Assembly: GCF_021582895.2 (NCBI RefSeq)
Contig: NZ_CP091139.2
Coordinates: 2,232,001 to 2,296,000, forward strand
Direction of reading: 5' to 3'
Origin: Microbacterium elymi
GTDB taxonomy: Bacteria > Actinomycetota > Actinomycetes > Actinomycetales > Microbacteriaceae
Length of the DNA: 64,000 nucleotides
Part shown: piece by piece, positions 1-64,000 of the stretch
How positions within the stretch are numbered: position 1 is the first letter of the stretch
How the letters are laid out: each line of letters opens with the position of its first letter
The notes under the pieces: model-generated
The model's database searches: none
What the model was told of the DNA's origin: nothing
What the model saw: the letters and a program-made list of their open reading frames with translations, nothing else
Position numbers and translations under genes: made by a program

Positions 1-1147
1 CGTCGGGTGATCATTCCCCTGATGCTCCCCTCGCTCACCTCGGCGATCATCCTCATGTTCGCGAAGTGCCTCGGCGAGTTCGGCGTCGCGTATGTGCTCG
101 GCATGCCCGTGCGCTACGACGTGCTCGCGACGTCTCTGTACCGCAACATCTCCTCGCGCCAGACCGGCGTCGCCGCGGTGATCGCCGGCGCCATCATCCT
201 CATCGGCATCGTCTCCCTGGTCGTCGACGCCTGGATGGTGCGCGAAGCGCGCAAGTTCGTCACGATCGGCTCCAAGGGCTCGATGGACCGCATTACGCAG
301 CTCGGTCGCTGGCGGACGCCGATGACGCTTGTGCCGATCGCCGTGTTCGCATTCAGCGTGGTGCTGCCGTTGATGACGCTGCTGCTCACCACTGTGATGA
401 AGGTGCCGGGCAAGTTCACCTGGGACAACTTCACCCTCGACTACTGGATCGGCCATGATCTGCCGACGGTGGCGATGAAGAACGGCGTCCTGCTGACCGG
501 CGACTTCTGGCTGGCGGCCTGGAACAGCCTCTGGATGGTCGGCGTGGCGTCGGTCACCGCCGGGATCCTCGGACTGCTCGTCGGCTACGTCGTTGTGCGC
601 ACCCCGGTCAGACCCGTGGGATGGATGCTGCGAAACGTCACGTTCCTGCCGTATCTCGTACCGGGGATCGCCTTCGCCGTCGCGTATCTGTCGCTGTTCG
701 CTGTTCAGCGCGGCCCGATCCCCGCCCTCTACGGCACCTGGGCGATCCTCGTGCTCGCGTTCATCGCCGAGCAGATGCCCTATGCGTCGCGGGCCGGCAT
801 CTCGGCCATGATGCAGCTCGGCAAGGACCCCGAGGAGGCCGCCCAGGTGGCGGGGGCCGGATGGTGGACGCGGATGCGGCGGGTGGTGATCCCCATCCAG
901 AAGAGCTCGTTCTCCAGCGGGATCCTGCTGCCGTTCATCTCGGGCGTGAAGGGCCTGAGCCTCGTGGTGATCCTCGCCGTGCCTGGCACGAACGTGCTCA
1001 CCACCTACTCCGTGCAAGCTGGTCGACTACGGCTACGACCAGGCGGCGAACGTCGTCGTGCTGATGGTCGCCGCGCTCGCCTTCTTCGGAACAGTTCTCG
1101 GACAGAAGCTCGCGGGGAGCAACCTCGCAGATGGGATGGGCAAGTAG
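1..1147 (+). CDS. Fbp/AfuB-type ABC importer permease (5' end outside window)
   Basis: This is the C-terminal part of a two-domain inner-membrane permease of the ferric-iron/sugar-phosphate/phosphonate importer class. Several hydrophobic segments are visible, and a binding-protein-dependent transport loop (EEAAQVAGAGWWTRMRRVVIP, quoted only as positions about 834-894) lies ahead of the last membrane spans. The reading frame breaks at 1014-1019, where GCAAGC replaces an expected GCAGC. Removing one A joins TTYSVQ to LVDYGYDQ and the protein ends in GMGK at 1147. The ATPase starts 3 bases later, so the two are co-transcribed. The gene start is off the left edge. Substrate is not visible in the permease itself; neighbours suggest an organic phosphate. 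Confidence 0.88.
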
Positions 1148-1149
1148 AC

Positions 1150-2273
1150 ATGCCGACGATCAACCTCGAGCGCGTAGAGAAGAACTACGGCGGCGGCGGC
1201 ACAAGCGCCGTGCAGGATCTCAACCTCGAGATCGGGGACGCCGAATTCATGTGTCTGCTGGGTCCCTCCGGCTTGCGGCAAGACCACCACCCTGCGCATG
1301 ATCGCGGGGCTCGAGCACCTCACCGGGGGCAAGATCGTCGTCGGCGAGCGGGCGGTCGACGCCGTCGACGACGGCGTCTTCGTGCCACCGGAGAAGCGCG
1401 GGATGGGCCTGGTGTTCCAGAGTTATGCGCTGTGGCCGCACCTGAGTATCCGCGACAACGTCGAGTTCGGCCTGCGTCTGCGCAAGGTCGACAAGAAGAG
1501 CCGCATCGCTCGCGCCGAAGCCGTCATGAAGGCTCTCGGCATCGAGAAGTACCGTGATCGCTACCCCTCGCAACTCTCCGGCGGGCAAGCAGCGCGTGGC
1601 CCTCGCCCGGATGCTCGCCGTCAGCCCCGACGTGCTGCTCCTCGACGAGCCACTGTCGAACCTCGATGCGCGGCTGCGGCTCGAGATGCGCGCAGAGCTC
1701 AAGCGCCTGCACGGCGAGTTCGACACCACCATCGTGTTCGTCACGCACGATCAGTGGGAGGCGATGACCCTCGCCACCAAGATCGCCGTGATGAGTGAGG
1801 GCGTTCTGCAGCAGGTGGGCACGCCCGACGAGATCTACAACAGGCCCGCGAACCGCTTCGTCGCGGAGTTCGTAGGCAACTCGCCGATCAACATCGTCGA
1901 ACTCGCCAACGACGCCGCCGGCGGCCTCGGCCTCGCCGCCATCGGCTACGCCAGCACGCGACTGGGCAAGCTGAAGGACCTGGGTTCGATCGGCATCCGT
2001 CCCGAGGCCGTGCACCTGGCCACCGAGCAGACGCCGGTGCCGGATGTCGCGTTCCACTGCCCGGCCGAGGTCAGCGGCATCCTCCCCACCGGCGGGAGCT
2101 GGATCGTCGAACTCACCGCCGCCGACCAGAAGCTCTTCATGATCACGAGCGAACCGCCCACCGTCGCCATCGGCGGCGACGTCCGCGCCTGGGTCAAGCC
2201 CGCGGACCTGCACGTCTTCGATACCGAGGGAGCGCGCTCGACGCTAGCCGACACGCTCCTGTCCCAGCTCTGA
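1150..2273 (+). CDS. ABC importer ATPase, FbpC/AfuC/PotA type
   Basis: Cytoplasmic ATP-binding subunit powering the upstream permease. After removing two spurious bases the protein is about 373 residues: Walker A GPSGCGKT at about 38-45, Q-loop in FQSYALWPH, signature SGGQQ near residue 142, Walker B LLLDEP near 161, H-loop in VTHDQ, and a C-terminal TOBE-like regulatory domain. Breaks are at 1271-1276 (GCTTGC within Walker A) and 1585-1590 (GCAAGC within the signature). Both restore perfectly when GCTGC/GCAGC is read, so this is not a real pseudogene. It sits between the permease and the first binding protein, all on the same strand. Confidence 0.92.
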
Positions 2274-2294
2274 CATCCGAACCCCCGAGGAGAG

Positions 2295-3480
2295 ATGATG
2301 ACTGACACGAAATCCCGTCTGACGCGAACGACGCTGTTCGCCGTCGCCGGCCTCGCGACGGCAGGGCTGCTGATGACAGCCTGCGCCCCGTCGTCGGCCC
2401 CCGCCGAACCAGGATCCGCCCCGGCCGCCCTGGGCATCGCCGACGCCGACTACTCACTCGACGCCCTGATCGCCGCAAGCCAAGAAGGAGGGGCCGCTGA
2501 CGGTGTACGACTCCACCGGGAAGATCACCGACATGGCGGAGTCCTTCACGAAGGAGTACGGCATCAAGGCCACCGGAGTGAAGATGAAGGCCGGCGAGCA
2601 GCTCGACGTCGTCTCTCGCGAGGCGCAGTCGAAGAACGTGCGCGGCGATGTGTATCTGAACACCGACGTCTCGGCCATCGAGGCCGAGCTCGTGCCCCAG
2701 GGCTACGTCGTCAGCTGGTTCCCACCGGATCTGAAGGACGAGGTGCCCGCCCAGTACCAGTCGCCCGCCGTGATCACGCAGGAGGCGAACGTCTGGGCCT
2801 ACAACACGGAGCTCGCCGACTCGTGCCCGGTCAAGAACATCTGGGATCTCACCGACGCGAAGTGGAAGGGCCACCTGTCGTTCCAGGACCCGCTGCTCAA
2901 GAGCGACTACATGTACTGGTTCAACCAGTGGGCGATGCACGCCGACGACAAAATCGCGAAGGCCTACGAGACCAAGTTCGGCGAGCCGTTGAAGACCGAT
3001 GAGGACAGCGCGACGGCGGAATGGGTCAAGCGCCTCGCAGCGAACGAGCCACTCGTCACGAAGTCGGACGACGACGCCGCCACGACGGCCGGCGCACCCG
3101 GGCAGAAGGACCAGTTCCTCGCGTTCATCAGCACGGCGAAGTTCCGCGACAACGATGATGCCGGCCTCAAGCTCGGCCTATGCAAGGACATCGACCCGTT
3201 CTCCGGCCGGGCGTATCAGAAGGCCGCGGTGATCGCCTCGGGGACCAAGAGCCCGAACGCGGCGAAGCTGTTCGTGCACTACGTCTACACCAAGGACGGC
3301 ATCGCCCCGCAGACAGCAGACGGCAAGTTCTCCACGAACTCGACGGTTCCGCCGGCGGACGACGAGCCGAGCGGCGTCGGCGACATCTGGGACCAGATCT
3401 ACCAGTTCGACGCCACGACCGCGAAGGACGACTACGAGGCCCTTCCGGAATGGCAGGACTTCTGGCGGGTGAACGGATGA
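2295..3480 (+). CDS. lipoprotein substrate-binding protein 1 (AfuA/FbpA-like)
   Basis: Extracytoplasmic binding protein of the importer. A basic N-terminus and hydrophobic stretch lead to a lipobox with the acceptor cysteine at about residue 30 (LLMTAC), so it is membrane-anchored. The mature part begins near DAALIAA and has a VYDSTGKITDMAESF segment typical of the first ligand-binding loop in this class. Two ATGs (2295, 2298) follow a GAGGAG ribosome site; either could start translation. A break at 2475-2480 (GCAAGC for GCAGC) is corrected to read LIAAAKKEGPLT. It overlaps the next gene by ATGA. The product is clearly paralogous to the binding protein at 6003. The known relative AfuA of Actinobacillus binds sugar phosphates; the ligand here is inferred only. 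Confidence 0.88.
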
Positions 3481-4324
3481 TCGAGGCGCTCGAAGACACA
3501 CTGACCGCCGAGTCGGCCGCACTCAGGGAGACCGCAAAGGCCGCCGCTCGCGGCGTCGCCGACCAGCTTGCGCCGGGCGTTCCGTACCGACATGCGCGTG
3601 GATTTCAAACGCGACATGCACGACATCGTGACAGTCCACGACAAAGCGGCCGAGACGGCGATCGTGGCGCAGATCCTCGAAGACGTACCCGATTCGGTCA
3701 TCGTCGGTGAGGAGGGCGGCACCAGCGGCGACGGTCGCGTCACCTGGTACATCGACCCCATCGACGGCACGTCGAACTTCGCCCGCGGCATCGCGCTGTG
3801 GTGCGTGTCGATCGCCGCAAGCGGTGGAGGGACGCGTGATCGCCGGCGTCGTCTTCGACCCGATGGCAGAGAACCTCTTCTCGGCCGATCTGACGGGTGC
3901 CTGGTGCAACGGCGAACCGTTGTCCGCCGACGCTTCGGCGGCGGAGGCGGGGGCGACGATCGTCTCGAGCTTCCCGGCGGCGATCGACATCAAGATGTTC
4001 GGCGATGATGCGCTGCAGGCGCATCGGCTCCTGCTGGAGAACTTCCAGGCGGTCCGCAACCTCGGCAGCGGCGCCCTGAACCTGGCGCATGTGGCGGCCG
4101 GCTGGGCCGATGCGACCATGGGCTTCGCCACGAGCCCGTGGGACGTGGCCGCGGGCCTGCTGATCCTGCATCAGGCCGGGGGCCGCTATCGCGGGTACAC
4201 CCGCGGCGAGCAGTCCGCACCGCTCCAGCACGCCGAAGACTACTTCGGCGTCGGCCGCGGCGCCGAGTACCCCACGCTCGAGTCGGTCATCGAGACGCTC
4301 TCCCGGCGTCGAGGCAGGAACTGA
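3477..4324 (+). CDS. inositol monophosphatase family phosphatase 1
   Basis: Soluble Mg-dependent phosphatase of the IMPase/FBPase/CysQ fold, expected to release phosphate from a sugar or cyclitol phosphate in the cytoplasm. Metal-site motifs are present: GEEGG (motif around 3712), the hallmark DPIDGTSNF (about 3755-3781), and SPWDVAAG (about 4135) near the C-terminus. The start ATG overlaps the binding-protein stop (ATGA). Breaks are at 3566-3571 (GCTTGC, restoring DQLRRAFR) and 3817-3822 (GCAAGC, restoring SIAAAVEGRVIAG). Position inside an importer operon suggests it acts on the imported compound rather than on endogenous inositol phosphate. Exact substrate is not decided by sequence. Confidence 0.88.
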
Positions 4325-4325
4325 G

Positions 4326-5123
4326 ATGCCGACAGCCGTCCTGACGACGCCACGAGGGCTCCTGCTCGACTTCGGCGGGGTGATCGTGCAGTCCGAGCGC
4401 GCCGTCGGCTGGCAGCAGCGCCTGGGCGGTGAAGTGCACGAGCTCCTCGCCGGGAGTCTCGGCGCCCACGCCGTGCCGAGCCGCCGCCGCGTCGTCGGCG
4501 ACATCGTCGCCGGCACGGCCAGCGCCGGCAACTGGCGCGACGCGATGTCGCGGCCGTTCGCGCCCGACGAGCTCGGCTGGGCACAGTTCTGGGGCGACTT
4601 CGTCGCCGCGGACTGGCCGGCCCCGGCACGCGAAGCCGTCATCCGCGACGCGAAGGAGCTGTGCCGGCGACTCACCCTCGCCAAGGCGCACCGCGCCACG
4701 CGGCCGGGCATCCGTGAGCTGCTGATGACGGCGCGCCGGCAGGGCATCCCCGTCGCGGTGGTCAGCAATGCGCTCAGCGGACAGGTGCACCGCGCGTACC
4801 TCGACGAGAACGGCCTGGCCGACCTCGTCGCCGCGCAGATCTACAGCGACGAGGTCGGCATCCGCAAGCCCAACCCGCGGATGATCGTCCTCGGCGCCCG
4901 TGCGATCGACGTGGCGGTCGCCGACTGCTGGTACGTCGGCGACAACTTCGACCGCGACACGGTCTGTGGTCGGCGCGCCGGCGTCGGCGCGAACATCATC
5001 GTCGAGGCCCGCAGCACCTACGAGTTGCCCTACGACCTCGACGAGCAGCCTGACGCCGTCGTCCCCGACGGTCATGCCCTGCATGCGCTGTTCGAAGACT
5101 CCCTGAGCCGAAGCGGCTCGTAG
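4326..5123 (+). CDS. HAD-like hydrolase 1 (subfamily IA)
   Basis: Intact 265-residue haloacid-dehalogenase-like protein. Motif I is LLLDFGGVI, so the nucleophile Asp is present but the usual second Asp (DxD) is replaced by Gly, as in the YihX/variant-3 branch. Motif II is VVSNAL, the Lys of motif III is in GIRKPNP, and motif IV is WYVGDNFDRD, which supplies acidic Mg ligands. It starts 1 base after the IMPase stop and is followed 24 bases later by a close paralog. Likely a phosphatase on a small phosphorylated metabolite; which one is unknown. Confidence 0.85.
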   Translation: MPTAVLTTPRGLLLDFGGVIVQSERAVGWQQRLGGEVHELLAGSLGAHAVPSRRRVVGDIVAGTASAGNWRDAMSRPFAPDELGWAQFWGDFVAADWPAPAREAVIRDAKELCRRLTLAKAHRATRPGIRELLMTARRQGIPVAVVSNALSGQVHRAYLDENGLADLVAAQIYSDEVGIRKPNPRMIVLGARAIDVAVADCWYVGDNFDRDTVCGRRAGVGANIIVEARSTYELPYDLDEQPDAVVPDGHALHALFEDSLSRSGS

Positions 5124-5147
5124 CACCCCGACCCGGAGAGAGATCAC

Positions 5148-5979
5148 ATGCCCCGCACACCCGACCATTCCGACCAGCTGTGCCTGCCCCGTGCCCTGCT
5201 GCTCGACTTCGGCGGTGTCGTCGTCGAGACGGAGAACAACCCCGACTGGCAGCTCGTGTTCGCGCGCCAGCTGGTCGCCGAGATGCACACCGACGGCATC
5301 GACCTGCTCGATGTGGTGGCGGTCGAGCGCGACCTGCGCGCCGGCGCGAAGGCCGACTCGCGGTGGAAGGACGCCATGTCGCGGCCGTTCGCCCCCGCCG
5401 AGCTGCGGTACGAGCAGTTCTGGGCGGACTTCGTCGCGGCCGACTGGCCGGCGCCCGCACTGCACTGGGTGACCGAGCGCGCGCGCGAGCTGTGCCGGCA
5501 GATGGGCGAGCTGAAGCAGACCCGCCGCACGCGCGTCGGGATGATCGAGCTGCTCGACGCCGCCGATGCCGCCAGGGTTCCGGTGGGGATCGTGAGCAAC
5601 ACGCTGATGGGAGTCGTCCACCGTGACTACCTCGACGCGTACGGGCTGGCCGATCGGTTCGCCGCCCAGATCTACAGCGACGAGGTCGGTGTGCGAAAGC
5701 CCAACCCGCAGATGATCGTGCTGGGCGCCGAGGCCGTGGCAGTGCCCGTCCCCGACTGCTGGTACGTCGGCGACAACTTCGATCGTGATGCGCTGTGCGG
5801 CGCCCGCGCCGGCGTCGGCGGCAACATCATCATGGAGGCGCGCGACACGTACGACCAGCCGTACGACCTCGCCATCCGCCCGCACGCCATCGTCACCGAC
5901 CCCCTCGAGCCTGCGCGAGCTGTTCCTCGATGCCGTCGGCACCGCCCTCCCATCGCAGACCCAATCCACCCCCGTGTAG
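5148..5979 (+). CDS. HAD-like hydrolase 2 (paralog of the preceding gene)
   Basis: Second HAD-like protein in tandem with the one at 4326, sharing LLLDFGGVV, the EQFWADFVAADWPAP core (positions about 5413-5457), VGVRKPNP and WYVGDNFDRD. The start follows a GGAGAG ribosome site. The C-terminus breaks at 5909-5914, where GCCTGC stands for GCTGC; correcting it gives LELRELFLDAVG and a stop at 5979. As in its neighbour, the second Asp of motif I is Gly. The tandem pair suggests duplication with divergence, perhaps toward two phosphate esters or two positional isomers. This is inference; no substrate residues are recognisable. Confidence 0.84.
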
Positions 5980-6002
5980 CACCATCACAGACAAGGAAGT
6001 CA

Positions 6003-7190
6003 ATGAAACGCACCACCACGCGGCGGACGGGTGTCGCCGCACTCAGCATGCTCGGCGCCCTCGCCCTCGGGTTCTCCCTGGCGGGGTGCGCGCCGTCCTC
6101 CGCGCCTCAGGCCGAAGCCACCGGCGACGTCGAGATCGGCATCCCGGACGACGGATTCACGCTCGACAAGCTCATCGCGGCGGCCAAGGAGGAGGACGGC
6201 ATCACCGTCTACGACTCCACCGGCAAGATCGTCGACATGGCCGAGGCCTTCTCGAAGAAGTATGGCGTGAAGGCCACCGGCGTGAAGGTCGAGGCCGACG
6301 CGCAGGCCGACATGGTCATCCGCGAGGGCGAGTCGGGCAACGTGCAGGGCGATGTCATCCTGCTCAGCGATGCCGCCGAGGCGATGGGCGAGCTCATCCC
6401 GCGCGGCTATGTCACCAGCTGGATGCCGCCGGACAAGACGGATGTCGTCCCCGCCGACATGCGCGACCCGCTCGTGATCAACTTCAGTGCGAACGTGTGG
6501 GCCTACAACACCGAGGCGTACAAGACCTGCCCGGTGGAGAACATGTGGGCGCTGACCACCGACGACTGGAAGGGTCGCGTCTCGTTGCAGGACCCGCTGC
6601 TGAAGCCGCAGGACACCGACTTCTGGAACCAGCTCGCGACCCACGCCGACGACGAGGTCGCCGCCGCCTACAAGGAGTTCTTCGGCGAGGACCTGAATAC
6701 TGATGAGGACAGCGCGACGGCCGAGTGGGTCAAGCGTCTCGCACAGAACGGCCCGCTGCTGAACAAGAGCTCGGACAACATCGCCGAGTCGATCGGGGCC
6801 CCCGGGCAGGACAAGCCGTTCTTCGGCGACATCGCGACCTCGAAGTTCCGCGAGAACGAGGACAGCGGCTACAAGCTCGGTCTGTGCGACACGATGTCGC
6901 CGTGGCCGGGTCGGATGTACCCCAAGGTCGCGCTGATCGCCGCCCAGACCAAGAGCCCGAACACCGCCAAGCTGTTCGTCGACTACCTCCTCACCGAGGA
7001 GGGCATCGAGCCGCAGACCTCCGACGGCAAGCCCCCCGTGCTGAAGGGCGTCGAGCTGCCCGCCGACGAGGCGAGCGGCGTGTCAGCGGTGCTCGACCAG
7101 CTGTACGTGACCGACACGTCGACGGCGGACAAGGATCTTGACTCCCGGCAGTACTGGCAGGACCTCTGGCAGGTCAACTACGCCGGCTGA
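6003..7190 (+). CDS. lipoprotein substrate-binding protein 2 (AfuA/FbpA-like)
   Basis: Intact second binding protein, 395 residues, with a lipobox ending at Cys29 (FSLAGC). It repeats the architecture of the protein at 2295: PDDGFTLDKLIAA, VYDSTGKIVDMAEAF, NVWAYNTE, TDEDSATAEWVKRLAQ and a Trp-rich C-terminus. An AAGGAAG ribosome site precedes ATG 6003. No second permease or ATPase accompanies it, so both binding proteins probably feed one translocator, extending its ligand range or affinity. Absence of any frameshift here, in contrast to its paralog, fits the idea that breaks depend on local sequence motif rather than on gene decay. Confidence 0.9.
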   Translation: MKRTTTRRTGVAALSMLGALALGFSLAGCAPSSAPQAEATGDVEIGIPDDGFTLDKLIAAAKEEDGITVYDSTGKIVDMAEAFSKKYGVKATGVKVEADAQADMVIREGESGNVQGDVILLSDAAEAMGELIPRGYVTSWMPPDKTDVVPADMRDPLVINFSANVWAYNTEAYKTCPVENMWALTTDDWKGRVSLQDPLLKPQDTDFWNQLATHADDEVAAAYKEFFGEDLNTDEDSATAEWVKRLAQNGPLLNKSSDNIAESIGAPGQDKPFFGDIATSKFRENEDSGYKLGLCDTMSPWPGRMYPKVALIAAQTKSPNTAKLFVDYLLTEEGIEPQTSDGKPPVLKGVELPADEASGVSAVLDQLYVTDTSTADKDLDSRQYWQDLWQVNYAG

Positions 7191-7209
7191 CCCCACACGG
7201 GACAACGCT

Positions 7210-7233
7210 CGGGGTCGCCGGAAGGCGGCCCCG
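7210..7233 (+). terminator. intra-operon hairpin between binding protein 2 and IMPase 2
   Basis: Ten-base-pair GC-rich stem (one G-U pair) closing a GGAA loop, located 20 bases after the binding-protein stop and 24 bases before the next start. No T-run follows. It may protect the upstream message or partly attenuate transcription so that binding protein exceeds downstream enzyme. Confidence 0.5.
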
Positions 7234-7256
7234 CAGCCATGAGAGAGGACGAGAGC

Positions 7257-8069
7257 ATGACCATCGAAGCGACCGAGTCCCGCCGGCTGAAAGATGCCGC
7301 CGCCACCGCCGCGCGCGCGCAGCGGGATCCGCTGCGACGGGCGTTCCGCGGCGAGATGACACTCGGCTTCAAACGCGACGCGCGCGACATCGTCACCGAG
7401 TACGACAAGGCGACCGAGCATGCCCTGGTCGCGCAGATCTCCGCCGACGTGCCGGATTCGTCCTTCCTGGGCGAAGAGGGCGGCGCGACCGGCGAGGGTC
7501 GCGTGCGCTGGTACATCGATCCCATCGACGGGACGAGCAACTTCGCCGTGGGCTTCGCGTTCTGGTGCGTGTCGATCGCGGCGGAGGTGGACGGACAGAT
7601 CGTCGCGGGCGTCGTCTACGACCCGGTCGCCGACATCCTGTTCTCGGCGGATGTCGGCGGTGCCTGGCTCGATGACCGCCCACTGCGGGCACAGGGCGCG
7701 CAGACGGAGGCCGAGGCCACCCTCATCACCGGCTATCCCAACGCGCGAGAGATCGATGCGCACGGCGACGTGGCGCTCGAGCGCTTCGGTGCCCTCGTCG
7801 GGGCGCACCGCGCGCTGCGCAGACCCGGCAGCGCGACCATGAGCGTCTGCCATGTCGCGGCCGGCTGGGTGGACGCGGCGGCGGGCTTCAGCGTGAACCC
7901 GTGGGATGTGTCGGCCGCGGGATTCATCCTCACCCAGGCCGGTGGCGTCTACCGTGCCATGGGCGGGGCCGCCGACGCCCCCTGGCACCACCGCCCCGGA
8001 TACGTCGCCACCGTCGCGGGACTGAAGTGCCCCACCCTCGACGCGGTCGCGGAAGCCATCACCGGATGA
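7257..8069 (+). CDS. inositol monophosphatase family phosphatase 2
   Basis: Intact 270-residue IMPase-family phosphatase, paralog of the enzyme at 3477. It has LGEEGGA, the signature WYIDPIDGTSNFAVGF and NPWDVSAAGF, which together bind the catalytic Mg ions. ATG 7257 is chosen because AGAGG lies about 9 bases upstream; the in-frame ATG at 7239 has no ribosome site. It is the last gene of the operon and is followed by a strong hairpin. With the myo-inositol catabolic genes less than 1 kb downstream, dephosphorylation of an inositol phosphate is an attractive role, though the family also hydrolyses fructose bisphosphate, PAP and histidinol phosphate. Confidence 0.9.
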   Translation: MTIEATESRRLKDAAATAARAQRDPLRRAFRGEMTLGFKRDARDIVTEYDKATEHALVAQISADVPDSSFLGEEGGATGEGRVRWYIDPIDGTSNFAVGFAFWCVSIAAEVDGQIVAGVVYDPVADILFSADVGGAWLDDRPLRAQGAQTEAEATLITGYPNAREIDAHGDVALERFGALVGAHRALRRPGSATMSVCHVAAGWVDAAAGFSVNPWDVSAAGFILTQAGGVYRAMGGAADAPWHHRPGYVATVAGLKCPTLDAVAEAITG

Positions 8070-8077
8070 GCGGAGCG

Positions 8078-8109
8078 GGATGCGGGCGGCCGCCGGACCG
8101 CCCGCATCC
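8078..8109. terminator. bidirectional terminator between convergent genes
   Basis: Perfect 12-base-pair inverted repeat (GGATGCGGGCGG and its complement) with an 8-base loop, lying between the ends of two convergent genes 9 bases after the phosphatase stop and 3 bases from the MgtC-family stop. Confidence 0.75.
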
Positions 8110-8112
8110 GTC

Positions 8113-8887
8113 TCAGTACTCGTCCTCGTTGTCGTCGTCGTTGATCCACCAGCGCGCCTTCTTCACCTTGGGATCGAGCGTCATGCGCGACACCGCGCGC
8201 TCCAGCGGCCCGGCATCTTCCAGTGCCGACTGCAGCGAGGCCTGCAGGGAGACGGTGCTGCTGTTCTTCTTGTGTGACGCCGACACCGCCAGCAGCTTGT
8301 ACTCGGGCCTGTTCAGGGTCTGCAGCAGCAGGGCGCGCACGCGCGGCTCCGACTTCTCGCTCGTGACGACCTCGAACACGTACTCGGTCTCGTCCGGCGT
8401 CATCGCCATCGCCCGACGGCTGCGCCGGTTGACCGACTTGCCGAGCCACCGCAGCAGGATGTTCGCGGCGATGATCACCACAGTGCCGACCGCCGCCACG
8501 AAGTACATTCCCATGCCCGCGAGGCATCCGAGCGCCGCCGAGCACCACAGCGTGGCGGCGGTGTTCAGACCGCGGATGTTCAGCCCCTCGCGCAGGATCA
8601 CTCCGGCGCCGAGGAACCCGATGCCCGAGACGACCTGGGCGGCGACGCGGGTGGGGTCGGCGCTCGTGCCGTTGCCGAACGCGTACGCCCCCATGACGAC
8701 GAACAGCCCCGCGCCGGTGGCGACGAGGGCATTGGTGCGCAGGCCCGCGAGGCCCGCCCGCCACTGGCGCTCGAGCCCGACGGCTTGCGCCCACGACGAG
8801 GGCGAACAGCACACGGAGGGCCAGCTCGATGCCGCTGGGCTCCGTTGTGAGCGACAACAGTGCCGATACGTCCATATGTAGTGACAT
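8113..8887 (-). CDS. MgtC/SapB family membrane protein
   Basis: Membrane protein with an MgtC-type N-terminal domain (GLERQWRAGLAGLRTNALV, then GIGFLGAGVIL and GLNTAATLWCSAA) of about five hydrophobic segments, followed by an ACT-like cytoplasmic tail and an acidic end (DDDNEDEY). The family is linked to magnesium limitation and phosphate/ATP homeostasis in other bacteria. A frame break at 8783-8788 (GCTTGC on +) is repaired to VVGAAVGLERQW. Start at 8887 (MSLHMDV) is the longest option; Met5 is an alternative. It separates the importer/phosphatase operon from the iol genes but is transcribed against both, so it is probably an independent unit. Confidence 0.85.
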
Positions 8888-8950
8888 TTACTTCCTCCGA
8901 CATTGCGTCTCACCGCCGAGAACATCCGGGTTTGGATGAAGCTATGTCAG

Positions 8951-8964
8951 TATGTTAGAACATA
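8951..8964. promoter_or_regulatory. inverted-repeat operator upstream of iolC
   Basis: TATGTTAGAACATA: six-base arms around a 2-base centre, about 40 bases ahead of iolC. The same half-sites recur before iolG at 13208. The TGTT-NN-AACA layout resembles the two-base-centred site reported for the corynebacterial GntR-type IolR, so the GntR protein at 12393 is the likely binder. Confidence 0.6.
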
Positions 8965-9001
8965 TACGAGGCAGTTCGCCAGCCAGAAGGGATGGGCCGC
9001 T

Positions 9002-9973
9002 GTGGCCGAAGAAGGCACCGGGATGCGCCCGCACGACGTCGTGACGATGGGCCGAGTCGGCGTGGACCTGTATCCCACGCGTTCCGGCGTGGGACTCGAA
9101 GACGTCGAGACCTTCACGAAGTCGGTCGGCGGCAGCGCCACCAACGTGGCGATCGCCGCCGCCGTGCACGGCCGCCGTGCCGGCGTCATCACCCGCGTCG
9201 GCGACGACCCGTTCGGGCGCTTCATCGCCCGCGAGCTCGGCCGCTTCGGCGTCGACGTGAGCCAGGTAGCGGCGCTGCCCGGCGAACAGACCCCGCTGAC
9301 GTTCTGCGAGATCTATCCGCCCGATGACTTCCCGCTCTACTTCTACCGCCGGCCCAAGGCCCCGGACCTGCAGATTGAACCGCACGAGCTCGACGCGAAG
9401 GTGATCCGCGATGCGCGCATCTTCTGGGCGACGGTGACGGGGCTGAGTGCCGAGCCGAGCCGCTCGGCCCATCACGCGGCATGGGATGCGCGCGGCCGGG
9501 CACCGTTGACCGTGCTCGACCTCGACTACCGGGCGATGTTCTGGAGCAGTCGTGCCGAGGCGTCGCAGGCGGTCGCCCAGGCGCTGCCGAACGTCACCGT
9601 CGCCATCGGCAACGCCGAGGAGTGCGAGGTCGCGGTCGGGGAGACCGACCCGTATCGGGCGGCCGACGCGCTCCTCGCGCGGGGCGTACAGCTCGCCGTC
9701 GTCAAGCGCGGGCCCCTGGGCGTCCTCGGGCGCACGGCCGAGGAGACCGTCGAGGTCCCCGCGCATCCGGTGGACGTCGTCAACGGCCTCGGCGCCGGCG
9801 ACGGCTTCGGCGGCGCCCTGTGTCATGCCCTGCTGGAGGGGTGGTCACTCCAGCGCAGTCTTCGCTTCGCCAACGCGGCAGGGGCGATCGTGGCCGGCCG
9901 CCGCGAATGCTCGACGGCGATGCCGAGCACCGCCGAGGTGGAGGCGATCATGTCGGGAGGATCCCATGAATGA
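9002..9973 (+). CDS. iolC: 5-dehydro-2-deoxygluconokinase
   Basis: PfkB-family carbohydrate kinase, 323 residues, phosphorylating 2-deoxy-5-keto-gluconate in inositol catabolism. Visible motifs are GGSATNVAIAAA with the substrate-binding Gly pair, VGDDPFGRF, and the C-terminal catalytic box NGLGAGDGFGGAL with the DG catalytic base. GTG 9002 is chosen from the family alignment start (VAEEGTGMRPHDVVTMGR); ATG 9023 is an alternative. An AAGGGA ribosome site lies about 10 bases upstream. It overlaps the next gene by 8 bases, consistent with translational coupling. Operon identity comes from the surrounding iol genes. Confidence 0.92.
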   Translation: MAEEGTGMRPHDVVTMGRVGVDLYPTRSGVGLEDVETFTKSVGGSATNVAIAAAVHGRRAGVITRVGDDPFGRFIARELGRFGVDVSQVAALPGEQTPLTFCEIYPPDDFPLYFYRRPKAPDLQIEPHELDAKVIRDARIFWATVTGLSAEPSRSAHHAAWDARGRAPLTVLDLDYRAMFWSSRAEASQAVAQALPNVTVAIGNAEECEVAVGETDPYRAADALLARGVQLAVVKRGPLGVLGRTAEETVEVPAHPVDVVNGLGAGDGFGGALCHALLEGWSLQRSLRFANAAGAIVAGRRECSTAMPSTAEVEAIMSGGSHE

Positions 9974-10860
9974 CACCTACGAGCAGATCCGGCGGATCCG
10001 CCTGCATGAACCCGAGCAGATCGCGGAGCTCGCCCGCCGGCGGGTGACGCGACCGATCGCGCGCGACGACGGGCGGCCGTGCTGATCGCCGCCGACCACC
10101 CGGCACGGGGTGCGCTGCGCGTCGGGTCGGACGAGTCAGCGATGAGCGACCGGTACGACCTCCTCGACCGACTCGCCGTCGCGCTCGCCTGTCCCGGTGT
10201 CGACGGCCTGCTGGCGACTCCCGACATCGTCGAAGATCTGCTCATCATGGGCGTCCTCGACGACAAGGTGATCGCCGGATCGATCAACCGGGCGGGCCTG
10301 CCGGGAGCCGTGTTCGAACTCGACGACCGCGTCACCGCGTACACGCCGGGCGCCCTGTCGCGGGCGGGCCTCGACTTCGGGAAGGTGCTGCGCGCATCGA
10401 TCTCCAGGATCCTGCGACCGCCCCCATGCTGGAGACCGTCGGGCGGCTCGTCAGCGAGTCGGCGGCGCTGCAGCTGCCGATCATGATCGAGCCGTTCCTG
10501 ACGACCCGGCGCGACGGCCGGGTGGTCAACGCCCTGACGGCCGACGCGATGGTCCAGGCGGTCTCGATCGCGGCCGGGCTCGGCGACACCTCCGCCTACA
10601 CCTGGCTGAAGCTGCCGGTCGTGCCCGACATGGAGAAGGTCATGGCCGCCACCACCCTGCCCGTGCCGCTGCTCGGCGGCGACCCCGACAGCGGCGCCGA
10701 TGACATCTACCGCGCATGGCAGGACGCCCTCGTCCTTCCCGGGGTGCACGGCGTCGTCGCCGGGCGCCGGCTGTTGTACCCGGAGGACGGACGGGTGGCG
10801 GATGCGGTGGCCACCGCCGCGAGCATCGTGCACGCGCCGACGCCGGCCGTTGCGCGCTGA
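9966..10860 (+). CDS. Cgl0159-like (beta/alpha)8 aldolase for deoxy-ketogluconate phosphate
   Basis: About 300-residue TIM-barrel protein resembling the corynebacterial Cgl0159 family and DhnA-type class I aldolases. In the iol pathway it would take the place of IolJ, splitting 2-deoxy-5-keto-gluconate 6-phosphate into dihydroxyacetone phosphate and malonate semialdehyde. Readable pieces include LIAADHPARGALRVG, GVLDDKVIAGSINRAGLPGA and MIEPFLTTR. Two breaks are not of the common type: near 10070 one G seems missing from GGGCGGG, and near 10395-10400 the local sequence has lost or gained bases before DLQDPATAPMLE. Placement directly between iolC and iolA is the main support for function. Confidence 0.78.
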
Positions 10861-10886
10861 AAGCCGACATCACAAGGAGACGCACC

Positions 10887-12390
10887 ATGGACACACACAC
10901 CCCGGTCATCCCGCACTGGATCGACGGAGCCCGCACGACCGGCTCCGGTGCCCGCACAGCACCGGTGTACGACCCGGCCCTCGGCACGCCCCGGGCCGCA
11001 GTCGTTCTGGCCGACGACGCCGATGTGCGGGCCGCCGTCGACAGCGCGAGGGCCGCCGCCCCGACTTGGGGAGACCTGTCGGTAACCCGTCGGCAGCGTG
11101 TCATGTTCGCATTCCGCGAGCTGCTGAACGCCCGCATGGACGAACTCGCGCTGCTGATCACGCAGGAGCACGGAAAGGTCGTCTCAGATGCGCTGGGCGA
11201 GATCGCCCGCGGCCTCGAGGTCGTCGAATTCGCGACGGGGTTCGCGCAAGCTGACGAAGGGCGAGTTCTCCGACAACGTCTCCACCGGTGTCGATGCGTT
11301 CACCTTCCGCCAGCCGCTCGGCGTCGTCGCGATCATCTCGCCGTTCAACTTCCCCGCCATGGTGCCCCTGTGGTTCGCGCCGATCGCCCTCGCCGCCGGC
11401 AACGCCGTGATCCTCAAGCCGAGCGAGAAGGACCCGAGCGCCGCCGTCTGGATGGGCGAGCTGCTGGCGGAGGCCGGTCTGCCCGAAGGCGTCTTCACCG
11501 TGCTGCAGGGTGACAAGCAGGCTGTCGACGGGCTCATCGAGAGCCCGGATGTCGCGGCGATCTCCTTCGTCGGCTCGACGGCGATCGCGCGCTCCGTGTA
11601 CGAGCGCGGCTCGGCGCAGGGCAAGCGGGTGCAGGCGTTCGGGGGAGCCAAGAACCATATGCTGGTCCTCGCCGACGCCGATCTCGACACGGCCGCCGAC
11701 GCCGCCGTCAGTGCCGCCTATGGCTCGGCCGGGGAGCGTTGCATGGCGGTCAGTGTGGTCCTCGCCGTCGAGGAGATCGCCGACGATCTCGTGCGCCGCA
11801 TCGACGAGCGTGCGGCGACGCTCCGGGTCGGCGACGGACGGCGCGACTGCGACATGGGTCCGCTGGTGACGGCGCAACACCGCGAGCGCGTCGCGTCGTA
11901 CATCGATGTCGCCGCACAGGACGGCGCCACCGTCGTGCGCGACGGCCGGGACATCACCGTCGACGGCGATGACGCGGGCTTCTGGCTCGGCCCGACCCTC
12001 ATCGACCGGGTCCCGACCTCCTCGGCCGTCTATTCCGACGAGATCTTCGGGCCGGTGCTCTCGGTGGTGCGGGTGCGCGACCTCGCCGAGGGGATCGCTC
12101 TGATCAACACGTCGCGCTACGGCAACGGAACCGCGCTGTTCACCGCCGACGGCGGCGCCGCCCGGCGCTTCCAGCGCGACGCGCATGTGGGCATGATCGG
12201 CGTGAACGTGCCGATCCCGGTGCCGGTGGCATTCCACTCCTTCGGGGGCTGGAAGGACTCCCTGTTCGGCGACACGAAGGCGTACGGCCCCCAGTCGTTC
12301 CAGTTCTTCTCTCGAGAGAAGGCCGTCACCCTGCGCTGGCCCGAGCACATGAGCGCCGGACTCAGCATGGGCTTTCCCGGCAACGACTGA
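10887..12390 (+). CDS. iolA: methylmalonate-semialdehyde / malonate-semialdehyde dehydrogenase (CoA-acylating)
   Basis: NAD-dependent aldehyde dehydrogenase, about 500 residues, converting malonate semialdehyde to acetyl-CoA and CO2 at the end of the inositol route. The nucleotide-binding loop (SPFNFPAMVPLW), FVGSTAIARSVY, the AFGGAKNHML segment and the catalytic Cys in GSAGERCMAVS are all present; the last is typical of the MMSDH/IolA branch. A break at 11246-11251 (GCAAGC) is repaired to GFAQLTKGEFSDNVS. A CAAGGAG ribosome site precedes ATG 10887. It ends 2 bases from the converging regulator gene. Confidence 0.93.
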
Positions 12391-12392
12391 GG

Positions 12393-13136
12393 CTACTTGT
12401 CCACGAGAGTGATCTCGAACGAGTACATGTCCGGGAGGTAGGAGTGATTGCCGAACTCGATGGCGTTCCCCGAGTCGTCGTACAGCGTGCGCGACATGGT
12501 GAGCACCGGGGAACCCACCGGCTGATGGAACAGCGCGCCTTCCTCCGCCGTCGCTGCACGGGCGCCGATGCGCTGCTTGGCCACGCGCATCGTCGTCCCG
12601 CGCGTGCGCAAGCTGGTACAGGCCGTGATCCTTCAGCAGCGAGACGTCGAGATCCGAGAATTGCGGGCTGAGGTAGTTCTCCAGGAGCGCGAATGGTGTC
12701 TCGTTGGCGTAGCGCAGGCGCTTGATGCGCAGCACGGGAGTCGCCGTGGTGATGCCGAGGGCCTCAACGACCTCGTCGGGGGCCGGCGTGACTTCATGCA
12801 GGCAGGCATCGTGCTCGGGCTCATGTGCGAGCGCTGCAGGTCGTCGTACAGACTGGTCAGCTCGACCTTGCGGTTGACGCGGCCGTGCACGACCTGGGTG
12901 CCCACGCCGCGCCGGCGCACGAGCAGTCCCGAGTCGACGAGTTCCTGGATCGCCCGACGGACGGTCGGGCGCGAAAGCCCCAACTGCTCGGCGAGCTTGA
13001 TCTCGTTCTCGAGCTTGGATCCCGGAGGAAGGTCGCCGCGTTCGATCGCCGCCTCGATGCGTCGGGCGAGTTGGTAGTACAGCGGCACGGGACCCGATCG
13101 GTCCACGTCGAGAAACAGTTGCGAGATCTTTTCCAT
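12393..13136 (-). CDS. GntR family (HutC/UTRA) regulator of the iol genes
   Basis: N-terminal winged helix (YYQLARRIEAAIERGDLPPG, then KLAEQLGLSRPTVRRAIQEL, positions about 12945-13085) followed by a UTRA ligand-binding domain that ends in MYSFEITLVDK. Breaks at 12608-12613 (GCAAGC on +) and near 12826 (unclear, beside GCGCTGCAGG) split the C-terminal domain; the corrected protein is about 248 residues. It is divergent from iolG and encoded within the iol region, so it is the natural candidate for an inositol-responsive regulator equivalent to corynebacterial IolR. Both flanking iol promoters carry a shared inverted repeat (8951 and 13208). Confidence 0.85.
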
Positions 13137-13171
13137 GGGTCCCCCGAAGAGCGGTGTTCGTCCCTCCGATG

Positions 13172-13219
13172 ATAGGACTAACGACCGCGTTGTGTCCTAT
13201 TGTCGGAATGTTTTAACAT
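13172..13219. promoter_or_regulatory. regulator/iolG divergent control region
   Basis: Two inverted repeats lie between the divergent starts: ATAGGAC/GTCCTAT (13172-13178 and 13194-13200), and ATGTT-TT-AACAT (13208-13219). The second matches the repeat before iolC. They probably serve autoregulation and repression of the iolG operon. Confidence 0.55.
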
Positions 13220-13264
13220 ATTGAGGATGCCCGATGATGGGCAGAAGGAGCGATGGAGGTCCGA

Positions 13265-14268
13265 ATGCGACTTGGAGTGATCGGCACGGGCAGGATCGGG
13301 AGCCAGCACGCTGCTGTGCTGGCCGCACGCAGCGACGTGGACGAGGTGATCGTCTGCGACGTCGACGGCGATCGTGCGCGCGGGGTCGCCCAGCAGGTCG
13401 GCGGTTCTGCGGCCGAGGGCACTGCGGCGCTGTTCGCGGCGCAACCGGACGGGGTGCTGATCGCCGCTCCCACCTCACAGCACGCCGCCCTCATCCGCGA
13501 GGCCGTCCGCGCGCAAGTGCCGGTGTTCTGCGAGAAGCCGGTTGCGCAGTCGCTGGCCGACACCGTCGCCACGGTGGCCGAGGTCGAATCGAGCGGCATA
13601 CCTGTGCAGATCGGCTTCCAGCGACGCTTCGACGAGGGCTACCGGAGAGTGCGCGACGCCGTCCATGGCGGCCAGGTGGGCGAGCTTGCGTCGGATGCAC
13701 CTGCTCACCTGCGATCCCGCGCCACCGCCCGCCGAGTACGTGCCGCACAGCGGGGGCATCTTCCGCGACTGCCACATCCACGACTTCGACATCCTCCGAT
13801 TCGTCAGCGGCCGTGAGGTCGACAGCGTGACAGCCCTCGGCGCCAACCGGGGCGCAAGCGTTCTTCGCGGAGGCCGGCGACGTCGACGAGTCGGTCGTGC
13901 TCCTGACCCTGGACGACGGCACGCTCGTCACGATGCAGGGGTCGCGCTACAACGGAGCCGGGTACGACGTGCGTCTGGAAGCCGCCGGCACTGCGGGCAC
14001 CGTCGTGGCGGGGCTGTCGGACAAGACACCGGTGCGCAGCGCCGAGCCGGATGTCGCCTTCCCCGCCGACGCCCCCTGGGCCGGCTTCCTCGAGCGATTC
14101 GCCGATGCGTACGTCGCCGAGCTCGTCGCCTTCATCGAGGTCGTCCGTTCGGGCGCGGCCGTCGTGTGCACGCCGCGCGACGCACTGGAGGCGCTGTACG
14201 CCGCCGAGGCGGCCGACCGCTCGCGTCGGGAGGGCCGCACCGTGCGCATCGCCGAGGTACGCGGATGA
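13265..14268 (+). CDS. iolG: inositol 2-dehydrogenase-like oxidoreductase (Gfo/Idh/MocA)
   Basis: NAD(P)-dependent dehydrogenase, about 334 residues, expected to oxidise myo-inositol (or an isomer) to the inosose. Rossmann motif GVIGTGRIGSQHA is at residues 4-16, the conserved FCEKPVAQS carries the catalytic Lys, and HDFDILRF contains the catalytic His/Asp region of the family. ATG 13265 is preferred because GGAGGT lies just upstream and the Rossmann strand begins at once; ATG 13253 is possible. Breaks at 13684-13689 (GCTTGC) and 13854-13859 (GCAAGC) restore to GELRRMHLL and NRGAAFFAEAG. It overlaps iolE by ATGA. Confidence 0.88.
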
Positions 14269-15145
14269 CCGGCGGGCGCATCGCCGGCGCGCCGATCAGC
14301 TGGGGCGTGTGCGAGGTTCCCGGATGGGGGCACCAACTCTCGGTCGAGCGCGTGCTCGGCGACATGCGAGACATCGGCCTCGCGGGTACGGAGTTCGGTC
14401 CCGACGGGTTCCTCCCCGGCGCGCCCGAAGCCCGGCGGGACCTTCTCGCCGCTTACGGTCTTGCCGCCGTCGGCGGCTTCATCCCGGTCGTGCTCCACGA
14501 TCCGGACATCGACCCGGTCGCCGACATCGAGCGGCGCACCCCGCATTCGTGCGCGCCGGCGCCGACCGCGTCGTGCTGGCCGCGGCCACCGGGCAGGACG
14601 GCTACGACTCCCGTCCGGCGCTGGACGACGAGGGGTGGGCGACCCTGCTGGGCAACCTCGACCGCGTCGCCGCCGCGGTCCGCGAGCACGGCCTCGCGGC
14701 ATCCCTCCACCCGCACATCGGCACGATGATCGAGACCCGCGACGAGATCGACCGGGTCCTGGCCGGCACGCAGATCCCGCTGTGCCTGGACACTGGTCAC
14801 ATGACGATCGGCGGCACCGACGTCGCCGCGTTCGTCGACGAGCACGCCGGGCGGATCGGCCACGTGCACGTCAAGGATGTCGATGCGGCCCTCGCTGCCC
14901 GCGTCCGCAGCGGCGAGATCGCTTACACGGACGCCGTGCGGCACGGGCTGTACACCGCCATCGGCACGGGTGACATCGACCTCGACCGCATCGTGGGAGC
15001 CCTCGAGCGCGCCGGGTACCGCGGGGTCTACGTGCTCGAGCGCGACGTCATCCTCGACGAGGCGCCGCAGCCCGGCGACGGACCCGCCGCCGACGTCGCG
15101 GCCGCCGCCACCTACCTGCGGAACCTCCTTGCGAGGGCGGCATGA
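14265..15145 (+). CDS. iolE: inosose dehydratase
   Basis: Xylose-isomerase-like TIM barrel that dehydrates 2-keto-myo-inositol. The start reads ISWGVCEVPGWGHQL, a typical IolE opening, and metal-binding segments are visible in SLHPHIGTMIE, LCLDTGHMTIGG and HVHVKDVD. A one-base loss near 14540 in a C run breaks the frame between DIERRT and AFVRAGADRVVL. Start and stop overlap iolG and iolB by ATGA on each side, indicating tight coupling in the iolGEBD operon. Confidence 0.92.
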
Positions 15146-15997
15146 CCGGTTTCGTGCGCGCAGGCGCCGGGGCCACCGTCGTCGACGTCGCACCCGACGG
15201 CGTCGAATGGCGCTACACGGGACTCGTCGTCCGGCGGATGGGCCCGGGTGAGACCGTCGGGCTGACCACGACAGGACGCGAGACGCTCATCGTCCCCCTC
15301 GCCGGCGGCGCTGACGTGGCCATCGACGGCACGATGCACACGCTGGCCGGCCGGCCGTCCGTCTGGCACCAGACCGACGTGCTCTACGTCCCCGAGGGTG
15401 CGGACGCCGCTGTGAGCTGCGAGTCGGACGCACGGTTCGCGTTCTGCTGGGCGCCGACGCGGGTGCGGCATCCCGTCCAGCACATCACCCCCGCCGAGGT
15501 GGGCGTCGAGCTTGCGCGGGGCGGGAGTGTGCTCACGGGAGGTGCGCAACCACGGGACGCCGGCGCACCTGCACGCCGACCGGCTCATCGTGTGCGAAGT
15601 GCTGACCCCCGGCGGCGAATGGTCGAGCTACCCGCCGCACAAGCACGACGCGGAGGGTCCCGACGAATCGGAGCTCGAGGAGATCTACCACTACGAGATC
15701 GCCGCGTCGCCCACCGGCACGCCCGGCTTCGCCCTGCAGCGGGTATACGCCTCCGACGCGCGCGACATCGACCTGGCGCGCGAGGTGCGCGACGGCGACA
15801 CCGTGCTGATCCCGTACGGCTACCACGGGCCGACCGTCGCCGCGCCCGGACATGACCTCTACTACCTCAACGTCATGGCGGGACCGGGCACCGGGCCGGC
15901 CCGCCGATGGCTGATCACAGACGATCCCGCGCATGCGTGGATCCGCCAGACCTGGCCCGAGCTCGAGGTCGATCCTCGGCTCCCGTTCCGGAGGTGA
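15142..15997 (+). CDS. iolB: 5-deoxy-glucuronate isomerase
   Basis: Bicupin-fold isomerase, about 284 residues, converting 5-deoxy-glucuronate to 2-deoxy-5-keto-gluconate. The conserved stretch EWSSYPPHKHDAEGPDESEL (15619-15678) supplies the metal-binding His and Glu residues, followed by LEEIYHYE and IPYGYHGPTVAAPGHDLYYL. A break at 15510-15515 (GCTTGC) restores VELRGAGVCSREVRNHGTP. The stop overlaps a GGAGG that serves as the iolD ribosome site. Confidence 0.93.
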
Positions 15998-15998
15998 C

Positions 15999-17893
15999 AT
16001 GTCCACCGTCAGATTGACGGTCGCGCAGGCGACCATTCGATTCCTCGCGCAGCAGTACACACGCCGGGACGGCGTCGAGCATCGACTCGTCGAGGGGTTC
16101 CTCGGCATCTTCGGCCACGGCAACGTCGCGGGCATCGGGCAGGCGCTGCTGGAGGCCGAGCTGCACGATCCGGCCGAGATGCCCTACATCCTCACCCGGA
16201 ACGAGCAGGGTGCCGTCAACGCCGCCGTCGCCTTCGCCAAGGACCGGGATCGGCTCTCGACCATGGCGGTGACGACGTCAGTCGGTCCGGGCGCGATGAA
16301 CATGATCACCGGTGCGGCGCTGGCGACCACGAACCGCATTCCGGTGCTGCTGTTCCCGGCCGACGTGTTCGCGAATCGGCGTCCCGACCCGGGTGCTCGA
16401 CGAGCTCGAGCGCCCGCAGAGTCGTGATGTCAGCGTGAACGACGCGTTCCGCGCCGTCTCGGTGTTCTTCGACCGCGTGTGGCGGCCCGAGCAGCTGCCC
16501 GCCGCCCTCCTGGAGGCCATGCGGGCGCTGTCCGACCCGACGCAGGCCGGCGCCGTGGTCGTGGCGCTGCCCGAGGACGTGCAGGCCGAGGCGTTCGACT
16601 GGCCGGAGGAGCTGTTCCGACGTCGCACCTGGGCGATCCCCCGCACGCCGGCCGACGCCGACGCCGTGGCCGAGGCCGCAGCGATGATCGCCGGGGCGCG
16701 ACATCCCCTCATCGTCGCGGGAGGCGGCGTGCACTACTCGCGGGCCGGCGACGCGCTCGCCGCGTTCGCCCGGCGGCTCGGGATCCCCGTCGGACAGACG
16801 CACGCCGGGAAGGGAGTCCTCCCGCCCGGCCACGCGATGGACATCGGCGGGCTGGGCGCCACCGGCACGACGGCCGCCACCGCGCTCGCCGGCGACGCCG
16901 ACGTGGTCATCGGCATCGGAACGCGCTACTCCGACTTCACGACGGCCTCGATGAGCCTGTTCCAGAACCCCGACGTGCGGTTCGTGAACATCAACATCAC
17001 CCCGATGGACACGCCGAAGCTCGCCGGTCTTCCGTTGCTCGGCGACGCCCGCACGGTGCTCGCGCAGCTCGAGTCGGCGACGGCCAACGCGGCGCCGGAG
17101 CCGGCCCACGGGGCGCGGGTCGCCGAGCTTGCGCTCCGCATGGGATGCCGAGCGCAGCGCCGCCGTCACCCAGGACTGGGCCGCGCACAGCGCCCTCGGC
17201 CTGCCGAGTCAGGCCGAGCTCATCGGCATCCTCAACGACGAGCTCGCCCCCGAGGACGTGATCGTCAACGCGGCCGGCAGCGCCCCGGGCGACCTGCACC
17301 GGATCTGGGAGCCGCTTTCGCCGCGCCAGTACCACGTCGAGTACGCGTTCTCGACGATGGGCTACGAGGTGGCGGGGGCGCTCGGCGTGAAGCTCGCGGG
17401 AGGCGACCGTCAGGTCGTCGCCTTCGTCGGCGACGGGTCGTACCTGATGCTGTCGCAGGAGCTCGTCACGGCCGTCGCCGAGCGGCAGAAGCTCGTGGTG
17501 GTGCTCGTCGACAACCGCGGGTACGCCTCCATCGGCAACCTCTCGGAGTCGGTCGGCTCACAGCGGTTCGGCACGAAGTACCGGTATCGCGACACTGCAT
17601 CCGGGCGCCTGGACGGCGACGGCTTGCCGGTCGACTACGCCGCGAACCTGCGCAGCCTCGGGGTCGAGGTGTTCGAGGCCGACTCGACCGCATCGTTCCG
17701 GGATGCCGTGCGGCGCGCGCTCGCCGCCGACGAGACCGCCGCGATCTACGTGCGCACCGATCCGCTCGCCCCGTCGGCCCCTGGTGGCGCATGGTGGGAC
17801 GTGCCGGTGGCCGAGGTGTCGTCGCTGCCCAGCACGCAGCGCGCGCGGGCGCAGTACGAGCACGACGCGCGCGCGCAGCGGTGGCATCTGTGA
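15999..17893 (+). CDS. iolD: 3D-(3,5/4)-trihydroxycyclohexane-1,2-dione hydrolase
   Basis: Thiamine-diphosphate enzyme, about 630 residues, opening the cyclohexane ring in inositol catabolism. The N-terminal Pyr domain has the activating Glu in ILTRNEQGAVNAA, and the C-terminal PP domain has FVGDGSYLML and LVDNRGYASIGNL, which bind Mg-ThDP. Breaks are near 16390 (one extra G in DPVLDELERP) and at 17127-17132 (GCTTGC, restoring ELRSAWDAER). GTGA overlap with the following phosphoesterase gene places that gene in the same operon. Confidence 0.93.
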
Positions 17894-18681
17894 CGGTGTA
17901 CTTCGCGGTCGCCGGAGACGTGCACGGCCGGTGGGCGGGTCTTGCCGACGACATCCGGGTGGCGGCGGGCTTCCTTCCCGACGGCGCCGAGCTGTCGGCG
18001 GTCTTCCAAGTCGGGGATGCGGAGCCCACCGCCGACGAGGAGCAGCTGGCGGAGGTGCACATCAAGCCCGAGCGCCGGCGCCTGAGCGACTTCGCCGATG
18101 TCAAGGCCGGGCGCATCCGCTTTCCGGCGCCGGTCTACTTCATCGGCGGCAACCACGAACCCTGGCGCACGCTCGACGAGAACGGCGGCTTCATCGCCGG
18201 GGGAGCGCGTCTGGCCCCCGACGTCTGGTTCCTCGGCCGCGCCGGACACGCGCACATCGCCGGGATGGACGTGGCCTTCCTCTCCGGCATCCGACCGCCC
18301 GACGGCCGCCCGCTGCGCACCTGGGAACGGGCGCGCAGCGCCGAGACCCGCGTGCACGGCTACTACAGCGTCGAGGAGGTGCTCCGCCTCTGCACCGCCG
18401 GGCCGGCCGACATCGTGCTGACCCACGACTGGCCCGCCGGCAGCGGCTACGTGCACAAGACCGCCTACGTCGGCGACCCCGCCGTGCGTCGAGCGCTCGA
18501 GCTGGTCGCTCCCGCCGCGAGCTTCCACGGGCACTATCATCGCAGCGACCGCTTCCGCACCCTCGGCGTGGACGTCTTCGCACGCGGATGCTTCGACCAG
18601 GGCGTGCCCGAGGCCGTGGCGGTGTTCGCGTTCGACGAGGACACCCGGCGGGTGCGACAGCTGGAGCACGTCGCCTCGTGA
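17890..18681 (+). CDS. calcineurin-like metallophosphoesterase resembling Dbr1
   Basis: Intact 263-residue phosphoesterase. Metal-site motifs run in order: GDVHG (residues about 8-12), QVGDAEP, GGNHEPW, THDWPAG and GHYHRSDRF. The combination of GGNHE, a LSGI strand, a YYSVEEVLRL helix and THDWP resembles the catalytic domain of eukaryotic lariat-debranching enzyme Dbr1, except that the first Cys ligand typical of Dbr1 is Asp here. Translationally coupled to iolD by GTGA. In this context it might cleave a phosphate ester or diester feeding inositol use; RNA debranching is not implied. Confidence 0.8.
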   Translation: MTVYFAVAGDVHGRWAGLADDIRVAAGFLPDGAELSAVFQVGDAEPTADEEQLAEVHIKPERRRLSDFADVKAGRIRFPAPVYFIGGNHEPWRTLDENGGFIAGGARLAPDVWFLGRAGHAHIAGMDVAFLSGIRPPDGRPLRTWERARSAETRVHGYYSVEEVLRLCTAGPADIVLTHDWPAGSGYVHKTAYVGDPAVRRALELVAPAASFHGHYHRSDRFRTLGVDVFARGCFDQGVPEAVAVFAFDEDTRRVRQLEHVAS

Positions 18682-18751
18682 CGGCGGCTGGGGCATGGCA
18701 CCCGGCAGCCACCACGACCGGATACCGTGAAGCGGTGACCTCCGTGAGCCG

Positions 18752-19534
18752 ATGCCCGAGCTGAGCGCGCTAGTGTGGGTCGCCCTGGCGGTCGGGGCCG
18801 CCGTGATCGGGCTGTCCAAAGCGGCGCTGCCGGGGGCCGCCACCCTGGCCGTGGCGCTGTTCGCCGCGGTGCTCCCGGCCAAGCAGTCCACCGGCACGAT
18901 CCTGGTGCTGCTGATCGTCGGTGACGTCTTCGCGCTGTGGGCGTATCGCCGGCACGCCGACATCCGCACCCTGATACGGCTGGCGCCCGCCGTGATCGTG
19001 GGGCTCGTCGGGGGAGCGGTGTTCCTCGCCTTCGCCTCCGATACGTGGGTGCGCCGGATGATCGCGATCCTGCTCCTGACGGTGGTGGCGGTCAGCCTCT
19101 GGCGGCGGGCGCGGCAGGCTCGGCGCGAGGCCGCCCCCGGCACCGCCGGATCGCACCAGCCCGCCCCCGGCACCGCCGGCTCGCACCGGGCCGCCGCAGC
19201 CACCTACGGCAGCCTCGCCGGATTCACCACGATGGTGGCCAACGCCGCCGGCCCGGTGATGTCGATGTACTTCCTGGCCGCGCGGTTCCCGGTCAAGGCG
19301 TTCCTGGGCACCAGCGCCTGGTTCTTCGCCATCGTGAACGTCACGAAGCTGCCGTTCTCGATCGGACTGGGCCTGATCACCCCGTCCGGACTGCTGGTCG
19401 ACCTGGTCCTGATCCCGGTGGTGGTCGGCGCGGCCTTCGTCGGCCGCGCCATCGCCGGCCGGATCAGCCAGGTGCTGTTCGACCGCATCATCATCACGCT
19501 CACGGTCGTGGGTTCGCTGTACCTCCTGGTGTGA
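18752..19534 (+). CDS. TauE/SafE family membrane permease
   Basis: Polytopic membrane protein, 260 residues, with about eight hydrophobic segments in two halves. The N-terminal half has GLSKAALPGAATLA and the second half FTTMVANAAGPVMSMYF, both family hallmarks. Relatives export or import sulfur-containing or organic anions (sulfonates, sulfite). A cytoplasmic linker between the halves holds a perfect-looking tandem of PGTAGSH (two 30-base units). Its substrate is unknown, and it is separated from the upstream operon by 70 bases. Confidence 0.87.
   Translation: MPELSALVWVALAVGAAVIGLSKAALPGAATLAVALFAAVLPAKQSTGTILVLLIVGDVFALWAYRRHADIRTLIRLAPAVIVGLVGGAVFLAFASDTWVRRMIAILLLTVVAVSLWRRARQARREAAPGTAGSHQPAPGTAGSHRAAAATYGSLAGFTTMVANAAGPVMSMYFLAARFPVKAFLGTSAWFFAIVNVTKLPFSIGLGLITPSGLLVDLVLIPVVVGAAFVGRAIAGRISQVLFDRIIITLTVVGSLYLLV
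19133..19192 (+). repeat. tandem 30-base repeat in TauE linker
   Basis: Two consecutive 10-codon units (19133-19162, 19163-19192) with few mismatches encode APGTAGSHQP and APGTAGSHRA between the two membrane halves. A recent in-frame duplication is likely. Confidence 0.8.
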
Positions 19535-19605
19535 TCCGAGGACTCGCAGAACCGGACGGCAGCCGGACTCGGCGAGCGCGCAGGCGGCTCGCGTACCCTG
19601 GACGG

Positions 19606-20846
19606 ATGACCTCCACCCCTCCTTCGACCCCGCCCGCGACGCAGGTCCGGCCGCGCACCGAAGGGTGGACGCAGAAGAAGGATGCCGAGGGCAAGCCGCT
19701 GCTGCAGTTCGCCAGCCCCCGCCGCGGCAAGCCGCCGGTGCACCTGGCCGACCTCACGCACACCCAGCGCGTGGAGAAGGTCGTCGAGCTGGGGATGCCG
19801 GGATTCCGTGCCGCACAGCTGGAGAAGCACTTCTTCACCCACGGCACGCACGACCCGGCCGCGATGACCGACCTGCCCGCCGAGGGGCGGGAGGCGTTCG
19901 TGCACGGCATGCTGCCCGCTGCTGACCGAGGTGCGGCGTCTGCGCACCGACCGGGGCGACACGATCAAGTTCCTCTGGAAGCTGCACGACGGCGCGCTGG
20001 TCGAGTCGGTGCTGATGCGCTACCCGGGCCGGATCACGCTGTGCGTGTCCAGCCAGGCCGGCTGCGGCATGAACTGCCCGTTCTGCGCCACCGGCCAGGC
20101 CGGACTGACCCGCAACATGTCGGCGGCAGAGATCGTCGCCCAGGTCGTGCGCGCCAACCGGGTGATCGCCGACGGCGAGCTGGGCGACCCGCGCGCGGTC
20201 GGGCACACCGGCGAGCGCGTCTCGAACATCGTGTTCATGGGCATGGGCGAGCCGCTGGCCAACTATGCCCGGGTGATGCACGCGGTGCGCGTGATGACCG
20301 ACAAGAAGCACGGCCTGGGCATGAGCGCCCGCGGCATCACCATCTCGACGGTCGGGCTGGTCCCGGCGATCCGCAAGCTGTCGGATGAGGGCGTGCCGGT
20401 GACGTTCGCGCTGTCGCTGCACGCGCCCGACGACGAGCTTGCGCGACGAGATGATCCCGATCAACTCGCGCTGGAAGGTCGACGAGGCACTGGATGCCGC
20501 CCGCGAGTACTTCGAGAAGACGGGACGTCGCGTCTCGATCGAGTACGCGCTGATCAAGGACATGAACGACCACGGCTGGCGGGCCGACCTGCTGGCCGAG
20601 AAGCTGAACGCCCGCGGGCACGGCTGGGTGCACGTGAACCCGATCCCGCTGAACCCGACGCCCGGGTCGGTGTGGACCGCGTCCACCCGGCAGGCGCAGG
20701 ACGAGTTCGTCCGCCGGCTCGAGGCCCACGGCATCCCCACCACCATCCGTGACACCCGCGGCAAGGACATCGACGGCGCCTGCGGACAGCTCGTGGCCAC
20801 CGAAGACGACCAGCAGGCGGCGCAGGCGACCCCGGTCGAGGTCTGA
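19606..20846 (+). CDS. rlmN: 23S rRNA (adenine2503-C2)-methyltransferase
   Basis: Radical-SAM enzyme that methylates A2503 of 23S rRNA and A37 of some tRNAs. The CX3CX2C cluster site is in [12 protein letters not shown], followed by [50 protein letters not shown] and the C-terminal Cys in DIDGACGQL. The length (about 413) is normal. Breaks: 19915-19925 (extra C beside GCTGC, restoring [12 protein letters not shown] or similar) and 20437-20442 (GCTTGC). That a conserved single-copy gene shows the same break type as its neighbours argues for read error. Confidence 0.95.
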
Positions 20847-20914
20847 CCCCGGTCACACCGCGCACACAACCGCCGCCCATCCGGCGTCCAGCCGCGGCCG
20901 TCTACGCTGGCACG

Positions 20915-22343
20915 ATGTCGTTTTCCGTCCACCGGCCTGGCCGCTTCGACTCCGACGGCCGCATCGAGCTCGACGCACCCGACGCGGAGGACGAGACCGA
21001 GCCGCTCTATCTGAGCGACCTGCAGGGGATGGATGACCCGGACGCCCCCGCCGAGCCCGAGCCCGCCGAGTTCGCCCCCGCACCGGACGCACCCGCCGAG
21101 CCCGCGCCCACCCGCCGCCCGCGTCGTGCGCGCGCCGGCATGCCATGGACCCGGCGGCTGGCCGTCCTCGGCGGCGCCGACGCCGACGTCCTGGCCGAGG
21201 TTCCGATCGAGACGCCCCGGTTCGTGCAGATGTTCTTCGTCCTGGCCGGCACCGCCCTCGTCTCGGCGCTGTCGATGTTCTTCGCGCTGATGACCGGCGT
21301 GCGCGTCGCGGTGTGGGTCGCGGTGCCGATCGCCCTGGTCTGGGCGCTGATCATCTTCAACCTCGACCGGTTCCTCACCTCGACCATGCGCGCCACGCAC
21401 AGTGCGCTGAAGCTGCTCGGCCTGGCCCTGCCGCGAGTGGTCATGGCCGCCATCATCGGCATCGTGGTGGCCGAGCCGCTCGTGCTGCAGGTGTTCCACA
21501 ACGACATCGCGCGCGAGGTCACCTCCAGCAACGTCGCGCACGCCCTCGCCGATCAGAAGGGCGTCTCGGACGGCCCGGAGAAGAAGGCGATGGATGCCGC
21601 GACCACCCGGGTCGCCGCCCTGGAGAACCAGGCGGCCACCGGGATCGTCGCGGGCACCTCGTCGACGTCGGCGGCGTCGGTCGCCGCGCAGCAGACGGTC
21701 GACGACCTCGATGCGAAGCTCGCCGCGCAAGCAGAAGGTCATCGACCGGGCGCGCGCCCTCTATCAGTGCGAGCTGACCGGAAAGGGGCAGGGCAGCGTC
21801 CCGGCTGCACCGGCGTCGTCGGCTCCGGCGCGAGCTCGGCCGCCGCCAAGGACCAGCTGGCCGCCGCCCAGTCGTCGTACGACGCCCTGGCTGCGAAGCT
21901 GCGGGACGCGAACGCCGCGCTCGCCGCGGCCGACGCCTCGGGCACGGCCGCGGTCGGCGCGGCCGAGGCGCAGAACAAGAAGCAGGCGCAGGACCAGCTG
22001 CCCGCCGCCCGCGCGACCTACAAGGCGGCCCTGGCCGCCTACGACGCCCGCGCATCGTCGGTCGCCGGCGGCAACGCCGACGCGGTCGGTCTGCTCAGCC
22101 AGATCGGCGCGCTGGACCGACTCTCGCAGAAGGAGCCGACACTGGCCTGGGCACACTGGCTGATCGCCGCGCTGTTCTTCATGATCGAGCTCTTGCCGGT
22201 CCTGGTGAAGGTGCTGACCAGCTACGGGGATCCGTCGCTGTACGAGAAGGCCGACGCCCTGCGCCGGCAGGTCGCGCTGGACCGCGTCACCAGCCGCAAG
22301 CTGGAACGAGCGGGCCGGCATCGCCCTGGGAAGCGCCGGCTGA
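20915..22343 (+). CDS. DUF4407 membrane protein with coiled-coil domain
   Basis: Four predicted membrane segments in two pairs (FVQMFFVLAGTALVSALSMF, VAVWVAVPIALVWALIIF, then MAAIIGIVVAEPLVL, and a C-terminal WLIAALFFMIELLPVLVKVL) flank a long Ala/Gln/Lys-rich, coiled-coil-prone region with two cysteines (YQCELTG, PGCTGVV). The conserved FNLDRFLTS matches the DUF4407 family. The N-terminus (about 75 residues) is acidic and proline-rich. Breaks: 21727-21732 (GCAAGC), a lost G near 21801, and an extra base near 22307 after which the frame ends in ERAGIALGSAG at 22343. Role unknown; the family is often found in actinobacteria without a clear operon partner. Confidence 0.82.
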
Positions 22344-22495
22344 CAGACCGCGCCGGCTTCGGCATCCGCCCCACCGCGTTCAGATCGCAGGAAGATCTGT
22401 GCGGTCTCAGCGTGTCGAACGGCGTGTCGCGGATGCCGCGGTCGAATGTCCTGCGAGATGAACAGGGTGCCGTGCGACACCGGTAGCGTAATGGA

Positions 22496-23510
22496 ATGGT
22501 CAACTATCGGTACCTCGGAAACAGCGGACTCAAGGTCTCGGAGATCACCTACGGCAACTGGGTGACGCACGCCTCGCAGATCGACGACAGCGCCGCGATC
22601 GCGACGGTGCACGCGGCGCTGGATGCCGGGATCACGACGTTCGACACGGCTGACACGTATGCGAACACCGCCGCCGAGGTCGTCCTGGGCAAGGCGCTGT
22701 CGGGTCAGCGCCGCGAGGGGCTGGAGCTGTTCACCAAGGTGTACTGGCCGGTCGGGCCGAAGGGGCCGAACGACGCCGGCCTGTCGCGCAAGCACATCCT
22801 GGAGGGGATCAACGGATCGCTTGCGGCGACTGGGGGTCGACTACGTCGACCTGTACCAGGCCCACCGCTACGACTACGAGACCCCGCTGGAGGAGACGAT
22901 GCAGGCGTTCGCCGACGTCGTCCGTCAGGGCAAGGCGCTGTACATCGGCGTGAGCGAGTGGACGGCCGAGCAGCTGCGCGAGGCATCCGCCCTGGCGGTG
23001 CAGCTGCATGTGCCGCTGATCTCGAACCAGCCGCAGTACTCGATGCTGTGGCGGGTCATCGAGGAGAAGGTCGTGCCGGCCAGCGAAGAGGTCGGCATCT
23101 CGCAGATCGTGTGGTCGCCGATGGCGCAGGGCGTGCTCAGCGGCAAGTACCTCCCCGGCGAGCCCGTGCCCGAGGGGTCGCGCGCGACCGATGAGAACAG
23201 CGGAGCCGCGTTCATCCGGCGCTTCCTGCGCGACGATGTGCTCACGGCGGTGCAGAAGCTGAAGCCCATCGCAGCCGAGGCCGGCCTGACGATGCCGCAG
23301 CTGGCGATCGCGTGGGTGCTGCAGAACCCGAACGTGGCCTCGGCGCTGGTGGGGGCATCCCGCCCCGAGCAGATCGCGTCGAACGTGGCCGCGTCCGGAG
23401 TGACGCTGGATGCCGCCGCCCTCGCGGCGATCGACGCCGCGCTGGGTGACGTCGTCGTGCGCGACCCGCAGAAGACGTACGAGGTGTCGCCGAAGACGCG
23501 ACCGGCCTGA
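22496..23510 (+). CDS. aldo/keto reductase (Kv-beta-like)
   Basis: NADPH-dependent oxidoreductase of the AKR superfamily, 338 residues. It starts MVNYRYLGNSGLKVSEITYG, typical of the YghZ/Kv-beta branch. Catalytic Asp and Tyr are in FDTADTYANT, the Lys in LFTKVYWP, and the His in YQAHRYDYETP. A break at 22819-22824 (GCTTGC) restores GSLRRLGVDYVDLYQ. The stop overlaps the ATG of the Nudix gene, suggesting a two-gene unit. The physiological aldehyde or ketone is unknown. Confidence 0.92.
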
Positions 23511-23974
23511 TGATCCGCAGCGCGGGGCTCCTCCTGCATCGCCGCACAGGCGGTGCGCTCGAGGTGTTCATCGCGCACATGGGCGGCCCGTTCTGGGCGC
23601 GCAAGGATGCCGCGGCCTGGTCGATCCCCAAGGGCGAGTTCGACCCGGACCTCGAGACGGCGGCGGATGCCGCGGAGCGCGAGTTCCGCGAGGAGCTCGG
23701 CGTCGACCCGCCCGACGGGCCCCGCATCGAACTCGGCACCTGGGCGTACTCCTCGGGCAAGCGGGTGACGGTGTTCGCCGTCGACGGCACCGGGTTCACG
23801 GCATCCGTGTTCACCTACGGCACGTTCGAGCTGGAATGGCCGCCGCACTCGGGCACCCGGCACGCGTTCGGAGAGGTCGACCGGGCGGAGTGGACGCCGA
23901 TCCAGAGCGCCCGGACGCGGCTCGTGAAGGGCCAGCGGCCGGCCCTGGACGCACTGGTGGACGCCGGCGACTAG
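23510..23974 (+). CDS. Nudix hydrolase
   Basis: Intact 154-residue protein. It opens with SAGLLLHRRT and has a Nudix-like box ending AEREFREELGV, with SIPKGEFDP before it. One residue more than canonical lies between the box Gly and first Glu, as in the branch that hydrolyses diadenosine polyphosphates or related nucleotides. ATG overlaps the reductase stop (TGATG). Probably a housekeeping (di)nucleotide pyrophosphatase. Confidence 0.88.
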   Translation: MIRSAGLLLHRRTGGALEVFIAHMGGPFWARKDAAAWSIPKGEFDPDLETAADAAEREFREELGVDPPDGPRIELGTWAYSSGKRVTVFAVDGTGFTASVFTYGTFELEWPPHSGTRHAFGEVDRAEWTPIQSARTRLVKGQRPALDALVDAGD

Positions 23975-24043
23975 CAGAGTGTCGGCGGTCCGTGGCACTC
24001 TAGTACGTCCGCGCACTCGCGCGATCCCCCTCTGGAGTCCTCC

Positions 24044-25771
24044 GTGCTCGCGAAAGTCCTTTTCCGCTATCTCAAGACCTACCGCTGGCGCTGCTGGCGG
24101 TGCTCGTGTTCCAGTTCGCGTCGGTCATGGCGCAGCTGTACCTGCCGCGGCTGAACGCCGACATCATCGACAAGGGCGTCGCCGTCGGCGACACCGCCTT
24201 CATCTGGTCGCACGGCGGCTTCATGCTGCTGATCTCGCTCGGCCAGATCGTCGCGTCCATCATCGCCACCTACTTCGCCGCCCGGGCCGCGATGGCCACG
24301 GGCCGTGACATCCGCCGCGACGTCTACGACCGGGTGAGCTCGTTCTCCGAGCGCGAGATCTCGGGCTTCGGCGCCGGCTCGCTGATCACCCGCAACACCA
24401 ACGACGTGCAGCAGGTGCAGATGCTGGCGATGATGGGCGCGACCATGCTGGTCACGGCCCCGCTGCTGGCCATCGGCGGGATCATCATGGCGCTCGAGCA
24501 GGACGTCGGACTGAGCTGGCTGATCGCCGTCTCAGTGCCCCTTCTGCTGCTGCTGGCGATCGTGGTGGTCAGCCGGATGGTGCCGCTGTTCCGCCGCTAC
24601 CAGCTCAAGCTCGACGCGGTGAACCGCATCATGCGCGAACAGCTCACCGGCGTGCGCGTGGTGCGCGCGTTCGTGCGGGAGCGGATCGAAGAGGACCGCT
24701 TCCGCGGTGCGAACACCGACATCATGGTGATCGGCCGCCGGGTCGGATCGCTGTTCGTGATCCTGTTCCCGCTGGCGATGCTCGTGCTGAACCTCACCGT
24801 GGTGGGCGTCATCTGGTTCGGCGGCATCGCGGTCAACGACGGCGACGTGCAGATCGGCACGCTGTTCGCGTTCATGCAGTACGTCGGGCAGATCCTGATG
24901 GGCGTGCTGATGGCCAGCTTCATGACGATCATGATCCCGCGGGCGGCGGTCTCGGCCGAGCGCATCGGCGAGGTGCTCGACACCGACAGCTCGCTCGCCC
25001 GCCCGGACGCCCCGGTGGCCGCCTTCCCGCAGCGCGGCGCCGTCGAGTTCGACCACGTCACCTTCGCCTACCCGGGGGCGGACGAGCCGGTCCTCAAGGA
25101 CATCTCGTTCCGGGCCGAGCCGGGCGAGACGGTCGCGATCGTCGGCTCCACCGGCGCCGGCAAGACCACGCTGGTCTCGCTCATCCCGCGCCTGTTCGAT
25201 GCGACCTCCGGCGCCGTCCGGGTCGCCGGCGTCGACGTGCGCGAGGCCGACCTCGATCAGATGTGGAAGGGGATCGGGCTGGTCCCGCAGCGCCCGTTCC
25301 TGTTCACCGGGACGATCGCCTCGAACCTGCGCTTCGGCCGAGAAGAGGCCACCGACGCCGAGCTGTGGGCGGCGCTGGAGATCGCCCAGGGCCGCGACTT
25401 CGTCGCCGAGAAGGACGGCGGGCTGTCGGCGCGCATCGCCCAGGGCGGCACGAACGTCTCGGGCGGGCAACGGCAGCGGCTGGCGATCGCGCGCGCGATC
25501 GTGCACCAGCCCGACATCCTGATCTTCGACGACTCGTTCTCGGCCCTGGACCTGTCCACCGACGCCCGGCTCAGACACGCCCTCTGGGAGCGGATGCCGG
25601 AGGTGACCAAGATCGTCGTCGCGCAAGCGCGTGTCCACCATCACCGACGCCGACCGGATCGTCGTCCTCGACGACGGCCGGGTGGTCGGCATCGGAACGC
25701 ACGACGAACTGCTGCAGACCTGCTCCACCTACAAAGAGATCGTCGACTCGCAGCTGGGAGTGCAGGCATGA
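24044..25771 (+). CDS. ABC exporter half-transporter A (heterodimeric multidrug type)
   Basis: Type I exporter half, about 575 residues: six-helix membrane domain followed by a nucleotide-binding domain with Walker A GSTGAGKTT, signature VSGGQRQRL and Walker B LIFDDSFSALD. The Asp in place of the usual catalytic Glu after Walker B (FDDS) marks a degenerate site, as in one subunit of heterodimeric exporters such as BmrC/TM287. GTG 24044 is chosen as it yields VLAKVLFRYLKTYRW. Breaks: a lost C near 24082 (restoring YRWPLLAVLVF) and 25623-25628 (GCAAGC). It overlaps partner B by ATGA. Confidence 0.9.
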
Positions 25772-27842
25772 GCGCGCCGGACATGCTCACCGAAGAGGAG
25801 CGGCTCGAACAGGAGCTCGCCGAGCAGGCGCGGCTGAACGCCGACGATTGGAGCGGCGGGGTCGCGCCCGGCAAGGCCGCGAACTTCCGCGCCAGCTTCA
25901 CCCGGATGATCGGACTGCTGCGGCCGCACTGGATCGCCTTCTCCCTGGTCTCGCTAGCCGGAGCGATCGGCGTCGCCCTGGCCGTGATCGCACCGAAGGT
26001 GCTCGGCGAGGCGACCAACATCATCTTCGAGGGCGTCATCTCGGCCGCGCTCGGGGCGAACTTCCCCGCGGGGGCGTCCCAGCAGCAGGTCGTCGACGCG
26101 CTCGAGCAGGCGGGGCAGACCGACATCGCCAACATGGTGGCCGCGTTCAGCGACTTCCACGTCGGCGCCGGGGTCGACTTCGAGCGGTTGCGCTACATCA
26201 TCGCCTGGGTCCTGGTCATCTACGTGGCCTCCGCGCTGCTCGAGCTGGGTGCAGGGCTATGTGATCAACGTGATCATGGTCCGCACCATGTGGCGACTGC
26301 GCGAAGAGGTCGAGGCGAAGCTGAACCGGCTTGCCGCTGTCGTACTTCGACAAGGTGCAGCGCGGCGAGCTGATCTCGCGGGTCACCAACGACATCGACA
26401 ACATCACCCAGACGATGCAGCAGTCCCTGTCGGGCGCGCTGACCAGCGTGCTGACGGTGGTCGGCGTGCTGATCATGATGTTCACCATCTCGTGGCAGCT
26501 GGCCCTGGTCGCGCTGGTCTCGCTGCCGCTGATGGCGGTCATCTTCGGGGTCATCGGCCCGAAGTCGCAGAAGGCGTTCAACACGCAGTGGCGCAAGGTC
26601 GGGCGACTGAACGCCCGCGTCGAGGAGTCGTTCTCGGGCCACGCGCTGGTCCAGGTGTTCGGCCGCGAGCGCGACTCGCGCGAGAAGTTCGCCGATGAGA
26701 ACGAGGAGCTGTTCCAGGCCTCGTTCAAGGCGCAGTTCCTGTCCGGCATCATCATGCCCGGCATGATGTTCATCGGCAGCCTGACCTACGTGGGCATCGC
26801 GGTGCTGGGCGGACTGATGGTCGCGTCCGGCAATCTGCGGCTCGGCGATGTGCAGGCGTTCATCCAGTACTCGCAGCAGTTCACCCAGCCGCTGTCCGAG
26901 CTGGGCGGCATGGCCGCGGTCGTGCAGTCCGGCACGGCGTCGGCCGAGCGGGTGTTCCAGCTGCTGGATGCCGACGAGCAGGAGCCGGATTCCGACGACG
27001 CGCCCGCGCTCCGAGCCGGGCGCCGGGGTGATCGAGTTCGAGGGGGTGCGCTTCGCGTACGACCCCGAGCATCCGCTCATCCGCGATCTCTCGTTCCGGG
27101 TCGAACCGGGGCAGACCGTCGCGATCGTCGGACCGACCGGGGCCGGCAAGACGACGCTGGTGAACCTGCTGATGCGGTTCTACGAGCTGGACGGCGGCCG
27201 GATCCTGCTGGACGGGCAGGACATCGGCGCGCTCACCCGCGACGACGTGCGCAGCCGCACCGGCATGGTGCTGCAGGACCCCTGGCTGTTCGCCGGCACG
27301 ATCCGGGAGAACATCCGGTACGGGCGCGAGTCGGCCACCGACGACGAGATCGTCGCCGCGGCCACCGCGACCCGGGTCGACCGGTTCGTGCACTCGCTGC
27401 CGGACGGGTACGACACCGTGCTGGACGAGGACGCGTCGAACGTCTCGGCGGGCGAGAAGCAGCTGATCACCATCGCCCGCGCGTTCGTGGCACAGCCGTC
27501 GGTGCTGATCCTGGACGAGGCGACCAGCTCGGTCGACACCCGCACCGAGCTCGCTGCAGCACGCGATGGCGGTGCCTGCGCCAGGGCCGCACCTCGTTCG
27601 TGATCGCCCACCGGCTCTCCACCATCCGCGACGCCGACCTCATCCTCGTGATGGAGCACGGCGACATCGTCGAGCAGGGCACGCACGACGAGCTGATCGC
27701 GCGCGAGGGCGCGTACTGGCGGCTGTATCAGGCCCAGTTCGAGCAGGCCGCGACCGACATCGACGCCGAAGAGGCGCTGATGGCCGTCGCGACCGGCACG
27801 GTGTCGGTCCTCGAGGCAGGCGGCGAGACCGAGTCGGCCTGA
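25768..27842 (+). CDS. ABC exporter half-transporter B (heterodimeric multidrug type)
   Basis: Partner of the preceding protein, about 690 residues. An N-terminal extension ([17 protein letters not shown]) precedes six membrane helices. The nucleotide domain has Walker [10 protein letters not shown], signature [10 protein letters not shown] and Walker [12 protein letters not shown] with the catalytic Glu intact, complementing the degenerate site of subunit A. Breaks: near 26248 (extra base), 26329-26334 (GCTTGC, restoring [11 protein letters not shown]), near 27010, and two within 27551-27579 (extra C before GCTGC; GCCTGC for GCTGC). Five breaks in one gene make exact residue numbering uncertain, but the family call is firm. 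Confidence 0.9.
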
Positions 27843-27849
27843 CTCCGAC

Positions 27850-27881
27850 GGGCCGGAGGGTGCTCAGGCGCCCTCCGGCCC
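27850..27881. terminator. bidirectional terminator
   Basis: Perfect 11-base-pair GC stem (GGGCCGGAGGG and complement) between convergent genes. It lies 8 bases after the exporter stop and overlaps the stop codon of the GbsR-like gene. Confidence 0.75.
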
Positions 27882-28331
27882 GTTCCGCTCGGCCTCCCAC
27901 TCCTGCACCAGTTCCGGCATCCGCCGGGCCATGAACCGCAGGAACGAGGACATCTCGGCCGCATGGACCGCGGCATCCGGGTCGTCCTGCGCGGCCCGGA
28001 TCCCGTCGATCAGGTCGGCGAGCCGGTTGTACACCGGGGCGTTGGCCGTCATCACGCCGAACCACGAGTCCGAGACGACTTCGTAGCGATCGCGCCGATG
28101 CCCGGGCCGGGAACGTCGGCGGATGAAGTGCAGCGTCTGCAGATACCGCACCGCGCCCGACACGGCGGCGGCGCTCACGCCGAGACGATCGCCGAGCTCG
28201 GCGGCGGTGTAGCCGCCGTCGGGAGCGGCCAGCAGCGCCATCAGCACCCGGGCCGGCATGCGGGGCATGCCGGCGGCCGTCATCACGGCCGCCGCCTCTT
28301 CGGCCTGCTCGCTCGCTCGGTGCTGGCTCAT
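27864..28331 (-). CDS. GbsR/MarR family transcriptional regulator
   Basis: Intact 155-residue winged-helix protein: ARVLMALLAAPDGGYTAAEL, then LGVSAAAVSGAVRYLQTLHFIRR (recognition helix around 28130-28180), and a helical dimerisation tail. ATG 28331 follows a possible GTG at 28334. It lies 10 bases downstream of the ABC-2 permease, co-directional, so it is probably the third gene of that exporter operon and controls it. The inverted repeat TTCAC-AAATTA-GTGAA at 30916-30931 upstream of the operon is a plausible target. Confidence 0.87.
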   Translation of the reverse strand: MSQHRASEQAEEAAAVMTAAGMPRMPARVLMALLAAPDGGYTAAELGDRLGVSAAAVSGAVRYLQTLHFIRRRSRPGHRRDRYEVVSDSWFGVMTANAPVYNRLADLIDGIRAAQDDPDAAVHAAEMSSFLRFMARRMPELVQEWEAERNGPEGA

Positions 28332-28341
28332 CACATCGAAT

Positions 28342-29960
28342 CTATCCGTCGGCGGCCAGTTGGCGCCGCCGCATCAGGGTGAGGGATGCGGCGGCCCCGA
28401 CCACGACCGCGGCGATGAGCCACCACAGCCCCCGCACGTCCACGTCGCTGCCCGAGACCACCGGCGTCACGCCGAACGGCGAGAAGTTCGTGGTCCACTC
28501 GGGCAGGCCGAACAGCGGGCCGAACATCCCCAGCATCGTGGCGATCAGCGCAGCGCCCAGGCGAGCCCGATCGTCGCGCGGGGCAGGAGCACGAACACCA
28601 GCGCGGTGACGACCGTGAACACGGATGCCGCCACGAACTCGCCGCCGCCGTCCACGAGCACCGTGCGGTACAGGTCGCCGTCGCCGCCGGCCGCGGCCAG
28701 CCCCAGGAATCCGGCGGCGACGGCGGCCACGACGATGATCAGCACCGCACAGCTGGCGACGATGAGGTAGTCGGCGAGCCAGCGCACGCGGCCGACCAGC
28801 GTTCCCAGCACCGGCTCTGCGGTGCCGTGGGCCTCCTCCTGCCGGGCGCGGACGACCGTCTGGACCGCGCAGCACCCGGCCACGATGCCGAGCATCGTGA
28901 AGAAGACCGTCACGACCGCCTCGTCGATCGAGCCCGACTGCGAGAGCTTCGTGATGATGTCGGCCACCGCGGGGTTCGAACCGGCGACCTGGTCGACGAT
29001 GCCGCCCAAGCTCGTCGCGAGGATGCCGGTCAGCGCCCCGCCGATCGCCCACCCGATGATCGAGCCGGACGCCAGGCGCCACACCAGCGCGTGCGACGTC
29101 GACAGTGCCGGCCGCGCATGCACCCGTCCCTGCCGCCCCACGAGGAAGCTCGCGTCGATGTCGCGGACCGACTGCAGGACGGTGGCCAGCACGCTCAGCC
29201 CGAGCCCGACCCCGACCGCCAGCAGCACCGGCCACCAGGTGCCCTCATCGAACGGACGCGTCTGCTCGGCCCAGCCGAACGGCGAGATCCAGGCCGGCCA
29301 GCTGCTGGTGATGTGCGTCAGGTCGTCGCTGGGCGTGCCCGCGGCGTTGCCGATTCCGCGCAGCAGGAACGTGCCCACCAGGACCCAGATGGTGATGGAG
29401 TTGGCCGCACGCGAGGTGCGGGCCAGCTGGGCGGCGATCAGCCCGATGCCCAGGAAGGCGATGCCGGTGGCGCCGGCGGCGGCACCGGCCAGCCAGGATC
29501 CGGCAGGGCCCAGCCCGGTGGAGATCAGCGCCAGGGCGGTGAGGATGGCGAGCACGACGCTGGCGAGCACGCCGTGCACGATCGTGGCCAGGGTGGGCAT
29601 CGTGCGGCCCGCCGGGGTCGCCGACAGCAGCTCGGTCCGGCCCGCCTCCTCGTCGCCGCGGGTGTGCCGCACCGCCAGGAACGTCGTCATCAGCGCCGCG
29701 AGGATCGCCAGCCAGGGCAGGATCTCGAATGCCAGGAACGCGCCCTCGCTCGGGCCGGACGGCAGGCCGCGGAACATCAGGATGACCGGGTTGGCGACGG
29801 CGGCGGCGAGGATGTTCTGCCGGTCGGCGAGGGTGGAGTAGGACTGGGTCACTCCGGCGTAGCCGGCGTAGGCCATCAGGGCGGTGCCGACGATCCACGG
29901 CAGCAGCTCGAGCCAGTCCCGGCGCACGCGCTGGCGCAGCAGAGCGGTCAGCCGCCTCAT
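28342..29960 (-). CDS. ABC-2 type exporter permease (large, two-domain)
   Basis: Membrane subunit of about 539 residues, with roughly 12 hydrophobic segments. Starts [20 protein letters not shown], overlapping the ATPase stop by ATGA. It resembles the large permeases of tetronasin/polyketide-type actinobacterial exporters, with two related halves. A break near 28547-28552 joins [10 protein letters not shown] to [14 protein letters not shown]; the local GCGCTGCGCTG sequence has about two bases too many or one too few. Likely drug or lipid efflux; no substrate can be inferred. Confidence 0.85.
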
Positions 29961-30894
29961 CGCTCGGCCCCGGCCGTCTCGAGCTCGGCGACGTCGTCGC
30001 CGTAGTGCCGCAGGAACAGCTCCTCCAGCGACGGCGGCGCCACGCGCAGCCCCTCCACGCCCAGCTGCGCCAGCGCCGGCAGGGTCTGCGCGATCTTGTC
30101 GCTGTCCACCGTGAACCGCGCCCGTCCCTCCTGCACCGACGGGTCGTGGGCGCCGGGGATCGCGGCCAGACGCTCGGCGACCTGCCCGTCGGCGGCGAAC
30201 GACACCTCGGTGCGCGTGAGGTGGCGCAGCTCGGCCAGCGTCCCCGACTCGACGATCCGTCCCGCGCGGATGATCGAGAGGCGATCGCACAGCTTGCTCG
30301 ACCTCGGAGAGGATGTGGCTGGACAGCAGCACCGTGGCACCGGCATCCCGCACCCGGGCCACTTCGCGGTGGAAGGTCACCGACATCAGCGGGTCCAGTC
30401 CGCTGGTCGGCTCGTCGAGGATGTACAGGTCGGCCGGCACGGCGAACGCCGCGATCAGCGCGACCTTCTGCCGGTTGCCCTTCGAATAGCTTGCGCCCCT
30501 TCTTGCGGGGGTCGAACTGGAACTCGGCCATCAGCCGCTCGCGCTCGGCGCGATAGGCCCGGTCGGCGCGGGGGGTGCCGCGCAGGCGGACGAGCAGGTC
30601 GACGGCTTCGCCGCCACTGAGGTTCGGCCAGACGCTGACGTCGCCGGGCACATACGCGGTGTGCCGATGGATGGCGACGGCATCCGTCCAGGGGTCCATC
30701 CCGAACACGGATGCCGCCCCCGACGTCTTGCGTGCAAGGCCCAGCAGCACGCGGATGGTGGTGGTCTTCCCCGCGCCGTTCGGGCCGAGGAAGCCGTGCA
30801 CCGCACCGGCGTCGACGCGGAGGTCGAGGCCGTCGAGGGCGTGGACGCGACCGTAGTGCTTGTGCAGGTCGCCGGTGTCGATCACTGTGGTCAT
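29957..30894 (-). CDS. ABC-2 exporter ATPase
   Basis: ATPase of about 312 residues with Walker [25 protein letters not shown], a signature-region [13 protein letters not shown] and Walker [13 protein letters not shown], typical of the CcmA/drug-exporter class. Breaks at 30292-30297 and 30489-30494 (both GCTTGC on +) are repaired to VEQLCDRLSI and [15 protein letters not shown] 30894 ([15 protein letters not shown]) is chosen because the Q-loop spacing fits and an upstream extension to 30960 crosses the operator region. Confidence 0.88.
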
Positions 30895-30915
30895 GGATGG
30901 CGAGTGTACGCCGAT

Positions 30916-30970
30916 TTCACAAATTAGTGAATACTCTGAAATGACGCGGGATGACGTCACGAAACGTCAC
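30916..30970. promoter_or_regulatory. divergent control region, exporter operon / symporter
   Basis: Between divergent starts: inverted repeat TTCAC/GTGAA (30916-30920, 30927-30931) in an unusually AT-rich patch, the palindrome TGACGTCA (30952-30959), and ACGTCAC repeated with 10-base spacing (30954-30960, 30964-30970). Likely operators for the GbsR-like protein and another regulator. Confidence 0.45.
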
Positions 30971-31040
30971 ACCGGCACCAGCGGCCGCTCGCCCTGCATA
31001 GCATCGGGCTCACCCAGTCTTCTCTCAGAAACGGACTCGC

Positions 31041-32481
31041 ATGAGCACCAAGACCGCGTCACGCGACGCCAAGGCAGAGCGCGGACCTGCCCGGCGCCTG
31101 CTCACCAACTTCGGATTCCAGATCCTCATCGCCCTCGTCCTCGGCATCGTGCTGGGACTGTGGGCGCTGTCGATCGGCGACGACAGCGCCGGCAACCCGA
31201 ACGGGCTGGCCGCGACCCTCGGCGTGATCGGCTCGTCGTACGTCACGCTGCTGAAGGCGGCGGTCGTGCCGCTGATCTTCGCCGCGATCGTCTCGAGCAT
31301 CTCGAACCTGCGCCGGGTGCGCAACGCCGCGCGCCTGGCCGGGCAGACGCTGCTGTGGTTCGCCATCACCGCCTTCATCGCGGTCTCGATCGGCATCGTG
31401 CTGGGCCTGGTCATCCAGCCCGGCAACCGCGCCGGCGAGGGACTGCAGACCGGCGAGCCGCACTCGGTGGGCACCTGGTGGAACTTCCTCATCGGGCTGA
31501 TCCCGCAGAACTTCCTCGGGCTTGCAGGTCTCCAGCTCGCTGGACGGAGACAGCGTCAGCTCGGCGGTCGGGTTCAACATCCTGCAGGTCATCGTGGTCA
31601 GCGCCGTCATCGGCATCGCCGCGCTGAAGGCCGGCCGGAAGGCCGAGCCGTTCCTGGCGGTCGTCGAGTCGTTCCTGAAGATCATCCAGCGGGTGCTCTG
31701 GTGGATCATCCGCATCGCTCCGATCGGCACCCTGGGCCTGATCGCGAGCGCGGTCGTCAACTACGGCTGGGAGAAGCTCGCGTCGCTGATCTGGTTCGCG
31801 GTCGCCGTCTACGTGGGTCTGGCCATCGTCCTGTTCGTCGTGTACCCGATCCTGGTCAAGACGCACGGGCTGTCGATCCGGCAGTACTACTCGGGCGTGT
31901 GGCCGGCGGTGCAGCTCGGCTTCGTGAGCCGCTCGTCGATCGGCACGCTGCCGGTGACCGAGCGGGTCACCGAGCGCAACCTCGGCGTGCCGCGTTCGTA
32001 CGCCTCGTTCGCGGTGCCGTTCGGCGCCACGACGAAGATGGACGGCTGCGCCGCCATCTACCCGGCCATCGCCGCGATCTTCGTCGCGCAGTTCTTCGGT
32101 GTCGCGCTCACGCCGATCCAGTACATCCTGATCATCGTGGTGGCGGTGTTCGGATCGGCGGCGACCGCCGGCACCACCGGCGCGACCGTGATGCTCACGC
32201 TCACGCTGTCCACGCTCGGCCTTCCGCTGGAGGGCGTCGGCCTGCTGCTGGCGATCGACCCGATCCTGGACATGGGGCGTACCGCGGTCAACGTCGCCGG
32301 GCAGGCGCTGGTGCCGACGATCGTCGCCAAGCGCGAGCACATCATCGACCTCGACCTGTACAACGCCCCGCGTGCGGGACTGCCGTTCGCCGACGACAGC
32401 GACATCGACGAGGCCGAGCTGCGGGTCACCGATGAGGCCGCGGGCCTGGTCGACGACGAGTCGGAGAAGGCCACGGTCTGA
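31041..32481 (+). CDS. dicarboxylate/amino acid:cation symporter (DAACS, GltP/DctA family)
   Basis: Membrane secondary transporter, about 479 residues. Hairpin and binding-site motifs of the glutamate-transporter fold are visible: SRSSIGTLPVTER (first serine-rich loop), TTKMDGCAAIYP, GTTGATVML and the MGRTAVNVAGQ variant of the NMRT/NxxxD motif. It probably imports a C4-dicarboxylate or acidic amino acid with protons or sodium. A break at 31520-31525 (GCTTGC) restores NFLGLQVSSSLDGD. The C-terminus is acidic. A strong terminator follows. Confidence 0.92.
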
Positions 32482-32494
32482 CATCCGGCGCACA

Positions 32495-32536
32495 ACGGGG
32501 CGCGGCATCCATCATCGGGTGGATGCCGCGCCCCGT
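32495..32536 (+). terminator. strong intrinsic hairpin after symporter gene
   Basis: Perfect 17-base-pair inverted repeat (32495-32511 with 32520-32536) with an 8-base loop, 14 bases after the stop codon. It lacks a T-run, as is common in high-GC actinobacteria. Confidence 0.78.
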
Positions 32537-32570
32537 CCGTTGCCGGCTGTCACTCCCTCGACATCCCGAC

Positions 32571-32602
32571 GTGCATGATAAGTGCATGCTAGCCTCATGA
32601 TA
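32571..32602 (+). promoter_or_regulatory. toxin-antitoxin promoter repeats
   Basis: GTGCATG occurs at 32571-32577 and 32582-32588, and CATGATA at 32574-32580 and 32596-32602, just ahead of the antitoxin ATG. Such short repeats suit a ribbon-helix-helix repressor acting on its own promoter. Confidence 0.45.
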
Positions 32603-32841
32603 TGAGCACGCTGCAGGTTCGCAACCTTCCGGACGATCTTCACGCCAAGCTGGGGGAGCGCTCGGCCCGGCTGGGCATCTCGATGTCGGAGTACGTGACG
32701 CGCGTGCTCCGCGTCGACCTCGACCGCCCGCTGTTCGACGACTGGGCCACCGAGGCGCGGGCGGCCGGCGCGGCGCGTGCGATCGATGTGCTGGGATCGC
32801 TCGACGGGGCTCGCGGCGAGTACGACCCGGACGCCGCATGA
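32602..32841 (+). CDS. FitA/VapB-like ribbon-helix-helix antitoxin
   Basis: Intact 79-residue protein. The N-terminus (LQVRNLPDDLHAKLGERSA) forms the beta strand and helices of an Arc/MetJ fold similar to FitA, and the acidic tail (EYDPDAA) would wrap the toxin. It overlaps the downstream PIN gene by ATGA, the usual order for this module. Expected to neutralise the toxin and repress the shared promoter. Confidence 0.87.
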   Translation: MSTLQVRNLPDDLHAKLGERSARLGISMSEYVTRVLRVDLDRPLFDDWATEARAAGAARAIDVLGSLDGARGEYDPDAA

Positions 32842-33231
32842 GGCGCGTCGTCGACGCGAGCGCGCTCGTGGACGCCATCCTTCCCACGCTGCAGCGCGAC
32901 GCTGCGCTGGCTGCCCTGCAGGGATGCGAACTGTGGGCGCCGGCGATCATCGACCTCGAGGTGCTGTCGACGCTGTGGCGCCTTGTGCGCGCAGGCGAGA
33001 TCAGCGCCGACGAGGCCGAACGCGCCATTGCGCTTGCATCGGAGCGTCCCGATCCGCCGCGTCGACGACGCCTTGATCACGGCCGAGGCGTGGGCACTGC
33101 GCGCATCGCTGCGCATCAGCGATGCGTTCTACGTCGCCGCAGCGCGCCTGCTCGACGCCGACCTGCTCACCTCGGACGCGCGGCTGTCGAACGCGCCGGT
33201 GCTCGGCGTCACGGTGGTCCTGCTGCGCTGA
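32838..33231 (+). CDS. VapC/FitB-like PIN-domain ribonuclease toxin
   Basis: About 131 residues of PIN fold. The first catalytic Asp is in VVDASALVDAIL, an acidic residue is in DLEVLSTLWRL, and the C-terminal RISDAFYVAAAR and LTSDARL supply the remaining metal-binding Asp residues. A break at 33032-33037 (GCTTGC) is repaired to AIALHRSVPIRRVDDAL; without it the toxin would lose its catalytic core. Likely an mRNA/tRNA endoribonuclease held inactive by the upstream antitoxin. Confidence 0.87.
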
Positions 33232-33289
33232 CCGCCTCCTCAGCCGCCCGGGCAGTCGCCACTCGGCACCGATGCCAGGTCCGACAGAA

Positions 33290-33350
33290 TGTATACGGTA
33301 TCGCCGGTCAGCGGCACCCGCGCGCCAGTGATGGGAGGTTGTGTATACAC
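33290..33350 (+). promoter_or_regulatory. GntR/prp promoter operators (TGTATAC)
   Basis: GTATAC palindromes at 33291-33296 and within GTGTATACAC at 33341-33350, the latter about 34 bases before the GTG start of the regulator. They are candidate operators for that GntR protein; the second also overlaps a likely -10 region. Confidence 0.5.
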
Positions 33351-33383
33351 TGGACGGGCAGGGTGAATCGAGGGAGGGCGGCT

Positions 33384-34042
33384 GTGCGAGCAAGCGATCG
33401 GGCGTATCGCACCCTCCTGGACGAGATCCAGTCGGGCGCACTGGCGCCCGGCACCGTCCTCGGCGAGGTCGAGCAGGCCGCCCGTCTCGGTGTGAGCCGC
33501 ACGCCCCTGCGCGAAGCGCTCGGGCGCCTGGCCGCCGACGGGCTGGCCGTGCAGCAGTCGCCCCGGGTGACCGTGGTCAGCGAGATCGACGCCGACGACA
33601 TCCGCGAGCTGTTCGAGGTCCGCCGCGCACTGGAAGAGACCGCCGCCCGCCTGGCCGCGCAGCGGGGGATGCCGCGGCCTTCGCCGCGCTCGCCGAGGGC
33701 TTCGATCGGGTCGGCGCGGATGCCGGGGACCCGGCGGCCTCCTACGATCAGCTGTTCGCCGAGTTCGACGCGCAGATCGACGCCTCCGTCGCCAACGACT
33801 ACCTCACCGCCGCGCTGCGCACGATCCGCACCCACCTGGTGCGCGTGCGCCGGCTGGCCCGCGAGAATCCCGGCCGCGTGGCGGCCGCCGTCGCCGAGCA
33901 CCGCACCATCGCCCGGGCGATCGCCGCGCGTGACGCCGAACTGGCCGCACACGCCACCCACATCCACGTCCACAACGCCTTGGAGAGCATCCTCGCCTCC
34001 GTCGAGGCGCCGACGACGACCGCACACGAAGGAGCAGCATGA
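33384..34042 (+). CDS. GntR/FCD family regulator of the prp operon
   Basis: About 220 residues: winged helix with EVEQAARLGVSRTPLREALGRLAADGL, then an all-helical FCD domain with metal-binding His residues (VAEHRTIARAI, HATHIHVHNAL). GTG start. A one-G loss in the run near 33664-33669 breaks the frame between RLAAQRG and DAAAFAALAEGF. Stop overlaps prpD by ATGA, so it is the first gene of the methylcitrate operon and probably responds to methylcitrate or a related tricarboxylate. Confidence 0.85.
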
Positions 34043-35566
34043 CCGTCACGCATCGCGTCCGCGTCCACAAGAGCGAAGAGAGCCTGCCGCGCACCGAGCA
34101 GCTCGCCTACAAGATCGCCGAGGTGGCCGCCGACCCGATCCCCGCCGACCAGGACGTCGTCGAGATGATCATCAACCGGATCATCGACAACGCGGCGGTG
34201 GCCGCGGCATCCCTCACCCGCGCTCCCGTGAGCGCCGCCCGCCAGCAGGCCCTGGACCACGCGGTCTCGGTGTCCGGCGACGGCGCGACCATCTTCGGCT
34301 TGCGCCCTGGAACGCCGCACGAGCCCCGAGTGGGCGGCCTGGGCCAACGGCGTCGCCGTGCGCGAGCTGGACTACCACGACACGTTCCTGGCGGCCGAGT
34401 ACTCCCACCCCGGCGACAACATCCCGCCGATCCTCGCCGTCGCCCAGCACGCCGGCAGCGACGGGGCGGCACTGGTGCGCGGCATCGCGACCGGGTACGA
34501 GATCCAGATCGACCTCGCCCGCGCCATCAGCCTGCACAAGCACAAGATCGACCACGTCGCCCACCTCGGCCCGTCGGCCGCCGCCGGGATCGGCACCCTG
34601 CTGGGGCTGCCCGTGGACACCATCTACCAGGCGGTGGGCCAGGCGCTGCACACCACGACGGCCACCCGCCAGTCGCGCAAGGGCGAGATCTCCACCTGGA
34701 AGGCGCACGCCCCCGCGTTCGCCGGGAAGATGGCGATCGAGGCCGTCGACCGGGCGATGCGCGGCGAGACCAGCCCGTCGCCCATCTACGAGGGCGAGGA
34801 CGGCGTCATCGCCTGGATGCTGGACGGCCCGGACGCCTCCTACGACGTGCCGCTGCCGGCCGACGGGGAGAGCAAGCGCGCGATCCTCGACTCGTTCACC
34901 AAGGAGCACTCGGCCGAGTACCAGGCGCAGGCCTGGATCGACCTGGCCCGCAAGCTGCACACCGAGCACCCGGACGCGTTCTCGCCGGAGAACGTCGCCT
35001 CGATCGTGCTGCACACCAGCCACCACACGCACTACGTGATCGGCTCGGGGGCGAACGACCCGCAGAAGTACGACCCGGCGGCATCCCGCGAGACGCTGGA
35101 CCACTCGATCCCGTACATCTTCACGGTCGCGCTGCAGGACGGCACGTGGCATCACGTCGACTCGTACGCCCCCGAGCGCGCGGCCCGCGCGGACACCGTC
35201 GCGCTGTGGCACAAGGTCACCACCGCCGAGGACGAGGAGTGGACGCGCCGCTACCACTCCGAGGACCCCGCCGAGAAGGCGTTCGGCGGCCGCGTCGAGA
35301 TCACGTTCGCCGACGGCGGCACCCTCGTCGAGGAGATCGCCGTCGCCGATGCGCACCCGCTCGGAGCCCGGCCGTTCGCGCGCGAGGACTACATCCGCAA
35401 GTTCCGGATGCTGGCCGAACCCGTGCTCGAGCCGGACGAGATCGAGCGCTTCCTCGCGCTCGCCCAGCGTCTGCCCGAGCTGTCCGCCGACGAGGTCAGA
35501 CAGCTGTCGATCGTCGCCCGGCACGGCATCCTCGCCGGTGCGCCGGCACCGAAGGGGCTGTTCTGA
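34039..35566 (+). CDS. prpD: 2-methylcitrate dehydratase
   Basis: MmgE/PrpD-family dehydratase, about 508 residues, turning 2-methylcitrate into 2-methyl-cis-aconitate during propionyl-CoA oxidation. The region [20 protein letters not shown] with [18 protein letters not shown] (about 34333-34455) is highly characteristic, as is [21 protein letters not shown] break at 34298-34303 (GCTTGC) is repaired to [13 protein letters not shown]. It overlaps the regulator upstream and the prpB ATG downstream. Confidence 0.94.
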
Positions 35567-36475
35567 TGCTGTACGCGCAGACCCCCGCAGCCGAGAAGCG
35601 GCGCGCCCTGCGCGCGCGGCTCGCGTCCGGCGAGCTGCTGCGCTTCCCCGGGGCGTTCAACCCGCTGTCGGCGCGGCTGATCGAGCGGAAGGGCTTCGAG
35701 GGCGTCTACATCTCGGGCGCGGTGCTGTCGGCCGACCTCGGGTTGCCCGACATCGGGCTGACGACGCTGTCCGAGGTCGCCGGCCGCGGTCAGCAGATCG
35801 CCCGGATGACCGAGCTGCCGGCCATCATCGACGCCGACACCGGGTTCGGCGAGCCGATGAACGTGGCCCGCACCATCCAGACGCTCGAGGACGCAGGCCT
35901 GGCCGGCACCCACATCGAAGACCAGGTCAACCCGAAGCGGTGCGGGCATCTGGACGGCAAGCAGGTGGTCGACGAGGACACGGCGATCAAGCGGATCCGG
36001 GCCGCCGCCGATGCCCGCCGCGACCCGGACTTCCTCATCATGGCGCGCACCGACATCCGCGCCACCGCCGACGGTGCGGCGGGGCTGGATGCCGCGGCCG
36101 ACCGCGCCAAGGCGCTGGTGGATGCCGGGGCCGACGCGATCTTCCCCGAGGCGATGCGCACCCTGGACGAGTTCGCCGCGATCCGCCGCGCCGTCGATGT
36201 GCCGATCCTGGCGAACATGACCGAGTTCGGCAAGAGCGAGCTGTTCTCGGTCGACCAGCTGCGCGACGTGGGCGTGAACATCGTGATCTGGCCCGTCTCG
36301 CTTGCGCATCGCGATGGGCGCCGCCGACCGGGCGCTCGATACGCTGATCGACGAGGGCCACCTCACGTCGAAGCTCGGCGAGATGCAGCATCGCGCCGAG
36401 CTCTACGATCTGGTGGACTACGAGGGGTACAACCACTTCGACACCGGCGTCTTCAACTTCCAGATCGCCCGATAG
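35566..36475 (+). CDS. prpB: 2-methylisocitrate lyase
   Basis: Isocitrate-lyase-superfamily TIM barrel, about 302 residues, cleaving 2-methylisocitrate to pyruvate and succinate. Visible: FPGAFNPLSARLIERKGFEG, the metal site DADTGFGEP, and the catalytic Cys loop NPKRCGHLDGK. A break at 36300-36305 (GCTTGC) restores PVSLLRIAMGAADRAL. TGATG overlap with prpD and a short gap to prpC. Confidence 0.95.
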
Positions 36476-36482
36476 GAGAGTC

Positions 36483-37674
36483 ATGGCAGACATCGACATC
36501 AAGAAGGGGCTCGCGGGGGTCGTGGTGGACTACACCGCGGTCAGCAAGGTCAACCCCGACACGAACTCGCCGCCTGTACCGCGGCTACCCGGTGCAGGAG
36601 CTGGCCGCCACCCAGCCGTTCGAGGCGGTGGCCTACCTGCTGTGGCACGGCGAGCTGCCGGATGCCGGCCAGCTGGCCGCGCTGCGTGCCGCCGAGCATG
36701 CGCACCGCGCCCTCGCCGACAACGTCAAGGCCGCCATCGACCTGGTGCCGCTGCAGGCGCACCCGATGGACGAGCTGCGCACCGCGGTCAGCATCATCGG
36801 CGCCGACGACACCGCCGGCGCCGGCAACGTGCTCGAGGCCAGCGGCAGCGTCGAGGAGAACCTGGACCGCAGCATCCGCCTCTTCGCGGCGCTTCCGGCG
36901 ATGGTCGCCTACGGCCAGCGGCGGCGCCGCGGGCAGGACCTCGTGCCCCCGCGGGACGACCTGGACTACGCGGCGAACTTCCTCTGGATGACGTTCGGCG
37001 AAGAGGCCGACCCGGTCGTCGTGGACGCCTTCAACCGGTCGCTCGTGCTGTATGCGGAGCACTCGTTCAACGCGTCCACGTTCACCGCGCGGGTGATCAC
37101 CTCGACCCTGAGCGACCTCTACTCGGCGGTGGTCGGCGCGATCGGGGCGCTGAAGGGTCCGCTGCACGGCGGTGCGAACGAAGCGGTGCTGCACATCTTC
37201 GACGAGATCGGCGAGGCCGAGAAGGTCAGCTCCTGGCTGGATGACGCGCTGGCGCGCAAGCGCAAGATCATGGGCTTCGGCCACCGCGTGTACAAGCGCG
37301 GCGACTCGCGCGTGCCCACGATGAAGGCGGCGCTGGACACCCTGGTCGCGCACTACGACCGGCCCGATGTGCTGGCGCTGTACGAGACGCTGGAGCGCGA
37401 GTTCGTCCAGCGCAAGGGCATCTACCCCAACCTGGACTACCCGTCCGGGCCGACCTACAGCCTCATCGGGTTCGACACGCTGACCTTCACGCCGCTGTTC
37501 GTCGCCGCCCGGATCACCGGCTGGACCGCGCACATCATGGAGCAGCAGGCATCCAACGCCCTGATCCGGCCGCTGTCCGCCTACAATGGGCCGGACGAGC
37601 GGCACATCGACGGCTACGTGCCGGATGCCGCGGTCGCCGCGGTCGCGGACCGGCCGGAAGAGGCGCAGTCATGA
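36483..37674 (+). CDS. prpC: 2-methylcitrate synthase
   Basis: Citrate-synthase-family enzyme, about 396 residues, condensing propionyl-CoA with oxaloacetate. Conserved elements: YRGYPVQELA, AYLLWHGELP, HSFNASTFTARV with the catalytic His, GPLHGGANEAV, and MGFGHRVYKRGDSR. A GGAGAG ribosome site precedes ATG 36483. A break near 36574 (CGCCTGTAC, one extra C) joins TNS to LYRGYP. The stop overlaps the thiolase ATG. Confidence 0.94.
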
Positions 37675-38843
37675 CCACCGCCGTCATCGTGGATGTCGTC
37701 CGCACCCCCGTCGGGCGCGGCAAGCCCGGGGGAGCGCTCAGCGGCGTCCACCCGGTCGATCTGTCGGCCGGAGTGCTGCGCGCGGTGCTCGAGCGGAACG
37801 GACTGGAGTCGACGCAGGTCGACGACGTGCTGTGGGGATGCGTCAGCCAGGTCGCCGACCAGAGCCTGAACGTCGCCCGGCAGTCGGTGCTGGCGGCCGG
37901 CTTCGCCGAGACCGTCCCGGCGACCAGCATCGACCGCCAGTGCGGTTCGAGCCAGCAGGCCGCGCACTTCGCCGCGCAGGGCGTGATCGCCGGCGCGTAC
38001 GACATAGTGATCGCCGGCGGCGTGGAGTCGATGAGCCGGGTTCCGCTCGGCTCGTCCGCGCACGGCGGCACGCCGTCCGACGGGCTGACGGCGCGCTACC
38101 CCGAGGGCCTGATCAACCAGGGCGTGTCGGCCGAGCTCATCGCCGCGAAGTGGGGCCTGGACCGCGCCGTGCTCGACGCGTTCGCGGCCGAGTCGCACCG
38201 ACGGGCGGCGGATGCCTGGAGCAGCGGCCGGTTCGACAGCCAGATCCTGCCGGTGCCCGGCGCCGCGGAGCTCACCGTCGACGAGACCGTGCGCCCGGCG
38301 ACCACGGTCGAGGGCCTGGCCGGCCTGAACCCGTCGTTTCGCACCGAGCAGATGGAGACCCGGTTCCCCGAGCTGGACTGGCGGATCACCCCGGGCAACT
38401 CGTCACCGCTGACCGACGGGGCCTCGGCGGTGCTGATCATGAGCGAGGAGAAGGCCGTCGAACTCGGCCTGACCCCGCGGGCGCGGTTCCACGCCTTCGC
38501 GGTCGTCGGCGACGACCCGATCATGATGCTGACCGGGCCGATCCCGGCCACCCGCCGGGTTCTCGAGCGCTCCGGCCTGTCGCTCGGCGACATCGACGCG
38601 TACGAGGTCAACGAGGCGTTCGCCTCGGTGCCGCTGGCGTGGGCGCACGAGCTGCAGGCCGACCCGGCCAGGCTGAACCCGTGGGGCGGCGCGATCGCGC
38701 TCGGGCACGCGCTAGGCTCGAGCGGCACCCGGCTGATGGGCACCCTGCTCGCGCACCTGGAGGCCACCGGCGGCCGCTACGGACTGCAGACGATGTGCGA
38801 GGGCGGCGGCATGGCCAACGCCACCATCATCGAGCGGCTGTAG
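37671..38843 (+). CDS. thiolase (acetyl-CoA acyltransferase, FadA family)
   Basis: Intact 390-residue thiolase. The nucleophile Cys is in SIDRQCGSSQQA (near residue 88), the His in VNEAFASVPLAW, and the C-terminal general acid region ends MCEGGGMANATIIERL. The related sequences I recognise are long-chain or steroid 3-ketoacyl-CoA thiolases. Overlap with prpC (ATGA) places it in the prp operon, suggesting that beta-oxidation of odd-chain or branched acids, which yields propionyl-CoA, is coupled to the methylcitrate cycle. Confidence 0.92.
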   Translation: MTTAVIVDVVRTPVGRGKPGGALSGVHPVDLSAGVLRAVLERNGLESTQVDDVLWGCVSQVADQSLNVARQSVLAAGFAETVPATSIDRQCGSSQQAAHFAAQGVIAGAYDIVIAGGVESMSRVPLGSSAHGGTPSDGLTARYPEGLINQGVSAELIAAKWGLDRAVLDAFAAESHRRAADAWSSGRFDSQILPVPGAAELTVDETVRPATTVEGLAGLNPSFRTEQMETRFPELDWRITPGNSSPLTDGASAVLIMSEEKAVELGLTPRARFHAFAVVGDDPIMMLTGPIPATRRVLERSGLSLGDIDAYEVNEAFASVPLAWAHELQADPARLNPWGGAIALGHALGSSGTRLMGTLLAHLEATGGRYGLQTMCEGGGMANATIIERL

Positions 38844-38877
38844 CCCGGTTCGCCGCATCCGCGGACGCCCGCGCAGA

Positions 38878-38923
38878 TACTAGGACGTCCATGTAAAATG
38901 ATCGTGATGCCCACATGGGCATC
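38878..38923 (+). promoter_or_regulatory. palindromic operator and hairpin ahead of acyl-CoA dehydrogenase
   Basis: The 18-base element 38878-38895 has the palindromic core GGACGTCC with matching TAC/GTA flanks, suited to a TetR-type fatty-acid regulator not found in this window. It is followed by GATGCCC-ACAT-GGGCATC (38906-38923), which could form in the 5' leader. Confidence 0.45.
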
Positions 38924-38962
38924 GCCCCCAGGGCACACAATGCCCGGTCGAGGGGCCGATCG

Positions 38963-40129
38963 ATGGGCGGATCCGACATGAGCATGACCACGACCGAAGA
39001 GCGGCAGGCGATCCTGGAGGCGGTGCGCGACTTCTCCGCGGCCGAGCTCGAGCCGCACGCGCAGGAGTGGGATCAGACCAAGCACTTCCCGCGCGACGTG
39101 GTCCAGCGGGCCGGTGATGTCGGACTCGGCGGCATCTACGTCCGAGAGGATGTCGGCGGGGCGGGTCTGGGCCGCACGGAGGCCGTCGCGATCTTCGAGC
39201 AGCTCGCGATGGGCGACCCCGCGATCGCCGCGTACATCAGCATCCACAACATGGTCGCGTGGATGATCGACTGCTTCGGCACCGAGGAGCAGCGCCGCGA
39301 GTGGCTGCCGCGGCTGACCACGATGAGCGCCCTCGGCGGCTACTGCCTCACCGAGCCCGGGGCGGGGTCGGATGCCGCGGCCCTGACCACCAGCGCAATC
39401 CGGGTCTCGGACGGTGGCCGAGACGAGTACGTGCTCACCGGCGTCAAGCAGTTCATCTCGGGCGGGGGCGAGGCATCCGTCTACGTCGTGATGGCGCGCA
39501 CCGGCGAGCCCGGCGCCCGCGGTGTCACCGCGTTCCTGGTCGAGGACGGCACGCCCGGCCTGAGCTTCGGCCCCAACGAGAAGAAGATGGGCTGGAACGC
39601 CCAGCCCACCCGCCAGGTGATCTTCGACGAGGTGCGGGTGCCGGCATCCGCCGTCCTGGGCGAGGTCGGCAAGGGGTTCAAGATCGCGATGAAGGCCCTG
39701 AACGGCGGCCGGCTGAACATCGCCGCGTGCTCGCTGGGCGGGGCCCAATGGGCGATGGACAAGGCCGTGCGCTACGTGCACGAGCGGTTCACGTTCGGCG
39801 AGCCGCTGGCCGAGAAGCAGTCCGTGATGTTCGCCATCGCCGACATGGCGACCAAGCTCACCGCGGCGCGCGCGCTGGTGCGGGATGCCGCGGCCGCCGT
39901 CGACGCGGAGGCCCCGGACGCCGCGATGCAGTGCGCGATGGCCAAGCGCTTCGCGACGGACGCCGGATTCGAGGTCGCGAACGAGGCGCTGCAGCTGCAC
40001 GGCGGGTACGGCTACCTGCAGGACTACGGCATCGAGAAGGTCGTGCGCGACCTGCGCGTGCACCAGATCCTGGAGGGCACGAACGAGATCATGCGGGTGA
40101 TCGTCGGCCGCGCGGTGCTGAACGACTGA
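38963..40129 (+). CDS. acyl-CoA dehydrogenase
   Basis: FAD-dependent acyl-CoA dehydrogenase, 388 residues from ATG 38963, with no frame break. FAD/substrate signatures: GGYCLTEPGAGSDAAAL, KQFISGGGEASVYVVM and LHGGYGYLQDYGIEKVVRDLRV (last third, catalytic Glu in ILEGTNEIMRVIVGR). Resembles short/branched-chain (isobutyryl-CoA type) dehydrogenases. GAGGGG 7 bases upstream favours ATG 38963 over ATG 38978. Electrons would pass to EtfAB, encoded at 59.9 kb. It converges with the otnC-like gene 4 bases after its stop. Confidence 0.93.
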   Translation: MGGSDMSMTTTEERQAILEAVRDFSAAELEPHAQEWDQTKHFPRDVVQRAGDVGLGGIYVREDVGGAGLGRTEAVAIFEQLAMGDPAIAAYISIHNMVAWMIDCFGTEEQRREWLPRLTTMSALGGYCLTEPGAGSDAAALTTSAIRVSDGGRDEYVLTGVKQFISGGGEASVYVVMARTGEPGARGVTAFLVEDGTPGLSFGPNEKKMGWNAQPTRQVIFDEVRVPASAVLGEVGKGFKIAMKALNGGRLNIAACSLGGAQWAMDKAVRYVHERFTFGEPLAEKQSVMFAIADMATKLTAARALVRDAAAAVDAEAPDAAMQCAMAKRFATDAGFEVANEALQLHGGYGYLQDYGIEKVVRDLRVHQILEGTNEIMRVIVGRAVLND

Positions 40130-40133
40130 CGGG

Positions 40134-40735
40134 TCAGGACGGCACCGGGCGGGTGCGGTGGCCCTGGAGCAGGAAGAACAGGCGGGCGGTCTGCTCGATC
40201 TCCTCCGCCGCATCCATCGCGGCCGCCACGCTCGCTCCGGCCACGACCGGCCCGTGGTTGGCCAGCAGCAGGGCGTGATGCTCCGGTGCGAGCCGTTCGG
40301 CGGCCTCGCCGAGCCGGCGATCGCCCGGCGGGAAGTACGGGATCAGCGGCATCCTGCCCACGCGCATGAGGTAATAGGCGGTGACGGCGGGCAGGACGTC
40401 GTCCGGGTCGAGGTCGGCCAGGCACGAGACCGCCGCGGCGTGCGTGGAGTGCGTGTGCACGACGGCGCGGGCATCCGGCCGGGCCCGCAGGATCGCGGTG
40501 TGCAGGAACGCCTCCTTCGACGGCTTCGGCCCGTCCAGGTGCCGCCCGTCGAGGTCGGTCACCGACAGGTCGTCGACGCCGACGGTGCCCAGGCGCTGCC
40601 GGTCGGGGTCACGAGCACCCGGTCGCCGACCCGTGCGCTGATGTTGCCGGTCGACCCGTGGGTGAGACCGCGGGCGAAAGCAGAGTGCGCGGCGGCGACG
40701 ATGGCGTGCCGGGCGAGATCCTCCTCAATGGACAC
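40134..40735 (-). CDS. class II aldolase/adducin-family protein (OtnC-like)
   Basis: About 200 residues with the zinc His residues of the fold in VVHTHSTHAAAVSCL and LANHGPVVAG, and the substrate loop GLTHGSTGNISARVGDRVLVTPTG. In four-carbon acid-sugar pathways, OtnC is 3-oxo-tetronate 4-phosphate decarboxylase. GTG 40735 overlaps the end of the kinase gene by 11 bases. The frame breaks near 40598-40605 after TPTGS, where one G appears missing before LGTVGVDDLSVTDL. Confidence 0.83.
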
Positions 40736-41999
40736 GGTGCGCCTCCGCAGCCCGGACGAGCAGGTCCGAATCGCCGTAGTTGCCGGACTTCAGGAGCAGC
40801 GCCATCGGCGCCGGCTGATCGGCGAAGATCCACGGCACGCCCGGTGCGGCCTCGGCGCCCACCCGGCCGTGGCCGATGCCGAGGGCGCGGATCACCTCGC
40901 CCGAGGTCTCGCCTCCCGCGACGATGAGGCGATCCACACCCCGGCGGGCGAGCCCGGCGGCGACCAGTCCGAGCGCGTGCTCCACGAGCTGCGCGGCGCG
41001 TTCGGCGCCCAGGGCCTCCTGAGCCTCGCGCAGCTCGCCCGGTCCGGCGCTGGAGTAGATCAGCGCCGGCCCCTCGGCCCGGGCGCCGTCGTACCAGGCC
41101 AGGGCATCCTGAGCGAGCGCCTCGCTGTCGGGGAGGCGGACCGGGTCGAGCCGGAGCGCCGGCCCGCTCTCCTGCCACCGTGCGATCTGCTCGCGGGTGC
41201 GTGCGGAGCAGCTTCCCGCGATCGCGGCGGCCGTTCCCGCGGCGGTCAGCCGGTCGGCGGTGTCGTCTGCGACCGCCGCCCTGCCCCGGGCGGATGCTGC
41301 GGCGTGCGCGCGGGCCAGCGCGGCGGCCAGCCCCGCGGCACCGGTGACCAGCGGCCGGTTCCGCACGGCGTGGGCTATCGCGTCGAGGTCGTCGTCGTCC
41401 ACGGCGTCGACGATCACGAACTCACGCCCGCAGGCGGCCTGCGCCGCGATCCGCTCTTCGATCGCGGCACTGCCGGTCCGCACGACGGCGAGGTCGACCA
41501 GGCCGACCCCGTGCACGGTCTGCGCGGCCAGCACCCGCGGAAGACGCGCATCCGTCATCGGGGTCAGGGGATGGTCGCGCAGGGTCGACTCGCTCAGCAG
41601 CACGTCCCCGACGAACAGGTGGCCCTGGTACACGGTGCGCCCCTGCACCGGGGTGGTCGGGGCGAACACGACCGGCCCGGCGCCGAGCTCGGTCGCGAGC
41701 GCATCGGCGACCGGCCCGATGTTCCCGGCCGGGGTCGAGTCGAAGGTCGAGCAGTACTTGAAGAAGACCTGCGCGCAGCCGCGCGCGATCAGTGCGCGGG
41801 TCGCGGCGAGAGCGGCGGACACGGCGTCGGCGGCGGGGACGGTGCGCGTCTTCAGCCCCACCACCACGACATCGAGGTCGGCGCTCGAGGCGTCGTCGTC
41901 GATGCCGCCGAAGAACAGCCCGACCCGCAGCCCCGCCGAGCCGAACGCGGCGGCGACGTCGGTCGCGCCGGTCAGGTCGTCGGCCACCGCGCCGATCAT
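40725..41999 (-). CDS. four-carbon acid sugar kinase family protein (OtnK/DUF1537)
   Basis: Intact 424-residue kinase with ADDLTGATDVAAAF at the N-terminus (binding the sugar acid), KYCSTFDSTPAGNIGPV, and the ATP-binding GGETSGEVIRALG near the C-terminus. Known members phosphorylate 3-oxo-tetronates or related acids. Overlaps its neighbours on both sides (ATGA with the racemase-like gene, 11 bases with the aldolase), so the four genes are one operon. Confidence 0.9.
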   Translation of the reverse strand: MIGAVADDLTGATDVAAAFGSAGLRVGLFFGGIDDDASSADLDVVVVGLKTRTVPAADAVSAALAATRALIARGCAQVFFKYCSTFDSTPAGNIGPVADALATELGAGPVVFAPTTPVQGRTVYQGHLFVGDVLLSESTLRDHPLTPMTDARLPRVLAAQTVHGVGLVDLAVVRTGSAAIEERIAAQAACGREFVIVDAVDDDDLDAIAHAVRNRPLVTGAAGLAAALARAHAAASARGRAAVADDTADRLTAAGTAAAIAGSCSARTREQIARWQESGPALRLDPVRLPDSEALAQDALAWYDGARAEGPALIYSSAGPGELREAQEALGAERAAQLVEHALGLVAAGLARRGVDRLIVAGGETSGEVIRALGIGHGRVGAEAAPGVPWIFADQPAPMALLLKSGNYGDSDLLVRAAEAHRVH

Positions 42000-42664
42000 C
42001 GCGCGTCCGTGTGCAGCAGGTCGCGCATGAGCGCGGCGGCGCGACCCGGGCCGGCCAGCACCGGGATGCCGAGGCGCGCGGCCAGCGCGTCGGCCGCGGG
42101 GGCGATCGAGTACTGGGCGAGCAGCACGGCATCGAGGTCCGGGATGCCGCGGACCGCCCGTTCGAGGGCGTCGGTCAGGACCGCGGCATCCGTGACGCCG
42201 GCCGCATCGGCGGCCAGCACGTCCACCACCTCGAGACCGGCCTCGCGACCCGAGCGGAACGCGTCGAACCGCGCGCGGGCGTCGGCGAGCGGGATGGGCA
42301 GGGACGCGACCAGGGCGATCCGCCGGAATCCGCCGGCCGCAGCATCCGCGAACGCGGCGTCATCCGACGCGAGCACCGGGACCGCGGCACGGGCGGCGAC
42401 CGCGTGCGCGACCGGCCCGTACATCGAGCAGGTCAGGAGGACGCCGGCGGCCCCGTGCGCCAGGGCGTAGTCGATCAGGGCGGTCATCCGCGCGGCGAGC
42501 GGTGCGGTGACCCGGCCCGCGTCCAGCGCGTCCGCGATCAGCCGATCGTCGAGGATGTTCCATGTCTGCGCCTCGCCAAACACGGCGGCGAAGGCCTGCT
42601 CGGCCGGCGGGGCCGCGGCGGCGACCGCGCCGACCAGGGCGATCCTCGGGGATGTCTCGGCCAT
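41996..42664 (-). CDS. Asp/Glu/hydantoin racemase-like protein
   Basis: Intact, 222 residues from ATG 42664. Two alpha/beta halves each carry a Cys or Cys-position residue: LLTCSMYGPVA has the first catalytic Cys, while the second half (LLAQYSIAPA) has no Cys at the matching place. That asymmetry points to the maleate isomerase/arylmalonate decarboxylase side of the family rather than to a true amino-acid racemase, or to an altered mechanism. Operon partners handle small organic acids, so an acid isomerase or decarboxylase is likeliest. Confidence 0.78.
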   Translation of the reverse strand: MAETSPRIALVGAVAAAAPPAEQAFAAVFGEAQTWNILDDRLIADALDAGRVTAPLAARMTALIDYALAHGAAGVLLTCSMYGPVAHAVAARAAVPVLASDDAAFADAAAGGFRRIALVASLPIPLADARARFDAFRSGREAGLEVVDVLAADAAGVTDAAVLTDALERAVRGIPDLDAVLLAQYSIAPAADALAARLGIPVLAGPGRAAALMRDLLHTDAR

Positions 42665-42665
42665 G

Positions 42666-43133
42666 TCAGCGGTCGACGACCACGCCGTCCTCATCGGCGT
42701 GGATCATGGCACCGGGGCGGATGACCGCGTCACCGAAGCGGAGCTCGACGTCGGCCTCGCCCGCCCCGGCCTTCCCGCTCTTGCGCGGGTTCACGCCGAG
42801 GGCCTTGATGCCGATCGGCAGGGCGGCCAGCGCCGCGCTGTCGCGGACGGCGCCGTTGATGATGACGCCGCCCCACCCGTTGTCCACGGCCAGTCCGGCG
42901 ATGCGGTCGCCCATCAGCGCGCAGTGCAGCGACCCGCCGCCGTCCACGACGAGCACCGCACCGTCGCCCGGGGTCTCCAGGAGCGCGGCCAGCACGACGT
43001 TGTCCTCGTGACAGCGCACGGTCCGGGCCGGCCCGGCGAAGCGGGTGAGGCCGCCGAAGTCCCGGAACTGGGTGGTCAGCGAGCTCAGCTGATCGCCGCG
43101 CTCGTCCCAGAGGTCTGCGGTGGAGGTGGTCAT
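42666..43133 (-). CDS. RraA-family aldolase/decarboxylase (HMG aldolase-like)
   Basis: Intact 155-residue protein. Family motifs are GGGSLHCALMGDRIAGLAVDN (approximate span 42900-42960) and GVIINGAVRDSAALAALPIGIKA, containing the Arg-Asp pair that binds pyruvate enolate and metal. Members cleave 4-hydroxy-4-methyl-2-oxoglutarate or 4-carboxy-4-hydroxy-2-oxoadipate and decarboxylate oxaloacetate; others only bind RNase E. Gene context (dehydrogenase, hydratase, kinase) favours a catabolic aldolase. First gene of the leftward four-gene set after the regulator. Confidence 0.88.
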   Translation of the reverse strand: MTTSTADLWDERGDQLSSLTTQFRDFGGLTRFAGPARTVRCHEDNVVLAALLETPGDGAVLVVDGGGSLHCALMGDRIAGLAVDNGWGGVIINGAVRDSAALAALPIGIKALGVNPRKSGKAGAGEADVELRFGDAVIRPGAMIHADEDGVVVDR

Positions 43134-43156
43134 GTGGTGTCCTTCCCGGGACGGGT

Positions 43157-43831
43157 TCAGGCGTCCGCTTCGGCTTGCAAGGCTGCGTGGCGGTCGCACC
43201 GAGGCTGGATCGGATGTGCCGGCGCATCACCTCGGTCGCCCCGGCGACGTCGCCGGCGATGACGCACATCATCATCCGGTGGTGCTCCGCGTCCTTCTCG
43301 TGCAGCTCGTCGTCGGCACGGTCGTGGCGCAGGGCGGCGAGCCGATAGCGGTCGGACTTGTCCCACAGCGCGTCCAGCGTCGTGATCAGCACGTCGTTGT
43401 GCGAGGCGCGGTAGATCGCCTGATGGAACCGCCGGTGCCGGACGAGCTGGTCGAGGGTGGGGTGTCCGGGCAGCGCATGGATCTCGGACGCCGCCCGGAT
43501 CTGCGCGATGTCGTCGCGGGTGCGCCGCTCGGCGGCCAGCCCGGCCGCCAACGGATCCAGGGCCAGTCGCATCTCCAGCAGGTCGCGCGCCTCCTCGACG
43601 CTGAGGCGGGTCACGGTGGCGTCGCGATGCGCGCCGAGGTCGACCAGACCCTCGGACTGCAGCTTGCGCAGCGCCTCGCGCAAGCGGCGTCGTGCTGATG
43701 CCGAGCTCGACCGCGAGGGTCGCCTGATTGAACCCCGAGCCGGGCGGGTACTCGCCGGACAGGATGCGCTCGCGCACCACCGCGTAGGCGAGATCGCTCT
43801 TGACCGCGTAGTCGGGGGTCGCTGTGCTCAT
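43157..43831 (-). CDS. GntR/FCD family regulator of the divergent acid operons
   Basis: About 224 residues: winged helix (YAVVRERILSGEYPPGSGFNQ, then LAVELGISTTPLREALRKLQSEG, both around 43690-43790) followed by a helical FCD domain with His residues FHQAIYRASHND and EHHRMMMCVI. A break at 43680-43685 (GCAAGC on +) restores TPLREALRKL. A second near 43170-43176 leaves the last ten residues uncertain. It opens the leftward operon and faces the importer operon; the intergenic GTTATAAC sites are its likely targets. Confidence 0.86.
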   Translation of the reverse strand: MSTATPDYAVKSDLAYAVVRERILSGEYPPGSGFNQATLAVELGISTTPLARGAAQAAVRGSGRPRRASRRHRDPPQRRGGARPAGDATGPGSVGGRAGRRAAHPRRHRADPGGVRDPCAARTPHPRPARPAPAVPSGDLPRLAQRRADHDAGRAVGQVRPLSARRPAPRPCRRRAAREGRGAPPDDDVRHRRRRRRGDRGDAPAHPIQPRCDRHAALQAEADA

Positions 43832-43862
43832 CGGTGCCCATCGTCGGGAAGTCAGTCCCTCC

Positions 43863-44008
43863 GTTATAACATACGATGGCGGTGGTTATAACGAAGGATT
43901 CCGGTAGTCCCGCGAAATCTCGGGCCGCATGAGCTAAATGCACGAAACTAGCGGAAAGTTCGATAAACCCAGCGGGCCCTTGACGTGTTCTCGTTATAAC
44001 CATACTGT
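43863..44008. promoter_or_regulatory. three GTTATAAC operators and a promoter
   Basis: Identical GTTATAAC palindromes at 43863-43870, 43885-43892 and 43993-44000. The third lies between TTGACG (43980-43985) and TACTGT (44003-44008), spaced 17 bases, which form a good promoter for the rightward operon. The first two lie at the leftward start. Repression of both operons by the GntR/FCD protein is likely. Confidence 0.65.
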
Positions 44009-44062
44009 GATCTTCGATCCGGGGTCGCACGCCCCGGCCGTGCATCACAAGGGAGTGAAAAC

Positions 44063-45240
44063 ATGAATCGTCTGTCGCGTTCATCGAAGCCGGGCCGCAC
44101 ACGTCGACGCTGGTCGACCATCGCGGTCACCACCGTGGCGGTGGCCGGGCTCGCGGTCTCGCTCAGCGCCTGCGCCGGCGACTCCGCGCCCAAGGCGCCG
44201 GAGAACAAGATCTCGCAGGGGGTGTGGCCCAGCTACTATCCGTCCGACTACGGCAAGATCGTCGACGCCGCCAAGAAGGAGGGCGGCACGCTGACGATCT
44301 ACTCGAACACCGACCAGGAGAACTGGGCCCCGATCTTCCGCGACTTCCAGAAGAAGTACCCGTTCGTCACGAAGATCGCCGCGAACAACCTCGATTCCGA
44401 CGAGGTGTTCCAGAAGCAGCTCAGCGAGACGGCGACCGGCAACGCGCCCGCCGACATCCTGGTCACCAACGCCGTCCAGGCGTGGACCAAGTACGACGCC
44501 GAGCCCGACCGCGTGCTGGACTACACATCGCCGGAGCTGTCCAGCTGCCCGACTTCGCACAGGTCATGCCGAACGTGTACGCGCTGTCGATGGACCCGGT
44601 CGGCCTGGCCTACAACGAGCAGCTCCTGGGCAGCAACCCGACCAGCATCGCGGATCTGGCCAAGACCGTCTCCGCCGATCCGGCGAAGTTCAAGGGCAAG
44701 ATCACCACGCGCGACGTGAGCGGCTCGTTCGGCTTCACGGTGTCGAAGGGCTTCGTGGACGGCAACCCGGACGCGTGGTCGTCCCTGGAGAAGATCCTGC
44801 CGTCGGCACGGCCCGAGACCTCTTCCGGCACGCAGATCGACAAGATCACCTCGGGCGAGTACCTGGCCGGCTTCTTCATCTCCAGCGCCGTCGCGTTCCC
44901 GCAGGAGACGAAGGCGACGGGCATCTTCAAGTTCGTCTACCCGAAGGACGGCACGGTCGTGCTCGGCCGCGGCATCGGCATCACCCCGAAGGGGCCGCAC
45001 CCGGCCACCGCCAAGCTCTTCCTCGACTTCGTCCTGTCCGAGGAGGGCCAGAACGCGGTCGCCGAAGGAGGCCTGACCGCCTACCGCGACAGCGTCAAGC
45101 AGGTCGAGGGCCGGCACACCTACCAGGAGATCGTCGACCTGGCCGGTGAGGACGCGATCATCCGCGTCCCCTACAAGGTCACCTCCGACGCCGACGTGAA
45201 GGCCTTCACCGACAAGTGGAACGGGATGCTCGGAAAGTGA
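44063..45240 (+). CDS. lipoprotein substrate-binding protein 3 (Fbp/AfuA-like)
   Basis: Extracytoplasmic binding protein, about 392 residues, with a strongly basic leader and lipobox Cys at about residue 37 (SLSAC). The mature domain has LTIYSNTDQENWAPIF, a first-loop sequence of the Fbp fold, and ends VKAFTDKWNGMLGK. One base is missing near 44540, breaking the frame between ELS and QLPDFAQVM. It belongs to the same structural class as the two proteins at the left end but lacks their YDSTGK loop, so a different ligand is expected, probably an organic acid. Confidence 0.87.
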
Positions 45241-45246
45241 TCGCTC

Positions 45247-45276
45247 GGGTGGCCGGGGCGATCGCCCCGGCCACCC
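45247..45276 (+). terminator. intra-operon hairpin after binding protein 3
   Basis: Perfect 14-base-pair GC stem with a tiny central AT, 7 bases after the stop and 31 bases before the permease start. No T-run follows. Likely an attenuator or mRNA stabiliser raising binding-protein output. Confidence 0.6.
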
Positions 45277-45307
45277 CGCGGCATCCTCCGACAGGGGAAA
45301 TGAACCC

Positions 45308-47068
45308 ATGACAACTCTGACCAGCGCTCCGGAGAAGCCGGCGGATCGGTCGCCGACGCTCCCGGCGCCGAAGTACCTGCGCCTCTTCGGCGTCGGGCGG
45401 GACCGCGTCGTGCAGTGGGCGGTGCTCGTCATCGTCGCCCTGTTCGTCATCGCGCCGATCGTGCCGATCCTGTACCAGTCGATCCGCAGCAAGCCGCTGT
45501 ACGACTCCACCGGCGCGTTCACGCTCGCCTCCTACGTCAAGCTCTTCACCGAGGCCGGCTTCGGCCAGGTGATCCTGAACACGGCGATCTTCGCCCTCCT
45601 CACCACGTTCCTCACGCTGCTGTTCGCCATCCCGATGGCGGTCCTGGTCGTGCGCACCAAGCTGCCGTTCGGGCGGCTGCTGGCCGGGTCGATGCAGTGG
45701 CCGTTCTTCATCTCTTCGCTGCTGCTGGGCTTCGGCTGGATCGCGCTGTACGGTCCGGCCGGCTTCGTCAGCGTCGAGGTGCAGCGGTGGATCGGGTTCG
45801 TGCCGTGGAACCTCTACTCGATCCCCGGCATGGCCCTGACCGAAGCCGTCGGTCTCGCCCCGATCGCGTACGTGTTCTGCGCGAACGCGCTGCGCAAGTC
45901 CGACGCATCGCTGGAGAGCGCCGCGCAGGTCTGCGGCTCGGGTCCGCTGCGCATCCTGTTCCAGGTCGTCGTGCCGCGCTGCGCCCGCCGATCGTCTACG
46001 CGTCGATCCTCATCTTCAGCATGTCGATCGAGACGCTGAGCGTGCCGCTGCTGTACGGCACCCCGGTGCGCATCGAGGTGTTCTCGACGTTCCTGTACAC
46101 GCACGGACTGCAGTCGATCCAGCCGGACTACGGCATCCTCGCCTCGGCGTCGACCATCATCCTCGCCGTGACCATCACGACGGTCGCACTGCAGGCCAAG
46201 GTGCTCAAGAACGCGCAAGCGGTTCGTCTCCGTGCGCGGCAAGGCCGTCCGGCCGCGCCGGCTCGACCTCGGCTGGCTGAAGTGGGTGGCCACCGTGCTC
46301 ATCGTCATCTACGTGGTGTTCGGGGCGGCGCTGCCGATCCTCGGCCTGGTGTTCCGCTCGTTCACGCTCATCTTCACCCCGCTGCAGAGCCCGCTGAAGA
46401 CTCTGACCCTGCAGAACTACCAGACGGTGTTCACCTACCAGACCTACATCCAGTCGATCTACAACAGCGTGATCATCGCCGTCGTCGGCGCCGTCCTGGT
46501 CAGTGCCCTGGCTCTGATCGCGGTGGTGGTGGCCAAACGCTCGACGTTCCGGTTCGCCCGGGCCGTCGAGTACCTCGCACTGGCGCCGCAGGCGATCCCC
46601 GGCATCATCGTCGGCATCGGGTTCTTCTGGGCGTTCGCGATCATGCCGGGCGGCAGCGTCATCCAGGGCACCCTGGCCGCGGTGATCATCGCGTTCGGGC
46701 TGCGGGCGCTGCCCACGGCCTTCGGTTCGATCTCGCCGGCGCTGATGCAGATCGCCGGCGAACTCGACAACGCCGGCCGGGTGGTCGGGGCCGACTGGGT
46801 CGGCGTGTTCGTCCGCATTCTGCGCAAGCTCCTGGTGCCGGCGTTCGCCGGGGCGATGCTCCTCGTGTTCGTCACGATGCTCAAGGAGTACTCGGCCGCG
46901 CTGTTCCTGTCGTCCGCGAACACCAATGTGATCGGCACGACCATGCTCGAGCTCTGGGTGCAGGGCAACACCGGCTCGGTCGCGGCCCTCGCGACCATCC
47001 AGATCGCCATCACCGCCGTCGTCGTCGGTGTTGCGAACCTCCTGATGAAAGAGAAGAAGGATGCCTGA
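45308..47068 (+). CDS. Fbp-type ABC importer permease (two-domain)
   Basis: Fused membrane subunit of about 586 residues with about 12 hydrophobic segments in two halves, each with a coupling loop (SLESAAQVCGSGPLRILFQV and AGELDNAGRVVGADWVGVF). Breaks: near 45976, where one G is missing (restoring VVVPALRPPIVYAS), and 46215-46220 (GCAAGC, restoring KNAQRFVSVRGKA). It overlaps the ATPase start by 8 bases. Works with the binding protein at 44063. Confidence 0.9.
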
Positions 47069-48185
47069 GATCCGTGTCTCCCACATGGCCAAGACGTTCG
47101 GAGACGTCAAGGTCCTCAACGACATCGACTTCGAGGTGAGGGACGGCGAGTTCTTCACCCTGCTCGGCCCGAGCGGCTTGCGGCAAGTCGACCACGCTGA
47201 ACTGCATCGCCGGATTGGAGGATCCCACCGAGGGGTCGATCTCGATCGGCGACCGGCCGCTGGTGGACCGCGCCGAGCGCGTCTACGTGCCGACCGAGGA
47301 GCGCAACCTCGGCATGGTGTTCCAGTCGTACGCGCTGTGGCCGCACATGACGATCAGGCGCAACCTCGCGTTCCCGCTGAACATCCGCAAGGCGAGCCGT
47401 GCCGACAAGGACGCCCGCATCCACGAGGCGCTCGACAAGGTCGGCCTCGCGCACCTGAAGGACCGCTACCCGCATCAGCTGTCCGGGGGCAGCAGCGCGT
47501 CGCGCTCGCGCGTGCCCTGGTGTACTCGCCGAGCGTGCTGCTGCTGGACGAGCCGCTGTCCAACCTCGACGCGAAGCTGCGCGAGCAGGCCCGGGCGTGG
47601 CTGAAGCGGCTGCAGGCCGACCTCGGGATCACCACGCTGTACGTCACGCATGATCAGGACGAGGCGCTGACCCTGAGCGACCGGATCGCGGTGATGTTCG
47701 ACGGGGTGATGACCCAGGTCGGCACTCCGCACGAGGTCTACGAGCACCCGGCCACGGCGGCGGTGGCCGCCTTCGTGGGCAGCTGCAACTTCCTGATCGG
47801 CACCGTGGAGCAGATGCGCGCCGATCAGGTGGACGTGCGGCTGCAGGCCACCGGTGCCATCGTGTCGGTGGCGACCACCGAGGACTGGCTGCCCGGCGCC
47901 CCCGTGACGGTCGCGGTGCGGCCCGAGAAGCTGAAGATCGTGACCGAGGAGCCGGGCAGCCGCGACCTGAACGTGCTCGACACCGAGGTCGTGACCAAGG
48001 CGTACGTCGGGTCGCGGTACGAGTACATGCTGCGGCTGGGCGACATCGCGGTGCAGGTGGTCGCCCCCGACGGCTCGCTGGACGGCGCCGTGCGCCTGGT
48101 CTTCGCGCCGGGCGACGCGCATGTCTTCCCCGGCGCGTCCGGGCCGTCCACCGAAGTCCTCGATCTGATGAAGGTGGCGGCATGA
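47061..48185 (+). CDS. ABC importer ATPase, FbpC/PotA type
   Basis: Energising subunit, about 374 residues. Walker A GPSGCGKST near residue 38 requires removing one T at 47176-47181; the signature SGGQQRVALARAL requires restoring one G in the run near 47490. Walker B LLLDEPLSNLD, H-loop YVTHDQDEA and a TOBE-like C-terminus follow. It strongly resembles the ATPase at 1150, indicating two paralogous importers of one class in the window. Confidence 0.91.
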   Translation: MPEIRVSHMAKTFGDVKVLNDIDFEVRDGEFFTLLGPSGLRQVDHAELHRRIGGSHRGVDLDRRPAAGGPRRARLRADRGAQPRHGVPVVRAVAAHDDQAQPRVPAEHPQGEPCRQGRPHPRGARQGRPRAPEGPLPASAVRGQQRVALARALVYSPSVLLLDEPLSNLDAKLREQARAWLKRLQADLGITTLYVTHDQDEALTLSDRIAVMFDGVMTQVGTPHEVYEHPATAAVAAFVGSCNFLIGTVEQMRADQVDVRLQATGAIVSVATTEDWLPGAPVTVAVRPEKLKIVTEEPGSRDLNVLDTEVVTKAYVGSRYEYMLRLGDIAVQVVAPDGSLDGAVRLVFAPGDAHVFPGASGPSTEVLDLMKVAA

Positions 48186-49264
48186 GCACGGACGCATATC
48201 GGATCGGCCTGCTCAACGGCGACGGCATCGGACCCGAGATCGTCCCGGCGGCGGTCGCGTGCGTGGATGCCGCGGTCCGGGCGGTCGGGCTCGTTGAGAT
48301 CGCGTGGGTCGAACTGCCGCTCGGCCGCACCGCGATCGACACCCACGGTGCGGCGGTGCCGGCCGAGACCCTGACCGCGCTGGACGGGCTGGAAGCGTGG
48401 ATGCTCGGTCCGCACGACAGCGTCTCGTACCCCGAGCCGCACCGGTCGCGGCTGAACCCGAGCGGCACCATCCGCAAGCATGCGGGCCTGTTCGCCAACA
48501 TCCGTCCCGCCACCTCGTTCGCGGGCAGCCGGGCCCTCGTGCCCGACACCGACCTGGTGATCGTGCGCGAGAACACCGAGGGGTTCTACGCCGACCGCAA
48601 CACCTATGCCGGCACGGGTGAGTTCATGCCCACGCCGGACGTCGCGATCGCGCACGGCATCATCACCCGGGCGGCGACCGAGAAGATCGCGACGGCCGCG
48701 TTCGAACTGGCGATGCAGCGGCGCAAGCACGTCACGATCGTGCACAAGGCGAACGTGCTCGCGCTGACCACCGGCCTGTTCCGGGACGTGTGCCGCGATG
48801 TCGGCTCGCGCTTCCCGGAGGTGCACATCGACGACTTCCACATCGATGCGATGACGGTGCACCTGGTGCGTCGCGGGGGCGATTTCGACGTCATCGTCAC
48901 CGAGAACATGTTCGGCGACATCCTCTCCGATCTGTCCGGCGAGCTGGCCGGGTCGCTCGGGATCGCGCCCTCGCTGAACAGTTCGCTCACCCAGGCGATG
49001 GCGCAGGCCGCGCACGGGTCGGCCCCCGACATCGCCGGCCGCGACATCGCGAACCCGATTGCGATGATCCTCTCGGCCGCGATGCTGCTGGAGTGGCTGG
49101 GCGCCCGCCACGACGACGACCTGCTCGTCGAGGCGGCGCGGCGGATCCGCTCGGCGGTCGACGACACGGTCGCCGCAGGCACCGCCACCGGCGACCTCGG
49201 CGGCTCGGCCTCGACGAGCGGCTTCGCGGCGGCGGTGGCCGCCGCGATCAATGCCGATGGCTGA
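48182..49264 (+). CDS. isopropylmalate/tartrate dehydrogenase-like oxidoreductase
   Basis: Intact 360-residue NAD(P)-dependent beta-decarboxylating dehydrogenase. It has [57 protein letters not shown] and the cofactor loop [20 protein letters not shown]. The family oxidises malate-type acids (isopropylmalate, isocitrate, tartrate, methyl/ethylmalate). Absence of leuC/leuD neighbours and its place after an importer favour a catabolic role. Overlaps the ATPase by ATGA and the hydratase by 14 bases. Confidence 0.88.
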
Positions 49265-51906
49265 GTCCGACGCCTTCCTGACCACCGCCTTCGGCCGCTA
49301 CCGGATCGCGGCCCTGGACGGCGTCGCGCCGGACCGACTGCCGTACTCGGTCCGCATCCTGCTGGAGAACGTGCTGCGCAACCAGGACGGGCACCGCGTC
49401 ACACGGGCGCAGGCCGATGCCCTGATCGGGTGGGGGACGGATGCCGGATTCCGCACCGCGATCGAGCTGACCCCGTCCCGCGCCTTCCTGCACGACACGA
49501 ACGGGGTGCCGGCCCTGGTCGACCTGGCGACGATGCGCGATGCGATGGCCGCGCTCGGCGGCGACCCGGCGGCCATCGGCCCGCGGATCCCCGCCGAGCT
49601 CGTGGTCGACCATTCGGTCATCGCAGACTTCTTCGGCACGCCCGACGCGCGCGAGCGCAACGTCGAGCGCGAATACGAGCGCAACGCCGAGCGGTACCGC
49701 TTCCTGAAATGGGGGCAGCACGCACTGGACGGCTTCCAGGTGGTGCCGCCGGGCGCCGGGATCATGCACCAGGTGAACCTCGAGCGGCTCGCCCGGGTGG
49801 TCGAGGCCGTGGACGGCTGGGCCTACCCCGACGTGTGCCTGGGCACCGACTCGCACACCACCATGGTCAACGGACTCGGCGTGCTGGGCTGGGGCATCGG
49901 CGGGATCGACGCCGAGGCGATCATGCTGGGCGAGACGTTCGGGATGCTGGTTCCCCGCGTGGTCGGCTTCCGCCTGACCGGCGCACTGCCGGCGGGGACG
50001 ACCGCCACCGACCTGGTGCTGACCGTGACCGAGATGCTGCGCCGCCACGGCGTGGTCGGCTCGTTCGTGGAGTTCTTCGGCGACGGGGTCACCCGGCTGA
50101 CGCTTGCCGACCGGGCGACGATCGCGAACATGAGCCCGGAGGCCGGCGCCACCTGCACCTACTTCCCGATCGACGCCGAGACGATCCGCTACCTGCGCTT
50201 CACGGGGCGCTCGCCGGAGCGGGTGGCTCTGGTCGAGGCGTACGCCAAGCGGCAGGGGCTGTGGCACCGGCCCGAGCAGACCGCGGCCTACACCGAGATC
50301 ATCGAGCTCGACCTGGGCACCGTGACCGCATCGCTGGCCGGCCCCCGCCGCCCGCAGGATCGGGTGGCGCTGGCCGACGCCCGGACCTCCCATCGCGCGA
50401 CCCTCCCGGAAGCTCCTGCCCGCCGGCGCCGATCCGGCCGAGCGCTTCGAGGTGGCGCTGCCCGCGGCATCCGCCGAGCTGGGGCATGGATCCCTGGGAC
50501 ACGGAACCGTCGCGATCGCCGCCATCACCTCCTGCACGAACACGTCGAACCCCGCCGTCATGCTCGCCGCGGGCCTTTTCGCCCGCAACGCGGTGGCGGC
50601 CGGTCTGCGGAGCAAGCCGTGGGTGAAGACGACGCTGTCGCCCGGCTCGCTCGTGGTCACCGAGTACCTCGAGAAGGCCGGGCTGAGCCCCGCCCTGGAC
50701 GCCCTCGGCTTCACCACCGCCGGCTACGGCTGCATGACGTGCATCGGCGCGTCCGGCCCGCTCATCCCCGCCGTGCAGGACGCCGTGCGCGAGCAGGGCC
50801 TCGCGGTGGCGGCCGTCCTGAGCGGCAACCGCAATTTCGATGGGCGGATCAACCCCGACGTGCGGATGAACTACCTCGCCTCACCGCCGCTGGTCGTCGC
50901 GTACGCCCTGGCCGGGACGATGGACATCGACCTCGTGCACGATCCGCTGGGGGAGGATGCCGCGGGCCGGCCGATCCGGCTCGCCGAGCTGTGGCCCGCC
51001 GAGGACGAGATCGCCGCGCTCATCGAGCGGACGCTGAGCCCCGAGATGTTCACCGCCGCCTACCGCGACGTGTTCGCCGGCGACGACCGCTGGCGGGCGC
51101 TGGCGGCACCCGAGAAGGCGGTGTTCGACTGGGATCCGGACAGCACCTACATCCGGCATCCGCCGTTCTTCGACGGGATGAGCGCGAACGCCGACGCGCC
51201 GGCGGACATCGTCGGCGCCCGGGTGCTCGCGCTGCTCGGCGACTCGATCACGACCGACCACATCTCGCCGGCCGGGGCCATTCCGGCCGCGTCGGTGGCG
51301 GGGCGCTACCTGGCCGACCTCGGCGTTCCGGCGCGCGCGCTGAACACCTACGCATCGCGGCGCGGCAACCACGAGGTGATGATGCGCGGCTGCTTCGCCA
51401 ACGTGCGGCTGCGCAACCGGCTGTTGCCGGGCGTCGAGGGCGGGTACACGCGCAACCTGCTCGACGGCTCTCAACAGACGATCTTCGATGCCGCGCAGGC
51501 GTATCGGGCCGCCGACGTGCCGCTCGTGGTGATCGGCGGGAAGGAGTACGGCACGGGGTCATCCCGGGACTGGGCGGCCAAGGCTCCCGCCCTGCTGGGG
51601 GTGCGCGCGGTGCTCGCGGAGTCGTTCGAGCGGATCCATCGTGCCAATCTGATCGGCATGGGGATTCTTCCGCTGCAGTTCCAGCCCGACCAGGGTGCCG
51701 ATGCGCTCGGGCTCACCGGCGCCGAGCCGATCGACATCCGGGGCCTGGCGGACCTCGATTCCGGGCAGGTCACGGTGCAGGCCGGCGACATCGAGTTCTC
51801 GGCATCCGTCCGCCTGGACACGCCGCGCGAACGCGAGCTGTACCGCCACGGCGGCATCATGAAGTACGTGCTGCGTCACCAGCTCGACCGCGGGCGCGGG
51901 CGCTGA
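49251..51906 (+). CDS. aconitase-family hydratase (AcnA/AcnD-like)
   Basis: Iron-sulfur hydro-lyase, about 885 residues. Cluster cysteines and active-site segments are visible: [66 protein letters not shown] and [14 protein letters not shown]. The variant GCMTC for the common GCTTC and lack of housekeeping context suggest a specialised hydratase, perhaps for an alkylmalate or methyl tricarboxylate. A single-base problem near 50405-50415 shifts frame before [20 protein letters not shown] 49251 or 49257 may be used. Confidence 0.87.
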
Positions 51907-53098
51907 TGGCCACCGGGCGTCGTGGGCTGATCCTGCTGCTGATCCACGCCGCCCTGATGCAGATCATCATCTTCGGCATGCGCCCGTCGCTGTCGTACGC
52001 GGCACTCGGGCTGGGCAGCTCGCCCGCCGTGCTGGGCGTGCTGTCGGCGTTCTACGCGCTGCCGGCTCTGTTCCTCGCACTGCCCGCCGGCCGGGTCACC
52101 GACCTCATCGGCGAACGCCGCGGCATGGTGATCGGAGCGGTCACGGTCGCCGCCGCCGCGGCCGTCGCCGTGTCCGCCGGCTCGTCGCTGGTGACGCTGA
52201 TGGTGGCCTCGGTGCTGCTGGGCTGCGGCCAGATGTTCACCGTGCTGGGCGAGCAGTCCTATGTCGGCGCGATCTCGACCGCGCGGCGCTCGGACACCAC
52301 GTTCGGCATCTACGGGTTCGCCGTGGCACTGGGGCAGACCGTCGGCCCGGCGATGCTGATCCTGCCCGGCGGCACCGTCGACATGCCGCCGGTGACGCTC
52401 ATCTTCGGGGTCAGCCTCGCCTGCGCGGTGCTCATGCTGGTGGTCTCGCTGTTCATCCGGTCCCCGGCCCGCTCCGGGCTGGTCGAGCGGCTCGGGATGC
52501 TGCGCACCGCCCGCGGCGTGCTGTCCACGCGGGGCTGCCGAACGCCCTCGTCGCCGGCAGCCTGGTGCTGGCATCGGTCGACATCTTCATCGCGTACGCG
52601 CCGCTGATCGGGCACGACCGCGGGTTCCCCGCTCTGGTGATCAGCCTGATGCTGATCGCCCGGTCCGGGTTCTCGATGTTCTCGCGCCTGTTCCTCGGGG
52701 CGCTGTCGCGGATGCTGGGGCGACGACGACTGCTGGTGGGCAGCATCCTGCTCTCCGCGGTCATGCTCGCGGGCTTCGTGCTCGACCTGCCGCCGTGGGC
52801 GTTGATCGCGTTCGCGTGCGGATACGGGTTCGTGATCGGGATCTGCCAGCCCATCACGATGTCGTGGATCTCGCTCATCGCCCCGCCCGGCACCCGCGGG
52901 CTCGCCATGTCGATGCGGCTGGCGGCGAATCGACTCGGGCAGACCGTGCTGCCGGCCAGCCTCGGGATCCTCGCCGCGGCGACCGGCGCCGCCGGCGTGC
53001 TGGCCGCCAGCAGCGTGATGCTGCTGGTCGCGGCGTGGTCGGGGACGGGTGTGCCGCGCGATCCGGTCGCGGGTGCGACCGCGGAGGAGGACGCATGA
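51906..53098 (+). CDS. MFS transporter
   Basis: Membrane carrier of about 398 residues and about 12 hydrophobic segments. The cytoplasmic loop [20 protein letters not shown] matches the MFS signature, and a second [16 protein letters not shown] lies in the other half. A one-G loss near 52536 breaks the frame between VLSTRG and [14 protein letters not shown] overlaps the hydratase stop. Likely an extra uptake route for the acid substrate or efflux of an intermediate. Confidence 0.87.
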
Positions 53099-54153
53099 TG
53101 GCTTCTGCCGCCGACCTGCGCGCGTTCGGCACCCGCGTGCTCGAGACGTTCGGGGTGCCGACGCCGGATGCCGAGCTGGTCGCCGACTCGCTGGTCGTCG
53201 CCGAGGAGTGGGGGCATCCGTCGCACGGGATGCTGCGGCTGCCCTGGTACGTCGAGCGGCTGCGCACCGGCCGGATCGAGGCCGTCACGCGCATGGAGGT
53301 GCTCAACGACACCGGTGCGCTGGTCAGCGTGGATGGCCACTCCGGCGTGGGCCAGGTCGTGGCGGCGCGCGCCATGGACCTGGCCGTCGAACGGGCCAAG
53401 GTGCACGGGGTCGGCGTCGTCGGGGTGCGCAACTCGAACCACTTCGGCACTGCGGCGTATTTCACCCGACGGGCCGCGGCCGCCGGATGCGCGGCGATCC
53501 TCACGACCAACGGGTCGCCCGCGATGGCGCCGTGGGGCGGCATGGACAAGGCGGTCGGCGCGAACCCCTGGTCGTTCGCCACCCCGGACGGGCAGGGGGA
53601 TGCCGCGGTGCTCGACATCGCGAACACCGGCGTCGCGCGGGGCAAGATCTATGCGGCCGCAGAGAAGGGCGAGCCGATGCCCGAGGGGTGGGCGCTGGAC
53701 TCCTCGGGCCACCCGACGACGGACCCCGCGGCGGCGCTCGGCGGCGGCGTCGTGCTGCCGATGGGCGGGCACAAGGGGTACGCGATCTCGTTCATGATGG
53801 ACGTGTTCTCGGGGGTGCTCACCGGTTCGTCGTTCGGCACGGACGTCGGCGGGCCGTGGCAGCCCGATGCGCACAGCGGAGCGGGTCACCTCGCGATCGC
53901 GATCGACATCGCCGCGTTCCAGCCGCTTGCGGCGTTCGACGAGCGGATGTCGCAGCTGATCGGCCAGGTCAAGGGTGTGCGCCCGGCCCCCGGCGCCGGG
54001 GACATCCTCTACCCGGGCGAGCTCGAGAACCGCAACGCGGCATCGGGCCGCGGCATCCCGCTGCCCGCCAAGACGCGGCGCGACCTCGCCGCCCTCGGCG
54101 CCGCCCGCGGCATCCCCTTCCCTCCCACGGGATCGTACGATTTGGCCGACTGA
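53095..54153 (+). CDS. Ldh2-family malate/L-lactate-type dehydrogenase
   Basis: Intact 352-residue NAD(P)-dependent dehydrogenase of the YlbC/Mdh2/ComC fold. HPSHGMLRLPWYVERL and NSNHFGTAAYFTRRAA carry the catalytic His residues, and PMGGHKGYAISFMMDVFSG (53758-53814) the cofactor region. Substrates in this family are 2-hydroxy acids such as lactate, malate, sulfolactate and ureidoglycolate. It would oxidise a 2-hydroxy acid formed or taken up by the operon. The last seven codons lie within a long inverted repeat. Confidence 0.89.
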   Translation: MMASAADLRAFGTRVLETFGVPTPDAELVADSLVVAEEWGHPSHGMLRLPWYVERLRTGRIEAVTRMEVLNDTGALVSVDGHSGVGQVVAARAMDLAVERAKVHGVGVVGVRNSNHFGTAAYFTRRAAAAGCAAILTTNGSPAMAPWGGMDKAVGANPWSFATPDGQGDAAVLDIANTGVARGKIYAAAEKGEPMPEGWALDSSGHPTTDPAAALGGGVVLPMGGHKGYAISFMMDVFSGVLTGSSFGTDVGGPWQPDAHSGAGHLAIAIDIAAFQPLAAFDERMSQLIGQVKGVRPAPGAGDILYPGELENRNAASGRGIPLPAKTRRDLAALGAARGIPFPPTGSYDLAD

Positions 54154-54202
54154 ACATCATCCTGGGCCGAAATTGATGTGCACTCGGCCAAATCGTACGA
54201 TC
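54131..54202. repeat. 19-base perfect inverted repeat spanning gene end and intergenic DNA
   Basis: Arms 54131-54149 and 54184-54202 are exact complements separated by 34 bases, with a further internal pair ACATCA/TGATGT (54154-54159, 54174-54179). Each arm contains ATCGTACGAT, itself a palindrome. It may be a bipartite operator for the downstream enoyl-CoA hydratase, a cruciform-type terminator, or both. Confidence 0.7.
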
Positions 54203-54234
54203 TCGACGCGGGAACGGCGTGACACGATGGGGGG

Positions 54235-55011
54235 ATGACCGAGTACGAGACGATCCTGGTCGAGACCCGCGGGCGCGTCGGCTGGATCACCCTGAACCGT
54301 CCCGAGGCGCTGAACGCCCTCAACTCCCAGGTGTGCGCGGAGGTCGTCGCCGCCGCGACCGCGTTCGACGCCGATCCCGACATCGGCGCGATCGTCGTCA
54401 CCGGCAGCGAGCGGGCCTTCGCCGCCGGCGCGGACATCAAGGAGATGGAGTCCAAGACCGGCCTCGACATGGTCATGGGCGACCACTTCGGCGGCTGGGC
54501 CGACTTCGCCGCCGTGCGCACCCCGGTGATCGCCGCCGTGTCGGGCTATGCCCTCGGCGGCGGCTGCGAGCTCGCGATGATGTGCGACATCATCCTCGCC
54601 GCCGATACCGCGAAGTTCGGCCAGCCCGAGATCAACCTCGGCGTGATCCCCGGCATGGGCGGCACGCAGCGCCTCATCCGCGCCGTGGGCTACTACAAGG
54701 CCGCCGAGCTGGTCCTCACCGGGCGGCTGATGGATGCCGCCGAGGCCGAGCGCGCCGGACTGGTCTCGCGGGTGGTGCCCGCGACAGAGCTGCTGGCCGA
54801 GGCATCCACGGCCGCCGAGACCATCGCCTCGAAGTCGCTGCCCAGCGTCTTCGCCGCGAAGGCGGCGCTGGATGCCGCGATGGAGACGCCGCTGGCCGAG
54901 GGCCTGCGCTTCGAGAAGCAGGCGTTCGCGTCGCTGTTCGACACGCACGATCAGAAGGAGGGCATGGCGGCCTTCCGGGAGAAGCGCGCCCCCGCCTTCG
55001 AGAACCGCTGA
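54235..55011 (+). CDS. enoyl-CoA hydratase
   Basis: Intact 258-residue crotonase-family hydratase adding water to short-chain 2-enoyl-CoA in beta-oxidation. Oxyanion-hole and catalytic parts: [27 protein letters not shown] with the first catalytic Glu region, and [20 protein letters not shown] with the second Glu. Highly similar in layout to EchA8/FadB-type hydratases. Short spacer of 33 bases after the inverted repeat that may control it. Confidence 0.94.
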
Positions 55012-55025
55012 CCGGTCGCCGGTCA
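55009..55025. terminator. hairpin formed by two convergent stop codons
   Basis: TGACCGG-TCG-CCGGTCA, a 7-base-pair stem whose ends are the stop codons of the two convergent genes. Probably a compact bidirectional terminator. Confidence 0.55.
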
Positions 55026-56298
55026 GGCCGGGGGAGCGGCGGCGGCGAGGGCGGATGCCTCGGCCCGCTGGGCCCGCAGCACTGCGACGCCGGCGACCGC
55101 CATGGTGACCGCACCGGCGATGCCCGCCACCACGAACGTCGAACGCGGCCCCAGCACGGCGTTCGCCGTGCCGCCCAGGCCGAGCGCGATCAGCGACGCC
55201 GTCCGGGCGAGCCCGTTCAGCGCGGCATACACCCGGCCGCGCTGCGCATCCGGGGTGCGGCTGGTCAGCAGCGCCCCGAACGTCGCGTTGCCGGTGCCGA
55301 ATGCCGCCACCAGCAGCGTGAGCAAGACGGCATATGCCCAGAAGCTCGGTGCCAGCCCCATCGCCACCATGATCACGGCCGCCGCACCGAATCCCAGCGT
55401 CGCGATTCGGGCGCGGACCGTATTACTGAGGATGCGTCCGGCAATCGCCGCCCCGATCAGGCCGCCGGCGCCGGCGAAGAACTCGCTGAGCCCGTACTGC
55501 CAGTTCGTCGCGTGCAGGGCGTCGCGCACCAGGAACACCTCGACCGGGTTGATGCCCTCGACCAGGATGACGAACACGAGGATCGAGGCGAACAGCGGCT
55601 GCAGGATGCGGTCGCGGGCCACGACCCGGATCCCCGCCGTCCACGAGGCGGTCGGCGCCGCTGCGGACGCGTCGTCGGATCCGGATGCCTGCGCCCTTCC
55701 GCCGCGTGCGGATCAACAGGGCCGCCCCCGCCAGCAGGAGGTAGGTCGCGGCATCCGCCCAGAACCCCCACGCGACATCGTCGAGGGTGACCAGCAGACC
55801 CCCGAAGGCGGCGCCGATCGGCGAGGCCACGGCCGCCAGTCCCTGCTGCCACGAGATGGCCTGGCCGATCTTCTCCTCGCCGACCACCCGCGGGACCAGG
55901 GCCGACCAGGTCGGCTGTGCGAAGGCCTGTGCGAGGGCGATGATCACGCCGGTGACGAAGATCATCGCCGGCACCGGCGCGAAGCCGAGGGCGGTGACCG
56001 CCGCGGCCTGTACCAGCGCGGTCACGGTGAGCACGAGCCGGGAGTCGACGGTGTCGGCGACCCGCCCGGCGACGCCCATCGTCGCGATGGTCGGGATCAC
56101 CAGCGCCGCCAGGAACGCCGCGACCACGAACGCGGCCGTGCCCTCGTCGGCGACGCCCCGGTCGGCGAAGGCATTGTGCGGCAGCAGGATCGCCGCGATC
56201 GAGGTCACCGCCGTCCCCGCCGTGCTCACCGCGCGCGCCGACAGCGCTATCCGGGCGTCGCGGATGGCCCAGATGGAACTCTGAAAGGAACGCTTCAC
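55023..56298 (-). CDS. MFS efflux transporter
   Basis: About 424-residue membrane protein of the DHA/MFS_3 kind, with about 12 hydrophobic segments (for example FVVAAFLAALVIPTIATMGV and LASILVFVILVEGI-like stretches) and the MFS loop AGRVADTVDSRLVL. GTG 56298 begins VKRSFQSSIWAIRDAR. One indel near 55680-55690 (ATCCGGATCC) shifts frame before DDASAAAPTASWTAG. It is divergent from an HTH regulator with a palindrome between them, a classical efflux-regulator pair. Confidence 0.86.
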
Positions 56299-56320
56299 AA
56301 TTTATGAAGCATATGCTTCA
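56292..56320. promoter_or_regulatory. 16-base perfect palindrome between efflux gene and regulator
   Basis: TGAAGCATATGCTTCA at 56305-56320 is a perfect palindrome. A further half-site GCTTCA at 56292-56297 pairs with TGAAGC across seven bases and touches the GTG start of the efflux gene. Likely operator of the adjacent HTH protein. Confidence 0.7.
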
Positions 56321-56349
56321 GGAACCGGATCCACAAGTAGACTGCGAGC

Positions 56350-56877
56350 GTGCGCGGCGATCCGATCAGAGTGACCGAGTTGGGCCAGATGCGTGCGGCG
56401 ATGCATCCGGTGCGCTGGCAGGTGCTCACCGAGCTCTTCGACCGCGCCGAGACGCTCACCGCGACGCAGGCTGCCGAGCTGACCGGACTCTCGCCCTCGG
56501 CGATGAGCTACCACCTCAATCAGCTCGCCCGAGCCGGGTACATCGAGCGCGACGACTCGGGAGACGGGCGGGAGCGTCCCTGGCGGGCACGGGGGAGTGG
56601 CCTGGAGATCTCGGGCCAGCCGGATGAGGCGATGGGGCGGGCGATGATGCAGAACATCCTCACCGAGGTCACCCGGCTGCTCTCCGCGGGCCCGCCGATG
56701 AGTCCCGACGGCACGCCGTGGCCGTCCTCGTACACGCACACCCAGCTGCGCCTGACAAAGGACCGTGGAAAGGAGCTGCACCGCCGCATCCACGAAGTCA
56801 TCGACGAGTTCGACGAGGACACCGAGGGACCCGAACACGAGATCTTCTGGATCCAGGGCGTGCACCCGGCCGAGTGA
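56350..56877 (+). CDS. ArsR/HTH_20-type transcriptional regulator
   Basis: Intact 175-residue winged-helix protein beginning with GTG. LTATQAAELTGLSPSAMSYHLNQLARAGYIERDD forms the DNA-binding domain (residues about 35-70; not quoted further), and a helical C-terminal part ends in IFWIQGVHPAE. The ArsR-like SAMSYHLNQL recognition helix suits the palindrome just upstream. Probably represses the divergent MFS efflux gene and itself. Confidence 0.87.
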   Translation: MRGDPIRVTELGQMRAAMHPVRWQVLTELFDRAETLTATQAAELTGLSPSAMSYHLNQLARAGYIERDDSGDGRERPWRARGSGLEISGQPDEAMGRAMMQNILTEVTRLLSAGPPMSPDGTPWPSSYTHTQLRLTKDRGKELHRRIHEVIDEFDEDTEGPEHEIFWIQGVHPAE

Positions 56878-56881
56878 GGCG

Positions 56882-57647
56882 CTAGCCGAGTCGGCGTCGA
56901 TAGACCGCGATCGCCCCGACGTAGGCGACGACGAGGATGCCCACGCACCAGGCCAGCGCGATCCAGATGTCGGCGCCCACCGGCTCGCTGCGCGAACAGC
57001 GCCCGGATGGTGTTGACGATCGAGGTCACCGGCTGGTTCTCGGCGAACCAGCGCACCGGGCCGGGCATGGTCTCGGTGGGGACGAATGCCGAGCTGATGA
57101 ACGGCAGGAAGATCAGCGGGTAGGCGAAGGCGCCGGCTCCGTCGACGGTCTTCGCCCCGAGCCCCGCGATCACCGCGAGCCAGGTCAAAGCGAGGATGAA
57201 CAGCACGAGGATGCCCGTCACCCCCAGCCAGGCGGCCACGCTCGCCCCGCTGCGGAACCCGAAGGCCACGGCCACCAGCATCACGACGGCCACCGAGATG
57301 AGGTTGGCCACCAGCGAGGTGAGCACATGCGACCAGAGGAATCCGCTGCGGGCGATCGGCATCGACTGGAACCGCTCGAAGATCCCGCCCTTCAGATCCA
57401 TGAACAGGCGGTACGACGTGTACGAGACGCCGGATGCCACGGTGATCAGCAGGATGCCGGGGGCCATGTAGTCGATCGAAGAGGCCGATCCGGTGTCGAT
57501 CGCCCCGCCCAGCACGAAGACGAACAGCAGCATCAGGGCGATCGGGGTGATCACCGTGGTGAGAATCGTGTCCAGGCTCCGCGTGATGTGCTTGAGCGAG
57601 CGGCCGGTCAGCACGGCGGTGTCGGCGAAGAAGTGCGCGGTGCTCAT
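56882..57647 (-). CDS. daunorubicin-type ABC-2 exporter permease
   Basis: Membrane subunit of about 255 residues with six hydrophobic segments; the stretch [27 protein letters not shown] and [15 protein letters not shown] is characteristic of DrrB-like permeases. One extra base near 56990 breaks the frame after IRALFA, with the true end continuing [13 protein letters not shown] to YRRRLG and a stop at 56882. ATGA overlap with the ATPase gene. Confidence 0.9.
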
Positions 57648-58434
57648 GGTCGTGTTCCCTTCGATCGGTCGGCGTCCGTCTCGCCGGTCAGGGCGAGGAA
57701 GACGTCCTCCAGCGACGGCTGCTTCTCGACGTAGGTGACTTCGGCGGGCGGAAGCAGCTTCTTCAGCCCCTCGAGCGTGTCCTCCACGATGATCCGGCCC
57801 TGATGCAGGATCGCGATGCGGTCGGCCAGCTGCTCGGCCTCGTCGAGGTACTGCGTGGTCAGCAGCACCGTCGTGCCGTTCTCGGCGAGCGTGCGCACGG
57901 TGGCCCACACCTCGAGACGGGCCTGCGGATCCAGACCGGTCGTCGGCTCGTCGAGGAAGATCACCGGCGGGCTGCCGACCAGGCTCATCGCGATGTCCAG
58001 CCGTCGCCGCATGCCGCCGGAGTACTCACCGGCCCTGCGGTCACCCGCCTCGGTCAGTGAGAACCGGGCGAGCAGGTCGTCCGCGATCTCGCCGGGCTTG
58101 CGCAGATGCCGAGCTGCGCGACCAGGACCAGATTCTCCCGGCCACTGAGGATTTCATCGACCGCGGCGAACTGGCCGGTCAGGCTGATCGCCGCGCGCAC
58201 GTCGGCGCCGCGCGTGGCGACGTCGAACCCGGCCACCTGGGCGGTTCCGGCATCCGCGCTGAGCAGGGTCGACAGGATGCGGATGACGGTCGTCTTGCCG
58301 GCGCCGTTCGAGCCGAGGAGGGCGAAGATGCTGCCTCGCGGGACCTCGAAATCGACGCCGCGCAGGACGTGCAGATCCTTGTACGACATCTCCAGGCCCT
58401 GCACCCGGATCGCCGGCGGTGCTGTCGCGGTCAT
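57644..58434 (-). CDS. daunorubicin-type ABC exporter ATPase
   Basis: DrrA-like ATPase, about 263 residues: Walker [10 protein letters not shown], signature [15 protein letters not shown], Walker [13 protein letters not shown] and [18 protein letters not shown] base is missing near 58105-58110, where GCTGCGG reads GCTCGG; restoring it gives [22 protein letters not shown] overlaps on both sides link it to the permease and the DUF1048 gene. Confers export of an amphipathic compound, possibly an antibiotic. Confidence 0.91.
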
Positions 58435-58799
58435 TTCCGCTCCTCGCGCTCTGCGTCCTCGACGGCCTTGGTCAGGCGCGCCCGCTCCTTGTCGATCCAC
58501 TGCCGGCCCGAGTAGGCCTGGGCGAACGTCTCGGCGAACTCAGCCGGGTCGGCTCCGACGATGTCGCGCACCGGCGTGCCGTCGGCGGCGGCGCGGTCCC
58601 ACAGATCGGCGAGGTCGCCGAACATCGTGACCATCGTGTCGCCGTCCAGGACGACGCCCGAGACCATGAGGTACCGCTCGACCGCCTTCGCGACCGAGCC
58701 GTACGGCGCGGGAAGCGCCTCGATGCGTGCCTTGTACTGCCTGTACTGCTTCTTCTGCTCGAGTGAGCCGGTGAGGGTCTCGATCCACTTCGCGGCCAT
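58431..58799 (-). CDS. DUF1048 family protein
   Basis: Intact 122-residue, highly charged, helical protein (MAAKWIETLTGSLEQKKQYR start). DUF1048 proteins are commonly encoded between PadR regulators and DrrAB-type exporters, as here; their biochemical role is not established to my knowledge. One base separates it from the PadR stop, so it is the second gene of the operon. Confidence 0.88.
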   Translation of the reverse strand: MAAKWIETLTGSLEQKKQYRQYKARIEALPAPYGSVAKAVERYLMVSGVVLDGDTMVTMFGDLADLWDRAAADGTPVRDIVGADPAEFAETFAQAYSGRQWIDKERARLTKAVEDAEREERK

Positions 58800-58800
58800 G

Positions 58801-59130
58801 TCAGTCTTCTCCTTCACGGAGCTGTTCCAGTCGGTTCACGAGGAAGCTCCAGGTCCTCCAGAACTCGGTCAGCTGGTCCCGGCCCTGCGCGTTCAGGGAG
58901 TACACCTTGCGCGGTGGCCCCTTCTCGGACGGGACCTTCTCGACATCCACGAGTCCGCGCTGCTCGATCCGCACGAGGAGGGCGTAGACGGTGCCCTCGA
59001 CGATGTCGGCGAACCCCTGCTCGCGCAGCCACGCGGTGATCTCGTATCCGTACGCCGGGCGACGCGCGAGGACGGCGAGGATGATGCCCTCGAGAACGCC
59101 CTTGAGCATCTCGGTGGTCTGCTTGCCCAT
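58801..59130 (-). CDS. PadR family transcriptional regulator
   Basis: Intact 109-residue winged helix: MLKGVLEGIILAVLARRPAYGYEI-type N-terminus (59040-59115), IVEGTVYALLVRIEQRGLVDVEKV recognition and wing, and a short dimerisation helix. GGGAGGACAG precedes ATG 59130. First gene of the exporter operon; it probably represses its own promoter through the inverted repeat at 59152-59218 and is released by an exported drug. Confidence 0.93.
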   Translation of the reverse strand: MGKQTTEMLKGVLEGIILAVLARRPAYGYEITAWLREQGFADIVEGTVYALLVRIEQRGLVDVEKVPSEKGPPRKVYSLNAQGRDQLTEFWRTWSFLVNRLEQLREGED

Positions 59131-59151
59131 CTGTCCTCCCACTGCTCGGTA

Positions 59152-59218
59152 CTACTTGGTGTTGCTGACTACCAGTAGACGATAACACTAAGTACCGGTA
59201 GTTGGCAACACTGAGTAG
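59152..59218. promoter_or_regulatory. 26-base imperfect inverted repeat, PadR operator
   Basis: Arms 59152-59177 and 59193-59218 match at 21 of 26 positions, sharing CTACT, GTGTTGC and ACTACC blocks at constant spacing. The 15-base centre is AT-rich (TAACACTAAG). It lies just upstream of the PadR operon. Confidence 0.7.
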
Positions 59219-59260
59219 CGCCGATCTCTCGGCGGAGCGTGGAGCGGACGAAGAAGGGTG

Positions 59261-59797
59261 TCAGAGCGGGTCGGGCGCCGGGCGGGGGTCCTCGAAGTCC
59301 CCGGCATTGCGGCGCAAGCTCGCCACCAGACCGACGAGCGCATCCGTGTCCTGCGCCGAGAGCCCGGGCTGCTCGAACACCGCCGTGTTCAGTGCGTCCG
59401 TGGCCCGCTCGCTCAGCGCGCGCCCGCTGTCGGTGAGCACGATGAGCGTGGCCCGTCCGTCCTCGGGATGCGGCTCGCGCCGCACATGACCGGATGCCTC
59501 GAGCCGATCGACCGTGTTCGTCACGCTGGTCGGGTGCACCTGCAGTCGCGCGGATGCCGAGGCCATCGGCATCCGTCCGTCATGCGTGAAGCGCAGCAGC
59601 GTGAGCAGCTCGTAGCGGGCGAACGTGAGCGTGAACGGCTTGAGCGTCGCGTCCACCCGCGCGAGCAGGAGCTGCTGTGCGCGCATGATCGAGGTGACCA
59701 GGGTCATGCCGCCTGCGGCATCCGTCCACCCGTGCGCGAGCCATTGCCGCCGCGCCTCGGCGATCGGGTCGACGGGCAGTCGTTTCACGCGAGCCAC
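59261..59797 (-). CDS. MarR family transcriptional regulator
   Basis: Intact 178-residue winged-helix protein starting at GTG 59797 with CCGGAGG upstream. RYELLTLLRFTHDGRMPMAS, LQVHPTSVTNTVDRLEASG and RREPHPEDGRATLIVLTDSG form the MarR DNA-binding domain and wing. It is divergent from etfB, so it may regulate the electron-transfer operon, but linkage to fatty-acid or aromatic signals cannot be read from sequence. Confidence 0.88.
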   Translation of the reverse strand: MARVKRLPVDPIAEARRQWLAHGWTDAAGGMTLVTSIMRAQQLLLARVDATLKPFTLTFARYELLTLLRFTHDGRMPMASASARLQVHPTSVTNTVDRLEASGHVRREPHPEDGRATLIVLTDSGRALSERATDALNTAVFEQPGLSAQDTDALVGLVASLRRNAGDFEDPRPAPDPL

Positions 59798-59899
59798 AAT
59801 CACCTCCGGTTCTTCCGAGTCCACGGTAGTCGTTTCCCCACTGGCGGCTGTGGCGGACCCCGCCGTCTGAATAGACTCGAACACGACGAAGGAGAGCCA

Positions 59900-60676
59900 A
59901 TGAAGATCGTCGTCCTGGTCAAGGAGGTCCCGGATACCTACGGGGACCGAAAACTGAATCTCGAGACGGGCCTGGCCGATCGCTCGGCCAGTGAGACGGT
60001 GCTCGACGAGATCGGCGGCCGTGCGCTCGAGGTGGCGCTCGCTCACGCCGGAGCGAACGCGGGGACCGAGGTGGTCGTGCTGTCGATGGCTCCCGAATCC
60101 GCGCAGGCCACGATCCGCAAGGCCCTGGCGATGGGTGCCGATTCGGCGGTGCAGATCGTCGACGAGCAGCTGCAGGGCGCCGATCTGGGGCTGACGGCCG
60201 AGGCGCTGGCTGCGGCGATCCGCGAGACCGGGTTCGACCTGGTGATCACCGGCAATCAGTCCACCGACGGCTCGGGCGGGGTGATGCCGGCCATGCTCGC
60301 CGAGCTGCTGGACGTGCCCCAGCTGACGAGCCTGAACTCCGTGGAGCTGACGGACGAGAAGGTGTCGGGCGAGCGGGCGATCGACGGCGGTACGGCGACG
60401 GTGTCGGCGCAGCTCCCCGCGGTGATCTCCATCACCGAGCGGCTCCCCGACGCCCGCTTCCCGAACTTCAAGGGGATCATGGCGGCCAAGAAGAAGCCGT
60501 ACGAGACCCGTTCGCTTGTCGACCTCGGCGTCGATCCGGCCGACCCGGCGGCATCCCGGTCGATCATGGTCGCGATCAGCGAGAAGCCGCCGCGCACGGC
60601 GGGCACGAAGATCGTCGACGAGGGCGATGCCGGCACGAAGCTCGCCGAATTCCTTATCTCGAACCGACTGGCCTGA
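59900..60676 (+). CDS. etfB: electron transfer flavoprotein beta subunit
   Basis: Intact 258-residue EtfB with KIVVLVKEVPDTYGDRKL start and the AMP/adenine-binding and signature segments LVITGNQSTDGSGGVMPAMLAE and PNFKGIMAAKKKPYE. Accepts electrons from acyl-CoA dehydrogenases (one is at 38963) in the cytoplasm. GGAGAG ribosome site; EtfA follows after 10 bases. Confidence 0.96.
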   Translation: MKIVVLVKEVPDTYGDRKLNLETGLADRSASETVLDEIGGRALEVALAHAGANAGTEVVVLSMAPESAQATIRKALAMGADSAVQIVDEQLQGADLGLTAEALAAAIRETGFDLVITGNQSTDGSGGVMPAMLAELLDVPQLTSLNSVELTDEKVSGERAIDGGTATVSAQLPAVISITERLPDARFPNFKGIMAAKKKPYETRSLVDLGVDPADPAASRSIMVAISEKPPRTAGTKIVDEGDAGTKLAEFLISNRLA

Positions 60677-60686
60677 GGTGGCACAG

Positions 60687-61655
60687 ATGGCTGAATACGC
60701 TGCAGACTCGATCCTCGTCCTGCTGGACGTCGCCCCGTCGGGCGAGCTCGCCAAATCGTCCGCCGCCCTGCTGGGCGCGGCATCCGGCATCGGCACGCCC
60801 GTCGCGCTGGTCGTCGGCGACGAGAAGCTGGCGGATGCCGCGGCCGCCCTCGGTGCCGCGCGCGTCCTGGTCGCGAGCCCGGGCACGGAGCTGACCGTCC
60901 CGATCGTGGACGCCCTGGCCTGCGGCCGCCGACGCCGTCGGACCGGACGCGATCCTCGTCTCGCACTCGGTGGACGGGCGGGATGTCGCGGGCCGCTACG
61001 CCGCCCGGACCCGTTCCGCGCTCGCGATCGACGCCGTCGGCGTCTCGCGGGACGAAGAGGGCGTCGTGGCTCATCACTCCGTCTATGGCGGGATGTACAA
61101 CGTCGACTCGGCGGCCACGTTCGGCGCGCCGGTGATCACCGTGCGCGAGGGTGCCGTGGACGCCCGCGCCGACGCGCAAGCCGGTCGCCTCCGAGATGCT
61201 CGAGGTGACGGCATCCGGTCGCAAGGCGGCGACCGTGGAGTCGGTGCAGGAGTCCACCGAGGTGTCGTCTCGGCCGGAGCTTGCGCGGCGCCGCGAAGGT
61301 GGTCTCGGGCGGTCGGGGGCTGGGCTCGGGCGACAAGTTCGCGCTCGTCGACGATCTGGCCGACGCGCTCGGCGCCGCCGTCGGCGCCTCGCGGGCGGCG
61401 GTGGATGCCGGGTACGTGCCGCAGTCCTACCAGGTCGGTCAGACCGGTGTCTCGGTCTCGCCGGAGCTGTATGTCGCCCTGGGGATCTCGGGCGCGATCC
61501 AGCACAAGGCCGGCATGCAGACGGCCAAGACCATCGTGGCGATCAACAAGGACGCGGATGCCCCGATCTTCGACATCGCCGACTTCGGCGTGGTCGGCGA
61601 TCTGTTCACCGTCGTGCCGCAGCTGATCGAGACGCTGAACGCGCGGAAGCAGTAG
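60687..61655 (+). CDS. etfA: electron transfer flavoprotein alpha subunit
   Basis: FAD-binding partner of EtfB, about 321 residues. C-terminal FAD site: [20 protein letters not shown] and [18 protein letters not shown], then [20 protein letters not shown]. Breaks at 60918-60923 (GCCTGC, restoring [17 protein letters not shown]), 61176-61181 (GCAAGC) and 61279-61284 (GCTTGC, restoring [13 protein letters not shown]). Three independent breaks in a conserved essential-type gene are strong evidence of systematic read error. Confidence 0.94.
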
Positions 61656-61657
61656 CC

Positions 61658-63184
61658 GTGGCGACCTACGGACCCGCACTGCGCCGTGGCCTGCCGCGCA
61701 CCTCTGGCGGCGAGCCGTGGCCGCCCGCCGAACTCGCTGTCGCTCGCTCCCCCAGGTCCCTGAGCGAGCGGACTCCCAGGTCCCTGAGCGAGCGGAGCGA
61801 GACGAAGGGCCGGTAGCGGCTCCCGTCGTCGCCGAAGAGGCGACCGGCCCTTCGTCTCGTCGCTTCGCTCCTCGCTCAGGGACCTCTGGGGGTGCACTGC
61901 GCCGCGGCCTGCCGCGCACCTCTGGCGGCGAGCCGTGGCCGCCGGCGGGCTCCGCGGCCGCCGTCGCAACCGAGTCCGCGGGGCCGACCGTCGACCAGGT
62001 CGCCGAACCAGCCCAGTCAGTCGCAGCGGCTCCGGAGCCGGCCAGGGCCGGCCGCCGCACGGGCCTGCCCCGTCCCGGGGCCGCCGCCACGGCTCCGGCA
62101 CCTGCCACGGCTCCCGCGCCCGCCGAGGTCGCGGCATCCGTCCCGGAACCCGCCGCCCCTGCCCTGGCGCCGCTCCCGTACGAGCAGACCGTGTTCGCCG
62201 GGACCGCCGCGGCGCGTTGGGAGGCCGACCGGGCCCGCACGATCCCGAAGCGCACCCCGATCGTCGCTGACGAGCCGAAGCGCTACGGCCCCTTCACCAG
62301 AGTCCAGTGGGCCGGCGCCGTGATCGTCGCCGGCGCGGGACTGCTGTTCGCCGCCGGCATGGTCGTGCTGCTGATGCGGTGGTTCCTCAGCCTTTCGTTC
62401 ATGCAGGACTTCCTCACCGCCTACCCGGGCGCATACGCGCTGCCGTCGAGCGCGCCGGTCGGCTTCGCCGCCTGGGTGAACTGGCAGCACTTCTTCAACA
62501 TCTTCCTGATGGTGCTGATCATCCGCTCCGGTCTGACCGTGCGCCATCAGAAGCGGCCGAGCGCGTACTGGAGTCCGCGCACGAACCCGAAGCGCAAGAT
62601 CACCCTCGCGCTGTGGTTCCATCAGTCGCTGGACATCCTGTGGCTGGTCAACGGTGTGATCTTCGTGATCCTGCTATTCGCCACCGGGCAGTGGATGCGG
62701 CTCGTGCCCACCAGCTGGGACGTCATCCCGAACGCGATCTCGGCAGGGCTGCAGTACGTGTCGCTGGACTGGCCGATCGAGGACGGCTGGGTCAACTACA
62801 ACAGCCTGCAGCAGCTGACCTACTTCGCGATCGTGTTCCTGGCCGCTCCGCTGGCGGCCGTCACCGGCGTCCGGATGAGCGGCATCTGGCCGCAGAACGC
62901 CAAGGCGCTGAACAAGGCCTACCCGGTCGAGTGGGCGCGCGCCGTGCACTTCCCGGTGATGCTGGTGTTCGCGCTGTTCATCGTCGGCCACGTGTTCCTC
63001 GTGCTGACCACCGGAGCCCTGCACAACCTGAACAGCATGTTCGCGGCCAACGGCGGCGGCAAGCTGGGTCGGGTTCTGGTTCTTCATCGGCGCGATGGTC
63101 GTCGTCGGGATCGGCTGGGTGGCGGCCCGCCCGCTCGTGCTCGCGCCCATCGCGCGGCTGTTCGGCACGGTGAGCGGCCGCTGA
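61658..63184 (+). CDS. cytochrome b/b6-domain membrane protein with repeat-rich N-terminus
   Basis: Starts at GTG 61658, 2 bases after etfA. The N-terminal region carries [16 protein letters not shown] twice and a looser RRTGLPRPG, joined by Ala/Pro-rich linkers and by a translated REP hairpin. The C-terminal half has about five membrane helices with His residues for heme b ([42 protein letters not shown]), like thiosulfate-reductase/formate-dehydrogenase cytochrome b subunits. Breaks: one C probably lost in the run near 61748-61753, and 63059-63064 (GCAAGC, restoring [13 protein letters not shown]). It may pass electrons between EtfAB and the quinone pool. Confidence 0.83.
61676..61943 (+). 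repeat. 50-base direct repeats flanking REP element
   Basis: 61676-61725 and 61894-61943 are identical but for one base and both encode [15 protein letters not shown] in the cytochrome b gene. They bracket the REP hairpin at 61751-61885. Confidence 0.85.
61751..61885. repeat. REP-like hairpin inside coding sequence
   Basis: A 24-base unit beginning CCCAGGTCCCTGAGCGAG occurs at 61751-61774 and again at 61775. From the second copy a 37-base arm (61778-61814) is inverted as a 43-base arm (about 61843-61885), sharing AGGTCCCTGAGCGAG and GAGACGAAGGGCCGGT with a few added bases. Similar elements are normally intergenic in actinobacteria. Confidence 0.8.
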
Positions 63185-63258
63185 CCGGGGGATAACCCGA
63201 AGTCACGTCTCCAGATCCCCACGCTGTGCGGGGGGATGCTTCGCCCTACCGTGGAGTC

Positions 63259-64000
63259 ATGACCACGACTTCCCCCTCCGCTGCGGGGCCCGGCTCGACC
63301 GTCCGGCTGTTCTCGCCCCCACTCATCCTGGGCGCGATCGCGCAGCTCGCCCTCGTCGGTGTCGCCTGGGCGGTGATCTTCGGAATCCTCATCGCCCTGT
63401 TCGCCACCGGGATCGGACTCACCTTCGCGTTCGGTGTCGGGCTGCTCGTGCTGCTCTTCTTCGTCTACGCGCTGTTCGGGTTCTCCTGGCTCGAAGTGGC
63501 CCGGGTCGAGGGGCTGTACGGCTTCGGCCTGGCGCCCCGCCGGCCGCGGGTGAGTGGACGGCCGGGATTCGTCGGGTTCCTCAGCACCGTCTGGCTTGCA
63601 GTTCATCGACGGCTCGATGTGGCGCGGGATCGCAAACGCCGGCGTCTCGGCCGTCCTCGGCTGGGCGACGCTCTCGCTCGTCACCATCGCCGCCTCCGGC
63701 GTCGTGGTGGCCTTCGCCCCGCTGGTGCGCGGCGACGACTCGACCGTGCCTCTGCAGGGCATCGGCGTGGACGTGCCGATCAGCTGGGCCGTGGTCGTGG
63801 GGATCATCGCCCTGGTCGCGAGCCTCGCCGGCCTCGTCGGCCTGGCCGCGCTGCACGGCGTGCTCTCCCGGGCGATCCTGGTGCCCTCGCGCGAGGCGCA
63901 GCTGGCCGAGCAGGCCCGCACCTCGCAGGAGCAGCGGGTGGGCGCGGTGCGCGCCGCCGACGTCGAGCGCACCCGCATCGAGCGCGATCTGCACGACGGC
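63259..64000 (+). CDS. sensor histidine kinase, N-terminal part (cut by window end)
   Basis: Begins MTTTSPSAAGPGSTVRLF. About four to five membrane segments in a sensor domain of the actinobacterial type (with LEVARVEGLYGFGL between helices) lead to a cytoplasmic helix that ends TRIERDLHDG at the window edge. ERDLHDG is the start of a HisKA_3 (NarL-type) phosphoacceptor site. A break at 63594-63599 (GCTTGC) restores VWLQFIDGSMWRG. A LuxR-type response regulator would be expected just downstream. Confidence 0.88.
   Translation, partial: MTTTSPSAAGPGSTVRLFSPPLILGAIAQLALVGVAWAVIFGILIALFATGIGLTFAFGVGLLVLLFFVYALFGFSWLEVARVEGLYGFGLAPRRPRVSGRPGFVGFLSTVWLAVHRRLDVARDRKRRRLGRPRLGDALARHHRRLRRRGGLRPAGARRRLDRASAGHRRGRADQLGRGRGDHRPGREPRRPRRPGRAARRALPGDPGALARGAAGRAGPHLAGAAGGRGARRRRRAHPHRARSARR

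Follow-up and report, generated by a model that had tools for sequence, protein, structure and literature searches.

A metallophosphoesterase of the Dbr1 branch in an inositol-associated gene island of Microbacterium, with a candidate role in phosphorylated-inositol salvage

Introduction

Why does a Microbacterium genome carry, directly behind the inositol catabolism gene iolD, a reading frame that resembles the eukaryotic lariat-debranching enzyme Dbr1? The question is raised by a stretch of 64,000 nucleotides, here called the window, and it concerns both the kinship of the encoded protein and the pathway in which it may act. Phosphorylated inositol is abundant among the organic phosphorus compounds of soil, and the gene island described below predicts a concrete and testable pathway for its use by bacteria. 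A literature search on bacterial ABC importers of inositol phosphates (inositol phosphate and glycerophosphoinositol uptake) found no paper, nor did one on bacterial Dbr1-branch enzymes (Dbr1, prokaryotes, retrons, CWF19L1), bioRxiv being outside the scope of both searches and subscription papers being thinly covered. In the part of PMC10470207 available to us, Dbr1 is called the only known enzyme that selectively hydrolyses lariat 2',5' bonds. The available portions of three bacterial or phage papers (PMC4569894, PMC6022877 and PMC7642983) mention 'Dbr1-like' solely when enumerating members of the superfamily, while in that of PMC12039810 yeast DBR1 is employed as a reagent.

Results and Discussion

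The reading frame and its immediate surroundings

The Dbr1-like frame (Table 1) is unbroken and aligns collinearly with its homologs, while many frames in the window are broken, including those of iolD, iolA, iolB, iolG and several transporter genes; given this, and the listed completeness of 68% for the 3.57 Mb genome, frameshift errors in the assembly are likely. The GTG start codon of the frame (17890-17892) and the TGA stop codon of iolD (17891-17893) form a 4-nt overlap, which an earlier note, made from the sequence alone, had read as translational coupling. The overlap is real; yet an alternative in-frame GTG lies six bases further on, at 17896, and by inspection no clear ribosome-binding site precedes the frame, so that either GTG may serve as the start and the coupling is plausible but unproven.

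Table 1. Features of the window from the ABC importer genes to the Dbr1-like frame (window coordinates).
Feature	Coordinates	Strand	Basis or remark
ABC permease	4..1141	+	begins upstream of window (seen in L109); tblastn 76% and 83%; PF00528 twice in L023 homolog
ABC ATPase, frame broken	1150..2273	+	tblastn 67-71%
ABC solute-binding protein 1, frame broken	2319..3480	+	tblastn 46% and 62% to L022 SBP1
Inositol-monophosphatase-family phosphatase 1, frame broken	3565..4324	+	tblastn 74% and 57% to L022 IMP1
HAD-family phosphatase	4326..5123	+	PF00702 E 4e-17
HAD phosphatase then solute-binding protein, single frame	5148..7190	+	PF00702 and PF13531; separate genes in L022 and L023
Inositol-monophosphatase-family phosphatase 2	7239..8069	+	PF00459 E 2e-47
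MgtC-family membrane protein	8113..8814	-	PF02308 E 6e-35
iolC kinase	9023..9973	+	tblastn 66% to L022 IolC (passes TIGR04382)
iolJ-like aldolase, frame broken	10094..10860	+	tblastn 53-60% to L022; named by position, no curated model passed in L022
iolA-type dehydrogenase, frame broken	10908..12390	+	tblastn 57-67% to L022 protein above TIGR01722 cut-off
Presumed GntR-type regulator, frame broken	12393..13136	-	assumed type, named by eye from sequence; piece 12393-12590 clusters with L024 15092-15856
iolG-like Gfo/Idh dehydrogenase, frame broken	13253..14268	+	tblastn 37-47% to L022 IolG (passes TIGR04380)
iolE, part in one frame	14654..15145	+	tblastn 35% over 133 aa to L022 IolE (below TIGR04379 cut-off)
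iolB, frame broken	15208..15997	+	tblastn 54% and 41% to L022 IolB (passes TIGR04378)
iolD, broken	15999..17893	+	tblastn 51-53% to L022 IolD (passes TIGR04377); pieces 15999-16427, about 16354-17124, 17129-17893
GTGA overlap, start codon of Dbr1-like frame with iolD stop	17890..17893	+	found in window only
Dbr1-branch metallophosphoesterase, 263 aa	17890..18681	+	GTG start, TGA stop; D10 H12 D43 N88 H89 H179 H215 H217 metal/catalytic set

Membership of the Dbr1 branch

The motifs GGNHE (residues 86-90), THDWP (178-182) and YYSVEE (158-163) listed in the earlier note are present in the encoded protein, and the likeness to the Dbr1 fold claimed from them is far above chance. A phmmer search of the single protein against PDB, admitting E values up to 10, returned five distinct Entamoeba Dbr1 sequences and nothing else (E 1e-11 to 6e-10). 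Pfam returned the general Metallophos model alone (PF00149, 27.9 bits against a gathering score of 21.5), and an NCBIfam search with the same protein gave no match. Relatives were collected by scanning genome contigs with an alignment of the window protein and three relatives (A1), which yielded 75 loci, mostly from Actinomycetota, Myxococcota, Cyanobacteriota, Acidobacteriota and Pseudomonadota, plus one Bacillota bin and three archaeal bins; the scan relied on two short motifs and was not exhaustive, and a second, more distant type of the family occurs in many myxobacteria. The first gene predictor used on these loci was crude, and a second one recovered the family homolog in 64 of the 75, so the gene calls are imperfect.

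A profile of 36 prokaryotic members (A2) matched Dbr1 with an E value of 2e-53 and CWF19L1 with 5e-17, followed by MPPED2 at 0.011; nothing besides the first two fell below 0.01, and GpdQ was absent among the matches at E up to 10. The comparison of structures that the earlier note had proposed gave the same ranking: with an AlphaFold model of the window protein (mean pLDDT 95.2, pTM 0.93), Foldseek returned Dbr1 at 3e-18, CWF19L1 at 1e-12 and the next protein at 8e-7, while VIA-align returned Dbr1 with a Z score of 27.3 (242 residues, rmsd 2.6), CWF19L1 with 21.5 and the next with 19.3. GpdQ, the Enterobacter metallophosphoesterase that hydrolyses glycerophosphodiesters, belongs to the same superfamily but is farther away in fold (Z 15.5). 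The N-terminal domain of the spliceosome factor CWF19L1 is thus second nearest to the window protein by profile and by fold alike; CWF19L1 carries further domains, of the Cwf19 type, at its C-terminus, whereas all 36 of the 36 members scanned with Pfam match Metallophos models only, and nothing seen in the window protein points to splicing. We regard it as virtually certain that the window protein belongs to the Dbr1 branch, and take the prokaryotic family as a group of relatives of Dbr1 and CWF19L1. In a tree, the four Microbacterium proteins form one clade (100/100), and the placement of Dbr1, which sits on a very long branch, is unsupported.

Residues kept and residues lost

Residues were compared in an alignment of 70 sequences, comprising Entamoeba Dbr1, the window protein and proteins from 68 of the 75 loci (L031, L088, L091, L093, L094, L095 and L096 were left out as duplicate, fragmentary or doubtful). 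The window protein shares with Dbr1 of Entamoeba histolytica (4peh, 5k77 and others) the whole metallophosphoesterase domain, collinear GGNHE and HDWP motifs and all metal or catalytic residues but the first, H16, D45, N90, H91, H180, H230 and H232 of Dbr1 corresponding to H12, D43, N88, H89, H179, H215 and H217. Each of these positions is kept in at least 64 of the 65 members from outside Microbacterium and in all four Microbacterium proteins. The earlier note was also correct in that the first ligand, Cys14 in Dbr1, is replaced by Asp (Asp10); yet the same holds for 69 of the 69 prokaryotic proteins aligned, and Asp rather than Cys is described as the usual first ligand of the superfamily in the available part of PMC4176325.

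Unlike Dbr1, which has an invariant Cys14, a C-terminal domain and approximately 354 residues, the window protein stops with the metallophosphoesterase domain. The position of Arg158, in the lariat recognition loop (130-158), is occupied by Val, Gln or Ala in the Microbacterium group, where the loop is of similar length and the alignment uncertain. Tyr64 of the Entamoeba enzyme, which together with His16 sandwiches the branch adenine according to the available text of PMC4176325, has a Tyr counterpart in 57 of the 65 other prokaryotic members, but is Arg in the four Microbacterium proteins (Arg62 in the window); Arg also occurs in two of the 65, L043 and L047, in which the local motif is degraded. 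Judged by its residues, the window protein is not a Dbr1, as Cys14, Arg158, Tyr64 and the C-terminal domain are all missing. The change from Tyr64 to Arg would be in keeping with a nucleobase clamp that was lost and with a shift toward a small, polar, phosphate-bearing ligand. In total, 27 positions are particular to the Microbacterium four; the basic Lys59, Arg62, Arg64, Lys190 and Arg232 are a selection from these, which also include the acidic Glu55 and Glu146, and the position of Arg64 is occupied by Lys in 22 of the 65 other members. With its catalytic set, the bacterial group offers an outgroup against which the Asp-to-Cys change, the lariat loop and the C-terminal domain of Dbr1 can be tested.

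A proposed inositol-phosphate island shared by the Microbacterium carriers

The Dbr1-like gene was found in four Microbacterium carriers, i.e., the window, L022, L023 and L024, and the same island is present in all of them. Its common content is an ABC importer, two inositol-monophosphatase-family (IMPase) genes, an HAD phosphatase gene and mgtC, with iol genes in three of the four; the names IMPase, HAD, MgtC, MFS and ABC rest on Pfam matches in L023, L024, L022 or the window, and the IMPase-family models also take in CysQ- and HisN-type enzymes. The order in the window is ABC, IMPase, HAD, HAD/solute-binding protein, IMPase, mgtC, iolC to iolD and the Dbr1-like gene, while that of M. bovistercoris (L022, genome G128) is iolC, iolJ-like, iolA, iolB, iolD, iolE, iolG, MFS-like, mgtC (reverse), Dbr1-like, ABC permease, ATPase, two solute-binding proteins, IMPase, HAD and IMPase. 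In the latter, IolC, IolB, IolD and IolG score above NCBIfam equivalog cut-offs, IolA above a subfamily cut-off and IolE below its own cut-off. M. hydrocarbonoxydans (L023) has the order of L022 within the examined stretch, which starts inside iolA. In L024 the ABC, IMPase, HAD and mgtC genes lie on one side of the Dbr1-like gene, while its other side has a Gfo/Idh gene and a gene that we take to be tautomerase-like; the examined stretch holds no iol set, the sole iol-type match being IolG-like at 29%. The Dbr1-like gene thus has three local placements, after iolD (window), between mgtC and the ABC permease gene (L022 and L023) and between mgtC and the tautomerase-like gene (L024), so that within the genus its position shifts while its membership of the island persists.

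Adjacency to iolD, on which the earlier note had built its case, is therefore no conserved trait: it is seen in none of the three other Microbacterium carriers, and no iolD match with E < 1e-15 was found in the stretches examined around the 72 other loci. Of the role in cyclitol or phosphodiester metabolism that the note had suggested, the part concerning cyclitol phosphates draws its support instead from the island common to the four carriers found. As points that would count against it, the note had named a coupling that is not conserved, which is what we find, and ordinary protein phosphatases as the closest characterised homologs, whereas these are Dbr1 and CWF19L1.

No such island was found in the stretches examined around the other loci. 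When 14 island genes of L022 (all but the Dbr1-like and ATPase genes) were used as probes at E < 1e-15 around the 72 other loci, many of them in short stretches, those for the permease, solute-binding proteins, IMPase, HAD, mgtC and iolJ/A/B/D/E/G gave no match, and only IolC did (L045, 30%). The ATPase, a member of a common family, matched at 10 of the 72, and at a looser threshold the cyanobacterial locus L076 has a gene clustering with IMPases at a distance of 8.4 kb.

Within the genus, the solute-binding gene (E <= 1e-20) is present in five of 149 genomes (G000, G036, G091, G102 and G128) and the Dbr1-like gene in two, G000, the window's own genome, and G128, both of which are among the five. 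Fisher's p for this co-occurrence is 9e-4 and rises to 0.027 when the window's own genome is left out, in genomes that are not independent of one another. G036 has the whole island, with iol genes directly beside the ABC operon, but no Dbr1-like gene; mgtC and the permease gene, which flank that gene in L022 and L023, are here 270 bp apart. The island can thus do without the enzyme, and no replacement phosphodiesterase was seen. G091 has the ABC genes and an IMPase gene, likewise without the Dbr1-like gene. The enzyme may be an accessory by which the island handles a broader set of substrates, as one would expect were the importer to accept plain inositol monophosphates as well.

Proposed function and its alternatives

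Some role of the protein in phosphorylated-inositol metabolism is probable. To the more specific proposal, in which a cytoplasmic Dbr1-branch hydrolase with a binuclear metal centre was recruited to phosphorylated-inositol salvage and cleaves an inositol phosphodiester such as glycerophosphoinositol, we give about even chances; the transported compound, the phosphodiesterase activity and the exact substrate are what we infer rather than observe. The ABC importer would take up a phosphorylated inositol compound, the Dbr1-like enzyme would split its phosphodiester (at a first guess glycerophosphoinositol, or else inositol 1,2-cyclic phosphate), the IMPase-family and HAD enzymes would strip the remaining phosphate, and the Iol enzymes would degrade the freed inositol. 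By analogy with Dbr1, a metal-bound water or hydroxide would attack the phosphorus, and His89, the equivalent of His91 in Dbr1, would protonate the secondary ring alcohol as it leaves. Glycerophosphoinositol is favoured as first substrate because the phosphate in its ester links a secondary ring alcohol to a primary CH2-OH, a layout like that of the 2',5' branch cleaved by Dbr1; other candidates are cyclic inositol phosphate and inositol polyphosphates. The place of the gene in an island that would take up and digest phosphate-bearing inositol suggests that the Dbr1 fold has been reused for sugar-like metabolism.

The same island, together with the group-specific Lys59, Arg62, Lys190 and Arg232, would also suit a phosphomonoesterase for inositol mono- or polyphosphates, such as phytate breakdown products, in which the added basic residues would hold extra phosphates, and the metallophosphoesterase superfamily does include monoesterases. 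We consider this rather unlikely, given that two IMPase-family phosphatases and one or two of the HAD type are encoded in the island anyway, and that diesters are the substrates of Dbr1 and of several proteins ranking next in fold (Mre11, Rv0805 and GpdQ).

A debranching or other 2',5'- or RNA-directed phosphodiesterase that lies in the inositol island by chance is suggested by Dbr1 being the closest characterised enzyme, by the Tyr64 equivalent retained in most other members and by a DEAD-box-like helicase gene just downstream of the family member in five myxobacterial loci (Pfam-checked in L068). For the window protein it is nevertheless improbable, since the features that set Dbr1 apart are missing and, in the available part of PMC4176325, Cys14, the loop and the C-terminal domain of Dbr1 each proved necessary when mutants were tested in yeast. 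Furthermore, neither the reverse transcriptase model RVT_1 nor the group II intron family RF00029 had a match in five Microbacterium genomes (the carriers G000, G128 and those of L023 and L024, plus G036), while 3 and 4 of 14 control genomes, respectively, responded; the RF00029 test covers one Rfam family, with 150 of the 151-273 first-look candidates scored in four of the five genomes and G000 incomplete. No branched RNA that the enzyme might open is thus evident in these cells.

The ligand of the importer bears on a further alternative, in which a metal chelate or another phosphorylated compound enters through the ABC system and is the substrate of the Dbr1-like enzyme, inositol being incidental. 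A profile of 12 solute-binding proteins (A3) matched, in PDB, 8x1a (titled G6P-binding VcA0625) at 6e-11, a ferric binder at 9e-11, metal-citrate binders at 6e-9 and AfuA at 3e-8, so that Fe(III) and metal-citrate binders fit nearly as well as sugar-phosphate binders. Foldseek, run on a model of the solute-binding protein (pLDDT 88.7), placed metal-citrate binders first and did not separate ferric, metal-citrate, opine and sugar-phosphate binders; the fold also fits pyridoxal-phosphate binders. Against a chelate, distant relatives of the importer in five genomes of the same order (G264, G276, G312, G408 and G434; 29-32% identity) lie beside an RpiR-like regulator and a histidine-phosphatase-like gene (named by eye, with a Pfam check for G434 only), a setting typical of sugar phosphates. 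In addition, the iol genes directly adjoin the ABC operon in L022, L023 and G036, and IMPase genes lie within the operon, which makes this alternative quite improbable. The importer matches and neighbours favour a phosphorylated sugar-like solute, short of proof. AfuABC, described in the available portion of PMC4546632 as a hexose/heptose-phosphate importer that was earlier annotated as an iron system, has a solute-binding protein of the same class (AfuA and VcA0625 are among the matches), but it is only distantly related to the window importer, which is joined to inositol catabolism.

An ordinary broad-range or protein phosphatase with no pathway role, in keeping with the general Metallophos models that Pfam returns, is highly improbable, as the lone protein phosphatase among the matches of the 36-member profile has an E value of 1.1 and the island is shared.

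The wider family

A mobile or phage gene was considered and rejected: no plasmid match was found, and none of the 114 viral-contig stretches that matched a motif encodes a relative. A protein of phage Pumpernickel proved to be a general relative (27.5%), with 77 bits on the family profile compared to 255-259 for three close members. Eleven weak matches (L003-L011 in eight genomes of the genus, L015 and L016 in two further genomes of the order) reach 39-58 bits on this profile and were not accepted as orthologs. A neighbour conserved across the family was likewise not recognised: in clusters based on the crude gene predictor and named by eye, the widest are common types (ABC ATPases at 14 loci, protein-kinase-like genes at 9 and MFS-like genes at 8), and the rest mostly join close relatives.

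In a wider and unlikely reading, the family would be a widespread, Asp-type bacterial sister group of the debranching enzyme, most members of which, retaining the Tyr64 pocket, would cleave 2',5'-linked or branched RNA (retron or group II intron products), and one Microbacterium lineage, through loss of the nucleobase clamp, would have turned the enzyme into the phosphodiesterase of an undescribed pathway for phosphoinositol uptake and salvage. Among 96 genomes from the family of G536 (Myxococcus), 70 have a member (E <= 1e-30) and 81 have an RVT_1 (reverse transcriptase) match, with both in 66 and neither in 11, an association (Fisher p 6e-5) that genome size and kinship confound; for genomes of at least 8.4 Mb among the 96, the counts are 62/1 versus 7/2 (p 0.04).

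Myxobacterial Dbr1-like genes

At five myxobacterial loci, belonging to Myxococcus and Pyxidicoccus (L062, L068, L077, L079 and L085), the Dbr1-like gene is followed on the same strand, after approximately 150-345 bp, by a gene encoding a DEAD-box-like RNA helicase. The helicase domains were confirmed by Pfam in L068, where a DEAD domain and a DbpA RNA-binding domain were identified. This adjacency may connect the wider Dbr1-like family with RNA.

Many myxobacterial genomes, among those drawn as the family of the Myxococcus genome G536, possess a second, more distant family member, which scores approximately 195-230 bits against the family profile, in addition to the member scoring 330-362 bits.

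Taxonomic placement and sequence quality

In the phylogeny of Dbr1-like proteins, the protein of locus L069, whose NCBI title reads Comamonas sp. KCTC 72670, nests within a Myxococcus clade (branch supports 100/99). Its 9.0 Mb genome (G537) was grouped in one family with a Myxococcus genome, and the Comamonas title seems to be a mislabelling. The Dbr1-like genes of loci L025, L026, L028, L036 and L037 form a single clade (100/100), and their source bins are titled Propionibacteriaceae, Micrococcales and Peptococcaceae (Bacillota), which suggests either cross-phylum transfer or a binning error. Locus L014 (G283:C75) contains a degraded Dbr1-like frame, scoring 47 bits against the family profile, in which a remnant is retained only around GDAEPQR...KHRKLGE and is followed by unrelated sequence.

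Within the window, a single open frame of 680 aa (5148-7190) encodes a HAD phosphatase together with a solute-binding protein, unlike the island-carrying loci of Microbacterium bovistercoris (L022) and M. hydrocarbonoxydans (L023), where these are separate genes; the joint frame reflects either gene fusion or a fault in the assembly. Numerous frames in the window are broken, including those of iolA, iolB, iolD, iolG, IMPase 1 and the ABC ATPase, and this, together with an assembly completeness of 68%, points to indel errors in the assembly.
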